Shown piece by piece: positions 1 to 36,430 of a stretch of 36,430 nucleotides of DNA. A program made the translations under genes and the position numbers. The number at the start of each line of letters is the position of its first letter. Position 1 is the stretch's first letter. The notes beneath the pieces were generated by a model. That model saw only the letters and a program-made list of their open reading frames with translations. It ran no database searches and had not been told where the DNA came from. The stretch is from Candidatus Latescibacterota bacterium (GTDB lineage: Bacteria; Latescibacterota; UBA2968; UBA8231): contig SICG01000026.1 in assembly GCA_009691525.1 (NCBI GenBank), positions 1 through 36,430 on the forward strand, read 5' to 3'.

Positions 1-102
1 TAAAAAGTTGTGCGGGAATAGCCCAGGGTCAGGGGAGCAGGCTGGAGGTCAAAAAAACCGCCAAGAGGAAAAAGAGGGGGGAAAGTATTGCCCGCTGTGG
101 GT

Positions 103-1074
103 TCAGGCCGGAGTTTCGCCGACCCGCCGGCTCAGGCGCACCGTCCGGTTCTGGCGCTGGTGCAGGCTGGCCAGCATGTCGCCCAGCAGACCGGTGGAGA
201 AGAACTGGATGCCGACGATTACCAGCAGCATGCCCAACATCAGCAGCGGATGGTGGTTCTGGATGTTGCCGTGGGTGAAGCGCAGGTAGGTGATATAGCT
301 GCATATCCCTCCCCCGGCCAGGGTAGCGACCAGCCCCAGACTGCCGAAGATGTGCATCGGCATGGTCATGAAGCGGATTACAAAGGTGATAGTCAGCAGG
401 TCGAAAAAGCCGTTGAGCAGGCGTTTGGCGCCAAATTTCGACTTGCCAAAACGGCGGGCATGGTGCTGTACGGGTAGCTCCCCCACCCGGTAGCCGGCCC
501 AGTGGGCCATGGCTGGCAGAAACCGGTACAACTCCCCGTACAGATAGGGCAGGCAGTCCTCGGCCACCTCGCGGCGGTAGAGTTTGAGCCCGCAGTTGAA
601 GTCGTGCAGGCGGATGCCCGAGACCAGGGAGGTGACCCGGTTGAAGAAGCGGGAGGGCAGGGTCTTGCTGAGCGGGTCGTGGCGTTTCTTCTTCCACCCG
701 GAGACCAGGTCCAGCCCTTCTTCGAGGGCGGCCAGTAGCCTGGGGATCTCCTCGGGATCGTCTTGTAGATCCGCGTCCATGGTGAGGATGAACCCGCCCC
801 TGGCCTCGCGGAAACCGGCGGCCAGGGCGGCCGCCTTGCGCTGGTTGCGCCGAAAGCCCACGGCGCGGATGCGCGGGTCCTGCTGGTGCAGGGACTCGAT
901 GACCGCAAAAGAACCATCGGTGCTGCCGTCGTCGACAAAAATCACCTCCGCGGCAAAGGGCAGGCGGTCCAGCACCGCCCCGAGTTTTTCGGCCAAAGGA
1001 GGCAGGCTCTCCTCCTCGTTGTACACCGGGATAACGACGGACAGGCCCAGAGGTGATAGCGTGGTTGGGTTCAT
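103..1074 (-). CDS. Polyprenyl-phosphate glycosyltransferase, family GT2 (DPM1/GtrB type)
   Basis: A 323-residue inverting GT-A glycosyltransferase that probably loads a sugar onto undecaprenyl phosphate at the cytoplasmic face of the inner membrane. Visible landmarks are the N-terminal SVVIPVYNEEESL nucleotide-binding strand, VDDGSTDGS, the metal-binding MDADLQDDPEEIP segment and the FGKSKFGAKRL segment near residue 240 that is typical of the DPM1/GtrB branch. Two hydrophobic segments near residues 265-315 should anchor it. The ATG at 1074 is chosen because it overlaps the upstream stop in an ATGA and starts just before the GT2 fold; the same frame stays open far upstream but encodes nothing recognisable there. 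It is the last gene of the polysaccharide operon. The sugar cannot be predicted from sequence. Confidence 0.9.
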   Translation of the reverse strand: MNPTTLSPLGLSVVIPVYNEEESLPPLAEKLGAVLDRLPFAAEVIFVDDGSTDGSFAVIESLHQQDPRIRAVGFRRNQRKAAALAAGFREARGGFILTMDADLQDDPEEIPRLLAALEEGLDLVSGWKKKRHDPLSKTLPSRFFNRVTSLVSGIRLHDFNCGLKLYRREVAEDCLPYLYGELYRFLPAMAHWAGYRVGELPVQHHARRFGKSKFGAKRLLNGFFDLLTITFVIRFMTMPMHIFGSLGLVATLAGGGICSYITYLRFTHGNIQNHHPLLMLGMLLVIVGIQFFSTGLLGDMLASLHQRQNRTVRLSRRVGETPA

Positions 1075-3386
1075 GGTTTTTCCTTCTGGAGGCGCTGGTG
1101 CAGGTTCTGGATCAGGCGCTGCAACTGCTGGTCCCGGGGATAAGCCCGGAGCAGGGGTTCGGCCAGCTGCAGCGCTTCCTGGAGGCGCTGCTGGCCGGCC
1201 AGCAGCAGGGCCAGGTTGCGTTGCCAACTCAGTTCGGCTGGTGCCAGGGACATGGCCTGTCTCAACAAGATTTCGGCCTGGTCGAATCGGCCCTCGAGCA
1301 GGTAGACTGCCCCCAGGTTGCCCACGATCGCTGGATGCTGGGGCGCCAGGCGCAGCGCTTCCTCCAGGCACTCGCGTGCTTTGGAGCGCTGGCCGGCTGT
1401 TCCGTATTCGATGCCCAGGCTCATCAGGGTTTCGGCATCCTGGGGCTGTAGGGCGATGGCCCCTTCCCAGGCGCCGATGGCCCCGGCATGATCCTGCTTT
1501 TGCTGCAAGGCGCGGGCCAACCAGAGGTAACTCTGGGGGTTGAGGGGGTCCAGTGCCACGGCCCGCTGCAGGAAAGACACGGCCTGATCGGTATTTTTCT
1601 CCTGCCGCCAGAGGGCCTGGCCCAACAGGCGCAGGGTCGGGGCGTTGTTGGGGTGCAGGGCCAGGCTCTGCCGCAATGGCCCCTCGGCTTCGGCCGGGCG
1701 GTTGGCTTCGAGGCGGGCCAGGCCCAGGCTGTGGTGATAGCGGAAATCCCAGTTGCGCCAGCTGATGGCCTGGGCATACGCCAAGGTGGCGCGGTTGGGC
1801 TGGTGCTCGACTTGGTGCTGGTGGCCTTTGGAATAATAATAATCGCCGGCGGCGATACACAAACTCCAGTATCCACCGGCCAGGACCAACAGGGCCCCGG
1901 CGACCAGGACTGCTGAGCGCCGGCCCCTAGTGGCCAAAGCAATGGCCTGCCCCGGGCTTTTGCCCCGGTTGAGGGCCACCACCAGCCCGCCCAGCAGCCA
2001 GAAAAGCGCTGCCGAGGCGGGACCTTGCAGGTTAAAGCTGAAGGCACAATGCACCAGGGTGGCGATGAGTCCGGCCAGACAGCCACGGGTGAGGGCGCGG
2101 ATCTCAGGTTGGTCCTGGTGGCGCAGGCAGTTCCAACCGCTCCAGACCACCGTGCCCAACAGCCACAACATGGCGGCCAGTCCCAGGAGGCCTCCTTCGG
2201 CGGCAAACTCCAGGTACTCGTTTTCAGCTTCGTAGGCCACGTTAGTCAGGTCACCCATCAGCTGTTTCCAGGCTTGGTGGCGTTCGGGCGAACGGTAAGC
2301 GGGCAGGAAGAGCTCAAAGTTGCCCGGCCCCACCCCGAGCAGGGGATGGGCGCTGATCAGGGCGATGGTGTCGCCCCAGATGATCAGGCGCTGGGCCACG
2401 GAGATGTTGCCGAGATCGAAGCTGCTCAGGGCGCGGTCCCAGGTGCTCTGGGCCAGTTGGGAGAGGCTGCGGTTGAGGGTCTGGCCATCGCCACTGGGCG
2501 CGCTGTCCAGTACCAGGCCCAGCGGGGCGCTCAACAGCAGGGCGGCCAGGGCCCCGACCAGCAACTGGTGCAGCCGACGGCGGGTAAAGGCCAGGCGGGG
2601 CCAAAACCAGAAGGTGAGGCCGACGGCCAGGGCCAGCCAGCCGGCGCGGCTGGCGGCGACCAGCAGATGGGCCATGGTGAGGATGAGGGCGACCCAGAGC
2701 AGGGTTTGTTCCCACGGGCGGCGGCGCACCGCCAGCAGTGCCAGGATCAGCGGGATGAGTAATTCGAGATAGTGGGCGACAAAGTTGGGATTGCCCAGCG
2801 TGGAGACCGGCAGGTTGCCGTAAATAGTGGGCAGGGGGATGAGGTGGAGGCCATGGTATTGCAGCAGACCCAGGAGGGCCACTACCAGGCCGCTCATGGC
2901 GATGGTCCACAGGGTGCTGTAGGCCGCCGCTGGATCGCGGAAATGGTGCATGGCCAGGAGGCACAGGAGCAGGAGCCATGCCTGGGTGAGCAGCACTTCG
3001 GCCCCCTGGATCTTGTTGAAGGCCAGGGCCAGGGAGACCAGGGACAGTCCCAGATAGGCCAGGAGTGGACGGTAGAGGGGGACGCGTTCCAGCAGGAGCC
3101 GGCCCTGGATTCCGGCCCGCACCAACCACAAACCCCCCAGCAGGCCGGCCATCAGATGCAGGGCGGCGAGTTTGCCGATGCGATAGTCAGAAAGCTGGGG
3201 AGAGTAGAAAAAAGCGGTGAGGACAATCAGGGCCGGCACCCCGGCTTCCAGCAGTGCTTCGCACAAATAACCCGCGGCTTCATGCGGTCCGCCACCGGTG
3301 CTCAAACTCTGCCGCGCTGCCTGGAGGTAGGCTCCCACCTTGCTGCGGGCAGGAACCGGAGTCTTATCCTGGTCGGCTGGATTCAT
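1071..3386 (-). CDS. O-antigen ligase/polymerase (Wzy_C) fused to TPR repeats
   Basis: A 771-residue inner-membrane protein. Residues about 45-500 are a run of roughly a dozen hydrophobic helices. The Wzy_C/WaaL signature HPLLGVGPGNFELF begins at residue 347 (His347) in the large periplasmic loop. From about residue 520 the protein becomes soluble and contains five or six tetratricopeptide repeats, for example around ALDPLNPQSYLWLARAL and LAPQHPAIVGNLGAVYL. The family joins or transfers lipid-linked glycans in the periplasm; some members glycosylate proteins instead. The TPR tail, expected in the periplasm, may recruit a partner or an acceptor. It overlaps the sulfatase-like gene by 23 bp and the following GT2 gene by 4 bp, so it is translationally coupled to both. 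Ligase and polymerase activity cannot be told apart from sequence. Confidence 0.88.
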   Translation of the reverse strand: MNPADQDKTPVPARSKVGAYLQAARQSLSTGGGPHEAAGYLCEALLEAGVPALIVLTAFFYSPQLSDYRIGKLAALHLMAGLLGGLWLVRAGIQGRLLLERVPLYRPLLAYLGLSLVSLALAFNKIQGAEVLLTQAWLLLLCLLAMHHFRDPAAAYSTLWTIAMSGLVVALLGLLQYHGLHLIPLPTIYGNLPVSTLGNPNFVAHYLELLIPLILALLAVRRRPWEQTLLWVALILTMAHLLVAASRAGWLALAVGLTFWFWPRLAFTRRRLHQLLVGALAALLLSAPLGLVLDSAPSGDGQTLNRSLSQLAQSTWDRALSSFDLGNISVAQRLIIWGDTIALISAHPLLGVGPGNFELFLPAYRSPERHQAWKQLMGDLTNVAYEAENEYLEFAAEGGLLGLAAMLWLLGTVVWSGWNCLRHQDQPEIRALTRGCLAGLIATLVHCAFSFNLQGPASAALFWLLGGLVVALNRGKSPGQAIALATRGRRSAVLVAGALLVLAGGYWSLCIAAGDYYYSKGHQHQVEHQPNRATLAYAQAISWRNWDFRYHHSLGLARLEANRPAEAEGPLRQSLALHPNNAPTLRLLGQALWRQEKNTDQAVSFLQRAVALDPLNPQSYLWLARALQQKQDHAGAIGAWEGAIALQPQDAETLMSLGIEYGTAGQRSKARECLEEALRLAPQHPAIVGNLGAVYLLEGRFDQAEILLRQAMSLAPAELSWQRNLALLLAGQQRLQEALQLAEPLLRAYPRDQQLQRLIQNLHQRLQKEKP

Positions 3387-5817
3387 CTTCGCTGTGGTTG
3401 TTGCTTCTGTGCAGGGTCAGGCGCACCACCAGCAACCCCAACCCACCGGAGACGATGTTCAGCTGCACGTCCTTGACCTCAAAGACCCGCTCCGGCGAGA
3501 TCCACTGGATGAGTTCGTCACCGGTCCCTACCAGCGCGCTAAGGAGCAGGGCCACAATATAGGCCTTGGTTGCCGGCAGGTCGAGAGAAAGGGCCCGGTG
3601 GAGGAGATAGCCAACCAGGCCGTACTCGACTAGGTGGAGCCGCTCGGCGGGGAAGAGGGCAAAACGGTTCAGCATATAGGCATAGGCCAGGCCGACGGCC
3701 AGCAGGGCGGTATAGGTCTGCCAGCGCCGTCCCGTGGGGTCGGGCCGGACCTTGAGCACCAGCGCGATGCCCAGCCCCACCACCACGGCGATGCCCAGGT
3801 AGCGGACCGCGCCCTGGGTGTGGTCCACGAGGGTTCCCCACACCTGAGGCATGAGGGGAATGGTGCTGTAGACGAAGGCGATATAGAGCAGGGCTTGGCC
3901 CCAGGCGCGGCTGCGTTCCACGCCGAAGCGGAGGAGACGCGGCCAGGCCAGGGCGGCAACAATGGCCAGGAGCAGGACATAGGCGCTCAGTTCCGCCGGG
4001 GGTGCCTGGGCCACCCACAGGTAGAGATCCACCAGGCCCAGGCCCAGGCCCTTGACCAGCAGGACCCCCTGTTCGGCGCCGGCCTGGAGACTGCGCCAGC
4101 CCAGCCACAGCCCGCCTGCTACCGAGAGGCTGACCTCGGGGTGGGTGGAGCCCAGGTAGAAGGTGGTCCATTCACTGGCCTGGGCAGGCTGGCCCTGGGC
4201 ATGAATCCTAAAGCGCCAGGGGTTGTACAGGGAGAGGGAGTTCCAGAAAGTCTCCTGGAAGGGCCCGTAGCTGGGAGTGGTCCCCTTTTCGGTGATCTGC
4301 CCTTCCAGGTGGTACGCCCCCTTGCCCACCTGGTATTCGATCACATACTCGGCCTGGGGATCTCCGGTCCAACGCAACTGGATGGAATAGCCATCGCCCT
4401 GGTAGTTGAGGGTGTCCCCGTCCACGGGAAAGAGGATCTGCGGGGGACCGCTGGCTACCGAGGTTGGCGCGGCTAGGGCAGGGGCTTGGTGGTAGGGACG
4501 CCGCTGGGTGTAGAGGAACCACTGGTTGAGCAGGGTGCGCAGACTGTCGGCGACCACGGGGTGGTCGGCCAGCACGTCCTCCGTTTCGTGCGGATCGGCG
4601 GCCAGGTCGTAGAGGGCAAATTCATCGGCGGGGGTGTAGTGCAGCAGTTTCCAGCGTTCGGTGCGCACGGCGGCGACCCGCTGGTGGTACTGCTCGTCGT
4701 CAGCGGTGTACCCGCCCCCGGAAGTCTCGCAGTAGATGGGCCGCTCTTTCCAGCCGGGCTGATCCATGAGCAGGGGGACCAGCGAAGCGCCCTGTGCCCC
4801 GAGGGGAGTGGGCTGGCCGATCAGTTCCATCAGGGTGGGCATGAGGTCGATGCACTGGACCGGCTCCTCCACCACCCGGCCGGCCGGCAGCACCCCTGGA
4901 TACCAGAAGAGGAGGGGGATGCGGATCACCTCGTCGAAGAGCCGGCCCTCTTTGAAGGTGGAGACATGGCCGACCAAGTCGTGATCGAGCAATTCCTCGC
5001 CATGGTCGGCCGAGATCACCACCAGGGTGTTGCGGTCCAATCCCAACTCCTTGAGGGTTTGGCGCAGGGGGGCGAAGAACTCCTCGTCGAGCTGGCGGAT
5101 CTGGCCGTCGTACAGGGCTTCCACCCAGGGCTGGTCTCCCGAGCCGAAATCTGCGGCGCCGCGTACCAGCATCACGTTTTTTTTGACCGCGGCGATTTTC
5201 TCCCCTGCCATGAATTTCCGGTAGAGGCCGGTCAGGGAGAAGCCGTGCCCGTAATCGGGGGGCATGAACATGGACTCATAGACCGGCTTGGGATCGTAGG
5301 GCAGGTGTAACTCGCGGTAGTGGTAGTAGAGGAAGAAGGGTTGGTGGCGAGGGGCCTCCTCGGCGAGCCATTTGAAGAGGATCTGGTCGCCGTCGTGCAT
5401 ATAGCGGTCGCGGCCGGCGTACGGCTCGAAGCCCAGATTGCCGAAATTGGGGATGTCGGTGAGGAAAAAGATGTCCGGGGCACTGTACCCGGCGGCCCTG
5501 AAGGCCTCGGGTAGGGTGGTGACATCCGGATCGAGTTCCTGGCTGCGGATATCCACCCCGTGAGTGGGGGCGTAGAGGCCGCTGAGGATGGAGATCAGGC
5601 CCGGCGAGGTCCAGCCCGAACTGGTGAAGGCCTGTTTGAAGAAGACCCCTTCGCTGGCCAGGCTGTCCAGGTGGGGGCTGGTGGGGTGGGGGTACCCATA
5701 ATAGCCGAGGTGGTCAGGGCGAAAGGTGTCGACGGTGACCAGCAGCACATTGGGGCGCTGGTCTATCGCTCCGCAGGGCAGGGCCAGAGCCAGGAGCAGG
5801 AGCAGATTCCTAATCAA
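3364..5817 (-). CDS. Sulfatase-fold hydrolase/transferase with Fn3-like and VanZ-like C-terminal domains
   Basis: An 817-residue exported membrane protein. A signal peptide (MIRNLLLLLALALPCGA) precedes an alkaline-phosphatase-superfamily domain. Metal ligands appear in LLVTVDTFRPDHLG (Asp30) and ISADHGEELLDH (near residue 271). The nucleophile position is Thr70 in SGWTSPGLISILSGLY, not the Cys or Ser needed for formylglycine, so sulfatase chemistry is doubtful and a phosphodiesterase or phosphotransferase role is possible. Residues about 455-560 look like a fibronectin-III-type module. After several membrane helices, residues about 655-805 match VanZ-like proteins (HLVEYG and GTGDELIQWISPERVFEVKD). 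The start is TTG at 5817, overlapping the upstream stop by 8 bp with an AAGGTG ribosome-binding site. Its position in the glycan operon suggests it modifies the polysaccharide or a lipid-linked intermediate. Confidence 0.85.
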   Translation of the reverse strand: MIRNLLLLLALALPCGAIDQRPNVLLVTVDTFRPDHLGYYGYPHPTSPHLDSLASEGVFFKQAFTSSGWTSPGLISILSGLYAPTHGVDIRSQELDPDVTTLPEAFRAAGYSAPDIFFLTDIPNFGNLGFEPYAGRDRYMHDGDQILFKWLAEEAPRHQPFFLYYHYRELHLPYDPKPVYESMFMPPDYGHGFSLTGLYRKFMAGEKIAAVKKNVMLVRGAADFGSGDQPWVEALYDGQIRQLDEEFFAPLRQTLKELGLDRNTLVVISADHGEELLDHDLVGHVSTFKEGRLFDEVIRIPLLFWYPGVLPAGRVVEEPVQCIDLMPTLMELIGQPTPLGAQGASLVPLLMDQPGWKERPIYCETSGGGYTADDEQYHQRVAAVRTERWKLLHYTPADEFALYDLAADPHETEDVLADHPVVADSLRTLLNQWFLYTQRRPYHQAPALAAPTSVASGPPQILFPVDGDTLNYQGDGYSIQLRWTGDPQAEYVIEYQVGKGAYHLEGQITEKGTTPSYGPFQETFWNSLSLYNPWRFRIHAQGQPAQASEWTTFYLGSTHPEVSLSVAGGLWLGWRSLQAGAEQGVLLVKGLGLGLVDLYLWVAQAPPAELSAYVLLLAIVAALAWPRLLRFGVERSRAWGQALLYIAFVYSTIPLMPQVWGTLVDHTQGAVRYLGIAVVVGLGIALVLKVRPDPTGRRWQTYTALLAVGLAYAYMLNRFALFPAERLHLVEYGLVGYLLHRALSLDLPATKAYIVALLLSALVGTGDELIQWISPERVFEVKDVQLNIVSGGLGLLVVRLTLHRSNNHSEDESSRPG

Positions 5818-6820
5818 GAGGCACCTTTTTCTCGATCCACAGGGTGGCGCTGATGAGGATCACCACTGCCGCGCTCAAGAGGAGGGCGCCGGCCCACGGG
5901 TGATCATGTAAAAACGCGTGGCCGCTGCCTCCCAAGAGCAGGATGAGCAGAGCGATGCCCAGGTCTACTTGCAGATGGTTCCAGCCGGCGCGGGTGAGGC
6001 GCTGGTACAAGTGGAGGTTGTGGGCCCGCAGGACGTTCTCGCCCCGCAGGAGACGGCGCACCAGGGTGTAGGTGGTGTCGAAGAGGTAATAACCCAGGGG
6101 CAGGGCCATGAGCCACAGCGGCAGTCCGGCCTGTTCCCCCATCACACCCAGCCCGGCCAGCCAGAAGCCCAGACAGAGGGCACCCACGTCGCCCATGAAG
6201 ATGCGGGCCGGCGGGAAGTTGAAGACCAGGAAGCCGGCGCTGGCAGCCATCAGGGCCAGCCCCACCCAGGCCAGGGAGGGGGCGCGGTCCAGGGTCCACA
6301 GCGCGATCCAGGTGCCGGCGCCCATGGCCTGCAAGCCGCTGAGCCCGTCGATACCGTCCATAAAATTGTACACGTTGCACAGGGCCAGCAGCCATAAGGA
6401 AGTCAGGGGCCAGCCCCATAACCCCAGTTCCAGGTGATGTCCTCCGGGGAGGGCGAGCCCTTCCAGGTGCGGCCCCCACCACAGCCAGGCCGCGCCGGCC
6501 AGCAGGATAAGCACCGCCTTCTCCGCGACGTTCATGGGTTTGCCCAGATCGTCGCGGATGCTGCCCAGCAGTGGGACGCTGCCGGCCAAGAGCGGCCAGG
6601 CCACCTGGGGTTCCAGCTGGCCGGTGAGCAGCCCGGCGGCCAGACCTGCCCACACCCCGGCCACCAAGCCGACGCCGCCCAGAGTGGGGGTGGGGCGCTG
6701 GTGGGCGCTGCGCTCGTTGGGCCGGTCCAGCGTGCCCCAGGCCTGGGCCCCGCGCCACATCGCCCAGGTGAAGGCGCAGGACAGGAGGAAGGCCACACCG
6801 ACGGGCAGGAGCGCCATCAT
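5810..6820 (-). CDS. Polyprenyl-phosphate sugar-1-phosphate transferase (WecA/WbpL/MraY superfamily)
   Basis: A 336-residue polytopic membrane enzyme with about ten hydrophobic helices. It should transfer a HexNAc-1-phosphate from a UDP-sugar to undecaprenyl phosphate, the priming step of glycan assembly. The diagnostic cytoplasmic loops are all present: PNERSAHQRPTPTLGG near residue 35, the acidic pair in GSIRDDLGK, NFMDGIDGLSG, ARIFMGDVGALCLG and the C-terminal HNLHLYQRLTRAGW, which is closest to the HLYQRL loop of WbpL. The ATG at 6820 overlaps the stop of the upstream dehydrogenase by 4 bp; a second in-frame ATG follows directly. The gene ends in TAG inside the start region of the sulfatase-like gene. 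As the only priming enzyme in the cluster it probably defines the first sugar. Confidence 0.92.
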   Translation of the reverse strand: MMALLPVGVAFLLSCAFTWAMWRGAQAWGTLDRPNERSAHQRPTPTLGGVGLVAGVWAGLAAGLLTGQLEPQVAWPLLAGSVPLLGSIRDDLGKPMNVAEKAVLILLAGAAWLWWGPHLEGLALPGGHHLELGLWGWPLTSLWLLALCNVYNFMDGIDGLSGLQAMGAGTWIALWTLDRAPSLAWVGLALMAASAGFLVFNFPPARIFMGDVGALCLGFWLAGLGVMGEQAGLPLWLMALPLGYYLFDTTYTLVRRLLRGENVLRAHNLHLYQRLTRAGWNHLQVDLGIALLILLLGGSGHAFLHDHPWAGALLLSAAVVILISATLWIEKKVPLD

Positions 6821-7674
6821 ATAGTTTTTCCGATGTCATAAATCTGGGCCAGGCCTGCGGCCAGGGAGCGCGGGGCAAAACCCAGGTCGGCGCGCGCCGC
6901 GTCAATGGCGCAATGCTTGTCCTCCTGCAGGCGGCGGAATTGCTCGGCTTCGAGGTCTGGCACCAAGCCCGTCTTGCGGGCCAGCCACAGCCCGGCCAGC
7001 ACCAGGGACAGGGGCAGGTGTACCTTGCGGGCTTTGAGACCGAGGGCAGTCCCCACTTGGTCGATGAGCGCGTTGTAGCTCAGGGCTTCGGGGCCGGCCA
7101 GGTCGTAGCAGCGGCGGAGCGCGGCCGGAGCGCGGGCGGCGGCCAGCAGGGCCTCGACCAGGTCCCCCACATGCAGGGGCTGCTGTAGGGCCCGGCCATC
7201 GCCGCAGACCGGGATCCAGCGCCTCCGGCGCAGATAAGCGGCCAGCCGGTTGAGGTTGCGGTCCTCTCCCGGGCCGTAGATCATGGTGGGCCGCAAGAGG
7301 GTCCAGGGCAGGGCGGAGTTCAGGGCGCTTTGCTCCCCGGCGATGACCTCGGCTACCGAGGGGGAGGGCACTCGGGAATAACGCCGTTGCGAGCTGACCA
7401 ATACCAGCCTTTCCAGACCGGCAGGGGCACAGGCTATTAGGGCGGGGGTGTAGCGGATATGGGCCAGGTGGAAGATCAGGCGCACGCCGGCCAGGGCCGG
7501 TCCCAGGCTGGAGGGATTTTCCAGATCTCCGGTGCAGATCTCCACCGGCCAGGGGGCCAGGAGCGTTTGGTCGCTGGTGGGGCGCACCAGACAGCGCAGG
7601 GGCTGGCCCCAGGCGGCAAGCCGGGGCAGCAGGAAACGCCCGGTATATCCCGTGGTGCCAGTTACTAGAATCAC
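6817..7674 (-). CDS. Atypical NAD(P)-binding short-chain dehydrogenase/epimerase family protein
   Basis: A 285-residue Rossmann-fold protein. The N terminus carries the dinucleotide-binding motif VTGTTGYTGRFL, followed by TGDLENPSSL, the VLVSSQRRY strand and the RPTMIYGPGEDRN segment typical of extended SDRs. The catalytic YxxxK is not evident: the corresponding helix reads SVAEVIAGEQSAL, with neither Tyr nor Lys at the expected spacing, so this resembles the atypical NmrA/NDUFA9-like SDR group more than an active epimerase. The start is GTG at 7674, overlapping the upstream stop as GTGA. In WbpL-type clusters an SDR usually makes the nucleotide sugar used by the adjacent phosphotransferase. 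That role would need a catalytic mechanism different from the classical one here. Confidence 0.8.
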   Translation of the reverse strand: MILVTGTTGYTGRFLLPRLAAWGQPLRCLVRPTSDQTLLAPWPVEICTGDLENPSSLGPALAGVRLIFHLAHIRYTPALIACAPAGLERLVLVSSQRRYSRVPSPSVAEVIAGEQSALNSALPWTLLRPTMIYGPGEDRNLNRLAAYLRRRRWIPVCGDGRALQQPLHVGDLVEALLAAARAPAALRRCYDLAGPEALSYNALIDQVGTALGLKARKVHLPLSLVLAGLWLARKTGLVPDLEAEQFRRLQEDKHCAIDAARADLGFAPRSLAAGLAQIYDIGKTI

Positions 7675-8816
7675 GGTCGCCTGCTTCCGGCTGATAATTC
7701 CAAGTAGAGTTGTTCCACCTGGGTCACCATGTGCTCCAGGCCGAATGTGTGTTCGGCACCTCGGCGTCCTTCCTGGGCCAGGGCAGCGCGCAGGGGCGGA
7801 TCATCCAGCAGGGCGGCAATGGCCTGCGCGAGGGCGGCGGGGTTCTCGGGAGGCACCAGCCAGCCGTTGTGCCCGTGGCGTATCAACTCGGGAATGCCGC
7901 CCACGTGGGCGGCCACCACGGGCCGGCCCATGGCCATGGCCTCGATCAGCACCCGGCCCTGGCCTTCCCGGCGCGAAGGGACGACCAGCAGATCAAAGGC
8001 CCGCAAGTACGGCCGCACGTCTGCCACGTTGCCGGCAAAGTACACCCTGGCTTCGAGACCGAGACCTCGGGCCTGGGCTTCCAGTTCCCCGCGCAAGGGG
8101 CCGTCGCCCACCAGGCACAGGCGCAGTTGGGGATACCTGGGGGCGAGGCTGCCCAGCGCCTTCAGCAGCAGATCGAGGCCTTTTTCTGGGGTGAGGCTGG
8201 CGATGACCCCCAGCAGCGGGGAACCGGACACTGCGGGAGATGGGCTAGCCAGATCTGGGTCGAAATATTTTAGATCGATGCCGTTGCGGATCACCCGGTA
8301 CTGGGCTGCGCGCCCCAACCCCAGGGCCTGCAACCCGGCTGCTGTCTCACCGCTCACCGCGATTAGCGCGTCGGTGCGCCGGGCAGCCAATTTCTCGCCG
8401 CCGCGCAGCAGCCGGCTCTTCAGGGAAGAACCCTCCAACTCCTCCACCTGGCCGTGGTAGGTGTGTACCACCACCGGCACCCCGGCCAGGCGGGCGGCCA
8501 GCCGGCCCAATACCCCGGCCTTGGAGATGTGGGTGTGCACGATGTCGGGGCGGGTGCGGATGATCTTTCGGTAGAGGCCCAAGAAAGCTGCGGCGTCGGC
8601 GGTGGGCGACAAGGCCCGCTGCAGGGCGAGCAGATAGGTGGCGGGGATGCCGCGCTGGCTCGCTTCCTCCCACAGGCTGCCTTCACCTGGTTCGCTGCGG
8701 CCGGCGACGATTTCCACCTGGTGGCCCCGGGCCAGCAATCCGGCGCTGAGGTCCAGGACGTGGCGGGGCACGCCGCGCACGGCCAGGCGGGTGAGGATCT
8801 GGAGGATACGGGCCAC
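7671..8816 (-). CDS. Glycosyltransferase family 4 (GT-B fold)
   Basis: A retaining GT-B glycosyltransferase of about 381 residues, predicted to extend the lipid-linked glycan at the cytoplasmic face. The N-terminal domain contains the glycine-poor variant TRLAVRGVPRHVLDLSAGL and the DIVHTHISKAGVLGRLAA strand. The C-terminal donor-binding domain shows GVIASLTPEKGLDLLLKAL, LVGDGPLRGELE, and the EX7E-type segment EGQGRVLIEAMAMGRPVVAA followed by GGIPELI. I place the start at GTG 8816, three bases below the upstream stop. A CTG at 8822 would add two residues, and no in-frame ATG fits the fold. Translation into the upstream GT2 region in this frame is a shadow. Acceptor and donor are unknown. Confidence 0.88.
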   Translation of the reverse strand: MARILQILTRLAVRGVPRHVLDLSAGLLARGHQVEIVAGRSEPGEGSLWEEASQRGIPATYLLALQRALSPTADAAAFLGLYRKIIRTRPDIVHTHISKAGVLGRLAARLAGVPVVVHTYHGQVEELEGSSLKSRLLRGGEKLAARRTDALIAVSGETAAGLQALGLGRAAQYRVIRNGIDLKYFDPDLASPSPAVSGSPLLGVIASLTPEKGLDLLLKALGSLAPRYPQLRLCLVGDGPLRGELEAQARGLGLEARVYFAGNVADVRPYLRAFDLLVVPSRREGQGRVLIEAMAMGRPVVAAHVGGIPELIRHGHNGWLVPPENPAALAQAIAALLDDPPLRAALAQEGRRGAEHTFGLEHMVTQVEQLYLELSAGSRRP

Positions 8817-8818
8817 GT

Positions 8819-9772
8819 TCAGAGACCGCGAAAGAAGCCGCAGATATAGGATGAGGAGACCTGTCGGCGTCCCTGGATGTAGCGCCGCCGCCGCAGGGCC
8901 AGGGGCAGCAGGCGCAGCACGTCGACCAGGGCCAGGCTTAGGTACGGGGCGCGCAGAGGCCAGCGAAACAACAGATAGGGCCACAGCAGCAACTCGGTCA
9001 GCAGCAGGGGGGGCAGCAGCCGGAGCAACACCCCGGGGGAAGCGTTTTTGATCAGGGTCAGATAGCGATTTTTCAGGACGTGGCGCTGGAAGAAGGCCGG
9101 CTTCTCGGCAAAACGCAGGCGGCCGTCCAGTGAGCCGGAGCCCACATGATGAGCCGGTGGAGTGGGCTGGAAGCGCACCTTCCAACCCCAGAGCTGGGCC
9201 CTCCAGGCCAGGTCGATGTCCTCGCCATAACCAAAGTAGGATTCGTCGAAATATTCCCCTTCCACTTTGAGATCTTCGAGGGCCTCGCGGCAGAAGAGGA
9301 CCACCGCGCCGGTGGCGCCGAAGACTTCCTCGGGGAGATCGAGTTCCGTGCTGTGGCGAATGCGGATCTGCCGGCGCAGGAAGAAGCCGCCGTTGAGCAA
9401 CTCCTGGGTCGCCTCCTGGAAGACGAGCCCGGTCACCGCCGCCACCCGGGGGCCAGGGGCAAAACCCTGCAGGGCCTGGCGGAGAAAGTCGGGTTCGAGA
9501 AAGACGTCGGTGTTGAGCACCAGGATGTAGGGAGCGTTGCAGGCGGCGATGGCCTGGTTGTAGCCGGCGGCAAAGCCGCGGTTGGTGGGGTTTTCGATCA
9601 GCCGCACCTGCGGGTAGTGTTGCCTGAGCCACGTCTGCGAGCCATCGGTGGAACCGTTGTCCACCACCACCACCTCGGCGAGGGGGCAGGTCTGGGCATA
9701 GAGCCCTGCCAGGCACCGGTCCAGGTATTTCATGCCATTCCAGTTGGCCAGCGCTGCGGCGGTGTCACTCAC
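8819..9772 (-). CDS. Glycosyltransferase family 2 (rhamnosyltransferase-like)
   Basis: A 317-residue GT-A glycosyltransferase and the first gene of the polysaccharide operon. Recognisable segments are ALANWNGMKYLDRCL, VVVDNGSTDGSQTWL, PTNRGFAAGYNQAI, the DxD-like LNTDVFLEPDFL, and FDESYFGYGEDIDLAWRAQL, which contains the catalytic-base region of WbbL/RfbF-type rhamnosyltransferases. A hydrophobic patch and basic helices near residues 245-300 suggest membrane association. The GTG start at 9772 is supported by a strong GGAGGAAAG ribosome-binding site about seven bases upstream. The divergent mpl gene begins 97 bp away, so this short region must hold promoters for both strands. The rhamnosyltransferase likeness is family-level only. 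Confidence 0.9.
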   Translation of the reverse strand: MSDTAAALANWNGMKYLDRCLAGLYAQTCPLAEVVVVDNGSTDGSQTWLRQHYPQVRLIENPTNRGFAAGYNQAIAACNAPYILVLNTDVFLEPDFLRQALQGFAPGPRVAAVTGLVFQEATQELLNGGFFLRRQIRIRHSTELDLPEEVFGATGAVVLFCREALEDLKVEGEYFDESYFGYGEDIDLAWRAQLWGWKVRFQPTPPAHHVGSGSLDGRLRFAEKPAFFQRHVLKNRYLTLIKNASPGVLLRLLPPLLLTELLLWPYLLFRWPLRAPYLSLALVDVLRLLPLALRRRRYIQGRRQVSSSYICGFFRGL

Positions 9773-9832
9773 GCTCTTTCCTCCAAGTCAAAAAATCTAA
9801 CCCCGCCCCCTACCCTTAGCAACCGCGCCTGC

Positions 9833-9862
9833 TTGACAGCGGCTCGGCGCGAGAGGTATATA
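9833..9862 (+). promoter_or_regulatory. Sigma-70-type promoter of mpl
   Basis: TTGACA at 9833-9838 is followed after 18 bases by TATATA at 9857-9862. Transcription would be expected to start about seven bases past the -10 hexamer, at or next to the mpl ATG (9869), which would give a leaderless message. The match is read directly; activity is inferred. Confidence 0.65.
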
Positions 9863-9868
9863 GGAATC

Positions 9869-11296
9869 ATGTTTCAATTGCGGCCATCTGCCCATATCCA
9901 CCTGATTGCCATCTGCGGCACCGCCATGGGTTCCCTGGCCGGCATGCTCAGGGAACGCGGCTTCCGGGTCACGGGTTCGGACACCCACGTGTACCCGCCG
10001 ATGAGCACCTTTCTGGCGGAGATGGGTATCGAGGTGCAGGCCGGTTTCGACGCGGCCCGCCTCGAACCCGCCCCCGACCTGGTGGTGGTGGGCAACGCGG
10101 TCTCGCGCGGCAATCCCGAGGTGGAAGCCGTGCTCGACCGCCAGCTCACCTACGCCTCGCTGCCCGAGGTGTTGAGAGATTGCTTCCTGCGCGGCAAACG
10201 GCCGGTGGTGATCACCGGCACCCACGGCAAGACAACCACCACGGCCATGGTGGCGCACCTGCTGAGCCAGGGTGGCCTCGACCCTTCCTTTCTGATCGCC
10301 GGTTTGCCTCGGAACTTCCCCCGGTCCTTTGGTCTGGGCAAGGGCGAGTATTTTGCCGTGGAGGGCGATGAGTACGACAGCGCCTTCTTCGCCAAGTGGG
10401 CGAAATTTTTCTATTACCTGCCCGAGATCCTCATCGTCAACAACATCGAATTTGACCACGCCGACATCTACGAGAACCTGGGGGCCATCGAGAAGGCTTT
10501 CAGGCAGGTGATCAACCTGGTGCCAGGCCAAGGGCTGGTGCTGGCCGGCAGCGGGGACCTGGTGCTGGCCCGGCTGCTGCCCCAGTCCCGGGCGCCGGTG
10601 CAAACTTTTGGTCTGGAGGCAGAGGCCCACTGGCAGGCAACCCAAGTGGAGACCTCGTCCCAGGGAGAGCACTTCACTCTCTGCCGGCAGGGAGAGGAAC
10701 TGGGCCGTTTCTTTTTGGCCCTCAGCGGCGCGTACAATATCCGCAATGCCCTGGCGGCCTTGGGCGTGGGCCTGAGCGCGGGGTTGTCGGTGGAGCAGTT
10801 GCAGGAGGGGCTGCGCTCCTTCAAGGGGGTGCGGCGGCGGCAGGAATTGCTCGGGGTGGTGGGCGGGATCACCCTCATCGACGATTTCGCCCATCATCCC
10901 ACGGCCGTGGCCCAGACCCTCCTCGGCCTGCGCCAGGCCCACCGCAGCGGGACGCTGTGGGCGATTTTCGAACCCGCCAGTGCCAGCAACGCCCGGGCGG
11001 TTTTTGAAGCCCAGTATCTGGAGGCCTTTGCCCCGGCAGACCAGGTGATCATCGGCAAGGTGCCCCGCCCGGAGCGGGCGCGCAGCGATGAGCCCTTTTC
11101 CGGGGAGCGCCTGATCGAAGCGCTGCGCGCCCGGGGCAAGGGCGCCTGGCACCTGCCCGAGGTTGAGCAGATCCTGGCCCGGCTGGAGGCAGAGGTGGCA
11201 CCGGGGGATGTGGTGGTATTTATGAGCAACGGCGGTTTCGGCGGGGTCCAGACCCGTTTTCTCGAAACACTCAAGGGCAGAGATGCAGCTGCTTAA
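9869..11296 (+). CDS. mpl: UDP-N-acetylmuramate:L-alanyl-gamma-D-glutamyl-meso-diaminopimelate ligase
   Basis: A 475-residue Mur ligase of the recycling type: it re-attaches the tripeptide L-Ala-gamma-D-Glu-mDAP, recovered from murein turnover, to UDP-MurNAc in the cytoplasm. The N-terminal domain has the Mpl-type HIHLIAICGTAMGSLAGML (MurC has a different loop). The ATP-binding P-loop GTHGKTTTT lies at residues 117-125, EGDEYDSAFF and NIEFDHADIY follow, and the C-terminal domain contains DDFAHHPTAV and FEPASASNARAVF. The length fits Mpl. I use ATG 9869; the TTG at codon 4 is an alternative start. It overlaps the LD-carboxypeptidase gene by 14 bp, and together they form a murein-recycling pair. 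Its presence implies mDAP-type peptidoglycan. Confidence 0.95.
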   Translation: MFQLRPSAHIHLIAICGTAMGSLAGMLRERGFRVTGSDTHVYPPMSTFLAEMGIEVQAGFDAARLEPAPDLVVVGNAVSRGNPEVEAVLDRQLTYASLPEVLRDCFLRGKRPVVITGTHGKTTTTAMVAHLLSQGGLDPSFLIAGLPRNFPRSFGLGKGEYFAVEGDEYDSAFFAKWAKFFYYLPEILIVNNIEFDHADIYENLGAIEKAFRQVINLVPGQGLVLAGSGDLVLARLLPQSRAPVQTFGLEAEAHWQATQVETSSQGEHFTLCRQGEELGRFFLALSGAYNIRNALAALGVGLSAGLSVEQLQEGLRSFKGVRRRQELLGVVGGITLIDDFAHHPTAVAQTLLGLRQAHRSGTLWAIFEPASASNARAVFEAQYLEAFAPADQVIIGKVPRPERARSDEPFSGERLIEALRARGKGAWHLPEVEQILARLEAEVAPGDVVVFMSNGGFGGVQTRFLETLKGRDAAA

Positions 11297-12215
11297 GCCT
11301 GGTCCCCTGCAACCGGGGGAACTCATCGCCCTGGTGGGGCCTTCGGGACCGGCGCCCAGGGAGCGGTTGGAGGCGGGCATCGCCTATCTGGAGGGACGCG
11401 GGTACCGGGTCAGGCCGGGACGCCACCTTTTCGCGCGCCACCATTACCTGGCCGGCACCGACCAGCAGCGGGCCGAGGATCTGCGGGAGGCCTTCGCCGA
11501 TCCCCAGGTGCGGGCGGTGTTCTGCGCCCGGGGCGGATACGGCACGGGTCGGCTCCTGGATCGGCTCGACTACGCTGCCATCGCCGCTGACCCCAAGATC
11601 GTGTTGGGCTTCAGCGATACCACCGGTTTGCACCTGGCTCTCCAGGCCCGCTGCGGCCTGGTCTGTTTCACCGGCGGGCTGGTCTCCATGGATCTGGCCG
11701 GCGAGCGGGATCCCTTCACCGAGCAGTGGCTGTGGCGGACCCTGACCAGCAACGCGCCCTTGGGTGCGTTACCTCTGGGGGAAGAATTCAAGGTGCTGCG
11801 GCCGGGCCGGGCTGCGGGACCCTTGCGGGGTGGTTGCCTTTCGCTCTTATGCAGCCTGATGGGCACTGATTACGTGCCGGAGCTGAAGGGTGCCATTCTG
11901 CTGCTAGAAGATGTGGACGAATATCCCTACCGTCTGGACCGCATGCTGAACCATTTGCGCCTTGCCGGCGTCCTAAAGGACATCGGGGGCTTGGTCCTGG
12001 GCCAGTTCAAGGACTGCTTCAAGCCCGAGGAGATGGGACACTCGCCTGATTTGTCGGAGATGGTGATGGAACTGACCGAAGGTCTCGACCTGCCGGTGGT
12101 GACCGGGGTGCCCTACGGCCATTTCACGAGACGATTGGTATTACCGCTGGGCGTGCAGGCGGTGCTGGACACCGCCCTTCCCGAACTGCGCCTCACCGAG
12201 ACGGCTTTTGCATGA
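11283..12215 (+). CDS. ldcA: LD-carboxypeptidase (peptidase family S66, LdcA type)
   Basis: A 310-residue cytoplasmic serine peptidase expected to remove the terminal D-Ala from murein tetrapeptides, giving the tripeptide that Mpl uses. The S66 catalytic residues can be located: Ser111 in LGFSDTTGLHL, Glu209 in LLLEDVDEYPYRLDRML and His280 in VPYGHFTRRLVLPLG. The ARGGYGTGRLLDRLD segment is also characteristic. There is no signal peptide, which fits recycling in the cytoplasm. The ATG at 11283 lies inside the mpl 3' end with AAGGGCAGAG just upstream, so translation is coupled. The gene ends in an ATGA overlap with the HEAT-repeat gene. MccF-type immunity proteins share the fold, but the mpl neighbourhood favours murein recycling. 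Confidence 0.92.
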   Translation: MQLLKPGPLQPGELIALVGPSGPAPRERLEAGIAYLEGRGYRVRPGRHLFARHHYLAGTDQQRAEDLREAFADPQVRAVFCARGGYGTGRLLDRLDYAAIAADPKIVLGFSDTTGLHLALQARCGLVCFTGGLVSMDLAGERDPFTEQWLWRTLTSNAPLGALPLGEEFKVLRPGRAAGPLRGGCLSLLCSLMGTDYVPELKGAILLLEDVDEYPYRLDRMLNHLRLAGVLKDIGGLVLGQFKDCFKPEEMGHSPDLSEMVMELTEGLDLPVVTGVPYGHFTRRLVLPLGVQAVLDTALPELRLTETAFA

Positions 12216-12706
12216 GAGTCTGCTGCCTGTTTCTGCTCTTAGTGTGGGGTGCTGCTGCCCAGGCCCAGGACCCGCATATCCAGCGCCTGGGACAGGAATT
12301 GCACAGCCGAGAGCAGGGCCTCCGCATGCAGGCGGCCCGCAGCCTGGGGCTGGCCGGCGAAGCCCAGAGTGTGCTGCTCTTGCGCCAGGCGCTGCCGGGG
12401 GAGCGCAGCGCTGCCGTGCGCCTGGAAATCGTCCGCGCCCTGCGCAATATTGTTTTTTTGCGGTACCCAGGTTATCCGGAGGCACTGCGGGTGCTGCAGG
12501 AGGAATCCAGCGACGGGGCCGAGGCCGATGAACTGGTGCGCCTGAAGGCCACGGAGGCGCTGTGGGAGGCGGGGAAGAAGGATCTCCTAGATCCGGTGCC
12601 GGTGTTGCGCCGCAACCTGGGAGACCGCAGCCAGCGTCTGCGCCTGGCGGCGGTGGAAATGCTCGGGAAGCTAGGTACCCCCGCCACCATCAAAGCCCTG
12701 GGTTAG
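12212..12706 (+). CDS. Exported HEAT-repeat protein, N-terminal part (ends at in-frame TAG)
   Basis: This frame encodes 164 residues: a signal peptide (MRVCCLFLLLVWGAAAQAQ) and then alpha-helical HEAT-type repeats such as LRMQAARSLGLAGEAQSV, AVRLEIVRALRNIV and LRLAAVEMLGKLGTPATIKAL. The TAG at 12704-12706 falls in the middle of a repeat. The same frame continues without another stop to 13096, and the following codons complete the repeat, so the gene is most simply a 294-residue HEAT protein with one nonsense codon. It is coupled to the LD-carboxypeptidase gene by a 4-bp overlap. A periplasmic scaffold role linked to the cell wall is a guess from context. Alternatives to a dead gene are a sequencing or assembly error, readthrough, or re-initiation at GTG 12713. 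Confidence 0.75.
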   Translation: MRVCCLFLLLVWGAAAQAQDPHIQRLGQELHSREQGLRMQAARSLGLAGEAQSVLLLRQALPGERSAAVRLEIVRALRNIVFLRYPGYPEALRVLQEESSDGAEADELVRLKATEALWEAGKKDLLDPVPVLRRNLGDRSQRLRLAAVEMLGKLGTPATIKALG

Positions 12707-12712
12707 GCTGCG

Positions 12713-13096
12713 GTGGATCAGGCGCAACCGGAGACGGTGCGTCTCAAGGCCATCGAAGCCCTGGGGGCCACGGCCCAGGCAGATCTGGGGCCGGTGGGCC
12801 GCCAGGTGCAGGAAGAAAATATCGCCATGGCCGGGCGGCTGCGCACCCAGCCCTTGGTGCCGGCCAGCACCTTGGAGACGCGCCATCAGCTGCAGATCCG
12901 CTATCTGAGCGCCCTGCTCAGGGACCCCCGCGCCAGTTCCTCTCTGGCGCTGCGGGCGGTCAAGTCCATCGGCCAGGTGAAGGACCGCTCTTCGGTGCCG
13001 GTCTTGCACGAGGTGATCGCCAATCACCAAGACGAGGCGGTGCGCCTGCAGGCTACCAAGGTGCTCAGCCATGTGCTGGCGCGGCAGTACGAGTAG
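12713..13096 (+). CDS. HEAT-repeat protein, C-terminal part after in-frame TAG
   Basis: This 127-residue continuation is in the same frame as the preceding HEAT segment and is separated from it only by TAG and two codons. It contains further HEAT helices (ETVRLKAIEALGATAQ, LALRAVKSIGQVKD, AVRLQATKVLSHVLA). A GTG at 12713, seven bases after the TAG, could act as a re-initiation start with only a weak ribosome-binding sequence. On its own it has no signal peptide, so a separately made product would stay in the cytoplasm, unlike its N-terminal half. It ends in TAG at 13094-13096, directly abutting the stop of the convergent giant gene (TAGCTAG), leaving no room for a terminator between them. Confidence 0.65.
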   Translation: MDQAQPETVRLKAIEALGATAQADLGPVGRQVQEENIAMAGRLRTQPLVPASTLETRHQLQIRYLSALLRDPRASSSLALRAVKSIGQVKDRSSVPVLHEVIANHQDEAVRLQATKVLSHVLARQYE

Positions 13097-16000
13097 CTAG
13101 CGCAATCCCAGCGCTTTGAGATAATCCGCTCCGGCCCGGCTCAGATCTGCCAGTACGATCCGGGCCTCGCGACCCACCTGATCCCAGTCCATCTCGCGCG
13201 CCTCAGCCTGGGCCAGCTGCTTTTCGCCGGCCTCTTCGCGCAGGGCCACCCGATCCCACAGACCTACCCCGATATTGGGCTCGATCAGCACCACCCGCCA
13301 GCCGGCGATGTGCCCGGCAAAACAGCGCCCGCCCTCCTGCAAAAGAAAGGTGGAGCCGGTGCGCTGTCCCTGGTCGTCGAAGCTGGGCAACACGTCCACC
13401 AGGGTGCCGGGTGGATCGAAGAGGGGGGCGATGAGGAAGTCGAGCATCATGTACCGGGGGAAGCCGTAGGAGAGGCCAGTCAGGTCCACACCCACCGGGC
13501 GGCCCAGCTCGCGCTGGTAGGCCGGGGCGGTGCGCTGCTCGTACGCGGCCAGGGCTTCCATCACCCGGCGTCCTGCGAGGGCCAGTTGGTCGAGAATGGG
13601 CTGCTGGTGTTCGGGCCGGATGTGCACGGGAAGAAATTGTTCCAGACTGCCGCCGCGCCCGACATTGGTGATCAACTGGGTGCTGTTGAGGGTGATCCAG
13701 TGGGAGAGGTGCCAGCGTTCTTCCAGGCTGGGGGCCCCCGGATCGGCGGTGGAGAGGATGATGCGGTGCGAGCCGTAGATGGGGGTGCGGGGCCGGCGGC
13801 TGCGATCCACGGGGCTGCCCCACTCCGAGATCTGGCGGCACCCGAAGGCGGCCATGAATTCCTCGGTGGCCCAGTATTCGGGCGAAGAGCGGATGACTTC
13901 CTGGATGGCGGTGTTGTGTTTGAGGGAGATCTGGTGGATAAAATTCACCGCCGCGCGCAGTTGATCGGCATCCAGCTGGCCATCGAGCCGGCCCAGGGCA
14001 AAGGCGCGGGCGTTGCGGCCCCCGGATTCGGCGGCATCCTTGATCATCACCAGCGGGTAGCGCTGGGCAAAGGCCGCCAGGCCGCCATAGGGCGTGTCCG
14101 GTAGGCCTTCGGCGATCCATTTTTTGACCAGGGCCTCGTCGCGGCTGCGGGCCGTGTACTCGCTTAGCCAGTCGATCTCGGCGGGCATCTCCACCCCCGA
14201 AGTGGGCGGGAAGATGTCGGGATACTTGGCCTTGTCGTAGGTGGTCCAGGTGTGGAAGAGGGACTGGACCGTATAGGGCAGGCCGCAGTCCTCCAGTTGA
14301 CCGGTGGTGTAGAGCGGGTCCCCGTGGAAGGGATAGACAAGGGCAGCCAGCACCGGGCTGGTGAAACGGGCTGCCACCCGGATGCCCTTTGGCGGTACCT
14401 GCCCGGCCGCCTCGGCCGCCTGCGCCGGGCTGAGGCCCTTGTGTTGGATCAGGGCCTGGGCATAGGTGGTCGTGTCCACGTAAAAGTGGGCGCTGCGGCA
14501 GCAGACCACCGGCCGGGGAAGTCCAGGGCGGTGGTCGATTTCGGGATGGCGGCTGATAAAGACGTTGGCACCGGACTGACCCTGGGCCTCCAACTGGCGG
14601 GCCAGAGTGGGGCCTTCGCGCAGGGCCCGCGAATAGTGGGTGCGACCCACCGGTAGACCGATGAGATGGTTGATCCGCTGCTCGGCCTGGATCAACCCAG
14701 GGTCAAATTCGGCGAAAACCACCGGCAGCGGGAAGCCGTCGTTGCGGATAAAGGCCAGCTCCCGCAGCTGCCCGTAGGAGCGCCAGGCCCGCTCGGCTTT
14801 GCCCCGGGCGCCGGCGCCGATGGCCTCGACCTGCTGGCCGTCGAGGAAATTGCCCAAGAGCAGATCCTGCTCGGCAAGGGGCAGGGCGTGTACCTCGGGG
14901 TGGCGGGTGACCACCTGGCGCAGATAGCGGTAGAGCCAGGTGTGGCGCTCCACCGCCAACTGATAGAGGTCCTCACCGGCAAAGCCGGCGAAGCCGATGC
15001 CCCGCGAGTAGACCCAGGGCCGGTACTCGTAGAAGTGGTCGTCGAGGGTCTCGGCGAAAAAGTCGGCCAGACGCCGCCATAACAGGGAGGAATCTATTAA
15101 CCCCTCTGCGGGGCGGGTCAGTTCGATGGTGTGTTCCACCGCCAAGAGGATGTAGAAAAGCTCGGCACCCTGGGCCAGCAGGCGGAGGTGATGCTGGCAT
15201 TGGTTGCTGGAGAGCTGGCCTTGATGGTGGGCTTCGGCCACTTTCTGGGCCAGGCGACCAAAATCGCCGATATCCTCGTACCCACCGCCGATCTGACGCC
15301 AGATGGCCAGTTCGAGCTGCCTGCCGGTGAAAAGCTGGGCCAACCGGCCGATGAACTCCCGGGTCAGCTGGGGGTGTTCCTCGTCGTGGAACTGGCCGGC
15401 CAGGGCCAGCAGGGCGTTGCGCGTATAACCGATGAAGGTGCCCAAAGCCTGCTCGTCCACCGGCTGGTCGCCCGATCCGAGGGCCTGCAGGGCGGCCTGG
15501 TACGCGGCGGGAAAGGAGATGGGCTCGGCGGGTACCGCGGCAAAGGCGGCCTGGCGCTGGTTGAGGGCCTGGGCTTTGGCGATGCGGGCAGCCAACTGGC
15601 GCCTCGCCTCGATGGCCACCTGGGGGCGTTCCTCGGCGGCCTTGTTGGAACTCTCGAGACGCCGTTCCTGGCGGAACTCCTCGGGCTGGGGCCAGTACCG
15701 GGCATGTAACAGGGACAGATCGTTGGCCGGGGGCCGTCCCCCCAGGCGGCGCAGGCCTGCTTCAAAGCGCTGGGCATAGGCCTGGATCTCCTCGGCTTCG
15801 GCGCCTTCGAGCAGGAAGAGGCCACCCAGGGCGAGAAATTCGCCGAATCCCAGCTCTGCGAAGGGCAGTCCGCGTCCCAGGCGGGCCTGGGCCTGGGCGA
15901 TGAAGTGGTCGCGCTCCCGGTCGCGGCCAAAGCGGCGCAATTTCTCTGCTTCCTCCAGCCACTGCCCGAACTCCTGATCCTGGCGCATTTCATCCAGGGC

Positions 16001-19000
16001 GCGGGCGTACAGCGAGCGGGCGGTTTCGTCGCCAGCGGCGATGGCCTGGCCCAGCCGCTCGGCCCGCCGGCGCAGACGGCGCATCTGGGTCCGCCAGCCT
16101 TCGACGGTCTGCTGGCCCAGGCCGATGCTTAGGTAGACCGGCTGACGGCCCAGCCGCTCGCCAGCGGCGAACCAGAGCATCACGTCCAGCCGGTTGAGGG
16201 CCCGTCGCCGGGCCCCCGAAGCCCCGTCGACGATGACCAGGCCGCTGTGCGGGTTGCCCTCCAGCATCAGGGCGCAGAGGCGGGCCGGATCGGCCAGTAG
16301 GGTCTGGAGCGCGCGGTGGGGAATGCCGGTATCGAGCACGTCGGCGCCCTGGAGGGCGTGTTCGTACGAGGATTCGGGTCCCAGCACCCGCAGGGCCAGG
16401 GCGTGTAACTTGCCCCCCAGGCGGGCGACCAGGGCCGCCCCGGTAGTAGGGGTGAGACCGGCATGGCCGGCCCAGGTGCCCAGCCGGGGGCCGTGACTGC
16501 GCAGATTGGCCTCGATCTCGGAGAGGCTGAAACCGGCACTCAGCAGCTCGCGCTGGGCTTCCTCGGCCAAACTGTCGAGGTTGGAGTCGCTGGTATAGTT
16601 GAACAAGTCCTGGGTGGACAGCCCGGTGGGTGAGACCAGGCGTAGCTCGGCGGGAAGGGGGTGGCCGGGATAGAGCTGCCGCAGCTGAACTAGTGCCTCT
16701 TCGTCGCCCGGATCGAGTCCCAACAGTTGCAGCAGGCGGTGGCCCCGCCCGCGCAGCTCCAGAGCCGCGTAGCCCTGGTGCAGTAGCACGGCCAGTTCCT
16801 GGGCCTCGGCGTCGAGGGCGTGTAACAGGTGGTCGCCGGTGCCGGCCAGGATCTCGAATTTGCGCATGCCCACCGAGAAGCGGCCGTCCTGGGTATCGGG
16901 TTTGTACTCGGCGCTGAGCACGGCAACCAGGCCGGCGACATTGACCTGGGGGTGGCGCCTGGCCGCTTCCTGTATGCCAGAGCGGATGAGCCAGGCCTTG
17001 TAGAAGGGCATGAAGCGGTTGAGATGCTCGGCACCGGCCACCATCTTGTGGATGCCCCAGCGGGCTGAGAGCACCGCAGCCACCCGGTAGGGGTCCAGCA
17101 GTTCGGGCTGGCCCAGGCCTTCGAGCACCTGGGTGAGGTGGGGCAGCTGGAAGATGGGCAGGCCGGCGGGCAGCAGGGTGCGGGCCCAGGCTTCCCAGGC
17201 GCCCTGGGTGGGGAATTCGGCGCGGCGGTCCAGCAACTGGTGCGCCAATTCGGCCACCTGCTCGTGTACTTCGTCGGGCAAGCCCAGCTGGCGCAGTTTC
17301 TCGGTGCGTCCCAAGGTGAGCACAAATTCGAGGAAGAGGCCGTCCTTGGGCACGCAGTACCCGCCGTAGCCTTCGCCGGCGGGGTGGATCAGGCGGTCGC
17401 GGCGCCGGCTCATCTGGTCGCCCATCTCCTCCAGGTCGCCGTGGCGGGCGGCGCCCACCATCAGCGAGAGGGCATTGGAGAAGGCGAAGTGGGAGGCCAT
17501 GGAGGCGTTTTCGCCGGTCTTGAGTACCTCGGGTTCGGCCAGGCTGGCAAAGCTGCGCACGGATTTGTTGATCAGGCTGTAGATCTGGCGGCCGACCTGG
17601 GCGGCGGCCCGGTCCGCCCCGCCTACCCATTGGGACCAGCTCTCCACGGACTCGCGCTCGCGTTCCCCCAGGTCGACCCGGCTGGGGGTGTAGAGCAGGT
17701 GGTAGCGTTTGCCCGGACCGGTGGCCTGATAGGCATGGAGCGGGTCCATGGCCAGGTGGTTCAGCTTGCGGCTGGTGAGCACCTCCTTGCGGGCGGTGGT
17801 CTTGCTCAGGCGTTGGTAGCGCCGCAGGAAGGTGCGGGCCTGCTCCTGCAAATGCAGCTGGGGATGTTGCTGATCGAGCTCTTCCAGCACCAGGCGGCGG
17901 GCGGCAAAACGCACATAGGCTTGCAGATCTTGGCGGTAGTGCTCGTCGGCCTGGACCACCTGGAACAGGGCTTGCTCGGCGGTGGACTGGGGATGATCCA
18001 GACGATAGTGGTCGGCCTCCTGCTGCAACGACTCGCCGTTGCGCGCTGCTACCCGGGCCAGGGCGGTTGCCTGCAGCTGGGCCATCTTGTCGCGCAGACA
18101 GACCTCGACCGCGGCCGGCTCGCGTACGGGGGCGGCCCCTGGATGCTGCTTTTCTTCGTACTCGCACAGGGCACCCAGGCAGGACAGTTCCTCTTGGACC
18201 TGGGGGTTGCGGCCCATCACCCGCTGCACTGCTGCGGCAGTGGAGACCTGTTCACGGGCGCAGGTCTCCTCGACCTCCACCCAAATCCCCAATTCGCGGA
18301 TTACCTGCTCGCTCAGCTCGCCAATCCGGGCCAGGTAGGAGTCTTGGCGGGCCCGCACCTCGGGGTGCAGATGCTGGGCCTCCACCGCGTTGTACAGGGC
18401 CATCGATTCTTCTAGCCAGGTGCGGATATAACCCTCGGTCATGCCGGCCGACTGAGTGGTGAGCACGTGCAGGGTGGGCAGGGGGCGGCGGGGTTGCAGG
18501 GCCTGGGGCAGGAGCCGCTGGGCGGTGCGGGCGAAATCCGCGGCCAGGCCTTCCTCTTCCAGGGCCTGGCGGGCTGCCATTGCCCAGGGATGGCCTTGTT
18601 GCCGCAACATAGTGGCGCGGGTAAACAGCGCATGACGCGGTTCCAGCAGGACCTGGCAGAGGGCTTCGTAGGGCGGCAGTTCCTCGTTCTCGATCAGATT
18701 GCGGATGGGTTCCTGCTGCTGGCGGTACAGGTGTTCCACGATGGCCCCCAGGGCGGCTTCATCTGCTGAGGAGGAGGTCTCGCCGCCCATCACTTCCCGG
18801 GCTAGGGCCAGGAACTCGCTGTCCAGCACCAGCGCCAGATTCTGGGCCCAGAGATCGGCCATCTCCTCGCGGAAAGACTCCTCCATGCCGGCGATGTCCA
18901 CCACGGTGCGGGTGCTCTCGCGGCCCTCGACCAGCCGCACTTCCTCCTTGATAAAGAGGGGGATGGCCTCGATCCAGTGGTCGGCGACCCGCAGCCAGCG

Positions 19001-20455
19001 GTAGTCCGGACTGCTGTACAGGTGGTCGCCGGCCAGGCGGGCCAGTTTGCGCAGGTTCTCGGATTTGCCCAGGTACGGTTCCTCGAACTCGTTGATCTTG
19101 ACCAGCAGATGGGAGCCGGTGGGCGAGGGGCGTTGGCTGATGACCACGTAGGCGGCGCGCCGGCGGGGGGCGGCCAGCAGGGCCCGGCGCAGGTCCTGGA
19201 CCAGTTCCAGTCGCTGCTGGGTGGCCTCGGTCAGGGGCGCCGTCACCAGGGCAGGCAGTTCGTCGCCGGCCAGTTCGTCGCCGTGGTCCTCGATCTGCTG
19301 GCGGGCCTGCCGGCAGCGTTCGAGCAGGACTTGTTTCTGTTCTTCGAGCACTGCCTCCTCAAAGCGTTCGCAGGCCCCTTCGGCCTGGGTCAGCGGCACC
19401 TCGGCGCCGCTTTCCAGCAGCAGGCGCAACTCCTCGGCAAAGGGCTGGAGGATGGGGCTGCCTTCCATCGCTGCGGCCAGCCGGGGACCCAGTTCGGACC
19501 AGCCGGGCACTGGCTGCAAGAGCACCGCATCGGCGAAGAGGGTGGCCTGGTTGTGGAAAGCGCGACTCATGCGGCCGAAGATGAGTTCCTGTCCATCCTG
19601 GCGGGCCCGGGCGGCCAGGCGGGAGATATTGCCTTGTTCCAGATCGCGGTTGTAGTCGCGCAGCAGGGTATAAAGCAGGAAGCGTTTCTCATCGGGGTCC
19701 AGGGGGCGCTGCAGGAGGTCAGCGGCGGCCTGGCGGTTGTAAGGCAGATCCACCAGATCCTGGCCCAGGAGCCAGGTGATCTGTTCATCTTCCCAGTGTC
19801 GCGTGGGCTGCCCGCTAAGACAGGAGGTGCCCCGCTGCAGGAAAAGGGAAAACAGCTTGCCGCTGTCGAGCACGCTGCTTTCGAGCAGCTGATGGAGGCG
19901 GGTCTGTTCGGCGGGGGGAAATGCCCGGTACAGGGAGAGGGTATGGTGGAGGGCGGCCCGTTGCGAGCAGCCCCGCAGGCGCTGGAAGAGATGGTACTGG
20001 CCCAAGGCCAGCAGCAGCTCAAAGCCGGGCAATAACTCGGCGTTGGCCGGCTGTACCTCCCCCTTGCTCTCGTTCAGCACCATACCCAGCACGCCGGCCA
20101 CATCACCGGCCAGCAACACGGTCGATCCGTCCAGGTCGAGGAGCAGGTCGTGGTTTTCCACCACCCGCACCGGTACCTGGCGTCCGTTCAGCCAGGCCAG
20201 CAAGGCGCGGACCGGTTCTTCGGCCTCAAAGCGCTTGAGAACCAGGTGTAGAGCCCGGGCGGCCAGTAGGGCGCTGAGCTGGCATTGGACGCCGGCACCG
20301 GATTCGAGGTGGAGTTGGAAATCGGAAAAGGAAGGACCGCGGCAATGGTACATGCCCGCAGCCAGAGGGCGTCCTGGTCCGCGCCGGGCCTGCCACAGGC
20401 CGTGCTGGGGAAAATGGCGGGCGACTAATCTGAGAGGAAATCCGCAGAGTGACAC
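13097..20455 (-). CDS. Giant 2,452-residue uncharacterised protein with ATP-grasp-like C-terminal region
   Basis: One uninterrupted frame of 7.36 kb. I do not recognise the family. No signal peptide or membrane helix is visible, so it is probably cytoplasmic. Residues 1-1000 are mostly helical and Gln/Leu/Arg-rich, with one alpha/beta patch near 430-480. A motif-like core at about 985-1045 includes ASHFAFSNALSLMVGAARHG and EGYGGYCVPKDGLFLEFVL. Residues from about 2065 resemble a diverged ATP-grasp unit: YPLVMIKDAAESGGRNARAF (about 2135), TPIYGSHRIILS, LITNVGRGGSLEQF (about 2260) and VDLTGLSYGFPRYMMLDFL (about 2325). That reading is inference from pattern and order. The GTG start at 20455 has a GGAG ribosome-binding site seven bases upstream; a small ORF precedes it by 32 bp. 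It ends in TAG against the HEAT gene. Coding quality is uniform throughout, so I see no sign of fusion error. Confidence 0.85.
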   Translation of the reverse strand: MSLCGFPLRLVARHFPQHGLWQARRGPGRPLAAGMYHCRGPSFSDFQLHLESGAGVQCQLSALLAARALHLVLKRFEAEEPVRALLAWLNGRQVPVRVVENHDLLLDLDGSTVLLAGDVAGVLGMVLNESKGEVQPANAELLPGFELLLALGQYHLFQRLRGCSQRAALHHTLSLYRAFPPAEQTRLHQLLESSVLDSGKLFSLFLQRGTSCLSGQPTRHWEDEQITWLLGQDLVDLPYNRQAAADLLQRPLDPDEKRFLLYTLLRDYNRDLEQGNISRLAARARQDGQELIFGRMSRAFHNQATLFADAVLLQPVPGWSELGPRLAAAMEGSPILQPFAEELRLLLESGAEVPLTQAEGACERFEEAVLEEQKQVLLERCRQARQQIEDHGDELAGDELPALVTAPLTEATQQRLELVQDLRRALLAAPRRRAAYVVISQRPSPTGSHLLVKINEFEEPYLGKSENLRKLARLAGDHLYSSPDYRWLRVADHWIEAIPLFIKEEVRLVEGRESTRTVVDIAGMEESFREEMADLWAQNLALVLDSEFLALAREVMGGETSSSADEAALGAIVEHLYRQQQEPIRNLIENEELPPYEALCQVLLEPRHALFTRATMLRQQGHPWAMAARQALEEEGLAADFARTAQRLLPQALQPRRPLPTLHVLTTQSAGMTEGYIRTWLEESMALYNAVEAQHLHPEVRARQDSYLARIGELSEQVIRELGIWVEVEETCAREQVSTAAAVQRVMGRNPQVQEELSCLGALCEYEEKQHPGAAPVREPAAVEVCLRDKMAQLQATALARVAARNGESLQQEADHYRLDHPQSTAEQALFQVVQADEHYRQDLQAYVRFAARRLVLEELDQQHPQLHLQEQARTFLRRYQRLSKTTARKEVLTSRKLNHLAMDPLHAYQATGPGKRYHLLYTPSRVDLGERERESVESWSQWVGGADRAAAQVGRQIYSLINKSVRSFASLAEPEVLKTGENASMASHFAFSNALSLMVGAARHGDLEEMGDQMSRRRDRLIHPAGEGYGGYCVPKDGLFLEFVLTLGRTEKLRQLGLPDEVHEQVAELAHQLLDRRAEFPTQGAWEAWARTLLPAGLPIFQLPHLTQVLEGLGQPELLDPYRVAAVLSARWGIHKMVAGAEHLNRFMPFYKAWLIRSGIQEAARRHPQVNVAGLVAVLSAEYKPDTQDGRFSVGMRKFEILAGTGDHLLHALDAEAQELAVLLHQGYAALELRGRGHRLLQLLGLDPGDEEALVQLRQLYPGHPLPAELRLVSPTGLSTQDLFNYTSDSNLDSLAEEAQRELLSAGFSLSEIEANLRSHGPRLGTWAGHAGLTPTTGAALVARLGGKLHALALRVLGPESSYEHALQGADVLDTGIPHRALQTLLADPARLCALMLEGNPHSGLVIVDGASGARRRALNRLDVMLWFAAGERLGRQPVYLSIGLGQQTVEGWRTQMRRLRRRAERLGQAIAAGDETARSLYARALDEMRQDQEFGQWLEEAEKLRRFGRDRERDHFIAQAQARLGRGLPFAELGFGEFLALGGLFLLEGAEAEEIQAYAQRFEAGLRRLGGRPPANDLSLLHARYWPQPEEFRQERRLESSNKAAEERPQVAIEARRQLAARIAKAQALNQRQAAFAAVPAEPISFPAAYQAALQALGSGDQPVDEQALGTFIGYTRNALLALAGQFHDEEHPQLTREFIGRLAQLFTGRQLELAIWRQIGGGYEDIGDFGRLAQKVAEAHHQGQLSSNQCQHHLRLLAQGAELFYILLAVEHTIELTRPAEGLIDSSLLWRRLADFFAETLDDHFYEYRPWVYSRGIGFAGFAGEDLYQLAVERHTWLYRYLRQVVTRHPEVHALPLAEQDLLLGNFLDGQQVEAIGAGARGKAERAWRSYGQLRELAFIRNDGFPLPVVFAEFDPGLIQAEQRINHLIGLPVGRTHYSRALREGPTLARQLEAQGQSGANVFISRHPEIDHRPGLPRPVVCCRSAHFYVDTTTYAQALIQHKGLSPAQAAEAAGQVPPKGIRVAARFTSPVLAALVYPFHGDPLYTTGQLEDCGLPYTVQSLFHTWTTYDKAKYPDIFPPTSGVEMPAEIDWLSEYTARSRDEALVKKWIAEGLPDTPYGGLAAFAQRYPLVMIKDAAESGGRNARAFALGRLDGQLDADQLRAAVNFIHQISLKHNTAIQEVIRSSPEYWATEEFMAAFGCRQISEWGSPVDRSRRPRTPIYGSHRIILSTADPGAPSLEERWHLSHWITLNSTQLITNVGRGGSLEQFLPVHIRPEHQQPILDQLALAGRRVMEALAAYEQRTAPAYQRELGRPVGVDLTGLSYGFPRYMMLDFLIAPLFDPPGTLVDVLPSFDDQGQRTGSTFLLQEGGRCFAGHIAGWRVVLIEPNIGVGLWDRVALREEAGEKQLAQAEAREMDWDQVGREARIVLADLSRAGADYLKALGLR

Positions 20456-20487
20456 GATTGTGCTCCGCGCCGCGGGCTGATGGCGAT

Positions 20488-20730
20488 CTAGTTGACGGTG
20501 GTCTGTTGCAGGAAACCGATGGTGGTGGCCCGCATCTTGGGGCCCTGCATGTAGGAAAGGAAAAAGAAGTCCTTGAAATCGATGATCTCGTTCAGCCAGG
20601 TGGGGGCGTTGAGGCGCTGGAGCACATCCGCCAGTTCAGTGAAGACCTCCGGGCTGTGGAAGGCGTTGCGGATTGAATCCGCCTGGGTCTTGCGCAAGGC
20701 CAGGGCGATCTCGGCGCTGCTCTTGCACAC
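20488..20730 (-). CDS. Small hypothetical protein upstream of the giant gene (C-terminal part of a possible split ORF)
   Basis: Eighty residues from GTG 20730, with no recognised domain. The sequence is amphipathic and looks protein-like (EIALALRKTQADSIRNAF, then LNEIIDFKDFFFLSYMQG). The same frame is open back to a TAG at 20755-20757, and beyond it continues as the 44-residue ORF described next. A purine-rich AGGGGGAGGAGG follows that TAG. It is best spaced (nine bases) for an ATG in another frame that yields only a shadow peptide, and is about 14 bases from GTG 20730. Either this is an independent gene coupled to the one before it, or both pieces are one 133-residue protein interrupted by an amber codon. 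It lies 32 bp before the giant gene on the same strand and is probably co-transcribed with it. Confidence 0.5.
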   Translation of the reverse strand: MCKSSAEIALALRKTQADSIRNAFHSPEVFTELADVLQRLNAPTWLNEIIDFKDFFFLSYMQGPKMRATTIGFLQQTTVN

Positions 20731-20754
20731 CGCATACTTGATCGCCTCCTCCCC

Positions 20755-20889
20755 CTAAAGGGTGAGGTTTTCCTGGCGCAAGGTTTGCAAAAAAGCCGAC
20801 AGGTGCGGTTTGCGCTCGATCTTGTCGGCGATGATGACAATGGGATTTGCTGCTGCTGACTGGCCTTCATCTGCGGGAGGACGGAGCAT
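20755..20889 (-). CDS. Short ORF ending in TAG, possible N-terminal part of the small protein before the giant gene
   Basis: From ATG 20889 the frame encodes 44 residues including NPIVIIADKIERKPHLSAFL, which looks like a beta strand followed by a helix, and stops at TAG 20755-20757. Sequence upstream of the ATG is AT-rich and not coding-like, which supports a start near here, although no clear ribosome-binding site precedes it. The next gene continues in the same frame directly after the TAG. The segment may therefore be a truncated first half of a 133-residue protein, a leader peptide, or a small gene of its own. Function unknown. Confidence 0.35.
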   Translation of the reverse strand: MLRPPADEGQSAAANPIVIIADKIERKPHLSAFLQTLRQENLTL

Positions 20890-20989
20890 ACGGTGCTTGC
20901 TTTCGCCTAAAATTGCAAAAATTCGGACTAAGTGGAGGAATACAAAAACGGAATTAAAGAAAAAACTAGCCAAAATACAACCGCAGCGC

Positions 20990-21029
20990 AAAAAATAAAA
21001 CCCTGGACGCTCCAAGGGAACGCCCAGGG
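20990..21029 (-). terminator. Intrinsic terminator of the histidine kinase/NtrC operon
   Basis: Read on the minus strand, a hairpin with arms CCCTGGGCG and CGTCCAGGG (21001-21029; one mismatch, 11-base loop) is followed by TTTTATTTTTT (20990-21000). It lies 30 bp downstream of the regulator's stop and separates this operon from the giant-gene transcription unit. Confidence 0.85.
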
Positions 21030-21059
21030 TTGGGAAAAAAGGGGGAAGTATCGGGGGTA

Positions 21060-22466
21060 TCAGGCGCTTTCGGGCAGCAGTTCGCCGGCGAATTTGCCGT
21101 TCTCCTTGAAAGCGTCCATGGCCCCGTATTCGTGTAGTTTGTTGCGCAGGGTGCGGGTGCTGATGGCCAGCTTGGTAGCCGCCTCGGTGCGGTTGCCCTG
21201 GCAGGCCTCCAGGGTTTTCATGATCAGTCGGCGCTCCATTTCAGCGACGGTCATGCCCACCTGGAGCCCGTCGTCCTTGGCTGCCGGGTAGGGGCCTGCT
21301 GTCAGCTTGCGGGGGAAGTCCTCGGAGACCAGGACCGGGCCACGGGTCACCACCACCGCTCGCTCGATGTAGTTCTCCAACTCGCGGATGTTGCCGGGCC
21401 AGTCGTAGTTCATCAGCAATTCGTCCGCCTCGTGGGAGAGCCCTTCGATCTGCTTGCCGTTCTCCTGGCTGAAGCGGGCAGTGAAGAACTTGACCAGGGC
21501 CGGGATATCTTCCTTGCGTTCGCGCAGGGACGGGAGGGGAACATCGATGACATTGAGGCGGTAGTAGAGGTCCTCGCGGAAGTTGCCCTCCTCCACCTCT
21601 TTCTGCAGATCCCGGTTGGTGGTGGCGAGGATACGCACGTCCACCTTGAGGGTCTGGGTGCTGCCGATGCGCTCGAACTCGCGCTCCTGGAGGACCCGCA
21701 GCAGCTTGGCCTGCAGCCCCAGGTCGATCTCGCTGATCTCGTCGAGGAGCAGGGTGCCGCCGTCGGCCATCTCGAAGCGCCCCCGGGTCTGTTTGATGGC
21801 CCCGGTGAAGGCGCCTTTCTCGTGGCCAAAGAGTTCGCATTCCATCAGGTCCTTGGGCAGGGCGGCGCAGTTGAGGCGGATGAAGGGCCCGTTGCGCCGG
21901 GCACTGTCGTAGTGCAGGGCGCGGGCCACCAGTTCTTTGCCGGTGCCACTTTCGCCGGTGATCAGCACGGTGGCCCGGGTATCAGCCACCGTTCTGATGA
22001 GGTCGCGTACCTGCTCCATGTTGCGGCTTTTGCCGATCATTTCTGACTTGTCGTGTAACTCGGAGCGCAGTCGGCGGTTTTCGCGTTTGGTCTCCTGATG
22101 CTCCAGGGCGCGCTCAACGACAATTTCCAGCTCGGCTACGGTGGAGTCTGAGCCCTTCTGGATATAGCTGTAGGCACCCTTTTGCATGGCCTCTACCGCG
22201 TTGGCAATGCTGGCATGGGCGGTGATCATGACGACGATGGTTTCTGGCGCCCGAGTGCGGATGGCTTCCAACAATTCAAGGCCGTCCATGCCGGGCATCT
22301 TGATGTCGGAAAGGACCAGGTCGTAGTCGCCGTCCTCGAGTTTGGCCAGGGCCGAGCGCGCCTCGGGGGCGGTGCCCACTTCGTACCCCTTGCGGGTGAG
22401 GGTCAGTTCGGTCATCTCGCGGACATAGGAGTCGTCGTCGACCACCAGAATGCGCTTGTTCGCCAT
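21060..22466 (-). CDS. Sigma-54-dependent response regulator, NtrC family (FlrC-like)
   Basis: A 468-residue activator with three domains. The receiver domain (1-120) has the acidic pocket VVDDD and phospho-acceptor Asp54 in [11 protein letters not shown]. The AAA+ domain carries Walker A GESGTGKE at 171-178, the sigma-54-contacting GAFTGA at 218-223, a Walker B around GTLLLDEIS and the arginine-finger region [12 protein letters not shown] Fis-type helix-turn-helix lies near the C terminus ([21 protein letters not shown]). All motifs needed to activate RNA polymerase-sigma54 are intact. The ATG at 22466 has GAGG eight bases upstream. It follows the kinase by 14 bp and is presumably its partner. 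The neighbouring FlgN/FliT-like gene suggests flagellar control, but no flagellar structural genes lie in the window. Confidence 0.93.
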
Positions 22467-22480
22467 GATGTCGTGCCTCG

Positions 22481-23755
22481 TTAGGAGTTATGAGGTATGG
22501 AAACGGTAAAACAGGTGCCCTTGCCCGGCTCGCTCTCCACCGTGATGAGGCCACCGTGGGCCTCAATGATCTTCTTGGAGGTGACCAGCCCCAGGCCGGT
22601 GCCGTCCTCCTTGGTGGTGAAGAAGGGGGTGAAGAGCTTTTGCTGGACTTCGGAACTCATGCCCATGCCCTGGTCGCGGACGGTGAGCCGAATCTGGGCA
22701 GGGTCGGGAGTGTGGGCCAAAAGGCCGATGGCGATGGTGCCCCCGCGGGGGGACATCGCCTGGGTGGCGTTGTGGAGCAGGTTGAGGATAACTTGTTGGA
22801 ACTGCTCTGGGTCGATGGCGCAATCCAGGGGCAACTCTGGATAGAGACGTTGCAGGCAGATATTTTCGTGGCGGCGTTCCAGGTCGATCTCAAAAAAGGC
22901 GGTGGCTTCTTCAACCACTTCCACGATGTTCACCGGGCGGGTGTTGAGGGTCAGGGGGCGAGTGTAGCTGAGCAGGCTGGAGACAATGCGGTTGAGTCTG
23001 GCTACGCCCTCGGTGATCTTGCGGGCCAGGCGGCGGCGGGGGTCATCGGCAGCCAGGTCGCGTTCGAGCAGGGTGGCGAAGCCGGCGATGCCCCCCAGCG
23101 GATTGCGAATCTCGTGGGCCACGGTGGCGGCCATCTCACCCAGGGCGGCCAGGGTGTATATGCGTTGCACCTGGGCCTCCAGGCGTTTGACCTCGGTCAG
23201 GTCGTTGAAGACCTCGACCGCTCCCAAGACGTTGCCTTCGGCATCGCGGACCAGGGCGGTGCTGAAACCCAGGGGTATGGTCCGCCCGTTTTCTAATTGA
23301 AGATTTTTTTCCCGATTGGTAAGGCTCTGAAAGGTTTCAAGGGTGTGGAGTACCGACAGTTCGCGTCCGGCATCCAGGCCGATCACCTGGGCGTAGGGGT
23401 AGCCCTGCACTTCCTGCTGGGCGAGGCCGGTAATCTCTTCGGCGGCCTGGTTGAAGAGGGTGATGTTGCCCTCCAGATCCACCACCAGCACGCCGCCGCT
23501 CATGCTCTCCAGAATATTGTTCAGGTAGTTGCTGACCCGGTCCTTCTCTTCCAGGCTCTTGCGGAGTTCGTGGTTGGTCTCTTCCAGTTTGATGTTGAGA
23601 TACTCGAACTGTTCCTCGAGCTGCCTATAGGCCTCTATGTACTTGCGGGTGGTCTCATTAAAGAGGATATAGGAATCGGTGAAAGCCTCTTCGAGCTGGC
23701 TGGAGGAGCGGCCCAGGTCCAGGACGTGTTCGGTGACCGGTTCGGCGGTGTCCAT
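22481..23755 (-). CDS. Soluble PAS-domain sensor histidine kinase (FlrB/FleS-like)
   Basis: A 424-residue cytoplasmic kinase without membrane helices. Residues about 15-85 form a long coiled coil (YRQLEEQFEYLNIKLEETNH), as in FlrB/FleS. A PAS domain follows at about 85-195 (SMSGGVLVVDLEGNITLFN). The dimerisation/phospho-acceptor domain has His214 in VAHEIRNPLGGIAGFATLL, and the ATPase domain has an N box (VILNLLHNATQAM) and glycine-rich loops (VRDQGMGMS, GTGLGLVTSKKI). It should phosphorylate the NtrC-type regulator encoded 14 bp downstream in response to an intracellular cue. The ATG at 23755 has GGAAGAGAG just upstream. Assignment to flagellar control rests on architecture and the preceding chaperone-like gene, so other NtrB-like roles remain possible. 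Confidence 0.92.
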   Translation of the reverse strand: MDTAEPVTEHVLDLGRSSSQLEEAFTDSYILFNETTRKYIEAYRQLEEQFEYLNIKLEETNHELRKSLEEKDRVSNYLNNILESMSGGVLVVDLEGNITLFNQAAEEITGLAQQEVQGYPYAQVIGLDAGRELSVLHTLETFQSLTNREKNLQLENGRTIPLGFSTALVRDAEGNVLGAVEVFNDLTEVKRLEAQVQRIYTLAALGEMAATVAHEIRNPLGGIAGFATLLERDLAADDPRRRLARKITEGVARLNRIVSSLLSYTRPLTLNTRPVNIVEVVEEATAFFEIDLERRHENICLQRLYPELPLDCAIDPEQFQQVILNLLHNATQAMSPRGGTIAIGLLAHTPDPAQIRLTVRDQGMGMSSEVQQKLFTPFFTTKEDGTGLGLVTSKKIIEAHGGLITVESEPGKGTCFTVSIPHNS

Positions 23756-23769
23756 AAGCTCTCTTCCGA

Positions 23770-24147
23770 CTAAGGGCCGTTCAGGCGGGAAAGCGGAAGA
23801 CGCGGGCCGCGCAGCCGTATGCCCCGGCGTTTGAGCAGGTTCTGGTTGGCCTGCTCCGTCTCCAGCAGGGCGCCGAGCTGACTGCTGAGGTCCTTACTGC
23901 GCACCCTGGACTGGGGGGTAGAAGACTGCCGGCCGCAACGGGCAATGCCTTCCCGCAATACCCTGGCCAACTCCGGTTCTTTCCTCAGTAAGGGCACCAG
24001 CACCGCCGGCCCGGCACCTTGTTCTAGGCTTTGGCTCACCTGGGCTGAAAGGGCGTTGAGGGTTTCGCATAGCCCCGAAAGCTCATCCCAAAGAGAAAGT
24101 GCTTCCAGTGGGGCAACTATCGCTTGAGGGGGCAGGGGTTGGGCCAT
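23770..24147 (-). CDS. FlgN/FliT-like helical protein
   Basis: About 125 residues from ATG 24147. The protein is helical, with the outline of flagellar export chaperones FlgN or FliT: an N-terminal helix around WDELSGLCETLNALSAQVSQ, a middle helix PLLRKEPELARVLREGIARC and a final helix LSSQLGALLETEQANQNLLK ending in a basic tail. Those chaperones bind hook-associated proteins or the flagellin cap in the cytoplasm. An upstream ATG at 24219 would add 24 residues of low-complexity Ser/Pro sequence that overlap a hairpin, so I prefer 24147, although its ribosome-binding site is weak. It leads an operon with the kinase and regulator (14-bp gap). The similarity is structural in feel and not diagnostic. 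Confidence 0.6.
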   Translation of the reverse strand: MAQPLPPQAIVAPLEALSLWDELSGLCETLNALSAQVSQSLEQGAGPAVLVPLLRKEPELARVLREGIARCGRQSSTPQSRVRSKDLSSQLGALLETEQANQNLLKRRGIRLRGPRLPLSRLNGP

Positions 24148-24194
24148 CACAGAACTCGGGTGAGAGGACGGGACGGAAGGGGACAAACAAAAGA

Positions 24195-24220
24195 AATGCC
24201 TCGAGGATGGGAGAGGCATT
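24195..24220 (-). repeat. Hairpin followed by a T-rich stretch, possible attenuator or weak terminator
   Basis: On the minus strand AATGCCTC and GAGGCATT form an 8-bp stem around a 10-base loop, followed by TTCTTTTGTTT. It would lie in the leader of the FlgN/FliT-like operon if the promoter at 24232-24259 is used, or could end transcription arriving from the 24416-25312 genes. Confidence 0.45.
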
Positions 24221-24231
24221 GAGGAGTGGTT

Positions 24232-24259
24232 CTATCCCACTAAAAATACTGATACTTTA
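24232..24259 (-). promoter_or_regulatory. Possible sigma-28 (FliA)-type promoter of the FlgN-kinase-regulator operon
   Basis: On the minus strand TAAAGTAT (24252-24259) matches seven of eight bases of the FliA -35 element TAAAGTTT. Twelve bases later TGGGATAG (24232-24239) retains the GATA core of GCCGATAA. The -35-like element lies inside a palindrome at 24244-24265. The spacing is one base longer than usual for enteric FliA, so this is a candidate only. Confidence 0.35.
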
Positions 24260-24265
24260 GTATTT
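24244..24265. repeat. 22-bp inverted repeat overlapping the putative operon promoter
   Basis: AAATACT and AGTATTT are exact inverted arms of 7 bp separated by eight bases. The position over the putative -35 element would suit an operator. Confidence 0.5.
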
Positions 24266-24313
24266 CACCGTCTCTATGGTGTGGAAGTAGGAAGAACCAC
24301 CGCACCACAGAGG

Positions 24314-24353
24314 AGAGAAATAATTTCCCGATTTTTGCGGAATTTATTTCTCT
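24314..24353. repeat. Long imperfect palindrome between operons
   Basis: AGAGAAATAA (24314-24323) pairs exactly with TTATTTCTCT (24344-24353); inner bases TTTCC and GGAAT extend the stem. It lies 63 bp beyond the end of the 24416 gene. No T-run follows on either strand beyond the stem itself, so it may be a protein-binding site or a bidirectional mRNA end rather than a classical terminator. Confidence 0.5.
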
Positions 24354-24415
24354 GCCTGAATATAGCCAGGAGTTGGCCTGGCCAGCAAGTAGTTTTTACC
24401 CGGAGCCGGGGAGAC

Positions 24416-24898
24416 TCAGGGGGGAGTGGACAGGGTGGAATGACGGCGGAAATGCCGGAGCCGTTCGTCCTTTGAATAAACCGTCCATTTGGGCAGGGCC
24501 CTGATCGGGGGTGCCGGCAGCGCTGAGGGTTGGGTTTGAATCGCGACTGCAGTCTGCTCGATGTTCTGCCAGTGGCGCCGCAGGGCGCGCATCCCCTGGA
24601 TCATCAACCCGAGGGAAATCAATCCCAGAGAAAAGATGCCGAAGCCGATGGCGACCAGATAAAGCAGGTAGCTGGTCCGGCTCAGGAGGGCGCCCAAGCC
24701 CAAGAGCCCGACCAGGAAGAGCAACAGGCCCAGGGCGGACCGGCGGTAATCTCGCCAAAAACTGTGTTGCTGATCCCGCAACTCACTGAGGGTCTGGGCC
24801 GAGGCTGCCCGGTCCAGATGGGGACCCTGCAGGAGCTGGCGCACCCGAGCTGCGGCTTTCTGGTACCCTTCCACCAAGCCCAGCAGCCCGGAAACCAC
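24416..24898 (-). CDS. Hypothetical two-helix inner-membrane protein
   Basis: A 160-residue protein with no family I recognise. Residues 1-50 form an amphipathic helical region (GYQKAAARVRQLLQG, SAQTLSELRDQQHSFW). Two hydrophobic helices follow at about 54-73 (SALGLLLFLVGLLGLGALLS) and 77-100, separated by a very short turn, so both termini should lie on the same side, probably the cytoplasm. The C-terminal 60 residues are basic and proline-containing. The start is GTG at 24898, sharing one base with the stop of the small ORF before it (TAGTG), which points to translational coupling. It could be an accessory subunit for that small membrane protein. Nothing in the sequence identifies a reaction. 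Confidence 0.65.
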   Translation of the reverse strand: MVSGLLGLVEGYQKAAARVRQLLQGPHLDRAASAQTLSELRDQQHSFWRDYRRSALGLLLFLVGLLGLGALLSRTSYLLYLVAIGFGIFSLGLISLGLMIQGMRALRRHWQNIEQTAVAIQTQPSALPAPPIRALPKWTVYSKDERLRHFRRHSTLSTPP

Positions 24899-25047
24899 TA
24901 GGCCGTCCCCAGTACCAGACCGAGGATGCCTTCCCCGAGCACCGGTATGGAAGCCGGGTGCTCGGGGTGGAGGCCCAGGTTGAGAAGGATCTGGCTGCCG
25001 CAGAGCAGGAGGCTACCAGCGGCGAAGGCAAGGGTGAAGCGGTTCAT
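24898..25047 (-). CDS. Small hydrophobic protein (49 residues)
   Basis: This ORF begins at ATG 25047 and ends with TAG at 24898-24900. It encodes a very hydrophobic peptide: MNRFTLAFAAGSLLLCGSQI forms one membrane helix or signal anchor, and IPVLGEGILGLVLGTA a second, shorter one, with LHPEH between them. No homologue is known to me. Support comes from its fit between the omega-like gene (31-bp gap) and the two-helix membrane protein, whose GTG start shares one base with this stop. The ribosome-binding site is weak. A paired small-membrane-protein unit with the downstream gene is plausible but unproven. Confidence 0.5.
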   Translation of the reverse strand: MNRFTLAFAAGSLLLCGSQILLNLGLHPEHPASIPVLGEGILGLVLGTA

Positions 25048-25078
25048 CTGGTACCCGGAAGGTTTCAGGGTTGGCGGT

Positions 25079-25312
25079 TCAGGGATCTACTTGGGGAATA
25101 GTCACGGCGATGTGGTCCAGGGAATAATCCAACAGGGCCCCGACGGTGGGGTTCTGGCCTTCGGTGCTGGTCTCTGGGGCCGCGTCCTGGGCATGGCTGT
25201 TGATATGCCGGGCCCTGATCGACAGCGCGCGACAGGCGATATAGGCGTTGTGGGTTTTTTCGAGCTTGAAATCGACGCCGCGGGCGAACATGGACTTCTC
25301 GACTTCGTTCAT
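25079..25312 (-). CDS. rpoZ: RNA polymerase omega subunit-like protein
   Basis: A 77-residue protein. The segment NAYIACRALSIRARHIN matches the conserved omega helix in which an Asn/Lys-Tyr pair is followed by an Ala-rich helix and RARQIN. After an insert of about 17 polar residues, NPTVGALLDYSLDHI corresponds to the omega segment with a K/N-P-T-x-x-A-L pattern. The insert and overall layout are closer to the omega-like proteins of Bacteroidetes relatives than to E. coli RpoZ. Omega helps assemble the beta-prime subunit of RNA polymerase. The ATG at 25312 has GGAG seven bases upstream, and a promoter candidate lies at 25361-25389. The assignment is by eye and uncertain; a profile search against Pfam RNA_pol_Rpb6 would decide. 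Confidence 0.5.
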   Translation of the reverse strand: MNEVEKSMFARGVDFKLEKTHNAYIACRALSIRARHINSHAQDAAPETSTEGQNPTVGALLDYSLDHIAVTIPQVDP

Positions 25313-25360
25313 GGAAAACTCCTCTGAGGTGGCTGGCTGCAGGGATGACCGAATTAAGAT

Positions 25361-25389
25361 AGTATACTCGCCGCCCTCTTAGTGAGCAA
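25361..25389 (-). promoter_or_regulatory. Putative promoter of the omega-like gene
   Basis: On the minus strand TTGCTC (25384-25389) is followed after 17 bases by TATACT (25361-25366). The -10 matches five of six consensus bases, the -35 only three. The -35 overlaps the end of the DUF1684 gene, so the downstream genes may have their own promoter in addition to readthrough. Confidence 0.4.
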
Positions 25390-26002
25390 GATCCGCGCCA
25401 TAGACTTGTTCACCGGCGGGGATTGGAATGGGAAGGCGATTCTGCGGTGGTGGCAAGGGGCAGACATAGGTGCTGTTGTAAGCGCAGTACGGATTATAAC
25501 TCATATTGAAATCTATTAGATACTGACCCTTTCCCAGTCCGACGACCGGTACATAGCGGCCCCCGCCATAGGTCTGGAGGTTGTTGGTGGCGTCTTTGAA
25601 AAAGACTTCGAGGTCGCCGTTTTCCAAGCTGCGGTAAACCTCCAGCCAGAAGGCTTTTCCCTGGCAATGGACTTGCAGGCGGCCAAATCTTTCCATCGGC
25701 AATGCCTGCCCTTGGTTGGTCGTGGGCACCGAGATCTGTTGGCGGCGTCCGTAGAGCGATAACTCGCCGATGAGGCGAAAGTGGGGGTCGGGCGCAAAAT
25801 AGGACAGCCCGGTGAAGGAGGCCCGCACCTGGACCGGGAGCGGTGAGTTCGGATCATGGCGCAGCAGGCTGTCCTTGAGGGCGCGGAGATGCAAATACTG
25901 GCCGGCGAGGGAATCGGCCGGGTTGGTGGTGCTGGGGGCGGCCCCGGAGGGAAGGACAAGGCCTAGGAGCGCTGCGCAGATCCAGCGCAACAAGCGGCAC
26001 AC
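25379..26002 (-). CDS. Exported DUF1684 family protein
   Basis: About 207 residues. A signal peptide (MCRLLRWICAALLGLVLPSG) leads into a DUF1684 domain. Its hallmark C-terminal blocks are clear: FFKDATNNLQTYGGGRY, YLIDFNMSYNPYCAYNSTYV and CPLPPPQNRLPIPIPAGEQV. The family binds no known ligand; the conserved Asp/Asn/Cys-rich end suggests a small beta-sandwich. I choose GTG 26002 because it gives a well-formed signal peptide and has GAGG six bases upstream. An in-frame ATG at 26131 would add a basic, non-hydrophobic leader and overlap the divergent beta-helix gene's start. The protein is expected in the periplasm or, if the leader cysteines are used, membrane-attached. Its neighbours give no functional hint. 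Confidence 0.82.
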   Translation of the reverse strand: MCRLLRWICAALLGLVLPSGAAPSTTNPADSLAGQYLHLRALKDSLLRHDPNSPLPVQVRASFTGLSYFAPDPHFRLIGELSLYGRRQQISVPTTNQGQALPMERFGRLQVHCQGKAFWLEVYRSLENGDLEVFFKDATNNLQTYGGGRYVPVVGLGKGQYLIDFNMSYNPYCAYNSTYVCPLPPPQNRLPIPIPAGEQVYGADLAH

Positions 26003-26129
26003 TGCGGACCTCGCGGTTGACGGGGAGAGGGGGGTGAGGTATCTTGGCAAACTCTGACCATATAAAAGCACCTCAGCATAAAAAAAGCAACGGCGGGCAC
26101 GAGGGCGTCTACTAGAAGGAGAAGGCTCC

Positions 26130-27374
26130 ATGAAAGAAACGAAACTCAGTCAAAAGCAAGCAGGCAGCGCCGCCGCCATTCAGCGCGCCCTCGATGAATT
26201 GGCAACCACCGGTGGCCGATTGGTGTTGCCGGAGATGGATCTGGAACTGGACCGCAGCCTGCGGCTGCACTCGGGCGTAGAGTTGGTGGGCCAGGGGCCG
26301 ACGACGGTGCTTCGCAAGGGGCCGGGCCGGGTGTACCCCCTTTCCGGGTACCACAACTACGGCATGGCCGATGTGCCGCTCGTCGATGCCAGTGGCCTGG
26401 AGGTGGGTATGACCGTCTCCATCCACGACAACCGCACGCACGGCGGGTTTTACGAGACCTTTGCCACCATTACCTGGATCGAGGACAACTGGGTGGGCCT
26501 CGATCACGGCATCGAGGCCGATTACAGCGGCAGCGAGCAGCCCTGCTTGACCACGGTTTATCCGCTGGTCTGGGGCAATTACGTGCGCGGCGCTGCCCTG
26601 CGCGACCTCCATCTGGAGGGCAACCGGGCCGCCAACGCCAAGGGCATGGGGGGCTGCCGCGGGGCAGCGGTGTACTTCGGCAACAGCCGGGACCTGGAAA
26701 TCACCGGGGTCAGCGAGCGCGACTACTTCGGCGAGGGGCTGGGCTTTCAGATGTGCCGCGACGTACGGGTTCTCCATTGTCGTTTCGACGAAAACACCGG
26801 CAACGGCCTGCACCCGGGGGCCGGCAGCACCAATGCCCTGCTCGAGGATTGTGTCGGGGAGGGCAACGGTCGCAGTGGTTTCTTCTTCTGTGTGCGCGCC
26901 AACCACATCACGGTGCGGCGCGGCACCTTCCGGGGCAACCAATTGGGGATTTCCATCGGCACCCGCGACTGTTACAACCTGGTCGAAGACTGCCAGGTGG
27001 AGGCCAATCGGGGCGCCGGCGTGTTGGTGCGCCAGGGGCCGCACCCCGTCGAGGTGCATTCCTGCCTGATCCGGGGCTGCCGCATCGAGGGCAATGCCCT
27101 GCAGGAGGGGCAGGGGCAGGTGGAGATCTGGGGCGAGGCCCATGACCTGATCTTCGCCGACAACCGGATCGGGGGGGGTAAGGCCGGGGTATGGGTGCAC
27201 GAAAGTGCCCGGGGGATTTATCTAGACAACAACCACTTCGACCTTTGCCATCCAGAGGTGGTTGCCGGCCCGCTGGGCCTGAGCTACAGTATGCCGCAGT
27301 TCGAGCACGGGTACGGCACGGCCGGGGAATCGGCGTTCAGGCATCTGGAGCGCACGAGTTTGTTTCCTCACTAA
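26130..27374 (+). CDS. Right-handed parallel beta-helix protein (pectate-lyase-like fold)
   Basis: A 414-residue protein. The first 50 residues (AAAIQRALDELATTGGRLVLPE) match the usual entry of pectate-lyase-3/NosD-type beta-helices. From about residue 150 short repeats of 22-25 residues recur, with turns such as FDENTGNGLHPGAGS, EGNGRSGFFFCV and FRGNQLGISIGTRDC. These folds bind or cleave polysaccharides. No signal peptide or lipobox is present, which is unusual for the family. The ATG at 26130 has an excellent AGAAGGAG ribosome-binding site. The stop overlaps that of the convergent AICAR formyltransferase gene by three bases. Catalytic residues cannot be assigned, and function as a glycan-active enzyme or a structural protein is open. 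Confidence 0.8.
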   Translation: MKETKLSQKQAGSAAAIQRALDELATTGGRLVLPEMDLELDRSLRLHSGVELVGQGPTTVLRKGPGRVYPLSGYHNYGMADVPLVDASGLEVGMTVSIHDNRTHGGFYETFATITWIEDNWVGLDHGIEADYSGSEQPCLTTVYPLVWGNYVRGAALRDLHLEGNRAANAKGMGGCRGAAVYFGNSRDLEITGVSERDYFGEGLGFQMCRDVRVLHCRFDENTGNGLHPGAGSTNALLEDCVGEGNGRSGFFFCVRANHITVRRGTFRGNQLGISIGTRDCYNLVEDCQVEANRGAGVLVRQGPHPVEVHSCLIRGCRIEGNALQEGQGQVEIWGEAHDLIFADNRIGGGKAGVWVHESARGIYLDNNHFDLCHPEVVAGPLGLSYSMPQFEHGYGTAGESAFRHLERTSLFPH

Positions 27375-28546
27375 TGGTGAAACAGGCGCACGCCCGAGTT
27401 CACCATCACCATGCCGTACTCGTTGGCAGCGGCGATCACCAAATCGTCGCGGAGCGAGCCGCCGGCCTGCACCACGTACTCCACGCCGCTGCGCCGCGCC
27501 CGGTCCAGGCTGTCGCGGAAGGGGAAGTAGGCGTCGGAGCTGAGGGCGACGCCCTGTAACCCGTCCAGCCATTCGCGTTTCTCCTGCGCACTCAGGCGTA
27601 CCGGCACCTGGGCGAAGCTGGCCTCCCAGGCCTGTAACTCCTGCGAGGTGGCGTCTTCCTGCAAGTACAGATCGATGGCGTTGATGCGTTCGGCGCGCTT
27701 GAGTCCTTTGCGGAACTTCAGCTCCAGCACCCTGGGGTGCTGCCGCAAGTGCCAGAGGTCGGCCTTGGCAGCGGCCAGGCGCACGCAGTGGACGCGGGAT
27801 TGCTGGCCGGCACCGATGCCGATGGCCTGGCCGTCTAGGGCCAGGCCCACAGAATTGGATTGGGTGTATTTGATCGCCAGGGTGGCCACCACCAGGTCTC
27901 GCCGGGCGGAGTCGGGCAGATCGCGGCGCTGGGTCACCACCTTGGCGAAAAAGCCGTCATCGGGCATGAACAGATTGCGCGGCTGTTCCAGGGCGAGGCC
28001 AAAGACCTCGCGCAACTCCTGTGGCCCGGGGTCATAGCCGGGGTCGATCTGTAAGATCCGGTAGTCCCCGTCCTTTTTTTTCTTGAGTATCTCCAGGGCC
28101 TCCGCCTCGTACCCGGGGGCGATGACCCCGTCGGAGACTTCGCGCCGGAGGATGCGGGCGGTGGGCACATCCACCGTATCGCTGAGGGAGACCCAGTCGC
28201 CGAAGGAGGCCAAGGGGTCGGCGCCCCTGGCTCTTAGATATGCGGTGGCCAGGGGCGAGAGAGCTTCGTCCTCGGCGAAGTAGGCAGCGCGTAATTGCTC
28301 GTCGAGCGGCACGGCCACCGCGGCGCCGGCCGGGCTGACGTGTTTGAAGGAGGCGGCCGCCGGCAGGTTGAGGACTTGGCGCAATTCGCGCACCAGCTGC
28401 CAGGAATTGAGGGCGTCGAGCAGATTGATATAGCTGGGCGACCCATTGAGAATCTGTAAGGGCAGGGGGCCGCCGTCGCGGCGGAAACAGCGGGCCGGGG
28501 CCTGATGGGGATTGCAGCCGTAGCGCATGTTGAGCTGGTCTGACAT
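27371..28546 (-). CDS. purH: Stand-alone AICAR formyltransferase (PurH C-terminal activity)
   Basis: A 391-residue cytosolic enzyme of purine synthesis. It should transfer the formyl group of 10-formyl-tetrahydrofolate to AICAR, giving FAICAR. The conserved catalytic Lys-His pair is Lys68-His69 in ASFKHVSPAGAAVAVPL. Other family blocks are MRYGCNPHQAPAR at the N terminus, IKYTQSNSVGLALDGQAIGI and the closing SSDAYFPFRDSLDRA with GSLRDDLVI. The IMP cyclohydrolase half of classical bifunctional PurH is absent: the ATG at 28546 (GGAG six bases upstream) starts directly at the transformylase, and the frame further upstream is antisense to dapA. The cyclisation step must be encoded elsewhere. Stand-alone versions of this domain are known in other bacteria. 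Confidence 0.9.
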   Translation of the reverse strand: MSDQLNMRYGCNPHQAPARCFRRDGGPLPLQILNGSPSYINLLDALNSWQLVRELRQVLNLPAAASFKHVSPAGAAVAVPLDEQLRAAYFAEDEALSPLATAYLRARGADPLASFGDWVSLSDTVDVPTARILRREVSDGVIAPGYEAEALEILKKKKDGDYRILQIDPGYDPGPQELREVFGLALEQPRNLFMPDDGFFAKVVTQRRDLPDSARRDLVVATLAIKYTQSNSVGLALDGQAIGIGAGQQSRVHCVRLAAAKADLWHLRQHPRVLELKFRKGLKRAERINAIDLYLQEDATSQELQAWEASFAQVPVRLSAQEKREWLDGLQGVALSSDAYFPFRDSLDRARRSGVEYVVQAGGSLRDDLVIAAANEYGMVMVNSGVRLFHH

Positions 28547-28571
28547 GGCGGCTCCAGAGGGTGAACGCCGG

Positions 28572-28600
28572 TTGACAAAGGTAAGGGGGCTGATTATTAT
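28572..28600 (+). promoter_or_regulatory. Strong sigma-70 promoter of dapA-dapB
   Basis: TTGACA (28572-28577) is followed after exactly 17 bases by TATTAT (28595-28600), giving 11 of 12 consensus positions. Transcription should start near 28607, leaving a leader of about 54 bases before dapA. It lies in the 114-bp region shared with the divergent formyltransferase gene. Confidence 0.75.
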
Positions 28601-28660
28601 GGTTCTCTTTAACTGAGTATAGATTCGCAAAAATAGATCTCCTCTGCAAGGCGGTGAATT

Positions 28661-29698
28661 ATGTTCGCTGGATGTCACACGGCCCTGATTACCCCCATGC
28701 GCGAAGACGGCAGCGTCGATCACGCCGGCCTCGAAAAGCTGATCGAATTCCAGCTTGTCAGCCGCATCCGTGGGGTGCTGGCTGTGGGTACCACCGGCGA
28801 AAGTCCCACCCTGTTCTGGGAGGAGCACAACGACGTGGTGGAGCGCACCTGCAAGCAGGCCAAGGGGCGGGCGCTGACCATTGCCGGCACCGGCAGCAAT
28901 TCTACCCACGAAACCCTGGCCGGCACCGCCCACGCCGCACATGCGGGTGCCGAGGTGGCGCTGCTGGTCGATCCGTACTACAACGGCCCCAGTTCCCTGG
29001 AGATCCGCCGCGAATACGTGGAGCCGGTGGCCCGCGAATTTCCGCAGCTGCAGCTCATCCCCTACATCATTCCGGGGCGCAGCGGCACCATGATGCACCC
29101 CGAGGATCTGGCCATCCTGGCCAGCCAGTATCCCAATGTCTCCTGCGTCAAAGAGGCCACGGGAAATCTTGAGAACATGGCCAAGACCCGCCGGCTCTGC
29201 GGCGAGCAGTTCGCCATCCTTTCGGGGGACGACGACAAGACCGTGGAGATGATGAAGAGTCCCCAGATCAAGGCCTGTGGTGTGATCTCGGTGGCTTCCA
29301 ACGTAATCCCCGGACCCATCCAGCGCCTCACCGAATTGCTCAATGCCGGGGACACGGCCGCTGCTGACAAACTGGCCACCGCCCTGCAGCCCATCTTTGG
29401 GATCATCACCGTGGTAACCACCGAGCAGTCGCCCCGTGGACCGGTGCAGTGCAAAGCCCGCAATCCGCTGGCCATCAAGACCCTGATGAACCTGCTGGGC
29501 ATGCCGGCCGGGCCCTGCCGCCGGCCCCTGGGCAAGATGACCCGGGCCGGCCTCGAGGTGGTGGTTGCGGCTGCCCGCAAGACCCAGCAACTGGACCCGG
29601 CGGTATTGGCGCCGGTGGCTGAGTTCTTCGGCGTCGACATCGAAGCCCGCCTGGCGGACACCCGCTTGGCAGAACGCCTGACCTATGCGTCGTACTGA
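28661..29698 (+). CDS. dapA: 4-hydroxy-tetrahydrodipicolinate synthase (DapA family), long form
   Basis: A TIM-barrel class I aldolase of 345 residues that should condense pyruvate and aspartate semialdehyde in lysine and mDAP synthesis. Key residues are in place: the GTTGE loop with Thr44/Thr45, Tyr107, Tyr135 and Arg140 in PYIIPGRSG, and the Schiff-base Lys164 in SCVKEATGN. The protein is about 50 residues longer than the usual 290, with the extra length in the C-terminal helical region (after ATALQPIFGIITVVTTEQ and at the end). Other members of the superfamily use different aldehydes, but dapB follows 17 bp later, which strongly favours the lysine role. The ATG at 28661 has AAGG about nine bases upstream. 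Confidence 0.9.
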   Translation: MFAGCHTALITPMREDGSVDHAGLEKLIEFQLVSRIRGVLAVGTTGESPTLFWEEHNDVVERTCKQAKGRALTIAGTGSNSTHETLAGTAHAAHAGAEVALLVDPYYNGPSSLEIRREYVEPVAREFPQLQLIPYIIPGRSGTMMHPEDLAILASQYPNVSCVKEATGNLENMAKTRRLCGEQFAILSGDDDKTVEMMKSPQIKACGVISVASNVIPGPIQRLTELLNAGDTAAADKLATALQPIFGIITVVTTEQSPRGPVQCKARNPLAIKTLMNLLGMPAGPCRRPLGKMTRAGLEVVVAAARKTQQLDPAVLAPVAEFFGVDIEARLADTRLAERLTYASY

Positions 29699-29715
29699 GT
29701 ACTGAGGGAAAGATC

Positions 29716-30519
29716 ATGATCGGAACAATCGTCTGCGGGCTGGGCGGCCAGATGGGGCAGCGCCTTGCCAATCTCATCTGCCAAAGCGATGACCTAGAGC
29801 TGGTGGGTGCCACCGAGCGGGCGGGCAGCCCGCTCTTGGGCCGGGATATCGGGGAGGTGTGCGGCAGGGCGGCCACTGGCCGCCAGGTGAGCGGCGACCT
29901 GAGTCAGATCATCAGCGGAGCCCAAGTGGTGATCGATTTCACCATGCCCGAGGCCACCCTAGCCCACAGCGCGGTCTGCGCCAGCGCCGGGGTGGCGATG
30001 GTGGTGGGTACCACGGGCATGAAGCCAGAGCAACTGGACCAGTTTAAACGGGCAGTGCAGCCCATCCCCTGTGTAATGGCCCCCAACTACAGTACCGCTA
30101 TGAACGTGCTCTTCAAGTTGGTAGAAGAGGCAGCGCGAATTCTGGGGGACGATTACGACGTGGAACTGGTCGAGGCGCACCATCACCTGAAGGTGGATGC
30201 ACCCAGCGGCTCGGCGTTGCGCCTGGCCGAGGCGGCAGCCCGCGGCCTGGGGCGCAACCTGGCCGAGGTGGCGGTGTACGGGCGGCAGGGGCAGGTGGGC
30301 AAACGCACCCAGAAGGAGATCGGCATCCACGCCATCCGGGCCGGCGACATCGCCGGTGACCACACCGTGCTCTTCGCCACCCCCGGCGAGTACATCGAAC
30401 TGCGCCACCACGCCACCAGCCGCGATGCCTTTGCGCGGGGCGCACTGCGGGCAGCGCGCTTCGCCGTTCAGGCCAAACCGGGGTTCTATGACATGGGGAA
30501 TGTGCTGGGGATCAGCTGA
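29716..30519 (+). CDS. dapB: 4-hydroxy-tetrahydrodipicolinate reductase
   Basis: A 267-residue NAD(P)H-dependent reductase of lysine/mDAP synthesis. The N-terminal nucleotide-binding motif is GLGGQMGQRLA, the central strand VVIDFTMPEATLAH and VVGTTGMKPEQLDQF follow, and the family signature is intact as VELVEAHHHLKVDAPSGSAL, holding the catalytic His and Lys. MAPNYSTAMNVLF and the C-terminal GNVLGI complete the match. The length is normal. The ATG at 29716 is preceded by GAGGGAAAG and lies 17 bp after dapA, so the two form an operon. The stop TGA abuts the stop of the convergent UVR-motif gene with no intergenic base. Its product feeds the mDAP peptidoglycan implied by mpl. Confidence 0.96.
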   Translation: MIGTIVCGLGGQMGQRLANLICQSDDLELVGATERAGSPLLGRDIGEVCGRAATGRQVSGDLSQIISGAQVVIDFTMPEATLAHSAVCASAGVAMVVGTTGMKPEQLDQFKRAVQPIPCVMAPNYSTAMNVLFKLVEEAARILGDDYDVELVEAHHHLKVDAPSGSALRLAEAAARGLGRNLAEVAVYGRQGQVGKRTQKEIGIHAIRAGDIAGDHTVLFATPGEYIELRHHATSRDAFARGALRAARFAVQAKPGFYDMGNVLGIS

Positions 30520-31308
30520 TCAGGTAGGTCGGCCGGTGTTGGGACCAAGATAGCCGGGCCGCATCGTCTGGATCTTGTCCCGCAGGCGGGCGGCTTCCTC
30601 AAAGTTCTCGGCCTCCACTGCGATGCGCAGATCTCGTTCCAACTGTTCGCGCTGAGACAGGGGTCGCTCTTTTTCCAGTTCCTCCTGCCACTCGCGCAGG
30701 AAGGTTAGTTCGGGCAGGTCTTCCTCGCCCCCTTCTCCCTCCCACTCCTCGACGAAACTCTCGATACGCTCCAGCCCTTCGCGAATCAACTGCAGGGCGC
30801 CCGGGTAGTCTTTCCGGTCCAGCGCCTGCATGCCCCTAGCGCGGGTCTGCATCATGATCGCGTGGGGGTAGTATTGTTCGAAATACCATTTGACTTCGTC
30901 GTTGTCGGCGTAGTTCTGGACCAGGGCGAAGATTTCTAGGTTATGGGCGGTGTCCTGCTCGACCCCGGCGTAATCCTCTAGATGAAAGAGACTGAGGTAG
31001 CGGTAGTAGTACTGCCAGGCCTCCTGAAAGAGATCCTCGCAGGCGTCCTCGTCGATGGCGAATTCCTCTTCCTCCTGACTGCCGAAACGCTGGTGCTCTT
31101 CGAGCATGGCGGCATAGTGGTCGAGCAGCGACTCATGGCCGTACGGGCGCTGGCCGTCGGGCCGGCCCTCGACCTCCAGTTGCAAAATGCCCATGTCGAT
31201 GCGGATCTGGATTTTGTCTTCTCCGTCCTGGGTTTTGATGCGGCGCGCGGAGAATTCGTCCGGATTGAAGGGCCACTCGCTGAGCAGATCGCCGATGTCT
31301 TTTTCCAT
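30520..31308 (-). CDS. Acidic protein with C-terminal UVR (UvrB/UvrC) motif
   Basis: A 262-residue, Glu-rich, largely helical protein. The only recognised element is a C-terminal UVR motif (QREQLERDLRIAVEAENFEE, then AARLRDKIQ), a helical hairpin that mediates UvrB-UvrC contact and also occurs in McsA and several uncharacterised proteins. No zinc-finger cysteine pairs of the McsA type are present. The middle (residues about 85-185) contains TPR-like helices, for example EAWQYYYRYLSLFHLEDY and GMQALDRKDYPGALQLIREG. It should be cytoplasmic. The ATG at 31308 excludes an upstream extension that reads into the NEW3 gene. A DNA-repair or protein-quality-control adaptor role is possible, but nothing here decides it. 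Confidence 0.82.
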   Translation of the reverse strand: MEKDIGDLLSEWPFNPDEFSARRIKTQDGEDKIQIRIDMGILQLEVEGRPDGQRPYGHESLLDHYAAMLEEHQRFGSQEEEEFAIDEDACEDLFQEAWQYYYRYLSLFHLEDYAGVEQDTAHNLEIFALVQNYADNDEVKWYFEQYYPHAIMMQTRARGMQALDRKDYPGALQLIREGLERIESFVEEWEGEGGEEDLPELTFLREWQEELEKERPLSQREQLERDLRIAVEAENFEEAARLRDKIQTMRPGYLGPNTGRPT

Positions 31309-31363
31309 CGCTGGACTCTCGCAGAAAATTAAATCGGAATATAGGCTAAAATAGAGCCAGGCG

Positions 31364-32884
31364 CTACCGGTGCCGCAAGCGCACGCTGAGGGCGATCGCC
31401 CCGCAGAGCAGGAGGAAGAGGGCACCGGCCAGCAGGAGAACACGACGCCAGTCCACCGGGCTCTCGACCCGCAGACCCAGCGTTTTTTCGGGAGCCTCGA
31501 TGCGGTGTTTGCCGGCTAGGCCGGAGGCATTGAGGCGGAATTCGTACTCACCCTGCAGGGTGGTGGGGGCGTGCAACCTCAAGCCGACCCGGACCCTGTC
31601 GCCGGCGGGGAGCAGGGGCAAAGTGTCGGGCTCCACCTGAGCGCTCCAGTCGGTGGGCAGGAAGGTGGAAAGCACTACCTCCCGCAATTCGAGGGAACCG
31701 GTGTTGGCCAGCTGCACTGCAAAACGACCGGTTTCGCCCGGCGCGATCTCCTGGGTGCGGGACTCGGTCAACATCTCGAGTTCGCCGGTGCCTCGGAGCA
31801 CCAGTTCAAAGGCCGCATTACTGCCCTTGAGGGCCGTCAGCATCGCGTGTGAAAGCGGTTGATCGCCGTGGTGCCGCTGCTGCTGGACCAGTTCTGGGTA
31901 CGCCTCCTGGTCGAGGGCCAATACGTAGAACTCGAGGGGCCGGTCGAGGTAGAGGGGGTTGAGATTTTCGGACAACTGCAGCTCGAGAGTGAGCGCCCGA
32001 CGGGTGGCCTGAGGACTGAATTTGACCTGGTCTATTTCGGCTTCGGTGGTCGGGTCGAGAAACAGGGCGCTGATCCCGTCGGGCAGATTGACCGCCGCCA
32101 GGCGGAAGGTGGCTTGATCCTCTGCCAAGAGTTCTATGATCAACGGGTAGCTGATTTTGCTGTTAAGTTCGCCTTCCCTAGAGAAGTGGGGTGCGGTGAT
32201 CAGCGGCAGGTTCTGGAGGGCCTCCCGCCGCAGAGCGATGTAGGAACTCTCGGTGCGCCCGTCCGGCAGCTGCAGCCAGACCACCACCGCCTGGCAGTCT
32301 TCGAGCAGCGAAAACTTGAGGGTCTGGCGTTCGCCCACCTGCAGCCGAGGCACCCGGAGTTGGTATGGTTCGGCGAGGATCAGGCCATCCGGGTTTTTGA
32401 GGGAGACCACCAGATCCTGTAGGCTGAGCACGGCCTCGATCTGCTCGGGGGTCTGCTGGGGATTAAGAGTGAGGGCCTGGGCCATTTCTGCGGTGTTCTC
32501 GATGGTGATTTCCACCTCGCGACGGTCGGCGGTGATACGGTACTTCCTGGCCTCGAGGATGGAGATGTGGGTGGCGTCGCGAAGAAAGAATAGCTGGGTC
32601 TCCTCCAGAGAGAGCACCGCCTGATCGTAGGCCAGCTGGGCCAGCTGGGAGGTGTTCTGGGCTTGGTTGAGCTGGTCGCCGGTGCTGATGTGCTGGGCGT
32701 AGAGGTCGCGGATTTCGTCGTATTCACCCTGGTGGATCTGCAGCTCCAGCTCCTTGCGTTCCACCTCCCACTGGGCGTTGCGCATCTTGATGGCGTAGAG
32801 GCGTTGTTCCTTGGTGCGCAGGTCCCTGGCCCAGAGCAGGGCCGGGAGCAGCAGCAGCAAGGTGAGGAGGACCGCGCGGCGCAT
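31364..32884 (-). CDS. Membrane-anchored NEW3-domain protein with adaptor-like helical hairpin (second paralogue)
   Basis: A 506-residue exported protein. A signal peptide (MRRAVLLTLLLLLPALLWA) is followed by a long charged coiled coil at about 22-110. Within it DLYAQHISTGDQLNQAQNTS and AQLAYDQAVLSLEET resemble the hairpin of HlyD/MacA-type periplasmic adaptors. Beta-rich modules occupy about 115-370. A NEW3-type domain lies at about 385-475 (GETGRFAVQLANTGSLELRE, then LPTDWSAQV), and a single membrane helix ends the chain (VLLLAGALFLLLCGAIALSV, then basic RLRHR). Most of the protein should be periplasmic, tethered to the inner membrane by its C terminus. It starts two bases after the stop of its paralogue. 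The role as part of a TolC-linked assembly is inferred. Confidence 0.82.
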   Translation of the reverse strand: MRRAVLLTLLLLLPALLWARDLRTKEQRLYAIKMRNAQWEVERKELELQIHQGEYDEIRDLYAQHISTGDQLNQAQNTSQLAQLAYDQAVLSLEETQLFFLRDATHISILEARKYRITADRREVEITIENTAEMAQALTLNPQQTPEQIEAVLSLQDLVVSLKNPDGLILAEPYQLRVPRLQVGERQTLKFSLLEDCQAVVVWLQLPDGRTESSYIALRREALQNLPLITAPHFSREGELNSKISYPLIIELLAEDQATFRLAAVNLPDGISALFLDPTTEAEIDQVKFSPQATRRALTLELQLSENLNPLYLDRPLEFYVLALDQEAYPELVQQQRHHGDQPLSHAMLTALKGSNAAFELVLRGTGELEMLTESRTQEIAPGETGRFAVQLANTGSLELREVVLSTFLPTDWSAQVEPDTLPLLPAGDRVRVGLRLHAPTTLQGEYEFRLNASGLAGKHRIEAPEKTLGLRVESPVDWRRVLLLAGALFLLLCGAIALSVRLRHR

Positions 32885-32886
32885 GG

Positions 32887-34404
32887 TTAGTTGCGAGCCA
32901 GCCGGAGGCTGACCAGACCCAGAGCGCCCACCAGCACCACCAGGGCGCCGGCCAGCAGGAGATTGAAGGTCCAGTCAGTGGGGGTGCTGAGATGGACGGT
33001 GAGGTGTTCTTCGGGGGCCTCGATATGCTGCTCGCCGACCTGACCTTGAGCGCTGATGAGAAAATCGTGGTCTCCCGCCCCCAGTTTGGCCGCCGGCTGC
33101 GCCAGCAGGTGCAGGGAGAGGCGCTGTCCGGGATTGAGGAGGAGGATCAGATCTGGCGCCACCGTACTTTCCCAGCCCTGGGGCCCGAGGAAGAGGGCGC
33201 GGATGGCGCGCACCGGCACGCTGCCCCGATTGAGGATCTCGATGTTCAACGCGGCGGTCTCCCCTACCCCTAGCTCCAGGACATGGCTGTCGACCAGCAG
33301 GTCGAGGCGCCCCATGCCCTTGGGGGTCAGCTCCAGCCGGGTGTAGCGGGCGTTGAGCTTGCGCACCTCCGTTTCGGGGATGGGCTGGCCGCCGTACTGC
33401 GCCTGCAGGGCATTGATGCGGGCATACTCTGCCGGCTCGGTAACCAGGGCAAAAAACGCGCGGGGCTGACCGACCAGCTGCGGCTCCAGGGAGGCGGGCA
33501 GGGCGATCTCCAGGGAGAGCCGGGCCTTGGTTGCCTGGTCGGCGAATTTCACCTGGCTTACCTTGACCCCCTGGTCCGCAAAAGTGCCTTCGCAGCGGGG
33601 GGGCAGACCCACCAGGGCCAGGGCAAAAATCTGTTCCGCCGCTGCGGGGCGTTCCAGGGCCAGGTCGTAGAGCGCCTCCTGGCCCAGTTCGCCGACCTGA
33701 GAGGCCTGAGCTGCGGCGATGGCCGGCAGGGCGCGGGTAGTGTTCCGGGCGAAAAGGATGGGTTGCTGCTCGCGCACGTCCAGGTAGTGGAGGGAGACGA
33801 CCAGGTCGTCGACCTCCTGCAGGAGGTGGAAGGTGAGGATCTGCCGCTCGCCCATCTCAAGCGAGGAGACGCGCAGTTCGTAGGGTTCGCCAATAATTGG
33901 TCCCTTCATCAGGGACACATAGATGTTCTCCACCCGCAACAGGGTGCGGGCCTCCTCTGGGCTGAGAGCGGGGTTGACCAGCAGGACGTTGTGCAGCTCC
34001 GCCTGGTTTTCCAGGACGATATCCACCATGCTTCTGCCTTCGGGGGAGGTGTACTTACGGGCCTCGGCCACGATCAGGTGGATGGCGTTCTTGAGCAACT
34101 CGAATTTGGTCTCCTCTAACAAGATTTCAGCTTTGTCGTAGTTGAGCTGGGCCTCCTGAAAGGTGTGGCGCAATTGCTGATACTTTCTATTCGAAAGGAA
34201 GCCCTTGTCGCGCAGGTCCTGGGCGGCCTGCAGATCCCGGCGATGGCTTTCGAGGAGGGCTCGGCGCTGTACGAGCAGGAGCTGGCGTTCCTGGACCCTC
34301 AGGCGTTGGAGCTGCTGCTCCCGGGTGAGGGAGGGCTCGGCGGCAGGCCCAGACGAGGCGCCGGCCAGCACCAGCAAGAGGGCGCAGAAAAGGGTGGTCC
34401 TCAT
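32887..34404 (-). CDS. Membrane-anchored NEW3-domain protein with adaptor-like helical hairpin (first paralogue)
   Basis: A 505-residue protein with the same layout as the following gene: signal peptide (MRTTLFCALLLVLAGASSG), coiled coil at about 25-115, beta-rich middle, NEW3-type domain and a C-terminal helix (LLLAGALVVLVGALGLVSL) with a basic end. The hairpin reads DLRDKGFLSNRKYQQLRHTF then EAQLNYDKAEILLEETKFEL, closely following the pattern of membrane-fusion proteins (residues such as KGxxS near the hairpin tip, then alanine-rich return helix). The two paralogues are clearly diverged, being alike in architecture and in blocks such as LPYELRV-type EPYELRV/EPYQLRV and VKF. The gene overlaps tolC by 4 bp (ATGA). 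Known adaptors are usually anchored at the N terminus, so the C-terminal anchor is unusual. Confidence 0.82.
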   Translation of the reverse strand: MRTTLFCALLLVLAGASSGPAAEPSLTREQQLQRLRVQERQLLLVQRRALLESHRRDLQAAQDLRDKGFLSNRKYQQLRHTFQEAQLNYDKAEILLEETKFELLKNAIHLIVAEARKYTSPEGRSMVDIVLENQAELHNVLLVNPALSPEEARTLLRVENIYVSLMKGPIIGEPYELRVSSLEMGERQILTFHLLQEVDDLVVSLHYLDVREQQPILFARNTTRALPAIAAAQASQVGELGQEALYDLALERPAAAEQIFALALVGLPPRCEGTFADQGVKVSQVKFADQATKARLSLEIALPASLEPQLVGQPRAFFALVTEPAEYARINALQAQYGGQPIPETEVRKLNARYTRLELTPKGMGRLDLLVDSHVLELGVGETAALNIEILNRGSVPVRAIRALFLGPQGWESTVAPDLILLLNPGQRLSLHLLAQPAAKLGAGDHDFLISAQGQVGEQHIEAPEEHLTVHLSTPTDWTFNLLLAGALVVLVGALGLVSLRLARN

Positions 34405-35744
34405 TCGAGGTATCCCGTGAGGCGGCGCAGTTGGGCCTGCTGGTGGAGGGCGTTTTCCTGGGCGTTGAGCAGTGTGTCCTGAGCGGCAAAATACTGGGTG
34501 CGCACCTGTTCGAGCAGGCTCTCGTCGGCCTGCCCCTTTTCTTTGAGGATCTGGTGGATCTCCAGCCGGCGGCGGGTGATGCTCACCCGTTGCTGCTGGA
34601 ATTCCTGCTGCCGGAGGGATTCGCCCAGCGCCTGAAGGGCCTGGCGCACCTGTAACTCCACCGCGGAGCGGGCGTCCTTCAACCGGATTTCGAGCTGGCG
34701 CAGGCGGGCTTTCTCGCGCATCCGGTGCCCAAGGCTGGCACCCCCCTCAAAGAGGGGCAGGCGGGCTTCCAGGCGGGCAAACCAACGGCGCCCACCTTCT
34801 GGTTTGCCTGGGAAGGGGTCCTGGAGCAGACGGTACTGGGAGCCCAGGTTCATCCCCCAGGTCCGGCCGTCCCTGTCGAGGTTGAGTTGGGTTTGGTTCC
34901 GCCCCTGCCCTAGGCCGGCAGCCAGCGACAAATCGGGACTGTATTCCCAGTACACTTCGTTGGTGATGCGGTGCTGTTCGCCCACCAGTTGGCCGAGCAG
35001 GGAAATCTCCACATCAGTATTCAGGGCCAGCTGCACTGCCGCGTCCTGGTCTGGCAAAAAGAGATGCGGGGTCGGTGCCAGCCTGACCTGGGCGGTATCG
35101 AGGGGTTGGCCGATCAGGCGGAGGAGTTCGAGTTGGTGGTTGCGATGCCGGCGCTCGAGGCCATTGATGGCCAGGTCCTCGTCGAGCACGTTCAACTCGG
35201 CGCTGAGTTTTTCCTCCTCGGTGGCCAGCCGGTGTTCGTAGCGGGCCAGCTGCTGGGCCAGCTGGGCCCGAAAGCCCTCACGCGATTGCCGGCGGCTGGC
35301 CAGTTGTTCCTCTTGGAGTAGGATCAGTTGAAAGACCTCCCAAACCCGCGAAAGCAAGGTGTAGACCTGACCCTGGTAGGCGTACATGGCCTGGCGCAGG
35401 TCCTCCCGCAGTTGGATGTCCTGAAGGGCGTCGGGGCCGAATTCGAAGAGCCGCTGGGAAAAGCGCAACTGGGCGTTGGACTGGTCTTGGGTGGGGTGCC
35501 AGTCGATGCGGCTGCTGTCCTCCGCCGCCAGGCGGGTGGTCAGATCCAGATGGGGCAGGAAGCGGGAGCGCACCTGCAGGCGCTCACCCTTGACCTGGGC
35601 GATCTGTTCCCGGGCCTGCAGCAACGCCCGGTTGTGTTGCATGGCGGCATCCAGGCAATAGGCCAGGGTGAGGGGCTGAGGGTCTGCCCACCCGGGGGTC
35701 AGCAAAGACCAGAATGCCAAGATGCCCAGGTAATACGCGATCAT
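34401..35744 (-). CDS. TolC-family outer-membrane efflux protein
   Basis: A 447-residue protein with a signal peptide (MIAYYLGILAFWSLLTPGWA) and two TolC-type repeats. The opening LTLAYCLDAAMQHNRALLQA is the usual OEP start, followed by RSRFLPHLDLTTRLA. The second half repeats this as ALNTDVEISLLGQLVGEQ and later SAVELQVRQALQALGESLRQ. Residues between are long coiled-coil helices that form the periplasmic tunnel in this family. As a trimer it would span the outer membrane and the periplasm. It is the first gene of a three-gene operon, coupled to the two NEW3 proteins. No inner-membrane pump gene (ABC, RND or MFS) accompanies it in the window. A promoter at 35783-35811 fits its position. Confidence 0.9.
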   Translation of the reverse strand: MIAYYLGILAFWSLLTPGWADPQPLTLAYCLDAAMQHNRALLQAREQIAQVKGERLQVRSRFLPHLDLTTRLAAEDSSRIDWHPTQDQSNAQLRFSQRLFEFGPDALQDIQLREDLRQAMYAYQGQVYTLLSRVWEVFQLILLQEEQLASRRQSREGFRAQLAQQLARYEHRLATEEEKLSAELNVLDEDLAINGLERRHRNHQLELLRLIGQPLDTAQVRLAPTPHLFLPDQDAAVQLALNTDVEISLLGQLVGEQHRITNEVYWEYSPDLSLAAGLGQGRNQTQLNLDRDGRTWGMNLGSQYRLLQDPFPGKPEGGRRWFARLEARLPLFEGGASLGHRMREKARLRQLEIRLKDARSAVELQVRQALQALGESLRQQEFQQQRVSITRRRLEIHQILKEKGQADESLLEQVRTQYFAAQDTLLNAQENALHQQAQLRRLTGYLE

Positions 35745-35782
35745 TGATATTATAGGGCCGTTGAGAAAAGAGAGGTGAGGGT

Positions 35783-35811
35783 AGGATAGCGGTGCCGGGG
35801 ACCAATGTCAA
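35783..35811 (-). promoter_or_regulatory. Promoter of the tolC-NEW3 operon
   Basis: On the minus strand TTGACA (35806-35811) is followed after 17 bases by TATCCT (35783-35788). The leader to the ATG at 35744 would be about 30 bases. A second TATAAT lies at 35749-35754, four bases before the ATG, but lacks a -35 partner. The -35 overlaps one arm of the inverted repeat around the tandem repeat. Confidence 0.55.
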
Positions 35812-35852
35812 GGTAGGCGGTGCAAAACAAGGTAGGTGGTGCAAAACATTGG
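35802..35852. repeat. Two 19-bp tandem repeats bracketed by a 7-bp inverted repeat
   Basis: Units at 35810-35828 and 35829-35847 (AAGGTAGGCGGTGCAAAAC and AAGGTAGGTGGTGCAAAAC) differ at one base and abut exactly. They are flanked by CCAATGT (35802-35808) and ACATTGG (35846-35852). They separate the two divergent promoters. This could be a paired operator; a terminus of an IS21-like element, which also carry internal tandem repeats and begin with TG, is an alternative. Confidence 0.8.
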
Positions 35853-35877
35853 AATTTGCCGCTACTACAGCTATATT
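35849..35877 (+). promoter_or_regulatory. Putative promoter of the 117-aa gene
   Basis: TTGGAA (35849-35854) is followed after 17 bases by TATATT (35872-35877), matching four and five of six consensus bases. It diverges from the tolC promoter across the tandem repeat and would give a leader of about 60 bases. Confidence 0.45.
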
Positions 35878-35945
35878 TGAAAATCTAAGTTGCGGTGAAC
35901 TGGGGCAGATTGCCGCGGTAGTCGCCCTTTTTTTGTTTATGATCT

Positions 35946-36299
35946 ATGGGTAAGCTGCTCAACGATGGGATGTCCCATCTCCAGGCTCAGAGCCATATCC
36001 CGCTGAATACCTGGCGGAAATGGTGCGAGCTGCTCAAGATGAATCCCCGCGAAGAGCTGATGAGCATCGTCGCTTTCAAGCCCGAAACCAAGCGGCACGT
36101 CGAAAACGCCGAGATTCCCCTGCTGGTGGTGGGGCTCGACAAGGTTTGCGTCAACACGGCTTTCGTCAATTACTTCGTCCGGGTGCGTGAGGATGGCAAT
36201 ATCGTCTATCTCCAGGGATTCGAAGACGGGACCTACGTCGACCTCTTCGAGCTGCGCGAGTACAAGGACATGCAAACTTTTAGTAAAGAAATCGCATGA
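35946..36299 (+). CDS. Hypothetical 117-residue protein
   Basis: A small soluble protein with no family I recognise. The N-terminal half is helical (NTWRKWCELLKMNPREELMS); the C-terminal half is likely beta-rich and acidic (YFVRVREDGNIVYLQGFEDG, then TYVDLFELREY). No signal peptide or DNA-binding helix-turn-helix is obvious. ATG 35946 is the first possible start after an in-frame TGA, but has no ribosome-binding site; ATG 35970 is an alternative. It is divergent from the tolC operon across the tandem-repeat region, a position often held by a regulator, though its sequence does not show one. A strong palindrome begins over its last codons. Confidence 0.6.
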   Translation: MGKLLNDGMSHLQAQSHIPLNTWRKWCELLKMNPREELMSIVAFKPETKRHVENAEIPLLVVGLDKVCVNTAFVNYFVRVREDGNIVYLQGFEDGTYVDLFELREYKDMQTFSKEIA

Positions 36300-36345
36300 A
36301 TCGGACTATCCCCGGCCAAAGGCCAGGGCTTTACGCCCGATTCAT
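36296..36345. repeat. 50-bp palindrome with nested stem, terminator or IS200/IS605-like end
   Basis: ATGAATCGG (36296-36304) and CCGATTCAT (36337-36345) are exact inverted arms. Inside, CCCCGGCCAAAGGCCAGGG forms a second GC-rich stem with an AAA loop, followed by CTTTACGCC. No T-run follows. Nested GGCC-AAA-GGCC hairpins of this sort recall the subterminal palindromes of IS200/IS605 elements, but no transposase is adjacent within the window. Confidence 0.6.
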
Positions 36346-36365
36346 GGCTTCGCCACCGCGATTTC

Positions 36366-36430
36366 TTAGGGCACTGCCCCAAACAAATCAAGTTGCTGCG
36401 GACTTTTCTCTTCTTGGCGATGATACTGGA
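36366..36430 (-). CDS. Possible C-terminal tail of a gene entering from outside the window
   Basis: On the minus strand a frame open to the window edge ends QYHRQEEKSPQQLDLFGAVP followed by TAA (36366-36368). The composition is protein-like, but only 20 residues are visible and no family can be named. If real, it converges on the 117-aa gene, with the palindrome between them acting as a shared terminator. Confidence 0.25.
   Translation of the reverse strand, partial: QYHRQEEKSPQQLDLFGAVP

Follow-up and report, generated by a model that had tools for sequence, protein, structure and literature searches.

What kind of system is served by a single open reading frame of 2,452 residues in a Candidatus Latescibacterota bacterium? 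The frame lies in a stretch of 36,430 nucleotides, here called the window; this is contig 150 in an assembly of 4.0 Mb and 200 contigs. A sequence-only reading of the window had singled the frame out, without its strand, as a giant, soluble, non-repetitive protein under selection, unrelated to anything nameable and a candidate for an undescribed system.

The giant gene and its product

The open frame is present and is encoded on the minus strand.

13097–20455, minus strand: giant gene, 2,452 amino acids, GTG start at 20455, backed by full-length homologues and dN/dS
20463–20466, minus strand: GGAG, putative ribosome-binding site of the giant gene, at the same position in the relatives L011, L013 and L014

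The GGAG lies 8–11 nt upstream of the GTG and the alignment of the relatives begins at the same place, while the plus strand of 13097–20455 contains many stops when read in frame. The encoded protein has a mass of 274 kDa and a pI of 5.9. In agreement with its description as soluble and non-repetitive, a repeat search over the whole chain found no tandem repeats, and no part of it is hydrophobic enough for a transmembrane segment (the highest Kyte-Doolittle mean over 19 residues is 1.44). The modular or repeat domains and the secretion signal that mark NRPS/PKS, RHS and adhesin proteins are absent from the chain, and no pair of its segments gave an alignment convincing enough for an internal duplication. 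With full-length orthologues and dN/dS values of 0.16–0.26 against most relatives and 0.44 against one, the gene is under purifying selection, as had been supposed.

Residues 1–640, 690–900 and 1210–1880 gave no match to anything known, and profile searches with the middle and C-terminal segments against PDB sequences returned chance or helical-repeat matches only. AlphaFold2 models of residues 2–1201 and 1165–2364, built from nine sequences, reached pLDDT values of 54 and 59 with the core described below left unfolded. The structural comparison by Foldseek that had been suggested as a check was run with both models against the PDB, but returned nothing usable.

In two assemblies of the same genus (L012, 866–8212; L011, 10001–17334), the giant contains an in-frame TAG or its frame is broken near residue 2328, which may be either sequencing error or decay.

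Occurrence across phyla

A homologue search, likewise suggested earlier for phylogenetic spread and gene neighbourhood, revealed full-length relatives of about 2,350–2,740 residues in Latescibacterota and four other phyla, as well as a recurrent ATP-grasp neighbour. Full-length orthologues share 78–95 % identity within the genus and 30–60 % elsewhere. Within the phylum the giant occurs in 20 of 64 genomes, distributed over the families f1 (except genus g3), f5, f6 and f10. Five more genomes among the 386 searched carry it in the four other phyla. It is found in 10 of 14 genomes in one of these, where family f247 has two paralogues, and in 1 of 2, 1 of 2 and 1 of 17 genomes in the remaining three. 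Other matches in the phylum were rejected as giants, being ordinary dehydrogenases that align to residues ~900–1070 only; a 474-residue match in genome G064 is an ordinary dehydrogenase as well.

The close relatives come from metagenome-assembled genomes (MAGs) labelled Latescibacterota, Handelsmanbacteria or Gemmatimonadota. As the giants of L014, L015 and L017, titled Gemmatimonas or Gemmatimonadetes, correspond to those of genomes from the window's own genus or family, these titles are probably wrong.

A nucleotide-sugar-dehydrogenase-like core

Searches against Pfam, NCBIfam and PDB sequences concur on a single known piece of the chain, the central domain of nucleotide-sugar dehydrogenases.

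16826–17716, minus strand: residues 914–1210, nucleotide-sugar-dehydrogenase catalytic core (TIGR03026, PDB 3g79, hhalign, E. coli Ugd)
17342–17371, minus strand: residues 1029–1038, catalytic cysteine motif GYGGYCVPKD (family alignment, E. coli Ugd)
18443–18463, minus strand: residues 665–671, LTTQSAG, tentatively a possible counterpart of the ST(V)-P-G-T motif (hhalign of residues 640–720)

The core matches NCBIfam TIGR03026 at 9.4e-16 and PDB 3g79 at 4.9e-8, and a profile of the diverse family aligns with dehydrogenases of the same phylum over residues 914–1210 with an hhalign E-value of 2.8e-14. When the core segment was compared with 67 E. coli proteins, Ugd ranked first. Judged by these comparisons, residues 914–1210 are homologous to the nucleotide-sugar dehydrogenase catalytic core, taking in the PER-like strand, the central helical domain and the first part of the C-terminal one, interrupted by an insertion of ~85 residues. 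Of the nucleotide-sugar-binding C-terminal domain, the alignment reaches only the first strand and the substrate arginine region YKPDTQDGR.

Like the UDP-glucose and UDP-ManNAc dehydrogenases (TIGR03026, PF00984), the giant keeps an invariant cysteine, lysine and arginine and a near-invariant asparagine. The motif GYGGYCLPKD of E. coli Ugd has its counterpart in GYGGYCVPKD, where C1034 and K1037 are invariant in 34 of 34 aligned relatives and position 1038 is occupied by Asp in 24 relatives and by Glu in 10. K979 is conserved in 35/35, N983 in 34/35 and R1192 of the substrate arginine region in 36/36 relatives. Unlike these enzymes, the giant carries Ser at the catalytic Glu position of the PE(R) motif (S925, Ser in 32/32 relatives), the ~85-residue insertion, and no detectable NAD-binding domain, and its core makes up only about 300 of 2,452 residues. 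Neither an NAD(P)-binding Rossmann domain nor a GxGxxG motif was found, hhalign of all segments upstream of residue 914 yielding no significant match, and the N-terminal NAD domain of Pfam matched none of 19 members of the giant family, so that redox chemistry of the giant is doubtful. Since two defining features, the NAD domain and the catalytic Glu, are not found, the giant as a whole does not belong to the nucleotide-sugar dehydrogenases.

A probable C-terminal ATP-grasp module

13100–14818, minus strand: residues 1880–2452, likely ATP-grasp module with pre-ATP-grasp part (hhalign, DdlB/GshB ranking, invariant residues)
14201–14254, minus strand: residues 2068–2085, FHTWTTYDKAKYPDIFPP, putative first ATP-grasp lysine motif with K2075, containing TYDK (alignment)
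14015–14050, minus strand: residues 2136–2147, VMIKDAAESGGR, putative second ATP-grasp lysine (K2139) and glycine-rich loop (alignment)
13262–13288, minus strand: residues 2390–2398, LIEPNIGVG, putative metal-binding E-x-N with E2392 and N2394 (alignment)

Residues 1880–2452 are likely, though not proven, to form an ATP-grasp module. Aligned by hhalign with the family of the companion ATP-grasp protein described below, they gave an E-value of 2.9e-4 at a probability of only 40 %, compared with probabilities of ≤1.4 % for other segments of the giant used as negative controls. Among the 67 E. coli proteins, DdlB came first for the C-terminal segment (E 0.005) and GshB second, with the DK and K motifs in register. 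No row of the alignment with a residue at the position in question (29–32 rows) departs from K2075, K2139, R2231, N2264, E2392 or N2394. The giant thereby presents the same hallmark residues, in the order K, K, R, N, E-x-N, as the ATP-grasp carboxylate-amine ligases D-Ala-D-Ala ligase, glutathione synthetase and RimK. Unlike in these enzymes, the module is larger than usual, fused to a dehydrogenase-like core and to unrecognised sequence of ~1,500 residues, and too divergent for Pfam, which placed no family above threshold and listed weak ATP-grasp families among other chance matches.

The two modules bear directly on the earlier description of the giant as unrelated to anything: the whole chain indeed matches no characterised family over its full length, but two of its modules can be named. 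Two motif blocks that it had pointed out are where it placed them, YGGYCVPKDGLF from residue 1030 and FHTWTTYDKAKYPDIFPP at about residue 2068. The former turned out to be the catalytic cysteine motif of nucleotide-sugar dehydrogenases and the latter probably the first ATP-grasp lysine motif, and the conservation proposed as a sign of a real enzyme family is seen in both, at C1034 and K1037 as well as at K2075.

A companion ATP-grasp protein

Over 386 genomes, the giant and a separate ATP-grasp protein occur together in 24, each alone in one, and neither in 360 (Fisher p about 7e-36, uncorrected for phylogeny and with a search profile taken partly from adjacent genes). The genome with the giant only (G001) is 60 % complete and the one with the ATP-grasp only (G002), from the same genus, 78 %. 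The companion resembles ligases of the RimK, Ddl and N-acetylglutaminylglutamine synthetase types.

In most genera of family f1 and in f10, the ATP-grasp gene comes right after the giant; in f1 a gene for a fucokinase-like GHMP kinase stands next. The order giant, ATP-grasp, galactokinase-like gene is found in genomes G329 and G101, and giant, then ATP-grasp in G090. Each of the two f247 paralogues has its own ATP-grasp gene nearby, adjoining in the case of the second. In the window's genome, the ATP-grasp and GHMP kinase genes lie together on contig C108 (6522–9684), apart from the giant; it is likewise apart from the giant that the ATP-grasp gene is found in G207/G344 and G004/G005, and there too a GHMP kinase follows it. 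Depending on the lineage, the kinases beside the ATP-grasp gene are galactokinase-, fucokinase- or heptokinase-like, the same succession as in sugar-metabolism neighbourhoods of ATP-grasp and GHMP kinase genes. An obligate third partner was considered in the GHMP kinase and dismissed, since genus g3 has this kinase but no giant and the type of kinase differs between lineages.

The trees of the giant and the ATP-grasp protein agree in their main splits, having two deep clades and their subclades in common and pairing the paralogues correctly (Mantel r 0.79, p 1e-4). In both trees, the pair from the Latescibacterota genera G052 and G057 (loci L052 and L051), which belong to the window's family, groups with another phylum, which suggests that it was transferred jointly as a unit. 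Shared species descent accounts for part of the tree agreement, but neither the paralogue pairing nor this anomaly. Giant and companion ATP-grasp thus form an obligate-looking pair.

Just downstream of the second giant and ATP-grasp pair of f247 lies a radical SAM gene of the KamA/aminomutase family (L125, 3832–7402), a possible hint of a beta-amino-acid substrate.

Proposed function and alternatives

The giant is made up of modules of known kinds and looks like the core of an undescribed sugar-conjugating pathway. The open-access literature searched contained neither a paper on such a dehydrogenase-like/ATP-grasp combination nor a published operon joining it with ATP-grasp and GHMP kinase genes, and the expectation of an undescribed system is borne out to the extent that the giant looks like part of one. 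We consider it an even call that it is a cytoplasmic multi-module enzyme, half of an obligate ATP-grasp pair usually fed by a sugar kinase of the GHMP family, with a role in making sugar-acid-amine conjugates. This role appears likeliest because the ATP-grasp enzymes typified by Ddl, GshB and RimK couple carboxylates with amines, while the dehydrogenase core and the sugar kinases point to sugars.

Our best guess for the chemistry is a system of carboxylate-amine ligases with sugar substrates, either uronates or nucleotide-sugars. The GHMP kinase would yield a sugar-1-phosphate, and the dehydrogenase-like pocket would bind a sugar acid or nucleotide-sugar. An invariant cysteine in the absence of a catalytic Glu and an NAD domain suggests that an acyl group or substrate is held rather than oxidised in the ordinary way; the substrate may be bound as a thioester on C1034, which, with Ser in place of the catalytic Glu, would escape hydrolysis. 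The giant, through its ATP-grasp module, and the companion ATP-grasp protein would then convert carboxylates into acyl phosphates and couple these to amines, the product being a conjugate of the sugar-amino-acid type, either a small molecule or a polymer unit. The most far-reaching version, a new class of giant single-chain synthetases in several deep-branching phyla, with a dehydrogenase site turned to acyl (thioester) transfer and coupled to ATP-grasp chemistry and an obligate second ATP-grasp to give sugar-amine conjugates, is unlikely on present evidence.

The giant may instead still be an oxidoreductase, with an NAD-binding domain diverged past recognition or split by insertions, that would oxidise a nucleotide sugar to the acid before amidating it. 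We regard this as doubtful, if a serious contender. The catalytic Cys, Lys and Arg are invariant and Asn and Thr nearly so, and the best hhalign match of residues 640–720 falls, with residues 665–684, exactly on the dehydrogenase motif ESTTYPGTT, in collinear order with an STV-like element at 665 and the PER-like strand at 923 and with the candidate catalytic threonine T667 invariant in 32/32 relatives. That match is, however, non-significant alone (P 0.054), the stretch immediately ahead of the PER-like strand is helical by confident prediction, and the glycine motif is missing while the catalytic Glu is uniformly Ser. This Ser and the lack of an NAD domain would also suit a dead dehydrogenase-like core that serves as a substrate-binding or assembly scaffold, leaving catalysis, for example as a peptide or cofactor ligase, to the ATP-grasp modules alone, whose residues are all intact. 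A scaffold would not need Cys, Lys and Arg, which are kept without exception in two deep clades and five phyla, and we find this explanation improbable.

Large size and patchy spread across phyla could also fit a defence, conflict or phage-related protein. As PADLOC returned no match, the PHROGs match is confined to the UDP-glucose dehydrogenase stretch, phages gave no match and plasmids only ordinary dehydrogenases, and the giant shows a stable vertical pattern within lineages and metabolic partners, such a role is very unlikely; in viral contigs patterns were matched, but no relative was found. That the frame is an assembly or annotation artefact, be it a shadow frame or a fusion of genes in a fragmented metagenome assembly, has a next to negligible chance of being true: relatives that are co-linear and of the same length occur in independent MAGs of five phyla with dN/dS mostly in the range given above, which also disposes of the chimera of separate known genes named earlier as a possible refutation.

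If the preferred reading of a sugar-conjugating ligase system is true, a cysteine pocket of the dehydrogenase type combined with ATP-grasp ligation would be a new architecture for sugar conjugates. The giant ranks among the largest non-modular cytoplasmic enzymes of these bacteria, is annotated by a sub-threshold domain only, and has been retained in five phyla along with a specific partner. The motif GYGGYCVPKD illustrates that a well-known catalytic motif can hide inside a giant 'hypothetical' protein, and the three-gene set of giant, ATP-grasp and GHMP kinase is ready for expression and testing.

Gene neighbourhood in the window

20491–20754, minus strand: remnant of an HDOD-domain gene, 88 codons; relatives carry an HDOD-domain gene upstream of the giant
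21060–22466, minus strand: sigma-54 response regulator, conserved upstream neighbour of the giant
22481–23755, minus strand: PAS histidine kinase, conserved upstream neighbour of the giant
9146–12706, plus strand: tandem Mur ligase (N-terminally extended by ~245 residues), LD-carboxypeptidase S66 and HEAT-repeat genes that converge on the giant

The histidine kinase, response regulator and HDOD-domain genes upstream of the giant are conserved in one family only. The HDOD-domain gene is intact in L011 and L013; in the window, ~1.2 kb of it is missing and the last 88 codons are left, with a junction near 20686–20693 of ~8 bp shared sequence, and the loss may be either a real deletion or an assembly collapse. 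Downstream of the giant, the window's genus has a convergent cell-wall gene set, which at 9146–12706 looks like peptidoglycan recycling.

Elsewhere in the window, 27371–29590 encodes a 739-residue protein that matches AICARFT/IMPCHase at residues 348–609 only, its long N-terminal part being unrecognised, and 31364–34404 encodes two adjoining paralogues of ~505 residues with an NEW3/NPCBM-associated domain near the C-terminus.
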